From the NCBI RefSeq assembly GCF_009677585.1, contig NZ_WKYV01000022.1:69503-114782 (forward strand): DNA of 45,280 nt, read 5' to 3'. The notes beneath the pieces were generated by a model. The model was not told the origin of the DNA. It worked only from the letters and a program-made list of their open reading frames with translations, and did no database searches. This stretch comes from Lactonifactor sp. BIOML-A5 (GTDB lineage: Bacteria > Bacillota > Clostridia > Lachnospirales > Lachnospiraceae). This document shows positions 1 through 45,280 of the stretch, piece after piece; position 1 is the stretch's first letter, and each line of letters opens with the position of its first letter. The translations under genes and the position numbers were made by a program.

Positions 1-173
1 TGAACAATAGTATTGCGAAGAGTGACGCCGAAACCAAAGAGGTGATATATGATTATATTTGTTGCCTGCTCAATAATTTTGAATCGCTGAGTTACCAGGA
101 AAAGAATGAATTGATTAAAAAGGCTGTAAAGACATGCACTTATGACAATGGGAACATGCATATTATTTTTTAG
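1..173 (+). CDS. C-terminal end of a serine integrase (second copy, partial)
   Basis: The reading frame enters at base 3 and ends with TAG at 171-173. It encodes the last 56 residues of a large serine recombinase, identical at DNA level to the end of the gene at 33108-34649. The 5' part lies outside the window. It is followed 10 bases later by the attP-like site. Two readings are possible: a second, tandem copy of the same prophage lies to the left, or the sequence was assembled across the junction of a circular excised phage. The window alone cannot separate them. Confidence 0.9.
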   Translation, partial: NNSIAKSDAETKEVIYDYICCLLNNFESLSYQEKNELIKKAVKTCTYDNGNMHIIF

Positions 174-203
174 TTTCATTCTATATGTTATTCTTATTGG
201 TGT
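1..203 (+). repeat. 203-bp direct repeat, left copy
   Basis: Bases 1-203 match 34477-34679 with no difference that I could find. The repeat covers the integrase C-terminus, its stop codon and the left att half-site, and ends at the GT dinucleotide where the two copies diverge. The left edge of the repeat is set by the window start, so the true repeat may be longer. Confidence 0.95.
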
Positions 204-221
204 ACCGATAAGAAAAATATA
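184..221 (+). other. attP site of the serine integrase
   Basis: Two 18-base arms flank a central GT (202-203): tatgttattcttattggt on the left and accgataagaaaaatata on the right. The reverse complement of the right arm matches the left arm at 15 of 18 positions. An imperfect inverted repeat around a central dinucleotide, just after the integrase stop codon, is what attP sites of large serine integrases look like. In an ordinary prophage this place would be attL, with host DNA in one arm. Confidence 0.85.
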
Positions 222-230
222 TTGATTCAT

Positions 231-256
231 GGGAGGCCCGGTTACATTGGCCTCCC
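231..256. terminator. Bidirectional terminator after the HTH gene
   Basis: GGGAGGCC (231-238) pairs perfectly with GGCCTCCC (249-256) across a 10-base loop, followed by TATTTT on the plus strand. It overlaps the stop codon of the leftward HTH gene. In the circular phage it would also end rightward integrase transcripts crossing attP. Confidence 0.65.
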
Positions 257-453
257 TATTTTAGTTCTAACAGTTCATCTGCTGATGTTTTTAGCTGTAT
301 GCATATTTCTTTGAGTGTTTCAATTGATGGGCTGACCTCTCCCGTCTCCCATCTACTGATATCTTTTTGATATACTCCCAGCATATCGGCAAACTGTTTT
401 TGCGTCAAGCCAGCAGCTTTTCTAGCAGCCTTTAATTTTTCATAAAAGCTCAT
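256..453 (-). CDS. XRE-family HTH regulator, 65 aa
   Basis: This small DNA-binding protein consists almost wholly of one Cro/C1-type helix-turn-helix (about residues 5-60), with the usual pattern GLTQKQFADMLGV followed by the recognition helix and a W-E-x-G motif. Its start overlaps the end of the small membrane protein gene upstream (440-607), so the two are probably translated together. It likely represses its own promoter at 637-664, where a near-palindrome lies inside the spacer. It stands apart from the main phage switch, so it more likely regulates the att-proximal cargo than lysogeny. Its target genes are unknown. Confidence 0.85.
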   Translation of the reverse strand: MSFYEKLKAARKAAGLTQKQFADMLGVYQKDISRWETGEVSPSIETLKEICIQLKTSADELLELK

Positions 454-607
454 TTTTTAATCTTCCTTTCACTATATCTATGATTATTGATATCAGTGTA
501 CATATAGCTACAATAATCATACCAATTGTATTTATTAATCTCCACTCATTTATGATTGCTAAAATTAGAGTAATCAATGTCAATGTGATCATAAATCCAT
601 TTCTCAT
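440..607 (-). CDS. Small two-helix membrane protein, 55 aa
   Basis: An ATG at 605-607 follows a clear GGAGGG ribosome site and opens a 55-codon frame that ends 14 bases inside the HTH gene. The product has two hydrophobic stretches (about residues 6-20 and 29-46) separated by the short polar turn NEWRLIN, and ends with a basic tail (KGRLKNELL). Small membrane protein plus overlapping XRE regulator is a pairing I have seen in Firmicutes accessory DNA, but I cannot name this family. Possible roles are a membrane-acting effector held in check by the regulator, or a sensor; both are speculation. Confidence 0.7.
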   Translation of the reverse strand: MRNGFMITLTLITLILAIINEWRLINTIGMIIVAICTLISIIIDIVKGRLKNELL

Positions 608-636
608 TGTATTTTTCCCTCCTATCGTGTTATACT

Positions 637-664
637 ACCATACCATATTTGGTATTTTTATCAA
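637..664 (-). promoter_or_regulatory. Promoter and operator of the membrane protein/HTH pair
   Basis: On the minus strand, TTGATA (659-664) and TATGGT (637-642) are 16 bases apart. The near-perfect palindrome ataccatatttggtat (640-655) fills the spacer and touches the -10 box. A repressor bound there would block RNA polymerase, which suggests autoregulation by the HTH protein. A second candidate -10 lies slightly downstream. Confidence 0.55.
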
Positions 665-701
665 TACTTATTTAGAAAATAAATAATATAATTTCAATAA
701 T

Positions 702-734
702 AAAGACTCTTAGGATTTTACCCCAAGAGTCTTT
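702..734 (-). terminator. Terminator after the Panacea-linked membrane gene
   Basis: AAAGACTCTT (702-711) and AAGAGTCTTT (725-734) form a perfect 10-bp stem. Read leftward it is followed by a T-rich stretch (TTTATTATT). It lies directly after the stop codon at 736 and closes the two-gene operon 736-2165. Confidence 0.75.
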
Positions 735-735
735 G

Positions 736-1725
736 CTATTTTCCCTTTTTCCATGTCTGCTTTACTAATACCATAAGCAATATTATAAATACTGAAATAA
801 TTATTCCAAATCCACCCCACATTGCAAGTTGTGGCGAATTATTGCACCACGTTTTAAAGCTTGAATCGATATTTTCTTTCCTTATGTAGTATGTCCAAAG
901 GCTTCCCGCCAAAATAGTAAGTATAACTAAATTGCTCCACCATACGATAGGATATTTCTGAATAATATTTCCATCTGGTTCCTTATTCGATTTAAAATTC
1001 AATCCTGTCATTTTTCCTATACAAAATAAAAAAACAAATACCAAATTCAAAATACATATTCCCCATACGCACCCCACAATAATAACTTTTAATAATGGTA
1101 TCTCATGATTAGCGAAAATGCTTCCCAATGAACTAATACCACCAAATACTAAAAATGCAAGCGCTGTAAAAATGCTTACCATAGTCAGTAACTGTGCATT
1201 CATACTTTTCACGAGTTCATCCTTAAATGGAGTAATACTGTTATCGAATTTTTTCTTATACTCTTCATCCGTCTGTTTTAATCCACTATACTGCGTTTGT
1301 GCTAGGTTTACATGATCCCAAATTTTGATAAGCGCTTTTTCTGTATCTTCATATATCTTTTTTTCAGCCGACAACTTAATACTTGCCCTTTTGTCTTTGA
1401 AATCTTGCATTCCCGTAAATGCAACAATTTTTTCGATATTAGAAATCATTGTTCCCAAAGCAAGCGTAGCCTCTTCTGTCGTATGTTCATTATAATATGC
1501 GTAAATCATATTACTTATCTGTGAGTACAATATTCTCCCATAACCTTTGATATATTGAAAAATCGCATTAAAAGCATTTTCCTCATCAAATTCACTACTA
1601 TCGGTAAATAAAAGTGTGCATATCTCTGTAATCTTTTCTGACATTTCTTCAGTAATAACTCTATCATCAATTTTGAGTTCTACTTGTCTGGTCGTTTTAT
1701 TAATTTTAATATTTATTGAGGACAT
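736..1725 (-). CDS. Four-helix membrane protein paired with a Panacea antitoxin, 329 aa
   Basis: I do not recognise the family. The N-terminal half (about 1-170) is soluble, mixed and partly charged. The C-terminal half has four predicted membrane helices near 179-201, 211-237, 259-280 and 300-322, with a short lysine-rich tail. It starts 5 bases after the Panacea-domain gene, with GAGGTGG near that gene's end as a ribosome site, so the two form one operon closed by the terminator at 702-734. Panacea (SocA-like, DUF4065) proteins are known antitoxins that neutralise very different toxins, membrane proteins included. By that context this is a candidate membrane-active toxin or phage-exclusion effector. 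The function is inferred from position and topology only. Confidence 0.75.
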   Translation of the reverse strand: MSSINIKINKTTRQVELKIDDRVITEEMSEKITEICTLLFTDSSEFDEENAFNAIFQYIKGYGRILYSQISNMIYAYYNEHTTEEATLALGTMISNIEKIVAFTGMQDFKDKRASIKLSAEKKIYEDTEKALIKIWDHVNLAQTQYSGLKQTDEEYKKKFDNSITPFKDELVKSMNAQLLTMVSIFTALAFLVFGGISSLGSIFANHEIPLLKVIIVGCVWGICILNLVFVFLFCIGKMTGLNFKSNKEPDGNIIQKYPIVWWSNLVILTILAGSLWTYYIRKENIDSSFKTWCNNSPQLAMWGGFGIIISVFIILLMVLVKQTWKKGK

Positions 1726-1730
1726 TTATT

Positions 1731-2165
1731 CTAATCCACCTCGAAATATCTTTTGATACTTTCTGTAGTAATTTCATTATTCCATCCAGGCTTATAGGCC
1801 TCAATCCAAGGTGTCTGATTATGTGTAAGCTCAACAAGCGCAGATGCTGAATATCGTGAACACTCATCAATGATACCATCCAGTATTTCTTTATCTCTTG
1901 AAGAAATAATCTGTGTCACCCTAGATTTTCCAATGCATGGAATATTCGCACTACCAAACATTCTATATGTGTAATAAACATCTGGCACAACTGGTCCAAA
2001 ATCCCAAGCTTGAATTTCTTCAGCAAAACAAGGTACGTTTTTCGATACTAAAAATTCAGCCTGTATGAAATATAAAATCTTTTGCAATTTTAAATTACTA
2101 ATCGTCTTATTCGTTGCACTGCATCTTTCAATAACATAACGAGCAATATCCATTACCCTATACAT
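1731..2165 (-). CDS. Panacea (SocA-like, DUF4065) domain antitoxin candidate, 144 aa
   Basis: The sequence shows the family's hallmarks: SNLKLQKILYFIQAEFL near the N-terminus, then AWDFGPVVPDVYYTY, then a helical C-terminal part ending in a polar tail. The family includes SocA, GepA and the antitoxins grouped as Panacea, which bind and neutralise partner toxins. The protein is close to the domain's normal length, so nothing appears lost. I chose the ATG at 2165 because the SD-like GGGGATGAT sits at a suitable distance; the ATG at 2174 lies too close to it. The next gene, 5 bases downstream, encodes a four-helix membrane protein and is the likely partner. Confidence 0.85.
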   Translation of the reverse strand: MYRVMDIARYVIERCSATNKTISNLKLQKILYFIQAEFLVSKNVPCFAEEIQAWDFGPVVPDVYYTYRMFGSANIPCIGKSRVTQIISSRDKEILDGIIDECSRYSASALVELTHNQTPWIEAYKPGWNNEITTESIKRYFEVD

Positions 2166-2300
2166 ATCAATCATCCCCTCATTCTAAGCACAGTTATCTT
2201 TAATATATTATATTCATCTATACATAAATGATTATAACATACTTGTCAATAAGTTTACCAAAATTTATGTAATTTGTATCCCTTTTTCTTATGACGATTT
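2166..2300 (-). promoter_or_regulatory. Upstream region of the Panacea operon
   Basis: Very AT-rich DNA. On the minus strand a perfect TTGACA lies at 2244-2249; 17 bases downstream is TATGTA, a weak -10. A good TATAAT (2231-2236) lies too near that -35 and lacks a clear one of its own. A promoter here is likely, but its exact boxes are uncertain. Confidence 0.4.
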
Positions 2301-2349
2301 CACCTCTCTATTTCTGTATAGCTTAATAGTTTTTGCATACCAGTACCCT

Positions 2350-2474
2350 ACATCCGTCCATGTCCTGCCCCATGGCTAATAGGATGTATGGCAATGATAT
2401 GCTGGATGATATCGCTCAACCGTTAAACGCCGGATAACTTCACCGGGGCGTTGCTCTGTTTACATGTTACCGGC
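2350..2474. other. GC-richer structured stretch, possible noncoding RNA
   Basis: This part of the 2166-2700 gap holds no convincing gene but several nested inverted repeats: ACATCC (2350-2355) with GGATGT (2382-2387), enclosing CCATG (2358-2362) with CATGG (2371-2375); AACGCC (2426-2431) with GGCGTT (2447-2452); and GCCGGATAAC (2429-2438) with GTTACCGGC (2466-2474). The last two share bases, so they exclude each other. The stretch is clearly more GC-rich than its surroundings. Short plus-strand frames (for example 21 codons from the ATG at 2371) have no ribosome site. The strand and role are unknown. Confidence 0.4.
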
Positions 2475-2515
2475 TTGCGTTAATTTGTAGGCAGGTACAA
2501 ACTAATACAAGTACT

Positions 2516-2531
2516 TACTACCATGGTAGTA
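2516..2531. repeat. 16-bp perfect palindrome
   Basis: The sequence tactaccatggtagta is its own reverse complement over 16 bases. It could be a regulator binding site on the far side of the structured stretch. No promoter pair clearly matches it. Confidence 0.5.
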
Positions 2532-2640
2532 TACGGCTATATCATACTAACCAATTCTTTTATGCATAATATGAATAAGGTCACAATCAACATAGCTTTT
2601 AAAGATATAACCGCACATTCAATGAATATCTCTCTTTTCA

Positions 2641-2669
2641 TTGTTTTTATAGAAGACCTGTGGTACAAT
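2641..2669 (+). promoter_or_regulatory. Promoter of the antisense RNA
   Basis: TTGTTT (2641-2646) and TACAAT (2664-2669) are exactly 17 bases apart on the plus strand. Transcription would begin near 2676 and run against the small toxin gene. Confidence 0.65.
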
Positions 2670-2676
2670 TTTTATA

Positions 2677-2704
2677 AGGGAGAGGGGCTTTCGCCCCATT
2701 CCCT
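2677..2704 (-). terminator. 3' hairpin of the small toxin mRNA
   Basis: GGGGC (2684-2688) and GCCCC (2693-2697) with loop TTTC are extended by AGGGA (2677-2681) and TCCCT (2700-2704). Read leftward the stem overlaps the stop codon of the 37-aa peptide and is followed by TTATAAAAATT. This is a weak T-tract, so the hairpin may stabilise the mRNA as well as end it. Confidence 0.55.
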
Positions 2705-2816
2705 ATCTGGTAAGTATCTGTAATAGTGTGAGGACTATCAAGACTTTTACCAGTAGCTCAATAAGTTGGTCGCACAGCTTATTGAGCTTTTTTAATTGCT
2801 TTAGCAAGTCTTCCAT
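2703..2816 (-). CDS. Small hydrophobic peptide, candidate type I toxin, 37 aa
   Basis: An ATG at 2814-2816 follows the strong ribosome site AAGGAGGTGAAG. The peptide starts with a charged amphipathic part (MEDLLKQLKKLNKLCDQ) and continues with a leucine/isoleucine/valine-rich segment (LIELLVKVLIVLTLLQIL) long enough to cross or lie in a membrane. A strong promoter (TTTACA, 17 bases, TATAAT; 2850-2878) drives it. The plus-strand RNA at 2676-2793 is antisense to most of it. Size, hydrophobicity, strong translation signals and antisense partner all fit a type I toxin; I do not recognise a named family. Confidence 0.65.
   Translation of the reverse strand: MEDLLKQLKKLNKLCDQLIELLVKVLIVLTLLQILTR
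2755..2793 (+). terminator. Intrinsic terminator of the antisense RNA
   Basis: AGCTCAATAAG (2755-2765) pairs perfectly with CTTATTGAGCT (2778-2788), followed by a run of six T (2788-2793). The hairpin lies within the coding part of the opposite-strand peptide gene. Confidence 0.85.
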
Positions 2817-2849
2817 TTTCTTCACCTCCTTCCTTTATCTTATATACTT

Positions 2850-2943
2850 ATTATACACCCGTTTTAAGTGTTTGTAAATAGTGATATTCACCAAATATTG
2901 GTGTATATTTTTATATATACTGTACACCTGTTATAAGTTGATG
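2850..2943. promoter_or_regulatory. Divergent promoters of the small toxin and the HTH gene
   Basis: Leftward: TTTACA (2873-2878), 17 bases, TATAAT (2850-2855). Rightward: TTGATG (2938-2943), 17 bases, TATACT (2961-2966). Between them lie CACCAAATATTGGTG (2889-2903, six-base arms) and an overlapping GGTGTA (2900-2905) / TACACC (2923-2928) pair. These look like operators through which the HTH protein at 2990 could control both promoters. Confidence 0.6.
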
Positions 2944-2989
2944 TTTTTCATTAGATATGCTATACTTATAAACAGAAAGAGGTGATCGG

Positions 2990-3214
2990 ATGCTAAAATA
3001 TAAATTTGATGTATTGGAGAAATTAAAAGATTCCGGTTTTTCGACATACCGAATAAGAAAAGAAAAATTAATAGGCGAATCACAAATGCAAAAAATTCGT
3101 ACCGGAGAAATAGCCAGTAAAGAAACTCTTAATAAGCTTTGTGAATTGCTTAAATGCCAGCCTGGGGACATTTTAGAATATGTTCCTGACGACACTAAAA
3201 AAAGCCCCTCTTAA
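2990..3214 (+). CDS. XRE-family HTH regulator, 74 aa
   Basis: This compact Cro/C1-type DNA-binding protein has the helix pattern LKDSGFSTYRIRKEKLI, then IRTGEIASKETLNKLCELL and the GDILEYV ending seen in small HTH_26-like regulators. The ribosome site AGAGGTGAT and a good promoter (2938-2966) precede it. It is transcribed away from the small toxin gene, with which it shares an intergenic region holding inverted repeats, so it probably regulates itself and that gene. Its last codons overlap the hairpin that ends the late operon coming from the other side. Confidence 0.8.
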   Translation: MLKYKFDVLEKLKDSGFSTYRIRKEKLIGESQMQKIRTGEIASKETLNKLCELLKCQPGDILEYVPDDTKKSPS

Positions 3215-3224
3215 ATTGAGGGGC
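3197..3224 (-). terminator. Terminator of the late structural operon
   Basis: GCCCCTC (3204-3210) and GAGGGGC (3218-3224) form a perfect 7-bp GC-rich stem. Read leftward it ends in seven T (3197-3203). It sits a few bases after the last tail gene and overlaps the stop of the rightward HTH gene, so it may act both ways. Confidence 0.85.
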
Positions 3225-3229
3225 CATAT

Positions 3230-4201
3230 TTATTTGACACCGATTACCGATTTTATAACAATAAATTCAAATCTACTTCCTACATCCACTGTCATATATA
3301 ATATTATTTTTGCATCTGCTCCATTCTCACTTATTTCATAATCTAAACCTTCGACAAGAGTAATCCCATTGAGGCTTATCAATAATATGTCTTGCGTTGA
3401 ATCATATTGGCCAATACCTATTAATACTTGTGATGTTTTTGAATCATTTATAACAGTATTTTGATACTTTTCGATATAGGTATCAACTTTAAGTTCACCT
3501 GTTAAAGTAGTAAACCATGTATTAAAGTTCATCTTCTGTAGCTCTTGCCAACCATCAAATTCTGATTTTGTTGAATTTTCCCAACTTGCAAAGTTAGTTT
3601 CCATATTTCTTTGCCACTGAAGCATCGTACTATAATACTCCTCGTATGCCTTCTGCCACTGAAGAAAAAGCTGTGATGTATCTACCTGCTTAATAACTCC
3701 TGTTACCCAACCGCACACGTTATTATCTGCTCGTATATCTGTTATTTTACTCTGTGTTATTGAATTTACACCTTTTTCAATATATACATACGCAAGAAAT
3801 AATTCCCATCTTTCAGGGCTTCTTGTGGGCTGCGGTTTTATTGGGCTTGTTGCATAAGCGGAATCTATTGTTACCAGTTCCATTCTCCTGTTAGTGATAT
3901 CAAGCCTTATTGCTATAGCAGTATAGCGATTAAGTGTAACATGACTCGGATTTAGCGATATTTCTTCTATGCTGTCACTATTAAACCATTGTAAGTTTTC
4001 ACCTAAAATGGCTCTTCCCGTTTGTACCTTCACCTTCATTCCGGTACCTGCTTTTACTAGTAGTGCACCACCAACAGATTCATACACTCCAGTTGATACT
4101 ATACCTTTAAAATACGTGGACATTTGTTCTGCATTATAAACCCTGTCATGATTCCCATCACTGTCTAACTGACTGTTAAAAAATCCATATGTTATAGCCA
4201 T
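3230..4201 (-). CDS. Baseplate/receptor-binding-type tail protein, 323 aa
   Basis: It starts with MAITYGFFNS followed by a D-x-x-YNAEQMS pattern, as in many phage tail-tip proteins whose N-terminus docks on the tail and whose C-terminus reaches the host surface. A helical, tryptophan-rich middle (about residues 180-245) probably forms a trimeric coiled stalk. I chose the ATG at 4201, since GGGAGG lies 7 bases before it; an ATG 15 bases upstream overlaps the previous stop codon and has no ribosome site of its own. It is the last gene of the late operon, next to the terminator at 3197-3224. Receptor binding is inferred. Confidence 0.75.
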   Translation of the reverse strand: MAITYGFFNSQLDSDGNHDRVYNAEQMSTYFKGIVSTGVYESVGGALLVKAGTGMKVKVQTGRAILGENLQWFNSDSIEEISLNPSHVTLNRYTAIAIRLDITNRRMELVTIDSAYATSPIKPQPTRSPERWELFLAYVYIEKGVNSITQSKITDIRADNNVCGWVTGVIKQVDTSQLFLQWQKAYEEYYSTMLQWQRNMETNFASWENSTKSEFDGWQELQKMNFNTWFTTLTGELKVDTYIEKYQNTVINDSKTSQVLIGIGQYDSTQDILLISLNGITLVEGLDYEISENGADAKIILYMTVDVGSRFEFIVIKSVIGVK

Positions 4202-4203
4202 TT

Positions 4204-5265
4204 TTATACCTCCCATGAACTGAATGTAGGTATTGTCTTCCTTCCAGTTTCATCCTCATTATCTACAATTTCAATAATCCTCGGAGCTGCCTCCATCCCG
4301 AATTGATTTATTACCGATACAATATCACCTAGGAAATAGTCCTCACCATACAAGAAATTTCCCAAAGTTTCAATAGAACCCTCATAAAACTCTTTTATTC
4401 CTACCTCAGCTAGTTTTTCATTTCCCTTCTCTGCTAACGAATTCATGTATTCAGAATCCGTTATTTCCCCGTTATTACTGCTTACATCCCTGGCATCCAC
4501 GTATAATTCATACCTGTCAATACCTGCTGCATTTCCCACAATGGTTGTCCTTCTGTCCAGTCCTTCACCTTCCCCGGCAACTAACGCTACATTACAGTAA
4601 TCTTCCTTTTCCAGTACATAGTCTGAAGAAATCATATTATCAAATTCTTTTGAAAATACCACATGTGGATTTTTGTCTTGATTATATGAACGGTTTTCCC
4701 CTTTATACAGAACAAAGACAAAGTTATTTTTCTGGATATAAATATCCCATCCAATTCCTGCCGTTTCGCACACATCCTGCAGGAATTTCAATATGGTGTC
4801 CCCGGTTATTTGAATATCTAACGTCTCTGGGAATCCTCTCATAGGCCCCAAAATAAAATTAGAAATTTTTCTCTCTGCAATATTAGGTTGAATAATATTT
4901 TCTGTTAATACTCTTCTAATACAGTATTCCAGTTTCCCAACCATATTTGTCTGTTTCCATATGATTCTTCTTTTCATTAGAGATTTCAAACATTTCCCAC
5001 TTACAATCATATAATCTCCATCTTCTATGCTAGTCTGTATTTCAATTTTAGAGATTATCATAACATTATGAAATTCCGTATCTGTAATGTCCCGGTCCCG
5101 GCATAAATAGTAATCCTCTTTCAGCAAATTTATATATTCATCGGTTGCAGGTAAGTATAATTCAAAGTCTCCCGGAGTGAAATAGCGTGTGGTCCATATT
5201 ACACTTTTATATCCGTCAACTATGCCCTCTATTTCAAAATTGCGATTTAATACGTATATATCCAT
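4204..5265 (-). CDS. ReqiPepy6 Gp37-like tail protein, 353 aa
   Basis: The start MDIYVLNRNFEIEGIVD and the pattern VIWTTRYFTPGDFELYLPA match the siphovirus ReqiPepy6 Gp37-like family, a tail-tip protein found between Dit and the receptor-binding protein in many Gram-positive siphophages. It probably plays the structural part that Tal/gp18-type proteins play elsewhere, at the tail hub. Length is normal for the family. It lies 1 base from the Dit gene and just before the terminal tail gene, as expected for that role. Confidence 0.8.
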   Translation of the reverse strand: MDIYVLNRNFEIEGIVDGYKSVIWTTRYFTPGDFELYLPATDEYINLLKEDYYLCRDRDITDTEFHNVMIISKIEIQTSIEDGDYMIVSGKCLKSLMKRRIIWKQTNMVGKLEYCIRRVLTENIIQPNIAERKISNFILGPMRGFPETLDIQITGDTILKFLQDVCETAGIGWDIYIQKNNFVFVLYKGENRSYNQDKNPHVVFSKEFDNMISSDYVLEKEDYCNVALVAGEGEGLDRRTTIVGNAAGIDRYELYVDARDVSSNNGEITDSEYMNSLAEKGNEKLAEVGIKEFYEGSIETLGNFLYGEDYFLGDIVSVINQFGMEAAPRIIEIVDNEDETGRKTIPTFSSWEV

Positions 5266-5266
5266 A

Positions 5267-6115
5267 TCACACCCCCTGATACATATCTGTCAGTATAAAT
5301 GTGCATGAAAGATTATTTATATACTGTTCTGCTTCATACGTAAATACATTGTCTCCCGGCTCCAGCTGGAACCATTCCGATCCACGCTGTACTTTATTTA
5401 TAATATTTGTAGTTACACCACCTGCCGTAAATTCAATATACTTTTCGCCTCTCACCGTGTTAATAGTTATTACGTCTCCCGCTTTCATGGTAATATTAAC
5501 AATGAAGTATCCTCTGGTATCTACATTATATATCTTTGGAGTAACGACTTCCCCTGTTGCCCTTAACTCAATCCGCACGCCGCACGCAACGTCTCCCTCG
5601 TTAACAATGGATTTGAAAAGATTTCCTTCTAATTCTGAAAATGGTATTCCTGCTGCTTCAATCGCAAACGGAAAATGAAACATTTTAATCACGTTAAAAA
5701 AGTCTGTAATTACAGTCTGCATAGCTCTAAAATACGGGCGAGGACATAGTATACTTATCTGAGCCTGCTCTTTATCTGAAAACAGATCACATTCAAAAGT
5801 CTCTACATATCCCTCTATAAAGACATCCCTTGTCCCATTTTTATAATATACCTTAATATACTCTTTGCTTCTAATATATCGGTATAAGTTAATCCGGTTT
5901 AATTCAATGTCTGGATTAATTCGAATAGTAATAACAAGGCTACGGACTCCCAAACGGCTCCCATTAAATAAGGAGCCGTCAAAGGCTGCGCTTTCCGACG
6001 CATTAATTGTTGCTGTCGGCGGGTTTAATCCATCTATGCTGATAACATCATAGTTTTGTGTTCCTGTCAGCGGTAATTGCTCACCCTTTTTATTTTCAAT
6101 AGCAAGGAAATACAT
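5267..6115 (-). CDS. Distal tail protein (Dit-like), 282 aa
   Basis: It is placed directly after the tape measure gene, where siphophages carry Dit, the hexameric hub joining tail tube and baseplate. The sequence fits the family: an N-terminal beta-rich domain with DGLNPPTATIN and NGSRLGVRSLVITI, then YIEGYVE-like strands and CPRPYFRAM, and a C-terminal galectin-like beta domain (about 150-282). I chose the ATG at 6115 because AGGGGG precedes it at normal distance; the longer frame from 6133 overlaps the tape measure stop and has no ribosome site. Confidence 0.85.
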   Translation of the reverse strand: MYFLAIENKKGEQLPLTGTQNYDVISIDGLNPPTATINASESAAFDGSLFNGSRLGVRSLVITIRINPDIELNRINLYRYIRSKEYIKVYYKNGTRDVFIEGYVETFECDLFSDKEQAQISILCPRPYFRAMQTVITDFFNVIKMFHFPFAIEAAGIPFSELEGNLFKSIVNEGDVACGVRIELRATGEVVTPKIYNVDTRGYFIVNITMKAGDVITINTVRGEKYIEFTAGGVTTNIINKVQRGSEWFQLEPGDNVFTYEAEQYINNLSCTFILTDMYQGV

Positions 6116-6116
6116 G

Positions 6117-9100
6117 CTAAACCCCCTTTGCAAAATTCAATTGATTCCTGGTCTGCCTGTAAATATCTAAACGGGATAATGACTTAGGGCTTGTATTATA
6201 TTGATTAAATGTTTGATACACAACTGTCCCGCCTTTATTACCTGTAACTCCGGAATAATATGCACCAGCTGCAGAGTATCCCACTCTATTTCTTAAATTT
6301 CCCATTTTAGGAAGTGCAGGGTCCACCGGAACTATTAACTTATCAGCCAGATCCCCTGCTGCACGGATAGCTACATCAGCATATTGCCTTATACCCTCTG
6401 CAATACCATACGGTATCCATTTACCAACTTCATCCCTGGCACGTTTTGATGGAGAATTTGATTGAATGGACGCCTTTAATCCGTCAATTATCCCTTTTCC
6501 AAAGCCTACTACCTTATCTCTTAGCCAGCCGGCAGCGCCTGATATACCTTCCCAAACTCCGCTTACGATATCGCTTCCTATAGATAGCATTTTATCTGGA
6601 AGTTCTTTTAACCCATCCACAACGGCATTAAAAAGTTTCTTGGCGCCCTCAGTACCTTTAGTACCCATATCACTTACCCATGCTTTTAATTTGTCAATAA
6701 TTTCATTTAAAAACTCCTTTATCTTACCAGGCAACTGTTTTATAAAGTCTACAACATTATTGAGGAAATTACTGCCAGCCTCTTTCGCTTTATTTATCAT
6801 ATCAGTAACCCATGTCTTAACATTGGAAAGTGTATTGGTAATATACATGCTAACTTTTCCGGGTAGCTGCTGGAAAAAATTCACCACATTGTTAATAAAG
6901 TTACTTCCTACTTCTCTGGCCTTCGCAATCATATTTGAAACCCAGGTGACAACGTTATTGATTGTATTTGTAATGAAGGTCAGCACCTTCCCAGGCAATT
7001 GCTGGAAGAACTGCACGACGTTGAAAAGAAATTGTGTACCTACCTCAATAGCTTTTGTTACCATATTTGATACCCATGAAGCTACCGTCCCTATGACTGT
7101 CCCTAAGAAATATCCTATGTTATATGGAAGCTCCTGGAAAAAACTGATAACATTTGTGATGAACTGTGTCCCTACTTCTATTGCCTTTGCTACCATATTT
7201 GATACCCATGTACCTACCTTTGTAACAGTCTCAACTAAAAATGTCCAAATCCTGCCAGGGAGCGCTGAGAAAAACGACACTATTTTTGTAATAAACCCTG
7301 ATAAGAAGGAAATAAAATTATTCCATGCATTAGGTATTGTTACTTTAAAGAATTTTATAATTGCATTTACTGCTGTGCTCATAGCAGATTTGATTTTTTC
7401 CCATAGACCTATCCAAAAGCTCCGAAATGCTTCGGATTTGTTCCATAGGACTACAAAAGCAGTAACTAAACCAGCAATTGCAGCAACAATAAGTGTTACC
7501 GGTCCACCAATAGCAGCTAATGCTATTTTTAATCCGGCCCAGATTTTAGTCGCTCCTTGTACAACAGTTACAAACTTTGCAATACTTGCTACTAATGCTC
7601 CTATTTTTATAATTGCAAAAGCTGCAGCTATGCCGGATATCCCTGCAATTATAAGATCCTTGTTATCTAGAATCCATTTAAACCCTTCCTTTACCTTTTC
7701 AAACACATCATTAAATACTTGCTTTATTTCCGGTAGACGCGCTTTTATAACATCTACAAACTCCTTTATTTTAGGAATCGCCTCCTGTGCAAGCGGCATA
7801 AGGAAATCTGTCTTTATGATTCTACCAATTTCTGTGAACTGGCTTCCCACATCAGAGTATTTCACATCATTAAGCTCCTGCATGGAACTCTTTGTCTGGT
7901 CTATTCCTCCGGTAATTTCACCCATAGCCAGGATGGATGCCCCTCCAGTGTCTTCCCACATGCTTCCAAACAGGTTAACTGCTGCCGTATTCCTTGCTAC
8001 CGGATCTTCAATGGAGTTCAGTCCATCCATGGTCTGCTGGAAGGCTTCCTTAGCTGTATCGCCTCCTGCTGCAAATTTCTGTGCCATTTCATCCGCATTC
8101 AGTCCAATTGTATCAAACCCCTGTTTAGTGGTTTCGCTTCCATCAATCACACGTATTGTAAACTCATTAATGGCATCTCCCAGCTTATCAATATCGAATA
8201 CTCCGGCATCTGCGCCATTTTTCAGCATATTAAACATATCCTGTGCAGACATCCCCATCCCTTGAAACTTAGGCCCGTATTCGTTTATGGTATCCAGGAG
8301 ATTGTCATTCTGGTTCAAACCTTCCTGCGCTCCTTGCACAATTAGATTAAAGGCTTCTTCTCCCGACAGCCCAAAAGTATCCATCAGGCGGTTAGTGGCA
8401 CGCATTGATTCTTGTATATCCATTCCAAAGGTATCACGTAGCCCAATTGCATTTTTGGTAAGCTCTTTTAACTTTGATGGATCTACCTCTCCTGTCTGCT
8501 GCTTTACTTCTGCCATACAGTCCGCTATATCTTGCAATGACTCACCAAAGTTCTGCTTATACAAATCATTGATTTCATCCTTAAACTTTGACATTTCTTC
8601 TGCTGATGCTCCGGTCTGTGCCTGGAAATTTGTGTATGCATCATCGGCAGAGGTTATTAAGTCCTTAAGCCCATCAATGACCGCCCGTATCCCATCGGCT
8701 GCTAAATCGGCCAGTGCACCTTTAAGTACAGTAAATCCTCCCTCGGCTTTCTGAGCACTGTCACCAGCTTCGTCCAGTGATTCATCAAGATCATCTGCTG
8801 CCTTTTCGGTTTCAGATAACTTACTTCTATTCTGCTGCAGTTCTGATGATAGTTTTCCGATATCCGATGCTAACGATTTTGCCTCTTGAGAATTCTTCCC
8901 CTGTTCCAGCACCACGTCCGCATAAGCTTTCTTCAGCTGTCCTAGTTCTGTCTCCTGGTCATTAATTGTTGATTTTAATTTATCGGAAGCGGAAACAACC
9001 TCTTCTGTGGAATCTGACAGCTTTTCATTTTCAGACTTCACATCAGACAGTTTCTGCTGATATGTCCTAAGCTGCGCTTCCGTCTTTCCTACTGCTGCCT

Positions 9101-9407
9101 TCTGGTTATTGATTTTAATGAGAAGCTCCTGGGCAGCTTTCGAATTTTCTCCCTGCTCTGCTGCCACCTGCCTATACTGCTCTTCCAATATTGCAAGTTT
9201 GTTTTTTTCTTGTAAGAGCACACTGTCCAGTTGATTTAACTTTGCGGTCAGCCCATCTGCATTTTTTGACCAATCCTGCATCCCGGAAGTTGCCGCCTTA
9301 AATTCGGAATTTGCAAGGCGTATGTTTCTAACTGCCTCCTGCATTCCCTTTTTTAGGTCTGATATGTCAACTTTGAATTTTGTAGTTGTCTCATTTCCCT
9401 GTGGCAT
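6117..9407 (-). CDS. Tail tape measure protein, 1096 aa
   Basis: This is the longest gene of the phage, placed between tail chaperones and Dit. The N-terminal 250 residues are long alternating coiled coils. A tape-measure-type domain follows (about 270-560), then a hydrophobic stretch (about 590-660). Near 700-900 there are about five imperfect repeats of some 38 residues built on the pattern WVSNMxxKAxEVGxxFxxNV and FFQQLPGKV. The C-terminus carries SNSPSKRARDEVGKW, usual in Firmicutes tape measures. I chose the ATG at 9407 because AAGGAGGTG sits just before it. Protein length should set tail length. Confidence 0.95.
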   Translation of the reverse strand: MPQGNETTTKFKVDISDLKKGMQEAVRNIRLANSEFKAATSGMQDWSKNADGLTAKLNQLDSVLLQEKNKLAILEEQYRQVAAEQGENSKAAQELLIKINNQKAAVGKTEAQLRTYQQKLSDVKSENEKLSDSTEEVVSASDKLKSTINDQETELGQLKKAYADVVLEQGKNSQEAKSLASDIGKLSSELQQNRSKLSETEKAADDLDESLDEAGDSAQKAEGGFTVLKGALADLAADGIRAVIDGLKDLITSADDAYTNFQAQTGASAEEMSKFKDEINDLYKQNFGESLQDIADCMAEVKQQTGEVDPSKLKELTKNAIGLRDTFGMDIQESMRATNRLMDTFGLSGEEAFNLIVQGAQEGLNQNDNLLDTINEYGPKFQGMGMSAQDMFNMLKNGADAGVFDIDKLGDAINEFTIRVIDGSETTKQGFDTIGLNADEMAQKFAAGGDTAKEAFQQTMDGLNSIEDPVARNTAAVNLFGSMWEDTGGASILAMGEITGGIDQTKSSMQELNDVKYSDVGSQFTEIGRIIKTDFLMPLAQEAIPKIKEFVDVIKARLPEIKQVFNDVFEKVKEGFKWILDNKDLIIAGISGIAAAFAIIKIGALVASIAKFVTVVQGATKIWAGLKIALAAIGGPVTLIVAAIAGLVTAFVVLWNKSEAFRSFWIGLWEKIKSAMSTAVNAIIKFFKVTIPNAWNNFISFLSGFITKIVSFFSALPGRIWTFLVETVTKVGTWVSNMVAKAIEVGTQFITNVISFFQELPYNIGYFLGTVIGTVASWVSNMVTKAIEVGTQFLFNVVQFFQQLPGKVLTFITNTINNVVTWVSNMIAKAREVGSNFINNVVNFFQQLPGKVSMYITNTLSNVKTWVTDMINKAKEAGSNFLNNVVDFIKQLPGKIKEFLNEIIDKLKAWVSDMGTKGTEGAKKLFNAVVDGLKELPDKMLSIGSDIVSGVWEGISGAAGWLRDKVVGFGKGIIDGLKASIQSNSPSKRARDEVGKWIPYGIAEGIRQYADVAIRAAGDLADKLIVPVDPALPKMGNLRNRVGYSAAGAYYSGVTGNKGGTVVYQTFNQYNTSPKSLSRLDIYRQTRNQLNFAKGV

Positions 9408-9421
9408 CTTCCCACCTCCTT

Positions 9422-9655
9422 CTACCACCATCCGGCATTGTCACTTGCCCGCCTTCGAATTACTTTTTTCTTTCCTTGGTTTTGCTGCTCTTTTGAAGCC
9501 CTTATCTGCAGCTTCCTTAAATCTCGATATAACCTCATGACATTAAAAAAAGTTTCCCGTTCCAATCCCAGGGGATCGTAAACAGGAAACTCTTTACTTA
9601 AATTATAGCGTATCATAAAAAACAATTCGGATAGGGGCGTATCATCTACGCCCCC
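9422..9655 (-). CDS. Tail assembly chaperone, -1 frameshift extension (gpT-like)
   Basis: This frame lies between the gpG-like gene and the tape measure and is -1 relative to gpG. It has no ATG with a ribosome site of its own, but it reads without a stop back into the end of gpG. The joint would run EGGVDDTPLSELFFMIRY. The tail is basic (KKKVIRRRAS). This is the arrangement of lambda G/GT and its many relatives, where a few percent of ribosomes slip to make a longer chaperone that wraps the tape measure. The G-run and hairpin at 9634-9655 are the likely slip signal. Total GT length would be about 186 aa. Confidence 0.75.
   Translation of the reverse strand, partial: GGVDDTPLSELFFMIRYNLSKEFPVYDPLGLERETFFNVMRLYRDLRKLQIRASKEQQNQGKKKVIRRRASDNAGWW
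9634..9655 (-). promoter_or_regulatory. Programmed -1 frameshift signal
   Basis: On the minus strand five G (9651-9655) just before the gpG stop codon let the P-site GGG re-pair after a -1 slip. A perfect 8-bp stem GGGGCGTA/TACGCCCC (9647-9654 and 9634-9641) with a 5-base loop starts inside that run. The site lacks a textbook X XXY YYZ heptamer. Confidence 0.6.
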
Positions 9656-9981
9656 TTCTGATTTGGGTCCGTTGGTATGGAATTCATCTCTGCAAAAGTA
9701 TATTTAACAACATTTAAAATCACTGGAATTAATTCCTTTACTTTTACATAATTCCATTCTTCTTCCGATACATCTTCAAAAATAAGGGACAAAATTCCCT
9801 TTAGCTCCTGATATGCACCAGAAACTTTTTTTAAAATTTCTATGCTGTCGGTGGAGTTTTCAATATCAAGTAATGACATTAGACGCTCTATTGTCCCCAT
9901 CATAATATCTATGGTATTTCCCTTTACCTGTCTGACAACCTTCTTACCTTTTTTGTCATAGATATTCAGAATTAATTCCAT
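9646..9981 (-). CDS. Tail assembly chaperone (gpG-like), 111 aa
   Basis: A small acidic helical protein just upstream of the tape measure, following the major tail protein, as in nearly all siphophages. It starts with beta-like MELILNIYDKKGKKVVRQV and continues with helices; the ending EEWNYVKVKELIPVILNVV is seen in Firmicutes chaperones of this type. A GGAGG ribosome site precedes the ATG. The in-frame product stops at 9646; a second product is expected by slippage at 9651-9655. It does not enter the virion in known cases. Confidence 0.85.
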   Translation of the reverse strand: MELILNIYDKKGKKVVRQVKGNTIDIMMGTIERLMSLLDIENSTDSIEILKKVSGAYQELKGILSLIFEDVSEEEWNYVKVKELIPVILNVVKYTFAEMNSIPTDPNQKGA

Positions 9982-10010
9982 CTGCTATTCCTCCATTTTT
10001 CTCGTAATAT

Positions 10011-10661
10011 TTAGATTGTCGGTGTTTTTGGCGTTACAGTATCCGGCGTTTGTATACTTTCAAAGAATGTGCTTAAGTCTGTAAGTGCATATCTTTCATC
10101 TACCACAATGCCTTTTACAGATCCTTTTTCCCAGGTCCCCGCCGTTATCATCTTTCCATGTTCAAATTTATGTGATGTTGATATCCCTGTAAAGGTTAGC
10201 TCCATGTTATTAGAGTCGGTTCCGTCATCTTCCGTAGCTGTAGTCTCTTCCGGTATCCCGAATGTGCCTTTGAGCCTTGCTACATACCTGTATTTACCAT
10301 CTGTGCCTTTTGTCCGGTAGGTGATTGCAAAATACCGATTCACACGTTCTCCGTCTACCATCATACCTGTTTTTTCATCGAAGCTTTTCCCAGTCAGCCA
10401 TGCCTGCATCCTTAGAGAAGGCGGTGCAATGGTCAGTTTTATTTCGTCAGCTCCTTCAGAATTAATTACCAGCATAGGCTGATTATCATAATACTTGGAC
10501 TCAGAAGAGGTTTCTGTACTTTTACCTACTTCAGCAATGTATGACAGCATTTCTGGGGTTCCTGCCGTATATTCTGTAGTATCATCCTTTGTAACCTCAG
10601 CTACCATAAGGTTGTCAACTCCCCTGAATTCAAAAATTTCCTTTACGTCTTCAAATGCCAT
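10011..10661 (-). CDS. Major tail protein (phi13-type), 216 aa
   Basis: This is the tail tube subunit. The start MAFEDVKEIFEFRGVDNLMVAEV and the later YRYVARLKGTFG and NNMELTFTGIS strands fit the phi13 family of siphovirus major tail proteins, which form the hexameric tube rings. An AGGAGG ribosome site lies 6 bases before the ATG, consistent with strong expression. It sits between a tail-terminator-like gene and the tail chaperones, the usual order. The C-terminus ends in a threonine/proline-rich tail. Confidence 0.9.
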   Translation of the reverse strand: MAFEDVKEIFEFRGVDNLMVAEVTKDDTTEYTAGTPEMLSYIAEVGKSTETSSESKYYDNQPMLVINSEGADEIKLTIAPPSLRMQAWLTGKSFDEKTGMMVDGERVNRYFAITYRTKGTDGKYRYVARLKGTFGIPEETTATEDDGTDSNNMELTFTGISTSHKFEHGKMITAGTWEKGSVKGIVVDERYALTDLSTFFESIQTPDTVTPKTPTI

Positions 10662-10662
10662 T

Positions 10663-11016
10663 TTAATTTCCTCCTATATATTTCTTGAATAGGACGTTTA
10701 CACCACGTCCATCATGAGTAGGTTCATCACTGGCTACGGTGTAACCGTCACCAGATATGATAAATCCCTGGCTTTTAAGTTCCTGGATAGATGCTCTGAG
10801 CTGTGAATATACCTTTTCTGGATCACAGCTATAGAAATTTACATCATAATTATAAATTAACGCCCGTTCTTTATTGTCGTAATAAGCAGCGCCCTCACTG
10901 GAGTTGTTCCAAAACGTATAAAAGTGGTCTGGATATTTATCATCGTCTGTCAAAGAACCTTGTAAATACACCGGATATCCCGATTTTCTCAGGACTTCTA
11001 TCAGCAGATCCTCCAT
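10663..11016 (-). CDS. Tail terminator/tail completion-like protein, 117 aa
   Basis: A small protein between the HK97 gp10-like protein and the major tail protein, the usual place of the tail terminator that caps the tube and joins it to the head. Features are MEDLLIEVLRKSGYPVYLQGSL, a TFWNNSSE patch and a YDVNFYSCDPEKVYSQL strand-helix segment, a pattern known from Firmicutes phage tail completion proteins. The role is from position and resemblance. The stop lies one base from the next start. Confidence 0.7.
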   Translation of the reverse strand: MEDLLIEVLRKSGYPVYLQGSLTDDDKYPDHFYTFWNNSSEGAAYYDNKERALIYNYDVNFYSCDPEKVYSQLRASIQELKSQGFIISGDGYTVASDEPTHDGRGVNVLFKKYIGGN

Positions 11017-11020
11017 TTTG

Positions 11021-11434
11021 TTATCCTCCCATCTTCTTTTGGATTTCCTGTGTCAATATTTCCTGCTGCATCTTCTCAATCTCTTTTTTGGTCTTACTTC
11101 CATAAACATCGTTGTACAATTTTTGGTCCTTTGCCATTTTAGGCGTTCCATACATTAAAAATATGGATGCAAGTCCCCCACTCCTAATATGAAAGCCTAC
11201 ATCCATACCAGCTGTATTTCCTTCCCAATTAACCTTTGCCGTTTGGTCAATGCTTCCCTCAGTTCTTCCTGTCCGCCGATGACACTTCATATCCTCCTGG
11301 AGTTTTGGTGTGATGTATTCATGTGTCTTTTGCAGTGCTTTTTGAGTTACCGTTTTTAAATCACCATTAAGACTATCCAGTTGTTCCATCATTGTCTTGA
11401 AAAGTTCACCTTTAAACGTTATTTTGTTTGCCAT
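11021..11434 (-). CDS. HK97 gp10-like head-tail protein, 137 aa
   Basis: The region HRRTGRTEGSIDQTAKVNW followed by GMDVGFHI and YGTPKM is typical of the HK97 gp10 family, small neck or tail-completion proteins. I chose the ATG at 11434, which overlaps the preceding stop codon (TGATGG); the frame can extend one GTG codon further. The C-terminal 25 residues are a charged helix rich in K, E and Q. Gene order (capsid, connector, closure, gp10-like, tail terminator, tail tube) supports the call. Confidence 0.85.
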   Translation of the reverse strand: MANKITFKGELFKTMMEQLDSLNGDLKTVTQKALQKTHEYITPKLQEDMKCHRRTGRTEGSIDQTAKVNWEGNTAGMDVGFHIRSGGLASIFLMYGTPKMAKDQKLYNDVYGSKTKKEIEKMQQEILTQEIQKKMGG

Positions 11435-11790
11435 CACACACCGCCCTTTACACGTTTGACCTTAAATTTGCAGAACTGATTACGCATATTAATATTTTCC
11501 GGCTCTCCGATCACTTCATATACCACATCGGTATTGTTTGCTAAAGCAATTCTTGAGTCAGATCGGATATCTGGCCTATACCATGTTGTAATGTTTGCCG
11601 TATCTTCTACACTGTATACACCGTTGTTTTGTACTTCAGTTCCCCCATATGTTTTAAAAGAGCAATACAGCAAATCCCCATTTTCAGCGTTGGGATAAAC
11701 CTTTTTAGGGCTGGCTTTTTTATTGGTTGTTGAAGGGTTTAACAACCGGATTGGTATAGGGAACGATTCTTCAGGGAAAAAGTTTGACAT
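11434..11790 (-). CDS. Phage head closure protein, 118 aa
   Basis: Located third after the capsid gene. It has the small beta-barrel pattern of head closure proteins (SPP1 gp16-like): GDLLYCSFKTYGG, TWYRPDIRSDSRI, VVYEVIGEPENINMRNQFCKFKVKRV. The last part, describing a property of N-M-R-x-Q-x-x-x-F-K-V-x-R, is common in this family. It would close the connector channel after packaging. Its stop overlaps the next start by one codon, indicating coupled translation. Confidence 0.8.
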   Translation of the reverse strand: MSNFFPEESFPIPIRLLNPSTTNKKASPKKVYPNAENGDLLYCSFKTYGGTEVQNNGVYSVEDTANITTWYRPDIRSDSRIALANNTDVVYEVIGEPENINMRNQFCKFKVKRVKGGV

Positions 11791-11792
11791 TG

Positions 11793-12065
11793 TTATTCAC
11801 CGCCCTCCAGTTTTAGCTGTATTGCCCTTTCATAAAAATATGGTGACAGCTTTCCGTTTCCGGCTCCATAGCCCCATAAATCGGACACCCCACGGGAAAT
11901 TATGCCGGAAGCTGCCTCTGATGTTACAATGCTTTCCTTTACCCCTGCACTTTTTAGGTAGTTTTGTACCTCCTTAATATACGCATTCAGCGTTGGGTCC
12001 ATGAATTCACCTGTAATTCCCAGTGCATCCTTGACACTTTTTAAAATATCAAATGTTTCCGGCAT
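11793..12065 (-). CDS. Head-tail connector (gp6-like), 90 aa
   Basis: A short all-helical protein directly after the capsid gene. The pattern DILKSVKDALGITGEFMDPTL followed by a YIKEVQNYLKSAGV helix and GVSDLWGYGAG fits the HK97 gp6-like connector or DNA packaging adaptor family, which forms a ring under the portal. A strong AAGGAGGTGAA ribosome site precedes the ATG. Confidence 0.85.
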   Translation of the reverse strand: MPETFDILKSVKDALGITGEFMDPTLNAYIKEVQNYLKSAGVKESIVTSEAASGIISRGVSDLWGYGAGNGKLSPYFYERAIQLKLEGGE

Positions 12066-12079
12066 AATTATTCACCTCC

Positions 12080-13396
12080 TTATGCGGATGTCACTTTTTT
12101 GGTCAATAGGAATACGCCGTTTACATCCAGCAGTTTTCCATCGCAGATAGTTAATCCTTTGTTTACCCATTTATTTTTATCCTCGTCAAAATAGCGTTTA
12201 AATCCAATCTGCAGATTAGAGTTAATCGCATAATCCGTAGGCTTCAGGTAAATGGCAAAAACATCGTTGTTCACAGCACTGTCAAAGTCCTTCAGGATAT
12301 CAGGCTCTACAAGTACTACTTCTCTGCCATTAAACCTGCAGATCTGATTTCCTGTCACAGGATCATAGGTTTCTGTGTAGAGCGGTCTGTCATTTTTATC
12401 TTTCAAAGTCATAATATTGCTTTCCCATGTGGCTACTGTCATGATGAAAATGCCCTGTCCCCGATATGCCAACGGGATTTTTGCAAAGAAGTTCTTCCTA
12501 ATTTTTGTCCAATCTGCAAAATCTGTCTCGGTGAATGCAATCTTATTTGCTGCCTTTACCCTGGAGTCATTTAAGATTCCTGTGGGTGCACCGGATCCCG
12601 TGCCGTTAACAATCATGTTGTCGAATTCTTTTACAAATGCTTCTGCAAGTAACTTGGCTATTTCAGATTCCAGGATGGGCAGAGATACAATGCTGGAAAG
12701 TAAAGACTGTGCAATCCTTGCTTCTGCAATATAGTAGCCAAAAGATACTGATGTTTTAATTTCCGGTGCCTTCTGTTCTTCTGATACAGTGGTTTCTGTA
12801 ATCCATTTTACGGTTGGCACCAGTTCCTCAATTGGGAATTCTACTCCTCCCTGTACATTTAACTTGCGCACCTTATTATAAAGCTGTCCGTAAACTTTCA
12901 GCTCTTTAATCAGTTCCTGCATAATAGTATTCGGTATCACTTTACCAATATCTGCAGTATTCACCTGCGCCGCTGCTCTGCCTTCGTAATTCCATTCACC
13001 TGTCTGCACATATCTCATAAATGCCTGACGGTATTCATACGATGATAACGGATCATCGTTTCTCTGTGTTCCCTGCGGATAAGAGCCTACTGGTGACATT
13101 CCATAGGTATTCATAGGATTAAACCCACGCACCATCACGCCATCTGGAAGAGTGGAGCGTCCCTCTCCTTCACCATTCTGAGTTCCCGAACCGCCATCAT
13201 CTCCCTCATTTCCTTCGTCATCCAATGCCGCAAGCTGTTCTTCTGCGTCTGTTATTTCGTCCCGCAATGCTTTCAGCTGTTCTCCGATTGCACGTACCTC
13301 ATCAATATCCTGGGATGCATCGGACCTCTGCTGCAATTCTTCCATATGATTTCTTTTGTTCTTAATAAGTTTCTGTAAATACTCTTTAAATTTCAT
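12080..13396 (-). CDS. Major capsid protein, HK97 fold, 438 aa
   Basis: The first 110 residues are a charged coiled-coil scaffolding domain (KEYLQKLIKNKRNHMEELQ and a long acidic D/E/G-rich linker) that the neighbouring protease should remove. The rest follows the HK97 capsid pattern, with VNTADIGKVIPNTIMQ at the start of the mature region, then VPTVKWITETTVSEEQKAP, EFDNMIVNGTGSGAPTGIL, and a C-terminal DGKLLDVNGVFLL. The frame opens further upstream (13492), but the ATG at 13396 has AGGAGG at the right distance, so I chose it. Protease and portal lie directly upstream. Confidence 0.95.
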   Translation of the reverse strand: MKFKEYLQKLIKNKRNHMEELQQRSDASQDIDEVRAIGEQLKALRDEITDAEEQLAALDDEGNEGDDGGSGTQNGEGEGRSTLPDGVMVRGFNPMNTYGMSPVGSYPQGTQRNDDPLSSYEYRQAFMRYVQTGEWNYEGRAAAQVNTADIGKVIPNTIMQELIKELKVYGQLYNKVRKLNVQGGVEFPIEELVPTVKWITETTVSEEQKAPEIKTSVSFGYYIAEARIAQSLLSSIVSLPILESEIAKLLAEAFVKEFDNMIVNGTGSGAPTGILNDSRVKAANKIAFTETDFADWTKIRKNFFAKIPLAYRGQGIFIMTVATWESNIMTLKDKNDRPLYTETYDPVTGNQICRFNGREVVLVEPDILKDFDSAVNNDVFAIYLKPTDYAINSNLQIGFKRYFDEDKNKWVNKGLTICDGKLLDVNGVFLLTKKVTSA

Positions 13397-13409
13397 TTTT
13401 CTATTCCTC

Positions 13410-14036
13410 CTAATATTTTCTATTGTGATTTTTAAGTTTCTGAAGTTCCAGCAACGCTTTATCACCGTCCGGTGTGGCTTTGGATCTGGCACTCTCCAGT
13501 GCCCTTAAACTCTCCAGTTCATCCTTTGCCCTTGCGCTGATTTCGGTTTCTTCGTAGGCCGGGAAAGTAACTGCACTAACTTCCAGAACTTTCCCTATAT
13601 CTCTAATATGGCGTGTTGGATGGTCAGACTCAAAATTTTCCCATTCCTCACCATTAATTGAGAACAAAAAACTCATGCCCGTGATGTCTCCACGCTGAAT
13701 TGCACTATATAAGCTCCTTGCATCGGTATTATTTACAATATCCAGTTTTAACCGGATCTTTAGTCCATCCTTGTCCGGCATCAGCCTCATAGTCGAATTT
13801 TCATTATTATTACGGCTGCGTGCCAACGGGACCATATTTTTGTTATGATTAATCAGGAAACGCACATCTTTTAAATTTGTTTTATCCAGTGCTCCTCTGT
13901 GAATAATTTCATCAAAATAAACCATGTTTGTTTTGGATTCAAATACTATCGGGCGCCCTTCAATAACTCCTTCTTCCTCCGGTGCCGCACGCATTTCAAA
14001 GTCGTAAGACCGCTGTGTATATTTATCATTTCCCAT
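13410..14036 (-). CDS. HK97-type prohead protease, 208 aa
   Basis: This serine protease matures the capsid by cutting the scaffolding domain. The family motifs are visible: IEGRPIVFESKT, LINHNKNMVPLAR with the likely catalytic His64, and GDITGMSFLF with the likely catalytic Ser122, then VSAVTFPAYEETEISAR. The C-terminal 30 residues are charged. The ATG at 14036 follows AAGGAGGG and overlaps the portal gene end by 11 bases, so the two are coupled. Length is typical. Confidence 0.92.
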   Translation of the reverse strand: MGNDKYTQRSYDFEMRAAPEEEGVIEGRPIVFESKTNMVYFDEIIHRGALDKTNLKDVRFLINHNKNMVPLARSRNNNENSTMRLMPDKDGLKIRLKLDIVNNTDARSLYSAIQRGDITGMSFLFSINGEEWENFESDHPTRHIRDIGKVLEVSAVTFPAYEETEISARAKDELESLRALESARSKATPDGDKALLELQKLKNHNRKY

Positions 14037-15288
14037 TGTCTATTTTCCCTCCTTGATTCACGTTATTATTTGTATTTTTCTGTTGAAGCTGATATTGTGC
14101 AGCCAATTCTACATCCACATAATTTAGTGACTGTGTACGTTTTCCTTCTAACTCAGATAAGGGCCTTAGCCCAAATGCTACACGCTTCTCATTTTCATAC
14201 AACGCACCGGAATCACCCAAAAGGCGGACCATCTCAAGTGTCTCTGCTACAGACATAAAAATAAGGTCCTTGGGATAAAATGTTATCTTATTCCCATAAG
14301 ACCTCTCCATATCTGAAAATAGCGTTTTAGTAAAAGCTTGTGAAATTGAAATTATAATAGGCTCAAGTGTCTTTTGATAAAATGCCTCATACTGTGACTT
14401 TGTATAATCTCCTGTCAGTATCGGCAAAGGTACGCCAAAATTTCGGAGTATCTTTTCATCTATAAATTTAAGTGTCTCGGCATCCACCAACTGCAGCTTT
14501 CTATCAAATGGTGCCACCTCTGCACTAATATCCAGAGGCAAAAACCCCGACTGTGAATTTTTAAGCTTAGTTTCAAATTCTTGTATCGCTTTATCAGTCT
14601 TGCCTCCATCCAGCATAGTCTTATATTTTACTACACCATTAATCTGCATAGATGCATTCATGGCTTTGGCTACGCCCTTTAGCAGATTGTCATTAATATT
14701 TAATGTTTCAATCAATGCTCTATGGTCTGGCTGCCCCTGTTCATTACCTCCCATGTATTCGTTAACTGAATAGTTCCTCTTGATATGGATAATTCTGCTG
14801 TATGGAATGGTAACATTGTAACTATTTGGAAACGTAAATTTTACGTATAGAATATTTGATGCATCCTGCATAAAATCCACCTGCACTGGCTGCAGGGGAT
14901 AGAATCCAGTAAAATTAACCACCTGTTTCCCCTGCTTATCCGTATAAACATAGTAAGTAGGGTAGATAAAGGAATTATAATTTAAAAAATAGTTCCACAT
15001 ACATTTTTCAATCAAGTCTGAGGTTGTCATAAATTCATTTGGATTATGCAACGCTTTTTGAATACCGCCACCAACAGGAATAACATCGTTTCCTATTTCC
15101 CTTACATGTGTTGGATTTAGTTTTTTCATTTCCTGTACAATGCATGATATTGCCTGCTGTACGGCATCTGCTGCATAGATATCGGTTCCGAACTGAGAAT
15201 AGATTGGTGTATATCCATTTAGTATATCAGCGTACTGCAGGCTGTTTTTTGGCTTTTCCCAAAACTTAAGTTTCTCTATAATTCCCAC
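14026..15288 (-). CDS. Portal protein, HK97 family, 420 aa
   Basis: The portal forms the dodecameric ring through which DNA enters the head. Family features: AADAVQQAISCIVQEMKKL, LHNPNEFMTTSDLIEKCMWNY, GNSFIYP-like NYNSFIYP, and NFGVPLPILTGDYTKSQYEAF. The C-terminus is Q/N-rich. I chose the GTG at 15288 (GTG GGA ATT ATA), which has AGGGGGTGA at normal spacing; the upstream GTG at 15297 lies within that ribosome site and overlaps the terminase stop. Confidence 0.93.
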   Translation of the reverse strand: MGIIEKLKFWEKPKNSLQYADILNGYTPIYSQFGTDIYAADAVQQAISCIVQEMKKLNPTHVREIGNDVIPVGGGIQKALHNPNEFMTTSDLIEKCMWNYFLNYNSFIYPTYYVYTDKQGKQVVNFTGFYPLQPVQVDFMQDASNILYVKFTFPNSYNVTIPYSRIIHIKRNYSVNEYMGGNEQGQPDHRALIETLNINDNLLKGVAKAMNASMQINGVVKYKTMLDGGKTDKAIQEFETKLKNSQSGFLPLDISAEVAPFDRKLQLVDAETLKFIDEKILRNFGVPLPILTGDYTKSQYEAFYQKTLEPIIISISQAFTKTLFSDMERSYGNKITFYPKDLIFMSVAETLEMVRLLGDSGALYENEKRVAFGLRPLSELEGKRTQSLNYVDVELAAQYQLQQKNTNNNVNQGGKIDNGK

Positions 15289-15293
15289 AATAA

Positions 15294-17009
15294 TCACCCC
15301 CTTACAATTATCTGTTTAAATTCACTTCGATATCTCCGGTACATTTCGTATAAAATTATCAGAGTCACTGCACCATCAATTCTCATTGGTGTAGACTGCT
15401 TTACACACAAACACTGCCCCAATCTATCAACCTGTATTGCTGCATTCTTTAAACACCATCGGTCAATAGGATTCTCATTATAATTTATTAATTGATGTTT
15501 TAAATCCTGCTCTACAAGTTTCATTGCGTTTGATAGAGTCTGTGCATTCTGGAGTATCAGCACTAGATCATCATTTTCCTTCATCCATCCATAATCATTC
15601 ATCCTTGTCAGCCATTCCTTGCTATATCTTTGGTCATATCCTGCTTTATACAATTTTATATCGTACTCCTCATAAAGATTATATTGGTAGTCAGCCACCA
15701 TGGATAAGTCAATATCATTTCCCTCACAGATTTTAAGCAGCCCGTTCTCTGCCCATTCCTCATATCTTGCACCAGCTTCTTTATCGTCAGAGTTATCCAG
15801 TTTATTTTCTGGTATCCAATACATAGAATGAATATATTTTTTTGGATCGTCCGGTTTCATCATTAATATTTTAAGGTTTGTCATATCTGTGGTTTCCGAC
15901 AAGTCTACAGCCCCCAGGCAAAAGCAGCCCTTGAAGTCTTCTAAATTATAACTGCTCACATACGTGTAATCCTGCATAGCAAGCCATGCCTGTGCATTGT
16001 TTTGTTTGATATTGAAATCTTTCGATAATACAAAGATTCTATCTCCTTTACTTTCTCTGGCAATATCAACCTGTTCCTCAAGATATTCCCACTTTTTGAC
16101 CATACCAAGTGTGGGATTAGACTTCATCCACAATTTATTTTGACGGTTTCCCAGCCATACCTCCTGCTCACTGTCCTGGGTATATAGCCATGGTAATAGC
16201 CGGCGCCCGGCCAGAGTATCATCTTCCCCACGAATTACTTTTCTTGCCTTTCGCAATTCCTCATCAAGATATCCATCTTCTACAAATCCCTCTGTTGTAA
16301 TGTTGATAAATTTTGGATTATCCTTTAAGGACTGTGACTGTTCTATAGATTTTCCAATGACATTATTCGTCATTTCGTGGGTTTCATCTACAATGGCAAA
16401 GTCAATATTACGCCCCTCTTTGTTTTTAGTACGATCTGATAGTTTAAAAATTTTACTATTCGTAACCTTATTCAGTATAAACCGCTGATTTCTCTTCGTA
16501 TCCAGGTCATCCGGATCTATCAACATTCGCATGGTGTCAATGGCATCGTAAACAATGGACGCCTGGGCATCATCATTACTGGATGCAACTAAATCTGCCC
16601 CTTCATTTCCTTCCATAAATTCTGAAAGAGCAATTCCAGAACATGTTTCAGACTTTGTGTTTTTTCGTGATATCAAGAGAATAATCTTTTTAAAGCGATC
16701 AAATGTTGTGTCAGACATTTTAAAGCTATACATTGTTTCAATAAATGCCTTCTGCCATAGCATTAGAATCATAGGCTTACCATAAAACGGTGACTTTGTT
16801 AATCTGATGCAGTTTTCCATAAAGTCCATTCTTACCATGGCATCATATGTATCATAAAAGAAATCGTCATTGCAAAAGTCTTCTTTCAAATTCTCCAGTT
16901 CCATCCATAATTCTTGTCCTACGATAATTTCCCCTGCCTCTGTTCTCCCATGGTATTCTAATAAGTATGAATTATCTGGCGTCCATATCTTTTTTTCCTT
17001 AATTAGCAT
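15294..17009 (-). CDS. Terminase large subunit, 571 aa
   Basis: The packaging motor ATPase and nuclease of the HK97/Terminase_1 type. The N-terminal ATPase shows a Walker A-like SRKNTKSE (about 114-121) and Walker B FAIVDETHE (about 204-212). The C-terminal RNase H-fold nuclease starts near GAVDLSETTDMTNL, whose Asp residues should bind metal. Size is normal. The start overlaps the 107-aa gene upstream by 11 bases. Portal follows at once, as usual. What is unusual is that TerS lies nearly 4 kb upstream, separated by tail-fibre-like genes. Confidence 0.95.
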   Translation of the reverse strand: MLIKEKKIWTPDNSYLLEYHGRTEAGEIIVGQELWMELENLKEDFCNDDFFYDTYDAMVRMDFMENCIRLTKSPFYGKPMILMLWQKAFIETMYSFKMSDTTFDRFKKIILLISRKNTKSETCSGIALSEFMEGNEGADLVASSNDDAQASIVYDAIDTMRMLIDPDDLDTKRNQRFILNKVTNSKIFKLSDRTKNKEGRNIDFAIVDETHEMTNNVIGKSIEQSQSLKDNPKFINITTEGFVEDGYLDEELRKARKVIRGEDDTLAGRRLLPWLYTQDSEQEVWLGNRQNKLWMKSNPTLGMVKKWEYLEEQVDIARESKGDRIFVLSKDFNIKQNNAQAWLAMQDYTYVSSYNLEDFKGCFCLGAVDLSETTDMTNLKILMMKPDDPKKYIHSMYWIPENKLDNSDDKEAGARYEEWAENGLLKICEGNDIDLSMVADYQYNLYEEYDIKLYKAGYDQRYSKEWLTRMNDYGWMKENDDLVLILQNAQTLSNAMKLVEQDLKHQLINYNENPIDRWCLKNAAIQVDRLGQCLCVKQSTPMRIDGAVTLIILYEMYRRYRSEFKQIIVRG

Positions 17010-17322
17010 TCCAACGCTCCGTCCGCTCTCTGTAGTATGTTCTCAGCGGCGAATCCTGACGTCCACCATCTCCTTCTACAGAAGCAGATAATATTTTATA
17101 TACATTTGTATACTGCTGCAGTAATTCTTTGTACTGCCTGGCAGCTGGGGTTATCTTCTGTTGGTATGGATTCTCAGGATTAAATTTAATAAAAGGCAGC
17201 CTCTTTAGTTTTTGAAGTTTATCATCTAAAAAAAGGAATTCATCAACCAGGGTTTCTATAAGCTCCTTTTTTCCATTGCAGATATAATTTATTAATTCCT
17301 CTTTTTTATCCATTTTTTGCAT
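16999..17322 (-). CDS. P27-terminase-small-subunit-like protein, 107 aa
   Basis: A helical, charged protein that overlaps the TerL start. The segment RLPFIKFNPENPYQQKITP then AARQYKELLQQYTNVYKIL, and the ending DSPLRTYYRERTERW, recall small proteins placed before TerL in Firmicutes phages and sometimes labelled P27-like terminase small subunits. A second and more typical TerS is present at 20847-21182. Whether this one binds DNA or only helps packaging cannot be told from sequence. Weak but acceptable ribosome site (GGTGAAAG). Confidence 0.6.
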   Translation of the reverse strand: MQKMDKKEELINYICNGKKELIETLVDEFLFLDDKLQKLKRLPFIKFNPENPYQQKITPAARQYKELLQQYTNVYKILSASVEGDGGRQDSPLRTYYRERTERWNAN

Positions 17323-17332
17323 CTGCTTTCAC

Positions 17333-17734
17333 CTACTTCCAAGTACCTATGCAGATTCCCCGGAATATTAATTTTTGGGTTGCTGTTTGTTTTGTTGCCC
17401 CAATAGGATATATAGTTCCACTCCAATTCGAGACGCTTCCCGGATTCCATAAAAGCCAGTAGGCACCTCCATCATCTACTGTTAAATTTCTGTATATGAT
17501 GTTTTTAAATGTTATTGGAAGCGCACCAAGTGCTGCACCGCAGTTACCATACCATAAGTTTCCCCATGCCGTAGGTGTGGTAAAGCTTACACTTTGCCAT
17601 TTAACCGCAATGGCCCATCCATTGGAAAATTTAAGGCAGTATCCGCCGTTTGCAGATACCACCTCTATAGAAAGTACTTTCGCTAATATTCTAGTCCATA
17701 ATCTTTGCAGACCGTTTTCATCTAAAAGAGCCAT
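17333..17734 (-). CDS. Tail-fibre-like protein with shared N-terminal module, 133 aa
   Basis: It begins MALLDENGLQRLWTRILAKV, almost the same first nine residues as the longer fibre-like protein upstream (MALLDENGLLYVWSKIK), so the two probably share a docking module. The remainder is glycine/tryptophan/aromatic-rich beta structure without known motifs, as in the globular heads of phage fibres. A strong GGAGGG ribosome site precedes it. It lies between the larger fibre gene and TerL. Host contact is inferred. Confidence 0.65.
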   Translation of the reverse strand: MALLDENGLQRLWTRILAKVLSIEVVSANGGYCLKFSNGWAIAVKWQSVSFTTPTAWGNLWYGNCGAALGALPITFKNIIYRNLTVDDGGAYWLLWNPGSVSNWSGTIYPIGATKQTATQKLIFRGICIGTWK

Positions 17735-17746
17735 CTAGCACCCTCC

Positions 17747-19009
17747 TTATACACATATTGCATCTATCTGCGCATTTGTAATAGTTGTGAAAGAGAATAT
17801 TTCTCCCAAAGGATCCCATGCTGTACCATTCCAGGCCACATTCATTCCCGCACCACCATATTCACCTGCTGATTCAATATTATATACATCACCTGTTTTC
17901 TGACCTGTGGTTGGCAGCTTTGAAGCGTCTGTTACAGATCCCTTATATTTATACATACCTGTAATGTCAGACTTTAGCGCATAGGTACTTGCTGCTCCAA
18001 AGGCGTCTAACTTTTGTTTATCAGTACTAGACATATACCCATTACCGCCACTTGTAGCTTCTTTAATTTCAAAACAAAGTTGATTATCTGCGTTAATCCA
18101 AACATAAAGAGGGTCTTCATACCAGAGATTTAGAATTCCTTCTTTTCCATCTGAATACAGGGAGCCACTTCGGTAAACAGAGACAGCTGTATACGCAAAC
18201 TGATTTTCTTCCGCTCCCGCCTCAACGCCATCTAACTTAGTTTTATCTTCCTTCGACATCAGTCCATTTGCCGTTGTAGTTGCAACATTATAAGTAGTGT
18301 TTGGCGGCACTACCCATGTCCCGTCCCCCCTTAGATAGCTTGTTTGCTTTCCCGCGGCTGGTGCCGGTACTAAGCCATGCTTTCCTGCAGCACTTGCTGT
18401 AGCGCCTGTCATGTCAGCATATGTAGTATCCTTTGGAGTTCCCCATGATAATGTCCCAGCAGTGGCCCCCGCCATAAGAAACTTTCCATTGTTTGTTGTT
18501 CCAGTAGCTGGTACATGTTTATTTCCGTCCCCAGTAGGATGCACATAGTTATTTGCATTGGCGGCTATCCCGTCCAGTTTTGATTTATATGCATCAGTGA
18601 AATCATTAGCCGTTAACTCCTTACCCGACACCTTATCCACCTTACCATCCAATGCTGTCTGCTGTGCTGTTGACACTGGTTTGTTTGCATCGGATGTATT
18701 ATCCACATTACTTAGTCCTACATCACTTTTAGCTAATGTGGACCAGGCTGCGCTTCCAGCTGTGGCACCAGCTTTCAGTATCTTACCACTACTAGTCGTT
18801 CCTGTTGCCGGAACATGTTGATTACCGTCTCCTGTCGGATGTACGTAGTTATTGGCATTAGCTGCAATGCCTGCAAGCTTATTTTTTTCTGCTGTTGTAT
18901 AATCGTTTGTAGATAAACCTTTTCCTGAAACCTTATCAACTTTTCCGCTTACCAATGTTTTTATTTTACTCCAAACGTACAATAAACCATTTTCATCTAA
19001 TAATGCCAT
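17747..19009 (-). CDS. Phage tail fibre-like repeat protein, 420 aa
   Basis: The N-terminal MALLDENGLLYVWSKIKTLV module is common in fibre or appendage proteins of Clostridia phages. Two long similar blocks follow, each containing KVDKVSGK, AGIAANANNYVHPTGDGN and PATGTT, then KAGATAG or MAGATAG (roughly residues 25-80 and 125-190), then threonine- and alanine-rich spacer and a C-terminal carbohydrate-binding-like beta part. I chose the ATG at 19009, since GGGAG lies 7-8 bases before it. Its place before TerL and not after the tail genes is unusual. Confidence 0.75.
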   Translation of the reverse strand: MALLDENGLLYVWSKIKTLVSGKVDKVSGKGLSTNDYTTAEKNKLAGIAANANNYVHPTGDGNQHVPATGTTSSGKILKAGATAGSAAWSTLAKSDVGLSNVDNTSDANKPVSTAQQTALDGKVDKVSGKELTANDFTDAYKSKLDGIAANANNYVHPTGDGNKHVPATGTTNNGKFLMAGATAGTLSWGTPKDTTYADMTGATASAAGKHGLVPAPAAGKQTSYLRGDGTWVVPPNTTYNVATTTANGLMSKEDKTKLDGVEAGAEENQFAYTAVSVYRSGSLYSDGKEGILNLWYEDPLYVWINADNQLCFEIKEATSGGNGYMSSTDKQKLDAFGAASTYALKSDITGMYKYKGSVTDASKLPTTGQKTGDVYNIESAGEYGGAGMNVAWNGTAWDPLGEIFSFTTITNAQIDAICV

Positions 19010-19021
19010 AATCATTCTCCC

Positions 19022-19537
19022 TTATTTTAATAAATTTTCTATTTGCAAGTTAGTAAGTATCTCTATTTCTTCCCCGGACAATATCCCTGATGTCGTGACA
19101 TCTAATCCTTTCCCTACAATAACGGCTCCGATCTTGCTTCTCGTCGCAATAGGTAAATCAGAGTAATTATTATTAACTGCGCTATAAATAATAAAATCTG
19201 TGGAGCTGCCTGGTCTAACTAATATGTTACTCTTTATATTTATAGCTTCTGTAATAAACGAGAATTCATATTCTATATTTGGAACAATATCGATAACCTC
19301 TAAATGAAAGTTTTTGTGCTGCTGTATCCAATCCTTCGGTATTTCTATATCCCTTTTCTGGTTTTCTTCAGCTGCTGCTAAATTTAAACTATCGGAACCA
19401 TCCACTAAAGAAAATGTCGGTGAATTAAAGTTGTCAAAAAGAATTTGTAATATAACTATATTGTCTTCATCAGCAATTTTCTCAATATACTCACAGCTCC
19501 CTCCGTTGTTAAGATTTATAATTACAAAGTTCTTCAC
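19022..19537 (-). CDS. Putative tail appendage protein, 171 aa
   Basis: I do not recognise this protein. It starts at a GTG with an AGGTGA ribosome site (MKNFVIINLNNGGSCEYI). It looks all-beta with little charge and ends in a short helix (EEIEILTNLQIENLLK). The pattern SFITEAINIKSNILVRPG and a late GKGLDVTTSGILSG, similar to phrases in fibre proteins, suggest a structural role. It stands in a row with fibre-like genes on the same strand, 12 bases before the next. Confidence 0.5.
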   Translation of the reverse strand: MKNFVIINLNNGGSCEYIEKIADEDNIVILQILFDNFNSPTFSLVDGSDSLNLAAAEENQKRDIEIPKDWIQQHKNFHLEVIDIVPNIEYEFSFITEAINIKSNILVRPGSSTDFIIYSAVNNNYSDLPIATRSKIGAVIVGKGLDVTTSGILSGEEIEILTNLQIENLLK

Positions 19538-19567
19538 CCCAATTCACCTCTCTCTTAATACTTCATC

Positions 19568-20044
19568 CTAAATATTTAGTTTTCTCTTCAACTCTTTTAT
19601 GTCTTTTTCATATTGCTCCATGGTAACAACTTTGACTCGTGTTTTATCCTCAAATAAACCAAACGCGTAATATCTCATATAGCTTTCTATTAAAAGTTCC
19701 GTACTGTCCTTCATAATTAATTCCATCCACTCATCATATGTTTTTCCATTTTCATTAAATGCAAATGAAATAAAAATAGCTTCTGAATCGTATATTTCAT
19801 AAATTCCATTTTTCCCTGTAATCTCTTCACTTACAACTCTGCTTATCTGCATCCCTTGTTTAAATGTTACTACAACAATATTTACAGGTGCAAAGCTACA
19901 TTGTATATAAGGTCCATATGCTACCCTTATTGGCTGTTTAAGTCTAGCGCCTATTACCTTTCCATTTATAGTATCTTCCACTTTATTTCCAATAGGGTCA
20001 AAATAACCTGGTTCCCATAAATCCTGAATTTTTAAACTTTCCAT
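19568..20044 (-). CDS. Unknown late protein, 158 aa
   Basis: I cannot name this family. The product is mixed alpha/beta, begins MESLKIQDLWEPGYFDPIGN, contains an aromatic-rich helix region (YDEWMELIMKDSTELLIESY) and ends in a lysine-rich helix. A GGGAGGG ribosome site lies upstream. It heads the block of fibre-like genes, so a tail-appendage or assembly role is plausible. No signal peptide or membrane segment is seen. Confidence 0.5.
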   Translation of the reverse strand: MESLKIQDLWEPGYFDPIGNKVEDTINGKVIGARLKQPIRVAYGPYIQCSFAPVNIVVVTFKQGMQISRVVSEEITGKNGIYEIYDSEAIFISFAFNENGKTYDEWMELIMKDSTELLIESYMRYYAFGLFEDKTRVKVVTMEQYEKDIKELKRKLNI

Positions 20045-20148
20045 GTTTTACGTTCCCTCCCAAAATTCTAAACTTAAAAATCTCATTTTTCCATTTTCCG
20101 CGAAAGAAACAACCTCCCTGACAGTCCCCCAAAAATTTATTTTTAATT

Positions 20149-20838
20149 TCATGTGGGGGGAGTATATTTATTCCACCAGTCAGTAATATAGTTCTCCCAC
20201 TCCTTTATGTTTCTTCCATCTGTACTGCAATGCAATCTATCTAAGCAGGTCTGCATATCAGTATCAATAAATATATCTTGGGCCGACAGCAAACTAACCA
20301 GCCTCTCTCTCTCCATCTGAAGCGGATATCCACCAATTATATATGCATTATTCCATTTTCCTCTACGGTACTGTACCATTTGTAATAGTTCATCTCTTAA
20401 ACCAAACACAACACTTTTAAGTTTATTAGGTTTAACATACTTGGGTTGTCCTGACACACATTGCCATATACTATCCATATCCACGATTAAGTCGCCTGGA
20501 GCAATGTTCTGCTGCACCCACGATGTTTTACCACTAAGAGGACTGCCCCAAACTATATACACCTGTCGCATCTGATACCCTAACTTATTGTGTATCTTAT
20601 TATGGCATCTATGGTGTACCAGTTGTATGTGCTCAGGATTCAGGCTTACATAAACATCATTAACATTATCATCTGTCAATGGAATCCTGTGGTGTCCAAT
20701 ACAATCATACTTTGCGGTAATCGGCCTGCCGCAGTATTCACAGATTAATTGTCCCTTATCATTAAGACGCTCCATCTTAATAATCTGTAGTAGTCCTTCC
20801 CACTCATTTGATTTATAGAATGTATGCAACGTAAACAT
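20149..20838 (-). CDS. HNH endonuclease fused to a P-loop kinase-like domain, 229 aa
   Basis: The first 85 residues form an HNH nuclease: CEYCGRPI (zinc Cys33 and Cys36), DCIGHHRIPL (catalytic His), HIQLVHHRCHNKIH. After residue 90 follows a P-loop with Walker A WGSPLSGKT (about 97-105), DLIVDMDSIW as a likely Walker B or acceptor site, and a lid-like C-terminal part, recalling zeta-toxin or polynucleotide-kinase-type folds. HNH proteins beside terminase are known to help packaging in HK97-like phages. What the kinase-like half does is unknown. I chose the ATG at 20838 after TAGGAG. It follows TerS directly. Confidence 0.85.
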   Translation of the reverse strand: MFTLHTFYKSNEWEGLLQIIKMERLNDKGQLICEYCGRPITAKYDCIGHHRIPLTDDNVNDVYVSLNPEHIQLVHHRCHNKIHNKLGYQMRQVYIVWGSPLSGKTSWVQQNIAPGDLIVDMDSIWQCVSGQPKYVKPNKLKSVVFGLRDELLQMVQYRRGKWNNAYIIGGYPLQMERERLVSLLSAQDIFIDTDMQTCLDRLHCSTDGRNIKEWENYITDWWNKYTPPT

Positions 20839-20846
20839 ATTTTCTC

Positions 20847-21182
20847 CTACCACTCCGAAATAAAAGCACCTTTACTCTTTGCCAGGAGTTCAGATGCTCT
20901 TAATCTATCTTTTGTCTTCTCTCTTTTATCTTTTATTACATTACTCCAATATTCCTGGATATCCTGTATATCCATAATGTCACGTGCATTGTCAATATTT
21001 TCATTCAAATATTGAATGTATTCCTGTACCTCTTTTCGTGCCACTACTTTATAGGCATTTCCCCTGGCATATTTAGGACTGTATCCTGCTGCAATCAGCG
21101 ATTTTTCAGCGTTTCCTGCACACTTTCCAATATAATTAATTGCCACTAATTTTAGCTGAGGTTTGATTTTGGGTTCCTGCAT
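20847..21182 (-). CDS. Terminase small subunit (Terminase_2-like), 111 aa
   Basis: This is the DNA-recognition part of the packaging machine. The pattern AAGYSPKYARGNAYKVVARKEVQEYI, here split by key residues GYSPK and GNAYK, is the usual TerS helix-turn-helix, and the C-terminal helices (QEYWSNVIKDKREKTKDRL) serve oligomerisation. It lies 4 bases after the endolysin stop and 8 bases before the HNH/P-loop gene. It is separated from TerL by almost 4 kb of fibre-like genes, which is unusual. Confidence 0.88.
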   Translation of the reverse strand: MQEPKIKPQLKLVAINYIGKCAGNAEKSLIAAGYSPKYARGNAYKVVARKEVQEYIQYLNENIDNARDIMDIQDIQEYWSNVIKDKREKTKDRLRASELLAKSKGAFISEW

Positions 21183-21186
21183 GTAA

Positions 21187-22305
21187 TCACATCCCTAGCA
21201 GTTTCCTCCAGGTATTTTTCCCCTTTGTAATAATACCGTCCGGCTCTATTCCTACCTCTTTGCTTTGAAATTGATTTGTAGCATTAAGGAATTTACAGCC
21301 AGCAATACCATCAATATCTCCACAATCATAGCCTTCTTTATTATATTTTTCCTGGATTAGCCGCACAATTTTATGTCTATTATTTTCATTTACAGAAACA
21401 GTAATTGTCTTTGATAAAGTCTCTTGGCCTGCTATACCGTCTCTGCCTGCACCTATAATAATCTGCACACGGTATATCCATTCCTGCAAGATTGTGTTGT
21501 CGCACTGTTCTCCCCAGATTCCATCAACCGAAATCCCATAGAATTCCTGTGCTTTCATCAGGGCCTGCTTAGTTCTGGAGCCGAATACACAATCAGCCTT
21601 TAGTTCTTTTCCTTCGTCATCAGTCCAGCCTTGAGATTTCAAAGTGTTTTGAATCTGCCTAACAGGTTCCCCGGAATCTCCTGCCTGTATGGTAGTTCTT
21701 TCAGGCTTTACAGTGCTTCCTGTATAATCCTTGTAGCAGTAATTCATGTCCACCTTTCCGCTGATACCAGGGACAGAACCAGAGCTGGTATATTGCCACA
21801 TGGCCATGTCACTGCGTCCTGGAGTCGCATTATACCGGGCAAACCACAAGTCATATGGCACAGACTCAAACATATTTCTGGTATAATCCAGGTTGGCATA
21901 GTTCATGCCCTTATAACCCAAGCGTTGTACCTCTTCGCAGAATGCTACTGCCATCTTGGTTGCCAGTGTCTTGCCGATGGTTACTCCATGTTTCCTGGCG
22001 TAGCTAATGGAGTCATACTCTAAGTCGTAGCACACCGGATACTGTATCTCATACTGGTCTATGGCCGCTACACAATATCTGGCCTCCTGGCGGGCCATTT
22101 CCACCGTGTATGCGTACGAAAACCAGTACACTCCAAAGGGGATACCATTCACCCGGCATCCATTCGCATTATTGTGAAACTGCTTATCAACATTATTTTT
22201 TCCATACCCAGCCCGGAGCATGGCGAACTGTATCCCGGCGTTTTTGACTTTTTTCCAGTTGATCTTGCCCTGGTGGTAACTTACATCTACTCCTTTTAAT
22301 GTCAT
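21187..22305 (-). CDS. Endolysin, GH25 muramidase with cell-wall binding repeats, 372 aa
   Basis: The N-terminal glycosyl hydrolase 25 domain (about 1-190) has GVDVSYHQG, LRAGYGK, PFGVYWFSYA and VCYDLEYDS, with the acidic residues that cut peptidoglycan between MurNAc and GlcNAc. Two peptidoglycan-binding-like modules follow: one near 205-270 (GDSGEPVRQIQNTL then VFGSRTKQALMKAQ) and a more degenerate one near 305-370. There is no signal peptide, so it needs the holin. Its ATG overlaps the stop of the 58-aa gene upstream (ATGA). Confidence 0.93.
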   Translation of the reverse strand: MTLKGVDVSYHQGKINWKKVKNAGIQFAMLRAGYGKNNVDKQFHNNANGCRVNGIPFGVYWFSYAYTVEMARQEARYCVAAIDQYEIQYPVCYDLEYDSISYARKHGVTIGKTLATKMAVAFCEEVQRLGYKGMNYANLDYTRNMFESVPYDLWFARYNATPGRSDMAMWQYTSSGSVPGISGKVDMNYCYKDYTGSTVKPERTTIQAGDSGEPVRQIQNTLKSQGWTDDEGKELKADCVFGSRTKQALMKAQEFYGISVDGIWGEQCDNTILQEWIYRVQIIIGAGRDGIAGQETLSKTITVSVNENNRHKIVRLIQEKYNKEGYDCGDIDGIAGCKFLNATNQFQSKEVGIEPDGIITKGKNTWRKLLGM

Positions 22306-22478
22306 TCCACGTATCCCCCTTTCCGCAGCTCTTCCCGTCGTTCTTTGATTTCGTTGGAATATTCATCTCTGTACTTTTTGGCCTCACCTGTTGTTATATC
22401 ATACAGGGCTGCGATTTCTTCGTCCGTACACCCGTAAGCAAAACTTTTTATCATTTCATAACTCATTTCATCCATCAT
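22302..22478 (-). CDS. Small lysis-operon protein, 58 aa
   Basis: The ATG at 22476-22478 follows GGAGG, which is itself formed by the last codons of the upstream gene. The stop overlaps the endolysin start. The product is short, helical and charged (MMDEMSYEMIKSFAYGCTDE, then a T-T-G-E-A-K-K-Y turn and a K/R/E-rich end) and could be a small helix-turn-helix-like protein. I do not recognise a family. The two-sided overlap with real genes strongly supports that it is translated. Confidence 0.75.
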   Translation of the reverse strand: MMDEMSYEMIKSFAYGCTDEEIAALYDITTGEAKKYRDEYSNEIKERREELRKGGYVE

Positions 22479-22479
22479 T

Positions 22480-22809
22480 CTACCTCCTGCTTATTTGTAG
22501 CTCCTGAATATCTTCCCACATATGTTCTATCATCCCATTTCCTCCCAATGCTTTGTATGCTTTATATGCCAGTTCGAAATTTTCATAGGCATAACTTGGT
22601 ATTCCATCAAGTTCCATATACTTTGAGTGATACTCAATGAGTTGAATCCTTAAAAGGCACACTAAACCGTTCTGAATAGCGGCCTCTTTCTTTATATTTT
22701 CTTCTTTTCTTCCTTCCCTTAATCTTTTGTTGTCCTTCAGCAGACTTTGTATAATAAACACCATCACTCCTGCGACAACGGAAACAATTACGCTTATTAC
22801 ATAACCCAT
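22480..22809 (-). CDS. Single-helix membrane protein of the lysis operon, 109 aa
   Basis: A membrane helix fills residues 3-24 (VISVIVSVVAGVMVFIIQSL), followed by a strongly charged coiled part (KDNKRLREGRKEENIKKEAA) and a helical C-terminal domain containing YHSKYMELDGIPSYAYENFE. Proteins of this layout sit between holin and endolysin in many Clostridia phages and may be a second holin or a lysis helper. It lies 12 bases after the holin gene and runs into the 58-aa gene. Confidence 0.7.
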   Translation of the reverse strand: MGYVISVIVSVVAGVMVFIIQSLLKDNKRLREGRKEENIKKEAAIQNGLVCLLRIQLIEYHSKYMELDGIPSYAYENFELAYKAYKALGGNGMIEHMWEDIQELQISRR

Positions 22810-22821
22810 CTGAGAATCCCC

Positions 22822-23058
22822 TTATTTTTTTGTTAACCTTAATGCTTCATCTGCAGCAATGGCACTTTTAGTAAAACTATTGTTCTTCCACCATGCAATT
22901 AATGATGTCACAATAGTAATAATTGTACTAATTAATAAGTTAACCTGTTCTTCACTTACAGGGATTGGGCTTTTACCATAAATAGCTAAAATCTGATTTA
23001 TTAACGCAAGACCTAAAACTATTGTCCTTGCAATTGTGCCTGCACTTATTTTCTGCAT
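22822..23058 (-). CDS. Phage holin, phi LC3-like, 78 aa
   Basis: The start MQKISAGTIARTIVLGLALINQ and the later NLLISTIITIVTSLIAWWKNNSFT are characteristic of the phi LC3 holin family: two membrane helices joined by a short loop with PIPVSEEQ, and a charged C-terminus (DEALRLTKK). It should open the membrane for the endolysin. I chose the ATG at 23058 after GGAGGG; the frame extends 21 bases upstream without a ribosome site. It is the first gene of the late operon. Confidence 0.88.
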   Translation of the reverse strand: MQKISAGTIARTIVLGLALINQILAIYGKSPIPVSEEQVNLLISTIITIVTSLIAWWKNNSFTKSAIAADEALRLTKK

Positions 23059-23080
23059 ATATACCCTCCTTTTTTGCACG

Positions 23081-23112
23081 AAAAAGGCACACAGATTTTT
23101 TCTATGCGCCTT
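23081..23112 (-). terminator. Hairpin ahead of the late operon
   Basis: AAGGCGCATAG (23102-23112) and CTGTGTGCCTT (23084-23094) pair with a few G-U pairs, and on the minus strand the stem is followed by a T-run (23081-23085). It lies between the ArpU-like gene and the holin. It may stop early transcripts, or be an attenuator that late transcription must pass. Confidence 0.6.
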
Positions 23113-23155
23113 ATCATAAATTAACTTATATTGATTTTACTATATAAATACTGTG

Positions 23156-23176
23156 CCGAAAAGTACACCATTTCGG
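23156..23176. repeat. Inverted repeat before the late operon
   Basis: CCGAAA (23156-23161) and TTTCGG (23171-23176) are perfect inverted copies across 9 bases. They lie between the late regulator gene's end (23190) and a T/A-rich stretch that could hold the late promoter. This may be the regulator's binding site or a weak hairpin. Confidence 0.35.
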
Positions 23177-23189
23177 ACAATAATCGGCA

Positions 23190-23747
23190 TTATCTAAAAA
23201 GGCTGGTGATCACTTCATCACTAAACAGTTGTATACTTAAAGTATTAATTAATCTGTTTCTGTGCCGTCGTATGGTTTTTTCATCACACTCTAACAGTTC
23301 GGCGCATTTTACATTGCTGTATCCCATAAAGTACTTTAAACTAATAATCTCTATCCACGGATCATCACGAATGGTATCTATTGCAGTATCTACAGTATTA
23401 ATAAACTTTTTTGTTGTTTCATTCTCCTGTGATAATTCTTTGATTTTTTCTTCTTTCTTTTCATCATCATCTTTGATGTATCCATTTGCTCTTCCAAAAG
23501 AAGTAATAGATTTAGATTTCTGTTTTACACCATATATTTCGGTATCTATAATATCCTTTTCCCGTGATGCTATTACCTTAAGAAATTCATTATACTTATA
23601 TAACACCCATTCCGTTTTTTGGAAAGGTGTTCTTGTATCATCTTTCATAAGCCCGGTACGCCTCAATTTAAAAATGAAGTTATCCATCTGATCATCAACG
23701 ATGTCCCGTATATCCTTTTCTGTCGCACCCTTTAATATTAAGTCCAT
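23190..23747 (-). CDS. ArpU-like late transcription regulator, 185 aa
   Basis: The C-terminal 60 residues read as a sigma-70 region 4-type helix-turn-helix: SLKYFMGYSNVKCAELLECD followed by EKTIRRHRNRLINTL. The middle (about 95-130) is a charged helix. Phage ArpU/RinA-type proteins with this ending sit at the border of early and late genes and activate the late operon. Here it lies directly upstream of the holin-to-tail operon, which fits that task. Ribosome site AAGGAG precedes the ATG. Confidence 0.8.
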   Translation of the reverse strand: MDLILKGATEKDIRDIVDDQMDNFIFKLRRTGLMKDDTRTPFQKTEWVLYKYNEFLKVIASREKDIIDTEIYGVKQKSKSITSFGRANGYIKDDDEKKEEKIKELSQENETTKKFINTVDTAIDTIRDDPWIEIISLKYFMGYSNVKCAELLECDEKTIRRHRNRLINTLSIQLFSDEVITSLFR

Positions 23748-23805
23748 TCATTCAACTCCTTACATATCATCTACTACTTATTCTTTATATTCCATGTTTA
23801 CTCCT

Positions 23806-24027
23806 TTAATTTATTAAGCTTCCATCCTTATCGATTATGTCATATGTCCAGTTTGATTGGTCAACTTTTGGTACCTGACTAGGGTAAATACCTCCACACT
23901 GTTTTTTACACCAATCGCACATATTATTTATTGCTCCATGCAAGTATGCGCTATATTCTTTACCATAAGTTGGATGCTTACATACTGGCCTACCTTTAAA
24001 ACACGAAAAATACGCACATTTGCTCAT
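23806..24027 (-). CDS. Small cysteine-rich protein, 73 aa
   Basis: Seven cysteines are spread as C4, C9, C16, C37, C40, C44 with CDWCKKQCGG at the core, plus a histidine, so zinc binding is likely. Strong ribosome site (GAAGGAGATATGAA). No known family recognised. It is one of a row of small leftward genes between the recombinase and the late regulator, typically regulatory or host-modifying in phages. Confidence 0.6.
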   Translation of the reverse strand: MSKCAYFSCFKGRPVCKHPTYGKEYSAYLHGAINNMCDWCKKQCGGIYPSQVPKVDQSNWTYDIIDKDGSLIN

Positions 24028-24051
24028 TTCATATCTCCTTCTATCCAGTTT

Positions 24052-24342
24052 TTATTTGAATGAATTTCTATGTATCCTGTACAATGCTTTCCACTGTGCC
24101 TTGCTTAGTTTTCTTTTATAGCATAGATACTTCAAACTAAGCACCCTATATTCTTTTAGGTCATCTGTAGCCTGTTTTCCTTTTCCTCCTAATGCGGTAT
24201 ACATTTCTAGCGCGGGTGATACAATCCCTAAGTCTCTGTTAATTTTGTTTCTACATATACATATGCAGCGCGGAGGCTTTGGCCAGTGTTTTATCATATA
24301 CTCACTGTAGAATGGTTTTTTTGATTTTTTTCCCTTCATCAT
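24052..24342 (-). CDS. Unknown basic protein with a Cys cluster, 96 aa
   Basis: The product is strongly basic, with KGKKSKKPFYSEYMIKHWPK at the start, a cysteine cluster PPRCICICRNK near residue 25-33, and a basic helical end (KRKLSKAQWKALYRIHRN). A nucleic-acid-binding role is plausible, but no family is recognised. Ribosome site AAGGAAAG. It lies between two other small early genes on the same strand. Confidence 0.55.
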   Translation of the reverse strand: MMKGKKSKKPFYSEYMIKHWPKPPRCICICRNKINRDLGIVSPALEMYTALGGKGKQATDDLKEYRVLSLKYLCYKRKLSKAQWKALYRIHRNSFK

Positions 24343-24378
24343 TGCATTCTTTCCTTCATCTAATTCCAGTTTTGTAAA

Positions 24379-24639
24379 TCAATCTTCTTCGGTTTCTGTG
24401 AGATATTCTTCCTCGGAGACTATGCTTAAAAGTGAAACATCTATGTTCAGGAACTCGGCAGCAGCTTTTAAGGCATCGTCTTTCGTTTTTTCTCTTTCAA
24501 CCTCAATCTTTTCGGCACTGACTGGTTTTTTTAAGTTAAAGCCAATTTTTAAATAACAATCCGATGGGTTTCCATCTTCATCTTCTGCGAATCCTGCTTC
24601 TTTTGCCACTCTGTAAAAAAAATCTATACTCTTTTTCAT
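24379..24639 (-). CDS. Unknown acidic protein, 86 aa
   Basis: A small acidic protein (MKKSIDFFYRVAKEAGFAED at the start, TETEED at the end) with no cysteines beyond one and no membrane segment. It has a clear GGAGAAAGG ribosome site. I do not recognise it. The strong negative charge, opposite to its basic neighbour at 24052-24342, is the only notable feature. Confidence 0.55.
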   Translation of the reverse strand: MKKSIDFFYRVAKEAGFAEDEDGNPSDCYLKIGFNLKKPVSAEKIEVEREKTKDDALKAAAEFLNIDVSLLSIVSEEEYLTETEED

Positions 24640-24669
24640 AATATCCTTTCTCCGGTTCTACCGGAAATC

Positions 24670-25014
24670 CTAAGTTTCTGTTGCTTTTTTATAAACGTTC
24701 TTATGGATGTTATGCATCACTTCCCACTGCTCTGTCCCCGGTATATGTGACGGACCCAACCATTCCATAGGGTCTTTCTTAATCGCTTTCCAATACCATG
24801 ACGGAATTCCCATCTTTTCAGAAGATGTTTCCGGATCAGAATATTCCATCCGCTTTGTTAAGTCAGCCGATAATCCTCCCTGCAAAAGTGCTTTTGTATC
24901 CTGCTGGTAAAAGAAAATGATGGAGGATTGCACCAAACAGGCCATTTTCAATTCTTCGTATGATACTTCTTTACCATCTTTCAAATCAGCTATAATTTCA
25001 CACGTTGCTCTCAT
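24670..25014 (-). CDS. Unknown early protein, 114 aa
   Basis: A soluble protein starting MRATCEIIADLKDGKEVSYE after an AAAGGAGGAA ribosome site. The first 60 residues look helical (KMACLVQSSIIFFYQQDTKA); the second half is rich in Trp and Pro (IPSWYWKAIKKDPMEWLGPS). No family recognised. It stands in the early leftward gene row, 19 bases after the small protein upstream. Confidence 0.6.
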   Translation of the reverse strand: MRATCEIIADLKDGKEVSYEELKMACLVQSSIIFFYQQDTKALLQGGLSADLTKRMEYSDPETSSEKMGIPSWYWKAIKKDPMEWLGPSHIPGTEQWEVMHNIHKNVYKKATET

Positions 25015-25033
25015 GTATTCCTCCTTTAAATTC

Positions 25034-25222
25034 CTACGTATCTATTCCCAAAATCTCATTCCAAAAAGCAACTATTACTTCTTTGTCTGCTGTTTCTAAA
25101 CTAACCAGACGAGACTCTAGGTCAAAATCCATGACTGTAGCTGCTTGTCCCTTATACTCAGGCTGTACGTCAGATGTATAGATTACTTTATCTCCAGTTT
25201 TAAGTGCTCTTAAATTACTCAT
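25034..25222 (-). CDS. Small beta-barrel-like protein, 62 aa
   Basis: I chose the ATG at 25222 because TTAGGAGGTCG precedes it; the frame extends 7 codons into the recombinase gene without a ribosome site. The pattern LKTGDKVIYTSDVQPEYKGQ followed by AATVMDFDLESRLVSLET looks like a KOW or SH3-like barrel. The role is unknown. It follows the tyrosine recombinase by 10 bases and may be co-translated with it. Confidence 0.6.
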   Translation of the reverse strand: MSNLRALKTGDKVIYTSDVQPEYKGQAATVMDFDLESRLVSLETADKEVIVAFWNEILGIDT

Positions 25223-25232
25223 AAGCGACCTC

Positions 25233-26228
25233 CTAATTAACATATTTTTTATGGTTGGCCTTTACATTTTCTTGGGCGGCCTGGGCGTAAATTAGAGTTG
25301 TCTCAATGTTGTTATGGCCCAGCATCTTCTGCACCTGTTCTATGGGCATCCCACGATTCAGTGCCATGGTTGCCGCAGTTCGTCGGAACCGATGCGGATG
25401 TGCCTTTTCTATCCCCAGACTTTTCCCAAGCTCCCTTATGCGTGTTTCAATTCCTGACTTTTCCAGACGAGTAAACGGTTTTCTACTTGTTACAAATAGA
25501 GGAGAATTATTATCTGACCTTATTTTCAGATATTCTTCCAAAGACACAATAGCTTTTGCATTCAGATACACATATCTCTCCTTTTCCCCCTTTCCGTAAA
25601 CTATAATCTGATCTCCATCTACATCTTTACGATCCAAAGCAACCAGCTCTGCAATTCTCATCCCGGTAGAAAGTAAAACATCAATAATCGCTTTATCCCT
25701 TTTAGTTTTGGCTCCATTTCGCAGATGTTCGATTTCGATCTCACTAAATGGCTTCTTTATTTTTTGCTCTGTCTTTATTTTCTTAATCCGAAGAGTCGGA
25801 TTCTTCTCTGTATATTCCTCCGCCAAACACCACGAGAAAAAGCTTCTTAGTATCCGTAAAGCGTTGTCCTGGCTTACCTTGCAAAGGCCTTCTGCCGCCC
25901 GTTTTGCAATATATAGGCGGATGTCATTTGTGGTAACTTCTATTACGTCTTTATTTGTGTATTGTACGAACCTATAAAGTTCATTTTTGTAACAGTCTAT
26001 AGTTTTCTGTGTGCACCCTTCTACTTTCTTAGAAACAAGGAACATCCTCATGACATTTAAGCTATTGTCCGTCTGAATATTCATAAGTTCCCGACACTTT
26101 TCGTGTATCTCATAATTATCAATGGTTGCAAATAGTGAACCTTTTACAGCCGATATCTGCGGTATGGTAAAATCCGCTGGTAACAGGCATACGAATTCAT
26201 TCACCATTCGTTCTGATAAATCTATCAT
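25233..26228 (-). CDS. Tyrosine recombinase, 331 aa
   Basis: The protein has an N-terminal SAM-like DNA-binding domain (about 50-145) and a catalytic domain with all expected residues: Arg191 in LLSTGMRIAELVAL, the H-x-x-R box in HPHRFRRTAATM (His279, Arg282), His305 in MLGHNNIETT, and Tyr314 in LIYAQ. A GGGGGATGATT ribosome site precedes the ATG. The phage already has a serine integrase next to its att site, so this enzyme, lying between early and late genes, is probably not the integrase. Dimer resolution or inversion of a segment are possibilities. Confidence 0.92.
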   Translation of the reverse strand: MIDLSERMVNEFVCLLPADFTIPQISAVKGSLFATIDNYEIHEKCRELMNIQTDNSLNVMRMFLVSKKVEGCTQKTIDCYKNELYRFVQYTNKDVIEVTTNDIRLYIAKRAAEGLCKVSQDNALRILRSFFSWCLAEEYTEKNPTLRIKKIKTEQKIKKPFSEIEIEHLRNGAKTKRDKAIIDVLLSTGMRIAELVALDRKDVDGDQIIVYGKGEKERYVYLNAKAIVSLEEYLKIRSDNNSPLFVTSRKPFTRLEKSGIETRIRELGKSLGIEKAHPHRFRRTAATMALNRGMPIEQVQKMLGHNNIETTLIYAQAAQENVKANHKKYVN

Positions 26229-26249
26229 GTAATCATCCCCCTCGGTGAT

Positions 26250-26552
26250 TTACAATTTGATTCCTGCTGCCTTCATCCGTTTTATATTATTTTTCTCTAT
26301 GGCTTGCTTAGCCTTCTCTACAGCCTTCTGCTGTCCTGTCACATATGTGAGGTTATCAAGTGCCAACTCAATTCTGGCAATACGGATAATAACTTCTCTT
26401 CTCATTTTAGATGTTTTGATATATAGCATCGATTTAAGCAGAGCCTCTCCCAGCCCCAGAATCTCCTTTATAAGTACAAGCTTCCCATGTTGTTTTCCAT
26501 ATAGTCTGGCTACACTTTTTGTAGCATTAATTTCATTTACTATTTCAATCAT
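26250..26552 (-). CDS. Unknown helical protein, 100 aa
   Basis: Helical and basic, starting MIEIVNEINATKSVARLYGK and ending in KNNIKRMKAAGIKL, with a leucine/isoleucine-patterned middle that suggests helix bundles. The ribosome site AAAGGAG lies 4 bases before the ATG. No family recognised. It lies upstream of the tyrosine recombinase on the same strand, with a 21-base gap. Confidence 0.6.
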   Translation of the reverse strand: MIEIVNEINATKSVARLYGKQHGKLVLIKEILGLGEALLKSMLYIKTSKMRREVIIRIARIELALDNLTYVTGQQKAVEKAKQAIEKNNIKRMKAAGIKL

Positions 26553-26619
26553 GATTCTCCTTTCCGGCGCCCGGAGGCGCCTTGGCCCATGGCTTTTGTG
26601 ATATATTATAAGCAGCCAT
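26545..26619 (-). CDS. Possible 24-codon peptide gene
   Basis: A short frame from the ATG at 26619 ends 8 bases inside the next gene. The peptide would start MAAYNISQKPWAKAP. No clear ribosome site precedes it, and a GC-rich palindrome (GGCGCC twice) lies within it, so it may be chance. It is listed because the overlap with the next gene resembles that of genuine small phage genes. Confidence 0.25.
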   Translation of the reverse strand: MAAYNISQKPWAKAPPGAGKENHD

Positions 26620-26638
26620 TTTGATTGACTGGTTCTGA

Positions 26639-27001
26639 CTATAGATAATTTCTACCAAAAATTTGTACAAATTCTTCCCTGGTGTATTCCTGTTCAAACG
26701 CTTCCTGCGCTGCCTGCTTTAAGACCAGGCTGTTTTCTGCATTTACATGGACTGCTTCTGCGCTAAATTGGTGATGGTCCGGGCAAAGATACACCTTAAG
26801 CCCGTATTTTTCTGATAATGGCCGATTTGCTGTTCCTCCGAACACGTGATGTTCATGAACAATGGGATAATATTGATTATTCCCCTGCAATAAACATAGA
26901 TAGCAACGGTGATCGTCCTTGTCTTGTAGAATGCTTTTTTTATGGACTTTTCGCTTTTTCTTTTTAGCACCCTTCGGGAACATCAATTGGGGTTCTTTCA
27001 A
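26639..27001 (-). CDS. HNH-type nuclease-like protein, 120 aa
   Basis: The basic start (KGAKKKKRKVHKKSILQ) is followed by CYLCLLQGNN (zinc Cys pair), YPIVHEHHVFGGTANR with paired histidines, and VYLCPDHHQF (second zinc pair and His). This is the ββα-metal nuclease pattern seen in small HNH proteins of Firmicutes phages, often near recombination or replication genes. The start is uncertain: the longest frame uses a TTG at 27001 overlapping the previous stop, and an ATG lies 6 codons later. Confidence 0.75.
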   Translation of the reverse strand: MKEPQLMFPKGAKKKKRKVHKKSILQDKDDHRCYLCLLQGNNQYYPIVHEHHVFGGTANRPLSEKYGLKVYLCPDHHQFSAEAVHVNAENSLVLKQAAQEAFEQEYTREEFVQIFGRNYL

Positions 27002-27213
27002 GTTTCTATATTCTCCAGGGTCCAGGCTACACTTTCCAAATCTCCTATAAGTGCTCTCAGTTCATCCTTGGCGGTAGTTACAGCTGCCTTATCTGTGACC
27101 TCTGTAATATCCCTGAACTTATTCGAAAATTCTTTCCCTAAGTTCTCTTCAATTACCCTCATACAATCCTCGTAGCTTTTCACCTGCTCCCATATACCGT
27201 TAATTAATATCAT
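26998..27213 (-). CDS. Unknown small helical protein, 71 aa
   Basis: The start MILINGIWEQVKSYEDCMRV is followed by charged helices. It overlaps the genes on both sides by a few bases (27200-27213 and 26998-27001), which supports translation. Ribosome site AAGGGATAGGG. No recognisable domain. It lies between the RNase H-like gene and the HNH gene, so a link to DNA metabolism is possible but unsupported. Confidence 0.55.
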   Translation of the reverse strand: MILINGIWEQVKSYEDCMRVIEENLGKEFSNKFRDITEVTDKAAVTTAKDELRALIGDLESVAWTLENIET

Positions 27214-27640
27214 CCCTATCCCTTCTTTCCATTTCTGATTTCATCCAGTTAGAGTACGGATGTCTACCAAATAGCGTAAATACGAAATGCTTCTGGGTTT
27301 TCTCCCAGTACTCTATCCACTCTTCCTGATTGGCTACCGGCTGCCCTCTGCGGTTAATGAAGCCACATTTAGCCCATGTTTCAAGGTTGTTTTCCACCAT
27401 GTCTACCACAAATTCATCCGGCGTGTGGATATATAGCTCACAGTCCTTTGTCAGCCTATAAAGTGCGGAATTAATTGCCTGGAGAGTAGCCTGGTGGTAT
27501 GTTCCGGTGATTTTTTCGAATCCTTCCCGGGTAATAGGCCTCCCAGTCTTAGTTTCATATTCCAGTACATATCCATACCAGCGTTCCATGCGGCGGGGAG
27601 AAGTGCTGTCTGTCTCTATGTAGATGTGGACTTCGTACAC
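27200..27640 (-). CDS. RNase H-like fold protein with altered active site, 146 aa
   Basis: The order of strands and helices resembles RNase HI: VYEVHIYIETDSTSPRR at the start, THQ-type helix YHQATLQAINSALYRL, the strand-helix LYIHTPDEFVVDMVENNLETW, and GQPVANQEEWIEYW, close to the GKPVKNxDLW segment of true RNases HI. But the residues expected to bind metal look changed: the helix lacks the usual Glu and the second strand has TPD in place of TDS. It may be inactive, or use other residues. I chose the GTG at 27640, at better distance from AGGAGG than the TTG at 27646. It follows the Rep gene. Confidence 0.65.
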   Translation of the reverse strand: MYEVHIYIETDSTSPRRMERWYGYVLEYETKTGRPITREGFEKITGTYHQATLQAINSALYRLTKDCELYIHTPDEFVVDMVENNLETWAKCGFINRRGQPVANQEEWIEYWEKTQKHFVFTLFGRHPYSNWMKSEMERRDRDDIN

Positions 27641-27642
27641 GG

Positions 27643-28371
27643 TCAATCCCCTCCTCTTATTCGATACATAATATAGTGCCTATACATTTTTCCGGTCACC
27701 GGGTTCAACCCTTCGTGGAAGGTTTCTTTTTCAATGTACCAGCCTTCAGGAGCCTTGGCCTCCTTCCACCTGTCTGCCTCCCATTTTTTCACTTTGGGTT
27801 TTGGTATAGTTAGGTTTCTGGACCTGGTATAGCGCTTCAATGTTTCCGGCTCCCATTCCTCCAGGGGCTTCGCTATATAGTTCGCAAGTTTCCGAAACCC
27901 ACCGTATTCATAGGTGGTGGTAAAATATACATGGCCTTTTTCCCAGCACCTTGTCAGGATTATATCTGTTCCGTAATTATCACCACTTATTCGGTTCACA
28001 AGGATATGGATGTGCGGGCCTCCCCGCTCACCGATTCCCATTCTGATAACATACTTAAGCTCATGCCCATTTTTCCGATACTCTGTCCTGATCTTCCTGA
28101 CCGCTTTCTGTGTATCCCTTTTCATCTCCTCTGGAGTGGGCCGCTGCCCCTTTTTATATGTAAGCGTGGTCCAATAATCATATAGGCCGAAATTCTCTTT
28201 AATAAGTCTCCGGATCATTTTCTCCCGATTGTACTGGTTTATTTTTTTTATCTCTTCCGGGGTTGCCTTTCTTCTTTTTTGCCTTGGCATCCCTGGGGCT
28301 CCATACCTTCCGGTGTAGCCTTCCTCTACTTCTATACTCTCTCGAAATATCCATCGTTTTTTTATCCTCAT
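27643..28371 (-). CDS. HUH-type rolling-circle replication initiator (Rep), 242 aa
   Basis: The three Rep motifs are visible: motif I YWTTLTYK (about 66-73), the metal-binding HUH motif GPHIHILVN with His120 and His122, and the tyrosine motif LANYIAK (Tyr165 and Lys168) that should attack DNA. Such enzymes nick one strand and start rolling-circle replication in plasmids and some phages. The N-terminus is strongly basic. No polymerase, helicase or primase gene is seen, so this is probably the only phage-made replication initiator. Ribosome site AGGGGTGAA. Hairpins just upstream (28469-28531) may be the origin. Confidence 0.85.
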   Translation of the reverse strand: MRIKKRWIFRESIEVEEGYTGRYGAPGMPRQKRRKATPEEIKKINQYNREKMIRRLIKENFGLYDYWTTLTYKKGQRPTPEEMKRDTQKAVRKIRTEYRKNGHELKYVIRMGIGERGGPHIHILVNRISGDNYGTDIILTRCWEKGHVYFTTTYEYGGFRKLANYIAKPLEEWEPETLKRYTRSRNLTIPKPKVKKWEADRWKEAKAPEGWYIEKETFHEGLNPVTGKMYRHYIMYRIRGGD

Positions 28372-28468
28372 GCTTCACCCCTGGTCCTAAGTCTAATATG
28401 CTGATCAAGCGGTTCAGGGGTCTTGCACCCCTTCAAATTTTCTTGACTTATAGGCCCATGAATGATAA

Positions 28469-28531
28469 CATGATTTTAGGATAGTTCATATTTTAATCAT
28501 GAGCCTGGGGCTGGTATTTGCAGATACCAGC
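28469..28531. other. Two hairpins upstream of rep, candidate replication origin
   Basis: CATGATT (28469-28475) pairs with AATCATG (28495-28501). Directly next to it GCTGGTAT (28510-28517) pairs with ATACCAGC (28524-28531) around a 6-base loop. The gap between rep (28371) and the next gene (28536) is one of the few in this compact region. HUH enzymes usually nick at or near such hairpins. The second one could also be a weak terminator of the upstream gene (its T-run reads rightward). Confidence 0.4.
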
Positions 28532-28535
28532 TCTT

Positions 28536-28742
28536 TTATTTTCTTATCACATCCACTATGTAGTTCTTTCCATACCTTCTGGCAGTGAAGCCCTGGCTCT
28601 TTTCTTGAGCGTGCATCCATCCCATTTTCCGGCAGGCTTCTATTCTCAAGGCTCTTAATCCATATTCTTTTCTTACCTCCTCCATTTCATCTGTTATTTT
28701 TTCTACTTTTTTGAGCAATGCAGCCCTTTCCTCTATCCTCAT
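28536..28742 (-). CDS. Unknown small protein, 68 aa
   Basis: A helical N-terminal half (MRIEERAALLKKVEKITDEM) and a basic C-terminal half (FTARRYGKNYIVDVIRK). The ribosome site GGGAGG lies before the ATG. Its start overlaps the end of the membrane protein gene upstream by 56 bases. No family recognised. It is the gene directly before the candidate origin and rep. Confidence 0.55.
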   Translation of the reverse strand: MRIEERAALLKKVEKITDEMEEVRKEYGLRALRIEACRKMGWMHAQEKSQGFTARRYGKNYIVDVIRK

Positions 28743-28911
28743 TTCGGTCCTCCCAAAATATTCCTGATGTCCCCATACAAATTAGAGCCGCTATGCTGTA
28801 AAAGGCAACTTCTACGATAGTACCAGAGGGCTTGTCCACTGCGGTTCCTGCTGCCAACATGCAAATTACACCTGATAATCCAAATGCACCACATATCATT
28901 CTTTTGATCAT
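28687..28911 (-). CDS. Small two-helix membrane protein, 74 aa
   Basis: Two membrane segments are seen (about residues 4-21 and 31-49; ICGAFGLSGVICMLAAGTAV and IVEVAFYSIAALICMG), followed by a basic tail (RNEDRGKGCIAQKSRKNNR). I chose the ATG at 28911, because GGAGG lies 6 bases before it. Another frame across the same bases (28739-28924) gives a Trp/Cys/Gly-rich nonsense-like product and was left out. The role is unknown. Confidence 0.55.
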   Translation of the reverse strand: MIKRMICGAFGLSGVICMLAAGTAVDKPSGTIVEVAFYSIAALICMGTSGIFWEDRNEDRGKGCIAQKSRKNNR

Positions 28912-28933
28912 GCTTGTCCTCCACATTAACCGC

Positions 28934-29092
28934 CTAAGCGGTTTTATCCTTATGTAATAATTTCTTGATTTCTCCCAGTGTCCCTTTGGCTTTTCTCTGA
29001 TAATAGATATCTACAAGAGCCTGGGTAAGCCTTTCTTGATACCCTTCCGTAAATTCAACCGTGCACTTGATTTCCTTACTTTCTTTCGCCAT
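28934..29092 (-). CDS. Unknown small protein, 52 aa
   Basis: A 52-codon frame starts at the ATG at 29090-29092 after a strong GGAGGTGG ribosome site. The product (MAKESKEIKCTVEFTEGYQE, then QRKAKGTLGEIKKLL) is a short beta strand followed by charged helices. The stop codon lies in a small hairpin (ACCGC/GCGGT). I recognise no family, though such peptides are common downstream of antirepressor genes in Clostridia phages. Confidence 0.65.
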   Translation of the reverse strand: MAKESKEIKCTVEFTEGYQERLTQALVDIYYQRKAKGTLGEIKKLLHKDKTA

Positions 29093-29136
29093 AAAACCAC
29101 CTCCATTTAATGCTATGTAACACTGGTTGTCTGACT

Positions 29137-29859
29137 TTACGGGTTTTCATATATTTTCATGTTGTAATTGCTTATCTCCTGTTGTAATACAAGTGGTAAT
29201 TCATACTCTTCAATTACTTGCATTGCACTTTCGCATTGACTACGCTTTATAGCTTTATATGTATAAACCCCAAACTCACGCTTTAATTGTCCATATATAT
29301 CCGAGTACACTTTACCTCTCAGTGATTTATCCTTATAAGCTTGGGATTCCTTACCTCCCAGACAATAAACCCCTTTCTTTCTAACTGCCGCCGTAATACG
29401 GGTAGTTTCTATCCCTAATATGGGTATATCTTGTTTAAATTCCTGTAACTCATTGGCTACTTTCATTACTTTGAAGTCGACCTCCTTTATAGCCTGGGTC
29501 TGCAATTCTAGTAATTCTAACGCACTCATTGGCTTCTGATAAAATCCATCTTTTCTAATAGAAGGCAGTACTTCAGATGTTACCCATTCTGTAAACCTCT
29601 CTGCCGACTCTTTGCGGCTCTGGAAAATAGCTTTATACAAGTTACTTTCATTTACATATAATAAGCATTGTGTTCCTCCAGCCGTAAGGGTAGGAATACT
29701 ATTCACACCCTCTGGCTTTAATCTCTCCTTTACTTTCGATGGTTGTGTTAGTTCTAATGCTTTACAAATATCTGATAAGCAGAAAAAAGGTTCTCCATCA
29801 ATTGCTGCAGTTCGGATATCTCCAAACTCTTTATTACTAAATACTTTTAATTTATCCAT
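29137..29859 (-). CDS. Phage antirepressor, Bro-N plus ORF6C domains, 240 aa
   Basis: The N-terminal Bro domain (about 1-105) shows FGDIRTAAIDGEPFFCLSDI, LYVNESNLYKAIFQS and ERFTEWVTSEVLPSIRKDG. A linker helix follows, then an ORF6C-like C-terminal domain (about 125-235) with KVYSDIYGQLKREFGVYTYK. Such proteins counter the repressor or bind DNA in the early region. The start follows the leader AGAAGGAGGTGGTAT, which recurs before two other genes here. It is transcribed leftward in the Cro-controlled early operon. Confidence 0.9.
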   Translation of the reverse strand: MDKLKVFSNKEFGDIRTAAIDGEPFFCLSDICKALELTQPSKVKERLKPEGVNSIPTLTAGGTQCLLYVNESNLYKAIFQSRKESAERFTEWVTSEVLPSIRKDGFYQKPMSALELLELQTQAIKEVDFKVMKVANELQEFKQDIPILGIETTRITAAVRKKGVYCLGGKESQAYKDKSLRGKVYSDIYGQLKREFGVYTYKAIKRSQCESAMQVIEEYELPLVLQQEISNYNMKIYENP

Positions 29860-29920
29860 TTTGATACCACCTCCTTCTCTTTCTTAGGCACTTGCCTCCA
29901 ATGTTTGCATATACCCAAAT

Positions 29921-30334
29921 ATGACTTTTGTTCCATATAAAAATGATATACTTTCCAATATTTCTGAGCGATTTATTAATATGTATAACCAATCATTACA
30001 AGCCGAATTTGTAGAAAACATTGAACTTGCAGCCATAGGGTATCGTTCAGCCTTAGAAATACTGGTTAAAGATTTTGCTGTAATTGAGTTAAATAAAACA
30101 CACGATGAGGTTGTTAAAAAATCTCTTTGCTCTGCTATTGGAGAATACCTTGCTCAACCGGAATTAGTACAAACTGCCGATGTCATTCGTATTCTTGGCA
30201 ATGACTATACACATTACCAGCGAAAATACCCAGAACACGATTTTACACTGTTAAAAGGATACATGGAAATTTTTATTAAACAGATTGAAGTCCAATACAT
30301 GGTTAAGCATCCTCCGGTTGCAAGACCTGATTGA
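29921..30334 (+). CDS. DUF4145-like protein, probably 5'-truncated, 137 aa
   Basis: The sequence from about residue 35 (ELAAIGYRSALEILVKDFAV, then RILGNDYTHYQRKYPEHDF) matches the DUF4145 domain, a HEPN-like helical fold often found in restriction and defence proteins. Full-length relatives I know usually carry an N-terminal zinc-ribbon part, which is missing. The first ATG has no ribosome site, and the frame is open for 11 further codons upstream before a stop. It is on the plus strand inside a leftward operon. Probably a captured remnant; expression is doubtful. Confidence 0.6.
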   Translation: MTFVPYKNDILSNISERFINMYNQSLQAEFVENIELAAIGYRSALEILVKDFAVIELNKTHDEVVKKSLCSAIGEYLAQPELVQTADVIRILGNDYTHYQRKYPEHDFTLLKGYMEIFIKQIEVQYMVKHPPVARPD

Positions 30335-30503
30335 CTGGATCATTTTCCGCAAGTAAATTCCCCTCAAAATCCCAATATTGAGTTACTACCCTACTCAAAT
30401 CATGTTGCGTGCCAATCCCACAAAGAGACTTTGTCTCGATTACCTGAATCACTCGTGCACTGTCCGTCCCTCTTGGACGGGCAGTTTTTCTTTCTTCCTC
30501 CAC
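30303..30503 (-). CDS. Conserved small phage protein, 66 aa
   Basis: The core RVIQVIETKSLCGIGTQHDL followed by SRVVTQYWDFEGNLLAENDP recalls a short protein common in early operons of Clostridia phages; its job is unknown. The start is a GTG with AGGAGG 9 bases before it; an ATG lies between but opens an 18-codon frame only. Its end overlaps the plus-strand DUF4145 gene by 32 bases. Confidence 0.7.
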   Translation of the reverse strand: MEEERKTARPRGTDSARVIQVIETKSLCGIGTQHDLSRVVTQYWDFEGNLLAENDPVNQVLQPEDA

Positions 30504-30594
30504 TTCATACCACCTCCTTCTAATTGCGTTTTATTGCAATGTTTATATCTCCATTTCTTTCGGCCTATATCGAGACTATTCTAAACCGTTGATA

Positions 30595-30783
30595 TCATAT
30601 CATTCTGAGTACAAGTGCAATCATCGAAACAATAAGGCTTATAACTGGGAGTAAATACATTGACATACTGGGGTATCTGAGATAAAAGCTTAGCCTTTTT
30701 CCTGGGTGCTCCTTTTTAAAGTTCCTTCTCTGCTCTTTCGTCAGCGGTCCTGATACCCAGACAATGACTTCTCTTTTCCCCAT
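30595..30783 (-). CDS. Small membrane protein, 62 aa
   Basis: A basic N-terminal half (KREVIVWVSGPLTKEQRRNF) is followed by a single membrane segment near residues 42-62 (MYLLPVISLIVSMIALVLRM). Its ribosome site is built from the last codons of the Cro-like gene, and the genes are 1-2 bases apart, so translation is coupled. Function unknown; second gene of the leftward early operon. Confidence 0.65.
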   Translation of the reverse strand: MGKREVIVWVSGPLTKEQRRNFKKEHPGKRLSFYLRYPSMSMYLLPVISLIVSMIALVLRMI

Positions 30784-30784
30784 T

Positions 30785-30991
30785 TCATACCACCTCCTTC
30801 TCTGTTTCCTCTAAGAGATATTCTATTGAAGTACCAAACAATTTAGCCATTTTGAGTAATGCTGATCCTGGTATATCCGTATCTCCGTTGATCCAGTTGT
30901 AATATGTTTTAACCGAAATATCTAATGTTTTTGCAAGTTCCTCTTTGGTCAATCTTTTTCGTGCTCTCTCTGCCTCTATATTGAGTCTCAA
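30785..30991 (-). CDS. Cro-like HTH regulator, 68 aa
   Basis: A compact XRE helix-turn-helix (RLTKEELAKTLDISVKTYYN, WINGDTDIPG) lies opposite the repressor gene, the place of cro. I chose the TTG at 30991: the near-perfect SD AAAGGAGATGAT lies at proper distance, while the ATG at 31000 lies within that SD. Its promoter (TTGACA at 31061-31066 on the minus strand) has operator-like repeat 2 in the spacer. It should direct the early lytic operon that runs leftward to the late regulator. Confidence 0.85.
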   Translation of the reverse strand: MRLNIEAERARKRLTKEELAKTLDISVKTYYNWINGDTDIPGSALLKMAKLFGTSIEYLLEETEKEVV

Positions 30992-31009
30992 ATTTATCAT
31001 CTCCTTTCT

Positions 31010-31137
31010 GTATCTTTTTTCGATACCTTGTAACTGTATGTTATATCTTTTTTAGATACTTGTCAATACCTTTTTTGAAATAATGTATCTTTTTTAGGTA
31101 TCTTTTTATTGACTTATTGTAATTTTTTTCATATAAT
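31010..31137. promoter_or_regulatory. Genetic switch: three operators and divergent promoters
   Basis: Three similar 17-base sites: gtatcttttttcgatac (31010-31026), atatcttttttagatac (31043-31059), gtatcttttttaggtat (31085-31101). Rightward promoter of the repressor: TTGACT (31109-31114), 17 bases, TATAAT (31132-31137). Leftward promoter of the Cro-like gene: TTGACA (31061-31066), with site 2 inside its spacer and a TAACAT/TATAAC -10. Site 1 covers the early part of the leftward transcript, and site 3 lies just upstream of the rightward -35. Confidence 0.75.
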
Positions 31138-31161
31138 GTATTTAAAAGAGGAGGTAATCGA

Positions 31162-31617
31162 ATGAATTTCGGAGACAGATTAATTGAGCTTAGAAAATCA
31201 AGAGGATTTACTCGTGAAGCTTTTGCTGATTATTTAGGTATATCAAAATACACCTTGCGTAATTATGAGCTTTCTGTAAATGATCCTGGAAGTACGTTTT
31301 TAAAACAAATATCAAATATATTTAACGTATCCATAGATTATTTATTATGTCTTACCAATGAAAAGGAAAAGACATCTTCATATCAATTAAAATCGACTGA
31401 ATATGATCATATAAAAAAATACCGTGCTCTTGACAGTCACGGTAAGGAAATGGTCGATTTTACATTGGAAAAAGAATGGGAACGAAGTACCGTTTCTATA
31501 GAAACAAACTGCAAAACAGTGCTGAAAGCTGCACATGAACGCACTGATATCAAAGTTACTGATGAAATGAGAAAGCATGACGATGCTATAATGAATGATG
31601 ACAGTGAGTGGGAGTGA
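31162..31617 (+). CDS. CI-like phage repressor (HTH type), 151 aa
   Basis: The N-terminal XRE domain (about 3-65) has RLIELRKSRGFTREAFADYL, the recognition segment SKYTLRNYELS and the ending VSIDYLLCLT. The rest is helical and lacks a peptidase S24 self-cleavage domain, so induction probably does not run through RecA-driven self-cutting. The next gene, 6 bases on, encodes an ImmA/IrrE-type protein, known partners that inactivate such repressors. Strong promoter and AGGAGG ribosome site (GAGGAGGTAA). Confidence 0.88.
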   Translation: MNFGDRLIELRKSRGFTREAFADYLGISKYTLRNYELSVNDPGSTFLKQISNIFNVSIDYLLCLTNEKEKTSSYQLKSTEYDHIKKYRALDSHGKEMVDFTLEKEWERSTVSIETNCKTVLKAAHERTDIKVTDEMRKHDDAIMNDDSEWE

Positions 31618-31622
31618 TTTAT

Positions 31623-32096
31623 TTGACTTATGATGAAATTCTAAAATTTGCTGATGATGAGGGGTTATCAGTAAAGGAAAAAAAATTAAAAGGAAGTGAT
31701 GGTAGGATTTTTGACAAGCGTATTGCAATTAGAAAAGATATCGATTCGACTATTGAAAAATCATGTGTCCTTGCTGAAGAAATCGGCCACTATATGACTA
31801 CATCGGGAGATATTGTTGATATTAATGATGTAGATGGGCAGAAACAAGAATACCGTGCTAGATTATATGGTTATAACATTAAGATAGGATTAATGGGAAT
31901 CGTAAAGGCCATTCAATCCGGTTGTCATAGTCTCCATGATGTAGCTGTTTATTTGGATGTTACTGAAGAATATCTTCTGGATGCTCTCGATTGCTATAAG
32001 AGCAAATACGGCAAATGTACAGCTATAGATAATTATATAATATTCTTTGATCCAACTATAGTAGTTATTAAACGATTGAGTGGATATAATTTTTGA
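31623..32096 (+). CDS. ImmA/IrrE-family metallopeptidase-like protein, 157 aa
   Basis: This is the family that cleaves or releases phage and ICE repressors after DNA damage. The segment SCVLAEEIGHYMTTSGDI holds the active helix, but the first zinc His of the usual H-E-x-x-H box is replaced by Ala/Glu (A-E-E-I-G-H), a change I also associate with other phage members. The C-terminal half has a helix-turn-helix-like SLHDVAVYLDVTEEYLLDAL. I chose the TTG at 31623 after GGGAGTGA; a GTG at 31608 overlaps the repressor end. Confidence 0.8.
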   Translation: MTYDEILKFADDEGLSVKEKKLKGSDGRIFDKRIAIRKDIDSTIEKSCVLAEEIGHYMTTSGDIVDINDVDGQKQEYRARLYGYNIKIGLMGIVKAIQSGCHSLHDVAVYLDVTEEYLLDALDCYKSKYGKCTAIDNYIIFFDPTIVVIKRLSGYNF

Positions 32097-32145
32097 TTCC
32101 CTCATTGTTCAATAACTAAGATCTCAAATAATAGGAGGTGTTTTT

Positions 32146-32916
32146 ATGGGATTATTCGGTGATAAGCAAGTTTGTTCAATATGCGGTGGTAAGTTAAGTG
32201 CTCTTACCCGTGTAAAACTAGAAGACGGCTTTTTATGTAATAATTGTACAAAAAAATGTGGTGGTTCAATCCTTGAAGTCAAAGCCAGAACGAGTGATAA
32301 AATAAGAGAATTTATGGACTTTGTAGATAATAATCAAAAAGAATGGGAATCATTTGAAACTACATTTAGCATTAATAATTTTATCAAAATAGACAATGTA
32401 AATAAAAAGTTTGCAATACTTAAATCCAGCAAAGAGCAAAACCCCATAATTTTTAATTTTGCTGACCTAGCCGATTATGAGCTTGTTGAGGATGGAGAAA
32501 CTATTACCAAAGGGGGTTTAGGATCTGCAGCTGTAGGCGGTGTATTGCTAGGAGGCGCTGGCGCTATCGTCGGCAGTGTTACAGGAAAGAAAAAATCAGC
32601 TTCTACAGTCAATAGAATGTATATTCGTATATCCTTTTCTCATAAATGGATATCACAAAAAACAATTGATCTTATAAATACAGAGACAAAAAAGTCGGGA
32701 GGTATATATAGACTCACAAAGGATATTGCCGATCAAATCATTTCCGCATTAGATGGTATTGTTCATGAAGTTGAAAACGATAATAATAAAGTAACTTCTT
32801 CTAATAATTCATTATCATCTGCCGACGAGATATTAAAGTTTAAAAACCTATTAGACTCAGGTATTATAACTCAAGAGGAATTTGAAGCAAAGAAAAAGCA
32901 ATTACTAGGATTATGA
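32146..32916 (+). CDS. Zinc-ribbon, glycine-rich helix and SHOCT domain protein, 256 aa
   Basis: Three parts are seen: an N-terminal zinc ribbon (CSICGGKLSAL then CNNCTKKCGG, DUF4428-like), a middle with a glycine-rich membrane-inserting segment GGLGSAAVGGVLLGGAGAIV (about 124-143), and a C-terminal SHOCT domain (SSADEILKFKNLLDSGIITQ, then a KKKQLLGL end). SHOCT helices mediate oligomerisation. The gene has its own strong ribosome site (AGGAGGTG) and lies between the immunity genes and integrase, a place where prophages carry genes expressed in the lysogen. The function is unknown. Confidence 0.8.
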   Translation: MGLFGDKQVCSICGGKLSALTRVKLEDGFLCNNCTKKCGGSILEVKARTSDKIREFMDFVDNNQKEWESFETTFSINNFIKIDNVNKKFAILKSSKEQNPIIFNFADLADYELVEDGETITKGGLGSAAVGGVLLGGAGAIVGSVTGKKKSASTVNRMYIRISFSHKWISQKTIDLINTETKKSGGIYRLTKDIADQIISALDGIVHEVENDNNKVTSSNNSLSSADEILKFKNLLDSGIITQEEFEAKKKQLLGL

Positions 32917-32940
32917 AATTCCTATACTATAAATTTTTAG

Positions 32941-32960
32941 AAAAAAACCGCCCCAGGCGG
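32941..32960 (-). terminator. Leftward terminator between the SHOCT gene and integrase
   Basis: CCGCC/GGCGG (32948-32952 and 32956-32960) with a three-base loop, followed leftward by seven T (32941-32947). A second GC-rich motif (CCCGGG) lies just right of it. It would stop leftward transcripts, for example those entering from the interrupted host gene, before they reach the SHOCT gene. Confidence 0.6.
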
Positions 32961-33014
32961 CAACCCGGGACGGCTTGAAAAGTAACCTATCAATCCGAGG
33001 GGGAATGATATATA

Positions 33015-33050
33015 CTAATCTGACAATAGTATTTTATCATACACTCTCAT
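33015..33050 (-). other. 11-codon frame, possible remnant of a holin-like toxin gene
   Basis: Read leftward, an ATG opens MRVYDKILLSD and stops. The start resembles the M-x-V-Y-D/E opening of small holin-like toxins of Firmicutes, and a GC-rich hairpin with T-run follows at 32941-32960, as after such genes. Without the hydrophobic remainder it cannot be active. The resemblance is short and may be chance. Confidence 0.2.
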
Positions 33051-33057
33051 AAATTGC

Positions 33058-33080
33058 TAGGGTGTATTTTTTATACCCTA
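33058..33080. promoter_or_regulatory. Inverted repeat upstream of the integrase
   Basis: TAGGGTGTA (33058-33066) and TATACCCTA (33072-33080) form an imperfect inverted repeat about 30 bases before the integrase start. It may be an operator that keeps integrase quiet in the lysogen, or a weak terminator for transcripts arriving from the left. Confidence 0.45.
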
Positions 33081-33107
33081 ATTGCATATGATTAACGGGG
33101 TGATTAT

Positions 33108-34649
33108 ATGAGAATAGGCATTTATCCGAGAAAATCAGTTTACAGGGACAACAGTGAATCTATTGCCGTTCAGATCAAGATGTGCAAGGATTACGCTAAT
33201 ATTGTGTTTGCAGACCAGCCCTTGGAATTTAGGATATATGATAAAGATGAGGGGTTTTCAGGGAAAAACACTAAACGTCCATCATTTCAAGAATTGATGG
33301 AAGATGTAAAGTCTAATAAGCTTGATTTAGTAATGGTCTATAGATTAGATAGGATAAGTCGAAATGTAAACGAATTTTCAGAAATGTATGAGATTATGCA
33401 TTCACATAACGTTGGCTTTCTTTCCATTAAGGAAGCTTTCGACACTAATACATCTATAGGACGTACTGTAATGTATATACTTTCTGCCTTTTCTCAGTTT
33501 GAGCGTGAAAATACATCTGAGCGTGTAACAGACAATATGCAGGCACTTGGCGCATCTGGCAAGTGGACCGGTGGAAAACTCCCTGCAGGCATGAAGTCTA
33601 TTAGAAAAGAAATGGGTGGTAAAGAACATTCGTACCTATTGGTAGATGATGAAAAAATAAAGCTTGTGAAAATGATTTATAATATGTTCTTAGAAGGTAA
33701 CTCTATTACTAAAATAGAAAGATATTGCCGTGACCATGGTATAAAAAGTGAAAGAGGTAAATACCTGAGCACTTCACAAATTTACTGTATGCTTTCTAAC
33801 CCGGTATATTGCAGCAATGAGATGTCAGCCTACTACTATTTTCTTGAGAAAGGTTATACCCTTCCAGATTCACATCTTTTTGATGGGACAAGAGGACTAA
33901 TCGGATACGGCAGAACACGGCAAAATGATAAAGTAATTGCAAATAATAAATGGACTATTGGCGTTGGCATCCATACACCAGTCATTCCAGCCAATGAGTG
34001 GATATCCGTGCAGAAACGTTTTGGAGAAAACAAATTCTTCCGTAGTAACAAATATGAAATTGGGCTACTAAAAGGTGTCCTTAAATGTAAATGCGGCTCA
34101 AGAATGGATGTAAGAACATATAGCAAAAATGATAAACTGTTCTCTTATTATTATTGTGCTACTATGCAAAGAAAAGGGAAGCAATATTGCAATAGCGGTT
34201 ACATTCGGGTAGCTGATATCGATAACGCTTTTCTAGACATATTACTTCAGATTAAGTCCAATCCTGAAATGATAAGACTAAGAAAGGAAGAGTTATCATA
34301 TACAGATGTTGATATACTGAAAAAAGAGCTAAAAAGCATTCAACAATCTATAGATAACCTTACCAATACGCTTATGGACAATATAGGTTCAACTGCATCC
34401 TCCTACATCGTTAAGCAAATTGAAAATCTTGATAAAGATAAACGGAAGCTGGAATCTAGCCTTGTTACTGCTGAAATGAACAATAGTATTGCGAAGAGTG
34501 ACGCCGAAACCAAAGAGGTGATATATGATTATATTTGTTGCCTGCTCAATAATTTTGAATCGCTGAGTTACCAGGAAAAGAATGAATTGATTAAAAAGGC
34601 TGTAAAGACATGCACTTATGACAATGGGAACATGCATATTATTTTTTAG
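33108..34649 (+). CDS. Large serine integrase, 513 aa
   Basis: The N-terminal resolvase-type domain (1-150) has the nucleophile Ser10 in RIGIYPRKS and catalytic arginines in MVYRLDRISR, then SAFSQFERENTSERV. A recombinase domain follows (about 165-290) with KLPAGMKSI and YLSTSQIYCMLSNPVY, then a zinc ribbon with KCKCGSRM and a later YYYCAT/QYCNSG Cys pair, and a coiled-coil C-terminus (about 400-470) that controls direction. The attP half-site follows 10 bases after the stop. Its last 203 bases, with the att half, are repeated at the window start. A separate directionality factor was not identified. Confidence 0.95.
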   Translation: MRIGIYPRKSVYRDNSESIAVQIKMCKDYANIVFADQPLEFRIYDKDEGFSGKNTKRPSFQELMEDVKSNKLDLVMVYRLDRISRNVNEFSEMYEIMHSHNVGFLSIKEAFDTNTSIGRTVMYILSAFSQFERENTSERVTDNMQALGASGKWTGGKLPAGMKSIRKEMGGKEHSYLLVDDEKIKLVKMIYNMFLEGNSITKIERYCRDHGIKSERGKYLSTSQIYCMLSNPVYCSNEMSAYYYFLEKGYTLPDSHLFDGTRGLIGYGRTRQNDKVIANNKWTIGVGIHTPVIPANEWISVQKRFGENKFFRSNKYEIGLLKGVLKCKCGSRMDVRTYSKNDKLFSYYYCATMQRKGKQYCNSGYIRVADIDNAFLDILLQIKSNPEMIRLRKEELSYTDVDILKKELKSIQQSIDNLTNTLMDNIGSTASSYIVKQIENLDKDKRKLESSLVTAEMNNSIAKSDAETKEVIYDYICCLLNNFESLSYQEKNELIKKAVKTCTYDNGNMHIIF

Positions 34650-34679
34650 TTTCATTCTATATGTTATTCTTATTGGTGT
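34477..34679 (+). repeat. 203-bp direct repeat, right copy
   Basis: This is the exact copy of bases 1-203. Here the sequence right of the GT (34678-34679) is host M23 peptidase coding DNA, not the left end of the phage. It defines the phage right boundary. Confidence 0.95.
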
Positions 34680-34700
34680 GCCCACCTGCCCCATCATATC
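34660..34700 (+). other. attR, phage-host junction
   Basis: Left half: the P arm tatgttattcttattggt (34660-34677), identical to 184-201. The crossover GT is at 34678-34679. The right half is host DNA starting gcccacctgccccatcat. On the minus strand that host DNA reads the codons for H-D-M-M-G-Q-V-G of an M23 peptidase, so attB lies within the coding sequence near the metal-binding part. Confidence 0.88.
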
Positions 34701-35309
34701 ATGTCCGAGGTGCTGCCTCCGGTATCCATAGCTTCTGGATACCCCAAAATCATCATAGTCCTGATATTCATATCCCCTGGCAATGGGAGAATAGGCTTTC
34801 AGGCCGTATTGCTTTACCCAAACCTTTTCTCCTGTCTCCTGTGCCCCCGTATCAGTCTCCTGTGCGTCTTCTTTTGGCACCTGTATCTCGTATTCTCCTA
34901 CCATCCCGCCCAAAACAGCCGTATATGCTTCCAGGTAATAAGCATAGTATTTCATGTCCTTTGTCAGCTCCCCCATTGTTGTCTCCCCAGAGGTCAGCTT
35001 CCCGCCCAGTTCTTTCATATCCTTGGAAGAATAACTGCCGAAATCCCCTCCGTATCTGGCACCCAGGCAGGCCAGCAGTTCAATCCAGTTCAAGTGTACC
35101 TCCTGTTCATAGGTACTTACATCCAACTCATAAGCCTGCTGCAGGGCCTCATATGGCACGGTAAAGTCCACCCATTTAATATACTTTTCTTCCGGTTTGG
35201 CGGAATCGCTGGCCACAGTGAACCCTTTCGGCTGGCAGTACCATAAATAGGTACAAAAAAGCAGCAGACACTCTATTCCAATGATAACGCGGCTGATACT
35301 CACCTTCAT
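34680..35309 (-). pseudogene. Host M23 metallopeptidase gene cut by the prophage (5' part)
   Basis: An N-terminal membrane anchor (VIIGIECLLLFCTYLWYC) is followed by a stalk with PYEALQQAYELDV and a helical region, and then the beginning of the M23 domain: SYGYRRQHLGHDMMGQVGTP, where H and D should be the first zinc ligands. The prophage begins exactly after this. The rest of the domain, with the second zinc box, must lie beyond the left end of the prophage. The frame runs on into phage DNA to 34389 and adds nonsense residues. I chose the ATG at 35309. Excision would restore the gene. Confidence 0.88.
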
Positions 35310-35359
35310 ACTATACTCCACGGTATTACGTTATTCATAATATATGTCTGCTGCTTTTT
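35256..35359 (-). repeat. 15-bp perfect inverted repeat around the M23 start codon
   Basis: Bases 35256-35270 and 35345-35359 are perfect inverted copies (aaaaagcagcagaca / tgtctgctgcttttt) 74 bases apart. The ATG at 35309 and its ribosome site lie in the loop. On the minus strand the second arm ends in a run of T, so the element could act as a wide-loop attenuator or hide the start. Confidence 0.6.
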
Positions 35360-35379
35360 ATAAATTCCTTATGAAATCA

Positions 35380-35880
35380 CTATTGCATAATTGTTCCCAA
35401 CATCCCGTAAGAAACGATCAGCATAATTACTGTCGCCATACAAATTCCCAACAAGATAGCGGGAACTGATTTTTTCAAGTCCACTTCCAGCAGGGAAGCA
35501 ATCAGCGCTCCGGTCCATCCTCCGGTTCCGGGCAGCGGTACTCCCACAAAGAACACCAGCCCCCAGAATTCAAATCTTTTAATTTTGTCACTCTTTCCCA
35601 TAGCCCTCTTTTCCAGCTTCTCTATCAGGGGCCGGAAGAGCTTTGTCTTTTTCAGCCATTTAAAAATCTGCCTGATAAACAACAGGATAAAGGGAATCGG
35701 CAAAATATTTCCGATGATACATATAATCGACGCCTGCACCATAGGGATTTTCAGAATCGAAGCCAGTAGCAGGCCTCCCCTGAGTTCCAGAATGGGAACC
35801 ATAGATACCAGAAAAATCGCCGCCTCAGGGGATAAAAATGACGGCATATTATTTGCAAACCATTGTACTGCTGAATCCAC
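35380..35880 (-). CDS. Small multidrug-export family membrane protein, 166 aa
   Basis: The pattern MVPILELRGGLLLASILKIP, then FFVGVPLPGTGGWTGALIAS, and the end IVSYGMLGTIMQ are hallmarks of the COG2426/Sm_multidrug_ex family, with five or so membrane helices and a lysine-rich cytosolic loop near residues 75-100. The real substrate in this family is poorly known; the name is historical. It starts with a GTG one base after the HisC stop codon with AGGAG upstream, so it is cotranscribed with hisC. Confidence 0.82.
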   Translation of the reverse strand: MDSAVQWFANNMPSFLSPEAAIFLVSMVPILELRGGLLLASILKIPMVQASIICIIGNILPIPFILLFIRQIFKWLKKTKLFRPLIEKLEKRAMGKSDKIKRFEFWGLVFFVGVPLPGTGGWTGALIASLLEVDLKKSVPAILLGICMATVIMLIVSYGMLGTIMQ

Positions 35881-35881
35881 G

Positions 35882-36952
35882 TTATTTCTCCTCGTATTTC
35901 TTTAAGTATTTTAGAAGGAAACGGATAAGTGTCTCCATTTCCTGCTGTGTGCCAATAGATATCCTGAGATGATTGTTAATCCTGGGCGCCGCAAAATATC
36001 TGACATAAATATGATCCGCGCGCAATGCCTCAAACAGCTCTTCAGCCGGACAGCTTTCATGTGCAGCAAAGATAAAATTGGCCTTAGAATCCTCGAACCG
36101 AAAGCCCAGCCTTCTCAATTCCTCTTTCGTCCACTCTCTTGTCTCTATAATCCTGCCCAGAGTATCTCTGAAATATCTCTCATCCTTTACTGCCTCCGTT
36201 CCCAGGCGAAGCGCTGTCTGATTCATGGTGTAGGAATTAAATGAATATTTCACATCATTCAGATACTTGATAAGTACGGGGTTTCCCATAGCGTAACCGA
36301 TACGCATGCCAGCCATAGATCTGGATTTGGAAAATGTCTGTACGACAATCAAATTCTCATATTTTGCAATCAGAGGAAGCGCGGAGGCTGCCCCAAAGTC
36401 TATATATGCCTCATCTACAATCACAATCACATCCGGATTCCTCCGGACGATCTCCTCGACCTCTTCCAGGGGCATTTCCACGCCGGTAGGCGCATTAGGA
36501 TTCGGAAAGATGATTCCTCCATTCTCCCTGAAATAATCTTCCTTCCGGATATGAAACCTCTCATCCAGCATGGGACGCTGATAGGGGATCCGGAACAGAT
36601 CTGCCCACACGTCATAAAAAGAATACGTGATATCCGGAAACAGAATGGGTGCGGAGGAATTAAAAAACGTCAAAAAGCACATGGCCAGCACGTCGTCCGA
36701 CCCCACTCCCACAAAAACCTGGTCCTCCAAAAGCCCATAATACCGGGCAAGTTCTTCCCTGAGCTCATGTGCTCCGGGATCAGGATAGAGACGGAGACAG
36801 CCGGCATCCATAGCCTCCAGCGCCCTCTGCACGCCTGGTGCAGGGGGATAGGGATTTTCATTGGTATTCAGTTTGATCATTTCTGGTTCATTGGGCTGCT
36901 CTCCCGGCACATAGGGAACTACTTTACGTATATTATCTTCCCATTTTTTCAT
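35882..36952 (-). CDS. hisC: Histidinol-phosphate aminotransferase-like protein, 356 aa
   Basis: This class II PLP aminotransferase has the HisC pattern IKLNTNENPYPPAP, VFVGVGSDDVLAMCFLTF, NPNAPTG, VIVDEAYIDFG and the PLP lysine in TFSKSRSMAGMRIGY, ending with YFAAPRINNHLRISIGT. HisC makes histidinol phosphate from imidazole-acetol phosphate with glutamate. No other his genes are near, so a related substrate such as an aromatic amino acid is possible. I chose the ATG at 36952 after GGAGG; the frame extends 4 codons upstream from a TTG. It lies 15 bases after another aminotransferase gene. Confidence 0.85.
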   Translation of the reverse strand: MKKWEDNIRKVVPYVPGEQPNEPEMIKLNTNENPYPPAPGVQRALEAMDAGCLRLYPDPGAHELREELARYYGLLEDQVFVGVGSDDVLAMCFLTFFNSSAPILFPDITYSFYDVWADLFRIPYQRPMLDERFHIRKEDYFRENGGIIFPNPNAPTGVEMPLEEVEEIVRRNPDVIVIVDEAYIDFGAASALPLIAKYENLIVVQTFSKSRSMAGMRIGYAMGNPVLIKYLNDVKYSFNSYTMNQTALRLGTEAVKDERYFRDTLGRIIETREWTKEELRRLGFRFEDSKANFIFAAHESCPAEELFEALRADHIYVRYFAAPRINNHLRISIGTQQEMETLIRFLLKYLKKYEEK

Positions 36953-36967
36953 AATATCCTCCAAGTA

Positions 36968-38152
36968 TTACAAAAATTCTTTTGCCAAAGCTTCAAAACC
37001 CGGCATAGAATTCATAATGGTTTCATAAGAAACACAGTATGCAATGCGCACATAGCCCGGGCATGCGAAAGATGACCCCGGTACAATTAAGATGTGATGT
37101 TTTTTCGCAGCGTCACAGAACACTTTTTCATCCGCAACAGGAGATTTGACAAACAGGTAAAACGCTCCCTCTGGTTTGATGCACTGGAATCCCAGCTTTT
37201 TCAGTCCTCCGTACAGGGCCTCCCGGTTTTTGTTATAGGCCGGAACGTCTACCTCAGCATCCAGGCATCTTGCCACTACCTTCTGCATGAGAGATGGGGC
37301 ATTTACATAACCCAGGATTCGGTTGGCAACATTAGCCGCGGCAATCACATCCTGGCTGTCAGCAACTTCATCAGGTATCACCAGGTATCCGATGCGCTCT
37401 CCCGGGAGTGACAGGGATTTGCTGTAAGAATACCCTACAATTGTGTTCTCATAGTATTTGGTCAGATACGGCACCTGTACCCCATCATAAGCCAGTTCAC
37501 GATAGGGCTCGTCCGAAATAAGATAAATCTCTGTACCGAATTCTTTCTGCTTCTCTCTCAGGATACCCGCAAGCTTGTGAATGGTCTCTTCGGAATATAC
37601 CACTCCCGTGGGGTTATTAGGTGAATTTACAATTACGGCCTTTGTACGCTGGGTAATCTTCTCACGGAATTCCTCCAGGTTCGGCTGGAATGTCTCTGTG
37701 TCAGGGGACACTTCTACCAGCACTCCGTCATAGTTTGCCGCATAGCTTCTGTACTCCCCAAAATAAGGAGCGAATACCATTACCTCATCACCTGGATTTA
37801 AAAGTGTTTTAAAGATCACATTCATTCCCCCGGCAGCTCCCACCGTCATGAGAATATTCTCCTCCCGGAAAGCCGTCCCGAACTTACCGTTCAGAGAACC
37901 TGCAATGGCAGCCCTCACATCCTCATACCCGGAATTATTCATATACCCGTGTACCACTACCGGATCTTCATGATCTAAAATGTCAATTATAGCTTCTTTT
38001 ACCTCTGCCGGCGCCGGCACATTTGGATTCCCCAGACTGAAATCATATACATTCTCAGCCCCGTATTTTTCTGCCATAATTTTTCCTTCTTCAAACATGG
38101 CGCGGATGGCCGAACTGTTTTTTACAAAATTCACCATTTTATCTGCTATCAT
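36968..38152 (-). CDS. Class I/II pyridoxal-phosphate aminotransferase, 394 aa
   Basis: An aspartate-aminotransferase-like enzyme. It has NVYDFSLGNPNVPAP, MTVGAAGGMNVIFKTLLNPG, VNSPNNPTGVVYS, LISDEPYRELAYDG and the PLP lysine region VGYSYSKSLSLPGERIGY, with the closing LVIPGSSFACPGYVRIAY. Related Clostridia genes are annotated only as PLP-dependent aminotransferases, so the substrate is open. A GGAAAG ribosome site lies before the ATG. It heads a three-gene leftward set with hisC and the export-family protein. Confidence 0.88.
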   Translation of the reverse strand: MIADKMVNFVKNSSAIRAMFEEGKIMAEKYGAENVYDFSLGNPNVPAPAEVKEAIIDILDHEDPVVVHGYMNNSGYEDVRAAIAGSLNGKFGTAFREENILMTVGAAGGMNVIFKTLLNPGDEVMVFAPYFGEYRSYAANYDGVLVEVSPDTETFQPNLEEFREKITQRTKAVIVNSPNNPTGVVYSEETIHKLAGILREKQKEFGTEIYLISDEPYRELAYDGVQVPYLTKYYENTIVGYSYSKSLSLPGERIGYLVIPDEVADSQDVIAAANVANRILGYVNAPSLMQKVVARCLDAEVDVPAYNKNREALYGGLKKLGFQCIKPEGAFYLFVKSPVADEKVFCDAAKKHHILIVPGSSFACPGYVRIAYCVSYETIMNSMPGFEALAKEFL

Positions 38153-38246
38153 CTTTCCTACTTCCCTTCTTTAAAGTATCAATGCGATAATGTTCATTAT
38201 ACTAACAATCTGGTAAAAACACAAGAATCCCCTGTTAAAATCTCGT

Positions 38247-39098
38247 TCAGGACTGCTTTTTCCGCCTCCAAAATACAAAAATCATTCCTGCGGTCAGTAG
38301 AGACACAAGCAAAATCATGCCTCCGATTATAAATTCATATCCCCTTTGGGATTTGCCCGGAGCATATTCTTCAACCTCTGAAGTTGGAATGGATTCTCTC
38401 TCTAACACAGGCAAATCCGGATTCACAGGATCCGTAATACAGATCCATCCCTTAACCCCCGGCAGATAATCCGAATATCCCCACAGGCTGCCTGCATCAT
38501 CTCTGTAAGTCTCCTGAATGTTCCAGTCCCCTGCCTCCTCCTGCACCCACCACTCCTGCTTATATTCTGAGCCCGGATACTGCCAGAAGTATAACGTCTG
38601 ATGAGCCGCCTGATATCCGTCGAGCTCGCCTTCATATTTCTGGAATTGTTTCCCGTACTCCTCCCGAAATGACATTTCATCATATCTTACTAAAAGATCT
38701 TCCATCTTCACCCAGCCTAAATGATCTCCTGCATAAAATTGCGTCTTGGCAGTATCGTTGCCCTGTACATCGTACAGCAGGCTGCCCCACTTGTCCCCCT
38801 TTTTATCTGTATACATATGAATCACACAAAAGACAGAGCCGTTTTCCATCTTTATTACCGGTTCTTCCGCCTCCGGTTCTTCATATATATCTGCTGTTCC
38901 TCCGCTGCCGTTTGCTTCAAACATACGGTTTATTGATTTTATCTGACTTCTGTGTTTTCCGTAGAATGAATAGTCGGGTTCTGCTATCGAATCCCCCAGT
39001 AGCCTTCCTCTTTCCATGGAAAGTTCTGAACTAATCCCATTTGCCCTCCTGGTGAAACCTGGAAAACATAAAAAAGGCGCAGGCAAAGTCCACTGCAA
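38247..39098 (-). pseudogene. 5'-damaged gene of a membrane-anchored SH3-like protein
   Basis: From about residue 40 the product looks like a real envelope protein: YSFYGKHRSQIKSINRMFEA, an SH3-like part (IYEEPEAEEPVIKMENGSVF, GWVKMEDLL), a helical/aromatic middle and a C-terminal membrane anchor (FIIGGMILLVSLLTAGMIFV) with RRKKQS. Relatives I know carry a signal peptide. Here the first residues (MQWTLPAPFLCFPGFTRR) are the off-frame reading of another gene's start (39031-39144), and no ribosome site is seen. The natural 5' end appears lost. Confidence 0.6.
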
Positions 39099-39144
39099 AA
39101 TGTGCAGCCGAATAGACAGAAATCCATCTAACTTTCTTCACCAT
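39031..39144 (-). pseudogene. N-terminal fragment of a membrane protein, 37 codons
   Basis: A good ribosome site (GGGAGTGAGG) leads to an ATG at 39144. The peptide MVKKVRWISVYSAAHFAVDF then ACAFFMFSRFH looks like the first membrane helix of a transporter and stops abruptly. The bases continue, in another frame, into the SH3-like gene. The two pieces were probably joined by a deletion. The family of the fragment is not certain. Confidence 0.5.
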
Positions 39145-39255
39145 ACGCCTCACTCCCTTTCCCGTATAGAACCATCCAATTCTATCCTCTAGTCAAAGAG
39201 TGTTCTGTTCTCTCTTTATTGTTGCATCTGTCACTCATTATTTAAGGATTAACAC

Positions 39256-40989
39256 CTAACTAAATGACATCTCATACAAACTGGCATAAAGCCCCCCTTG
39301 TTTTATCAGCTGCTCATGGGTTCCTTCCTCGGCAATTCCGTCGTCCGTGAGAACCAGAATTCTCTCTGCCCTTCGAATGGTAGACAGCCGGTGTGCAATT
39401 ACAAAGGTGGTTCTGTCCTTTGCCAATGACTCCAGGGATTCCTGTACAATCTTTTCACTCTCATTGTCTAAGGCTGAAGTAGCCTCGTCAAAGATCAAAA
39501 TGGGAGGGTTCTTTAGAAACACTCTTGCAATAGAAATCCTCTGCTTTTGTCCCCCGGAAAGCTTGACTCCCCGCTGGCCTATATCCGTATTATAATTTTC
39601 CTCCATATTCATGATAAACTCATGGGCATTGGCAGCTCTTGCCGCCCGAATGACCTCCTCATCTGTTGCGTCCGGTTTCCCATAGCGGATATTTTCCATA
39701 ATGGTACCTGCAAACAGGTAGACATCCTGCTGGACAATGCCGATCTGATTTCTGAGATCCTTCAGCCGGATCTTCCTGATATCTATACCATCAAGGGTGA
39801 CGGACCCCTCCGATACATCATAAAACCTGGGAATCAGGCTGCATAGAGTTGTTTTTCCCGCACCAGAGCTTCCCACCAGCGCCACATACTCCCCTGCCTT
39901 AACCTTAAGATTGACATGCCGGAGGACATCCTCCTGATTTTCTTCATAACGGAAGGTTACGTTAACAAAATCAATATCGCCTCTTACCTTCGCGAGCTCA
40001 GCCGCATCAGGGGCATCTTTAATGTCCGGCGCAATGGCCATAATCTCCAGAAACCGGGAATAGCCGCTGTATCCGTTCTGGAACTGCTCAGTAAATGTAA
40101 TCAGTTTTTTTACCGGATCCGTGAAATTATTTATGTACAACAGAAAGGTAACCAAATCCGCCACCGCCAGCTGCCCTTTTGTGATAAACACCGCGCCTGC
40201 AATCAAAACCCCAATGGTGATCAGCGTTGTAAATGCCCCCATGCCGGAATTATAAGCCCCCATATACTGGTAGCTTTTCTTCTTAGAGTCAACGAACCGC
40301 TCATTTCCCCGGGAAAACTTTTTCATTTCCACACTTTCATTCCCAAAAGACTTCACGACCCTGATTCCAGACAGGCTGTCTTCAATCTGTGTATTGATAT
40401 CCGCTATTCTGGCCCGGTTTTCTCTGAACGCATTCTTCATTTTTTTATTAAAGTAAACAGCATAAATTACCAGGAATGGAACAAAGAAAAATGCTACCCC
40501 TGCCAGTTTGGGATTGATAAACAACAGAATAACAAAGGCCCCTACAAACTTAATCACCGAGATTACCAGATCCTCGGGCCCGTGATGCAGAAGTTCACTG
40601 ATATCAAATAAATCGCTGGTAATCCTGGAGAGCAGATGGCCCACCTTCTGATTGTCATAGAAGGCAAATGACAGCTTCTGGTAATGGCCGAAGATCTCAT
40701 TTCTCATATCCCGCTCTATTTTGGCCCCCATAATGTGGCCGTAGTAAGCGATATAAAAATTACAGAAGGCTTCCACCAAAACCAGAAGTATCATAAAGAT
40801 TCCCAGTTGAATAATCATACGGAAAGCCGCCCGGGCATCCATATAAATCACTTGATTGGTAATATACCTTACCAGAAGCGGTATTACAAGGGTAATCGCC
40901 GCCCCGATAATAGCAAAAAACAAATCCGAAAAAAACAGCCCCTTGTATGGCTTGTAATAAGCCGTCAGTTTCTTCAATATTTTACTCAT
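39256..40989 (-). CDS. ABC exporter, fused membrane and ATPase domains, 577 aa
   Basis: Six membrane helices occupy about residues 15-310. The nucleotide-binding domain (about 335-575) contains Walker A VGSSGAGKTTLCSL, the Q-loop GIVQQDVYLFAGT, the signature VKLSGGQKQRISIA, Walker B PILIFDEATSALD and the switch His in FVIAHRLSTI. The type is a homodimeric or heterodimeric multidrug/lipid exporter (MsbA/LmrA-like), but the substrate cannot be told. No partner gene is adjacent, so a homodimer is likely. Ribosome site AGGAGA. Confidence 0.92.
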   Translation of the reverse strand: MSKILKKLTAYYKPYKGLFFSDLFFAIIGAAITLVIPLLVRYITNQVIYMDARAAFRMIIQLGIFMILLVLVEAFCNFYIAYYGHIMGAKIERDMRNEIFGHYQKLSFAFYDNQKVGHLLSRITSDLFDISELLHHGPEDLVISVIKFVGAFVILLFINPKLAGVAFFFVPFLVIYAVYFNKKMKNAFRENRARIADINTQIEDSLSGIRVVKSFGNESVEMKKFSRGNERFVDSKKKSYQYMGAYNSGMGAFTTLITIGVLIAGAVFITKGQLAVADLVTFLLYINNFTDPVKKLITFTEQFQNGYSGYSRFLEIMAIAPDIKDAPDAAELAKVRGDIDFVNVTFRYEENQEDVLRHVNLKVKAGEYVALVGSSGAGKTTLCSLIPRFYDVSEGSVTLDGIDIRKIRLKDLRNQIGIVQQDVYLFAGTIMENIRYGKPDATDEEVIRAARAANAHEFIMNMEENYNTDIGQRGVKLSGGQKQRISIARVFLKNPPILIFDEATSALDNESEKIVQESLESLAKDRTTFVIAHRLSTIRRAERILVLTDDGIAEEGTHEQLIKQGGLYASLYEMSFS

Positions 40990-41079
40990 AGTATCTCCTT
41001 CTTCTTCCCGCAGCTTACGGTCAGATTCTTTGGCCGCTGACTTTATTCTAGCAAAAAGGCGGGTTTCTTACAAGAAGTT

Positions 41080-42825
41080 CTACACAGGAAAGCTGTCCTG
41101 CAGGCATAACACGCCAAACCCCAGCCTTGGATTTGGCCAGGTCTGCTGTCCCAGTAAATGTTTCGCCCCTCTCCTGAGATATGCTTTCACCTTTTCACCG
41201 TACAGAAAGGGATCATTTTGATTCACAATTCCCCATTCCATCATTAAAGCCGCAGAGCCTGTGACAAAGGGCGTGGCAAAAGAGGTCCCTGTCCTGGAAT
41301 CATAACCGCCCCCTACCGCAGTGGTCTGTATGTCTACTCCGGGAGCCGCCAAGTCCGGCTTTACTGCCCCCACCATCCTGGTATATCCTCTGCCGGAAAA
41401 ATCGGCATAAGACTGATATCTGGAATCATAGGCCCCTACTGATATGACCTTTCCTGCCGTGGACGGGATTGTCAGAGTGGTATAGGGCGAAGGCAGGTAG
41501 AATCTGGTCCCTTCATTCAGGACATTTCCTCCGGGAAGCCACATATGATACTCTCCCTCAATGATTCTCGACGGCTGAAGCCTGAACTCCCAGACTCCGC
41601 TGTCAAGATAAGATTCCCTGGGGATCAGTTCAATGTATATCTCCTGAGAGAGGCTGTAGGGACCCGGTTCCCCATAATACAGCAATATCTCCGTGCTTCC
41701 TATGGTAAAGCGCTGGGGTCCCAGAATCTCCTGAAAAGGACCTACAATCCTGCCGTTTGGATGTACCAGTGCAATCTCCACCTGGTCTACATAAGACTTC
41801 CAAATCTGAATGTTCATGCCAGTCTCATAAGTGCTTACGGCCAGCTGTACATTCTGGACAACTCCTTCTTCCAGAACTCCTGACGTATGCAGCGCACGGT
41901 TTCCCTCATTTCCAGTGCCCACACAGATTACATTTTTTCCCATTCCCGCCGCACTGTCAATATAGGTACTGAGAAGAGAATCCCCGCTGTGGCTGCCGTA
42001 ATTATTCCCAAAGCTAAGATTGAGGGCCACAGGACGACCAAGGGCGGCTCCCTGCCTGATAACATAATCAATCCCCTGCATCAGCTCAGTGGTTCTGGGA
42101 AATCCTTCCGGCCTGGAAGGTCCTAATTTTACTACAATAAGATCACTCTCCGGAGCTACTCCCCGGTAAGCCCCCTGGGATGCACGGCCATTTCCCGCAG
42201 CAATTCCCATAACCCCCGTGCCATGGCCGCTGAGATCCCGGCTGGGAACAATCTCATATCGGGCGGCTGGAGTTTCCTGGCGGAGAGCTTCGTTGATCTG
42301 CTCCTGCGTGTACTCTGTTCCTATGAAATATCCCTCCGGAGGGTTTCCGGGAACACTTTGATCCCAGAGGCTCAGTATCCTTGTGGTTCCATCCGCTCTG
42401 CAAAAATCAGGATGGGCGTAGTCAATTCCCGAATCCACACAGGCCACGATAACGCCTCTTCCCATAAGAGCAGGCCCCAGCGGGGAATTGGAGGTCTGCA
42501 GGGGATTGATGCAGGAAGCCGCTCTTCCCTGATTAACTGCAAAGAATAAACGTTTTGGTTTTCCGATAAAAGTAATCTCCGGCAGCTCGGCCAGACGCTG
42601 GATGTATGCCTCAGGCAGTGTAAGAATGGCATATCCCCCCAGAAGAGGAACTACCTGTACATTCTCCCCGGCTATTCTGCTGATGTCTCCCGTATACTTT
42701 ACAATTAACTCCCAAGTGCTTTCCAATGGGTTATACCCGATTTCCAGATTCGGAGCTTTTTCTCTCTCCTCCGGGGTTGCGTCCAGGGCTAAATTTAGAC
42801 TGTTTTCAAGTTTTTGATTGTTCAT
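41080..42825 (-). CDS. Subtilisin-like serine protease (S8, Csp-like), 581 aa
   Basis: The catalytic triad is complete: Asp131 in VIVACVDSGIDYAHPDF, His201 in DLSGHGTGVMGIAAG and the Ser in RTGTSFATPFVTGSAALM. An inserted beta-rich jelly-roll-like domain lies between the His/Asn region (VGTGNEGNRAL) and the Ser box, as in CspB-type proteases of Clostridia. The N-terminal 95 residues form a pro-domain-like part without a signal peptide. Csp proteases can act in spore germination, but many gut Clostridia carry several such genes of unknown duty. A GGAGG ribosome site precedes the start. Confidence 0.88.
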   Translation of the reverse strand: MNNQKLENSLNLALDATPEEREKAPNLEIGYNPLESTWELIVKYTGDISRIAGENVQVVPLLGGYAILTLPEAYIQRLAELPEITFIGKPKRLFFAVNQGRAASCINPLQTSNSPLGPALMGRGVIVACVDSGIDYAHPDFCRADGTTRILSLWDQSVPGNPPEGYFIGTEYTQEQINEALRQETPAARYEIVPSRDLSGHGTGVMGIAAGNGRASQGAYRGVAPESDLIVVKLGPSRPEGFPRTTELMQGIDYVIRQGAALGRPVALNLSFGNNYGSHSGDSLLSTYIDSAAGMGKNVICVGTGNEGNRALHTSGVLEEGVVQNVQLAVSTYETGMNIQIWKSYVDQVEIALVHPNGRIVGPFQEILGPQRFTIGSTEILLYYGEPGPYSLSQEIYIELIPRESYLDSGVWEFRLQPSRIIEGEYHMWLPGGNVLNEGTRFYLPSPYTTLTIPSTAGKVISVGAYDSRYQSYADFSGRGYTRMVGAVKPDLAAPGVDIQTTAVGGGYDSRTGTSFATPFVTGSAALMMEWGIVNQNDPFLYGEKVKAYLRRGAKHLLGQQTWPNPRLGFGVLCLQDSFPV

Positions 42826-42910
42826 AGTATCCTCCTCATAGTCCTATATCATTGTATGAAGAGTGAAAGGTGATTATTTGATGCTTTGCCGCCCAGTTTT
42901 GCCCCTGCAC

Positions 42911-42952
42911 AAAAAAGGAAGAATACCGGTGCAACAGACCGCATATTCTTCC
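42911..42952 (-). terminator. Terminator of the fhs-FNT unit
   Basis: GGAAGAATA (42917-42925) pairs perfectly with TATTCTTCC (42944-42952), and leftward reading ends in six T (42911-42916). It lies just after the FNT gene stop codon at 42967. Confidence 0.8.
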
Positions 42953-42966
42953 TCTTCCAAAGTCTC

Positions 42967-43734
42967 TTATTTTTCTTTTGCGATTATGTAGTACGGCAAA
43001 GCTACAAATATGGCGCCGCCTATAATATTTCCTATCGTAACCAGCAGTAAATTCAGGCAATACGCTCCCACACTTACAGAAGCAGTTCCAGGATTCAGAA
43101 GGCCTACTCCCATAATACTCATATTGGCTACACTATGCTCACAGCTCGTCACCATGAAAACAAAGATACACCAGAATACCATGATAAGCTTTCCAGACTC
43201 AGACTTCATCTTAATACTGCACCATACTGCCAGACACACCAAAATATTACAAAGGATCCCTCTAGTCAGCATCTGCATTGGCGTAAGTGCCATCTTTGTG
43301 GCAGCTACCCCTGCGAAGTATTCACCCACAGCCCCATTGGGAACTCCTGTCAGCTGAAAAACCAGGACAGAAAGCCAGGAACCTACCAGGTTTCCGATAT
43401 AACAGACAACCCACAGCTTTACTGTCTTTCCCCAGGAAATCATCTTGTTAAAGGAAGCGGAACTCATCACAAAGTTATTGCCTGTAAACAGCTCCGCACC
43501 TGCCGCCACTACTAGACTGAGGGCTGCCGCAAAAGCAATTGACTGGATCATCTTTACATACGGTGACTCAGCAGCGGCCAGGCCAGCTCCCAGTGTAAAT
43601 GTGACAAAACTTCCAAAAGCAATAAACATACCCGCTACCATAGAGGAAACAAAGTATCCCAGCGGATTCTTTTCTAACAATCCTAACTTATTCTTACCGG
43701 CATTGCAAACTGCCGCAAATTCATCTTTAAACAT
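42967..43734 (-). CDS. Formate/nitrite transporter family channel, 255 aa
   Basis: This FNT protein has six membrane helices and the family motifs: the start GYFVSSMVAGMFIAFGSFV, AAGAELFTGNNFVMSS, the channel His in VTSCEHSVANMSIM, and NIIGGAIFVALPYY at the end. FNT pentamers carry formate, nitrite or related small anions. As fhs lies directly upstream on the same strand, formate is the likely substrate, taken up for the folate pathway or released. I chose the ATG at 43734; the one at 43740 sits right next to AGGAGG. Confidence 0.9.
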   Translation of the reverse strand: MFKDEFAAVCNAGKNKLGLLEKNPLGYFVSSMVAGMFIAFGSFVTFTLGAGLAAAESPYVKMIQSIAFAAALSLVVAAGAELFTGNNFVMSSASFNKMISWGKTVKLWVVCYIGNLVGSWLSVLVFQLTGVPNGAVGEYFAGVAATKMALTPMQMLTRGILCNILVCLAVWCSIKMKSESGKLIMVFWCIFVFMVTSCEHSVANMSIMGVGLLNPGTASVSVGAYCLNLLLVTIGNIIGGAIFVALPYYIIAKEK

Positions 43735-43758
43735 ATTCATCCTCCTCTGGAGATAAGA

Positions 43759-43786
43759 GACGGAGGAAAGAATTCTTTCCTCCGTC
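43759..43786. repeat. 28-base perfect palindrome between fhs and the FNT gene
   Basis: Two 14-base arms (gacggaggaaagaa and ttctttcctccgtc) are perfect inverted copies with no loop between them. No T-run follows on the minus strand. It could be an RNA processing or stability hairpin that sets different levels for the two genes, or a weak terminator. Confidence 0.7.
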
Positions 43787-43804
43787 CCAGATCAAATTCT
43801 TTAT

Positions 43805-45280
43805 TTAGAACAATCCGGAAATCTTACCTGTCTCATCTACATCAATCTTCTCTGCCGCCGGTACTTTCGGAAGTCCTGGCATGGTCATGATGTCCCCGGA
43901 TAATGCTACGATGAATCCTGCGCCTGCAGAAATCTTCAGGTTACGGATGGTTACTTCGAATCCCTTGGGCGCTCCCAGCAATTTCTCATTGTCTGAGAAG
44001 CTGTACTGGGTCTTTGCCACACAGATCGGGCATTTGCCGAATCCCAGCTCCATCAGCTGTTTTGCCTGTTTCTTCGCATTCGGAGTTAGTACTACGCCGT
44101 CTCCGTGATATATCTTGGTTACGATTGCATTTAATTTCTCTTCGATGGTCATGTCGTCCGTGTAGGAGAAGGTAAAGTCGTTGGGTTCTTCCACCAGCTT
44201 CACTACCTCTTCTGCCAGCGCCATTCCTCCTTCGCCGCCCTTTGCCCATACTTCGGACAGCGCTACGTTTACGCCTAATTCTTTACATTTTGCCTCTACC
44301 AGATCCAGTTCGGCCTTGGTATCTGTGGGGAATGCGTTTATCGCAACCACACACGGCAGTTTATATACATTTCTGATATTTCCTACGTGCTGCAGAAGAT
44401 TCGGAAGTCCTTTCTCCAGTGCATCCAGATTCTCATTGTTCAGGTCTGCCTTTGCCACTCCTCCGTGATGCTTCAGCGCTCTCACAGTTGCTACCACAAC
44501 CACTGCGTCCGGTTTCAGCCCTGCCATACGGCACTTAATATCCAGGAACTTCTCTGCTCCAAGGTCCGCACCGAAGCCGGCTTCCGTTACTACGTAGTCC
44601 CCTAATTTCAGGGCCATCTTGGTTGCCATTACAGAGTTACAGCCGTGAGCAATGTTGGCAAACGGTCCGCCGTGTACTATGGCTGGTGTATGCTCCAGCG
44701 TCTGTACCAGATTCGGCTTTAAGGCATCCTTCAGCAGTGCGCACATAGCTCCTTCTGCCTTTAAATCTCCCGCCGTTACCGGCTTCTGGTCAAAGGTATA
44801 TCCCACAACGATTCTCGCCAGACGTGCCTTCAGGTCATTGATTCCTGAGGACAGGCACAATACTGCCATAATCTCGGAAGCAACGGTGATGTCGTAGCCG
44901 TCTTCACGGGGCATGCCGTTGGTTCTTCCGCCCAGGCCGTCTGTCACGAAGCGAAGCTGACGGTCATTCATATCTACACAACGTCTCCAGGTTACTCTTC
45001 TCGGGTCAATTCCCAGTTCATTTCCCTGGAAAATATGGTTATCCAGCATAGCGGCCAGAAGATTGTTGGCTGCGCCGATGGCATGCATGTCGCCTGTAAA
45101 ATGCAGGTTGATGTCTTCCATTGGCACTACCTGGGCATATCCGCCGCCGGCAGCTCCTCCCTTTACGCCGAATACAGGTCCCAGAGAAGGCTCACGGAGC
45201 GCAACCATAACGTTTTTGCCAATCTTGCGCATACCGTCTGCCAGACCTACGGTAGTCGTTGTCTTGCCTTCACCGGCCGG
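43805..45280 (-). CDS. fhs: Formate-tetrahydrofolate ligase, 5'-truncated by the window end
   Basis: The first visible codons read [17 protein letters not shown], the ATP-binding loop of FTHFS, so roughly 65 N-terminal residues lie outside the window. Later parts include [79 protein letters not shown] and [12 protein letters not shown]. The enzyme makes 10-formyl-THF from formate, THF and ATP, in one-carbon metabolism and, in acetogens, in the methyl branch of the Wood-Ljungdahl pathway. The FNT channel gene follows in the same direction. Confidence 0.97.

Follow-up and report, generated by a model that had tools for sequence, protein, structure and literature searches.

A Panacea antitoxin gene and its putative membrane-toxin partner at the end of a Lactonifactor prophage

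Is the four-span membrane protein encoded directly behind a standalone Panacea domain in a Lactonifactor prophage a toxin, and does the Panacea protein hold it in check? Panacea is an established antitoxin domain: its proteins are described as binding unrelated toxins directly and thereby neutralising them, and depolarisation of the cell has been reported for three verified partners that have membrane helices (PMC8832971). Standalone Panacea domains are reported to neutralise directly (PMC10440598). The locus studied here lies in a stretch of 45,280 nucleotides of Lactonifactor sp. BIOML-A5 (assembly GCF_009677585.1, contig NZ_WKYV01000022.1, positions 69,503 to 114,782), hereafter called the window. 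A sequence-only reading had described a DUF4065/Panacea protein (PanA) followed by a 329-aa protein with four membrane helices, in one terminated operon at the att-proximal end of a prophage, and had proposed a new membrane toxin or a superinfection-exclusion module. Here, this pair was followed through genome, phage, viral-contig and protein collections.

Both open reading frames (ORFs), the Pfam assignment and the terminator hairpin agree with the description of a single terminated operon (Table 1). On the minus strand panA is followed, after a gap of 5 nt, by the partner gene and a strong terminator, whose hairpin (734-702) has 15 pairs. PanA scores 74 bits against the Pfam family SocA_Panacea (PF13274, DUF4065), for which the cut-off is 25.7. 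Its ORF opens at the ATG at 2174, which would give 147 aa if used; the ATG at 2165, giving 144 aa, is the likely start, because the nearest relatives have 144 aa and GAGGGG stands 9 nt ahead of it. The ribosome site of the partner gene, GAGGTGG, sits within the last PanA codons, so translation of the two genes is probably coupled.

Table 1. Features of the window that bear on the panA-partner unit (window coordinates)
Feature	Position	Strand	Basis
PanA antitoxin, standalone Panacea domain, 144 aa	1731..2165	-	PF13274, E 2.3e-20; phrog_1281; 144-aa relatives
Partner, putative membrane toxin (PanT), 329 aa	736..1725	-	ORF; 409 relatives; phrog_5763, E 1.6e-19
Partner residues 20-176, predicted cytosolic helical domain and stalk helix	1198..1668	-	Alignments A1-A3; AlphaFold
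Partner residues 178-324, four predicted membrane spans	754..1194	-	Hydropathy and conservation; AlphaFold
Terminator hairpin closing the operon	702..734	-	-19.7 kcal/mol, z -7.0
Large serine recombinase (integrase), 3' end borders att	33108..34649	+	Pfam Resolvase/Recombinase/Zn_ribbon_recom; phrog_95
Imperfect dyad TTATTGG-TGTA-CCGATAA, probable attP	194..211		Repeat shared with the attR side stops inside the dyad centre (203)

The claimed att-proximal position was borne out. Bases 1-203 of the window have an exact second copy at 34477-34679, which spans the 3' end of the serine recombinase gene. In the simplest reading, the first copy would come from the circle junction (attP) and the second from the integrated right end, which would give a phage circle of 34,476 bp and place the pair about 0.5 kb inside the att site. 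The start of virus record G001 (34,674 bases) corresponds to window positions 256-12000 and its end to 1-453; both of its ends thus bear the same 198 bases, and the record runs through the window junction as a circle. Since one contig holds both the junction of the circle and the integrated right end, the sample probably contained excised circles. Genes for the tape measure, major tail, portal and terminase proteins lie further along on the same strand.

Several other features of the prophage were noted in passing. A second site-specific recombinase gene, encoding a tyrosine integrase, is internal to the prophage (25233-26228, minus strand), and a replication-associated protein of the REP_ORF2-G2P family (E 4e-15) is encoded at 27643-28371, inside this tailed prophage. 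Lysis genes usually lie near the tail end of phage genomes; the endolysin-like gene of the window (21187-22305) is upstream of the terminase small subunit gene, away from the tail end. A possible type I toxin-antitoxin unit occupies 2665-2845, where a 37-aa hydrophobic peptide is encoded on the minus strand (ATG 2816 to 2703) with a AAGGAGGTG ribosome site and a promoter-like sequence at 2878-2850 (11 of 12), and where, on the plus-strand stretch facing it, a terminator at 2755-2788 overlaps most of the peptide gene. The fold z-scores at 2665-2845 are -8.2 for the plus strand and -3.9 for the minus strand, and neither Pfam nor Rfam gave a match for this unit.

The partner had been described as unrecognised and new-looking, which proved correct in one respect and too strong in another. 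No named family was found for it in Pfam, NCBIfam or PADLOC, the last of which also gave no match for PanA. The profile search proposed earlier returned PHROG 5763, a group of unknown function (partner residues 26-278 to profile positions 7-276 of 283), and no other family. The partner therefore already belongs to a catalogued superfamily, and membrane-targeting Panacea toxins as such were described in 2022 (PMC8832971). It is not a chance ORF, because a protein search retrieved 409 relatives at E<=1e-3; a profile search with the partner family gave 479, a figure for which only the 7996 candidates with most words in common were scored. The 15 genome loci described below and the named relatives (few are named among the best 120 matches listed per search) come mainly from Lachnospiraceae, Oscillospiraceae and other gut-type Clostridia, with one Erysipelotrichaceae and one bin labelled Bacteroidales besides. 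More distant relatives are encoded by Streptococcus, Listeria and Staphylococcus phages. Whole copies among those compared are 261-368 aa long.

Family-averaged hydropathy places four hydrophobic segments in the C-terminal half of the partner, at about 175-206, 207-244, 258-282 and 293-326, and the helices of an AlphaFold2 model agree with them. The lysine and arginine counts (none in loop 1, four in loop 2, three in loop 3 and four in the C tail) lean towards both ends being cytosolic, with the topology less than certain because of the three such residues in loop 3; the large N-terminal domain is predicted to be cytosolic, not exposed. Conservation within the protein peaks in span 1 (IFTALAFLVFGGISSL), with a mean of 4.0 of 4.3 bits over residues 181-200, as against 2.35 bits for the soluble part (1-170), which carries the motifs RILYSxISNxIY and KIWDHxxLAxxQY. 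Across the distant family the tyrosine of RxxYSxIS, the KxxDHxxLAxxQ helix and the FGG end of span 1 are kept. The model, built from 93 sequences and of moderate confidence (pLDDT 77, pTM 0.43), is all-helical and free of strands: a helical domain (20-115) is followed by an 86-residue helix (119-204) that forms a stalk running into span 1, and by three further helices (211-240, 259-283 and 298-324). In the viral fold library it has four significant matches, all phage proteins, one of which is the partner from Staphylococcus phage SpT152. Many streptococcal and Listeria relatives have, by eye, a Cys-rich loop between spans 2 and 3 (e.g. CGCENKRTCSH), which is a possible metal site; its carriers include the partners of loci L022 and L023 and of several of L040-L052, and the window branch has no such cysteine cluster.

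Among solved structures, Foldseek gave no clear match for the partner model. CorA chains recur weakly, with E above 1 for every CorA match listed, and indicate no more than a similar layout. A rival reading would make the pair a physiological, PanA-gated ion transporter or a channel of the CorA type rather than a toxin; we regard this as very improbable. The GMN motif with which the first membrane span of CorA proteins ends is missing from the window protein. A housekeeping transporter would also not be expected to be so patchily spread: a search with alignment A1 found the family in 1 of 392 sampled genomes of the order. Since the model is moderate and solved structures offer no confident match, pore formation by the partner is proposed here rather than read from its fold.

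The sequence-only reading had called for a survey of whether the partner is regularly found next to Panacea genes or mostly apart from them. A pattern scan with the partner alignment over 84,980 species genomes yielded 15 loci, and in 15 of 15, although found via the partner alone, a PanA ORF lies directly upstream on the same strand. Thirteen of these pairs look whole. The other two are decayed or misassembled copies: L015 has a split partner gene beside a whole panA, and L013 retains a fragmented partner together with 55 aa of PanA close to where its contig begins. The L013 fragment, which may run off its contig, was seen only by phmmer and profile scans, the single Panacea match of that genome being elsewhere. 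Earlier loss of the partner in these two copies would fit a harmful partner. A search with alignment A3 gave matches in 4 of 398 sampled genomes of the phylum, of which the only strong one was a known locus and the other three were short and marginal (E 2e-4 to 1e-3). The pairing rate thus rests on the collection scans, because whole-genome sampling gave so few matches.

Phage relatives were reached indirectly. The window partner had no match when searched directly against phage records, and neither the lone partner sequence nor alignment A1 retrieved relatives from the viral contigs; the broader family was reached via PanA matches and the genes downstream of them. With the partners of relatives as queries, tblastn listed 22 phage records. 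Two of these (L022 and L023), which had been found via PanA and used as queries, were removed; of the remaining 20, 13 were examined and seven left out (two duplicate accessions, P9 and SpT152, four Javan527-like and one P9-like). PanA is upstream of the partner in all 13 (L040-L052), as called by an iterated profile. Eight of them were also scanned with Pfam, and seven reach the cut-off, L044 barely, and L045 falls just below it (25.1 vs 25.7). Ten further loci (L058-L067), mostly copies of their queries or of contigs met before, all have PanA. An unannotated panA was found in Staphylococcus phage SpT152 (NC_055024; L053 1571-2026), between the endolysin gene and the 5' part of the partner gene; at the start of this record a nearly identical sequence recurs, there with the 3' portion of that gene. 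Taken with the genome loci, the partner occurs beside Panacea in 15 of 15 and 13 of 13 cases, which is the opposite of the outcome, a partner mostly lacking Panacea neighbours, that would have told against the sequence-only reading.

The two proteins also vary together. Over 36 pairs, the nominal distance from panA to the partner gene ranges from -41 to +28 nt, and the distance matrices of PanA and partner correlate with r 0.82 (0 of 2000 permutations as high), a value that includes shared host or phage ancestry. This set leaves out the broken pairs L013 and L015, L016 and L018 (the same as the window and L001 loci) and L035, a viral contig encoding the same partner protein as L034. At least 10 of the longest contigs of partner clusters equal those of PanA clusters in size (e.g. 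408,958 and 230,424 bases), which agrees loosely with the pairing. In the reverse direction the picture differs. Ten regions were examined of the 145 phage records found via PanA, and only two (L022 and L023) carry the partner; the other eight have different downstream genes, among them a GTP pyrophosphokinase-like gene (L021) and genes for phrog_8366 proteins (L020, L024 and L027), in line with the earlier remark that Panacea pairs with unrelated toxins. Among 11 viral contigs reached through closer kin of the window PanA, nine have the partner, L033 does not and L039 is cut off. From these sequence comparisons, Panacea appears promiscuous, as expected from published work, while the partner keeps to Panacea.

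The surroundings of the pair are mostly not conserved. When the 15 genome loci were compared by BLASTP with the window outside the pair, only ORFs antisense to the two genes and one small HTH gene (in L011) matched. Flanking ORFs are common to 6 of 105 pairs of genome loci; L002 and L004 are syntenic, and sharing in the remaining pairs is limited to one or a few genes. As the flanks mostly differ between loci, panA and the partner gene behave as a cassette, and the flank comparison of the 15 loci revealed no longer conserved operon. A 209-225-aa protein (48% identical) is encoded after the partner gene in L005 (6990-7619) and L010 (5561-6238) and is a possible accessory third gene.

The large neighbours were searched against Pfam for 10 proteins at 8 of the 15 genome loci. 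L001 has HsdM and HsdS genes of a type I restriction-modification (R-M) system upstream and a ResIII protein gene further up on the same contig. In L012, what we read as a type III R-M system, made up of a DNA methylase gene and one for a ResIII restriction subunit, ends about 40 nt before the PanA ORF. In L003 a Wadjet-like gene, for a JetC-like SMC protein (E 8.5e-50), precedes the PanA domain by about 1.7 kb; of the two proteins encoded upstream there that were compared with PDB sequences, one is MukB/Rad50-like and the other has no match. The other five loci gave an HNH_2 protein (L011), an ATPase (L010) and no match (L002, L004 and L008). Thus, 3 of 8 loci stand beside R-M or Wadjet-like genes, which is suggestive of a defence link and does not amount to a measured enrichment. 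Against a defence reading, some neighbours are not defence genes: in PDB sequence searches, an amino-acid transporter adjoins the pair downstream in L002, where the 500-aa upstream protein had no match, and a Sel1-repeat protein lies downstream in L005, 3.5 kb from the partner.

The position at the end of the phage recurs. In 11 of 15 examined phage records the pair lies within 2 kb of the record end, and in one of the other four, from Listeria, it is 0.7 kb from the integrase gene. The usual order in Streptococcus prophages is lysin, panA and partner, often with more cargo after them, near the record end; satellite phages also carry the pair. Cargo placed next to att, together with the predicted membrane location of the partner, would suit superinfection exclusion, in which a non-toxic membrane protein of the lysogen blocks the entry of related phages and PanA regulates or stabilises it. 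We consider this unlikely: it gained no specific support, the large N-terminal domain is predicted to face the cytosol, and the constant linkage to an antitoxin domain, with copies beside R-M and Wadjet-like genes, suits a toxin-antitoxin pair better. Carriage by phages and satellites, often near the record end, and the evidence of excision in the window speak for addiction, that is, the same toxin-antitoxin chemistry selected for keeping a prophage, satellite or island. This alternative, which overlaps with the reading preferred below, is possible though less probable than that reading; the copies near restriction and Wadjet-like genes suggest defence cargo, and the two roles are not exclusive.

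We conclude, with a probability of about 0.68 and on sequence-based grounds, that panA and the partner gene form a prophage-borne PanAT type II toxin-antitoxin operon with a membrane-depolarising toxin. In favour of a toxin-antitoxin pair, the two genes form a strict, terminated unit, and this unit reappears in phage genomes and chromosomes whose flanks mostly differ. All three PanAT criteria that a sequence allows one to assess are present, namely a Panacea domain, a conserved pair and no longer conserved operon, and the predicted layout of the partner, with a soluble N-terminal part and C-terminal membrane helices, is of the Helicobacter type. Against a toxin, the likeness to the verified toxins is one of layout and not of shown homology. 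In the proposed mechanism, PanA would bind the cytosolic helical domain or the stalk of the partner and keep it inactive. Once PanA is lost or switched off, for example when another phage infects or the prophage is lost, the freed partner would oligomerise via its stalk, span 1 would line an ion path and the membrane would depolarise; growth would stop, and an infection would be aborted or prophage loss penalised. As to the selected gain, the defence neighbours lean to phage defence, and the phage and satellite carriers allow defence or retention. A variant that we rate as improbable makes PanA a standing sensor on the stalk of an oligomeric ion channel, opened by an infecting-phage protein that engages PanA, the partners then being a distinct channel family near the ends of Bacillota prophages and satellites; its model is the fused toxSAS CapRel, which is switched without dissociation (PMC10440598).

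If the pair is a PanAT operon, it would add a probably uncharacterised membrane-toxin family to the Panacea network. The family spreads over Lachnospiraceae, Oscillospiraceae and related genomes as well as streptococcal prophages and satellites, and is rare among the sampled genomes, with hundreds of relatives in the protein collection. Because the partner resembles a membrane-type PanT and the three PanAT criteria are present, what is new would probably be the toxin family, within a kind already known. The streptococcal or the window branch may already be listed among the 88 published PanT clusters. The literature searched held no published characterisation of the partner, and Streptococcus, Lachnospir-, Firmicutes and Javan phages are absent from the main text of PMC8832971. 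Weighing against toxicity, ten further predicted pairs of the 2023 network study were, as described there, non-toxic in E. coli (PMC10440598). Since the pairing is so strict, the partner can mark such loci, and, with an antitoxin that consists of Panacea alone, the pair offers a simple case in which to study the signal that Panacea senses and its control of a membrane protein.

Among known systems, RosmerTA shares with the window pair a phage-encoded toxin with a C-terminal membrane region: RmrT-D5 of Gordonia phage Kita depolarises and protects from phages (PMC10440598). The antitoxin of RosmerTA is an ImmA-type protease (PMC10440598) and that of the window is Panacea, which sets the window pair outside RosmerTA. 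In toxFtsL-D9:PanA of Gelidibacter mesophilus, a 281-aa toxin with membrane helices is neutralised by a standalone Panacea domain (Ernits et al. 2023, PMC10440598); this toxin has GAF and FtsL-like regions and causes filamentation without depolarisation as the cause (PMC10440598), whereas the window partner is modelled as all-helical. The phage proteins of PHROG 5763, from Streptococcus, Listeria and Staphylococcus phages, are homologous to the window partner and have PanA directly upstream, mostly near the record end. Their identity to it is 16-21%, and many of them have, by eye, three spans and the Cys-rich loop, in contrast to the four spans of the window branch. The Listeria and Javan235 proteins match PHROG 5763 with E 2e-41 and 7.5e-95, respectively, and a profile of the gut branch alone gives them 32.5 and 18.5 bits.

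The closest kind is that of the membrane-targeting PanATs described from Helicobacter sp. 13S00482-2, E. coli STEC O31 and Bartonella apis (Kurata et al. 2022, PMC8832971). As in those systems, the Panacea antitoxin of the window is joined by a putative toxin with predicted membrane helices; the Helicobacter toxin, coiled-coil-like in its N-terminal part and with its membrane helices at the C-terminal end, is described as depolarising the membrane without large pores (PMC8832971). The antitoxin-first order of the window is the commoner one in PanATs (943 vs 325; PMC8832971). Against the assignment, many membrane PanTs are called "putative small peptides" there (PMC8832971), and the window partner, from a family of 261-368 aa, is larger, differing from those PanATs in its long conserved helical domain joined to four predicted membrane spans.
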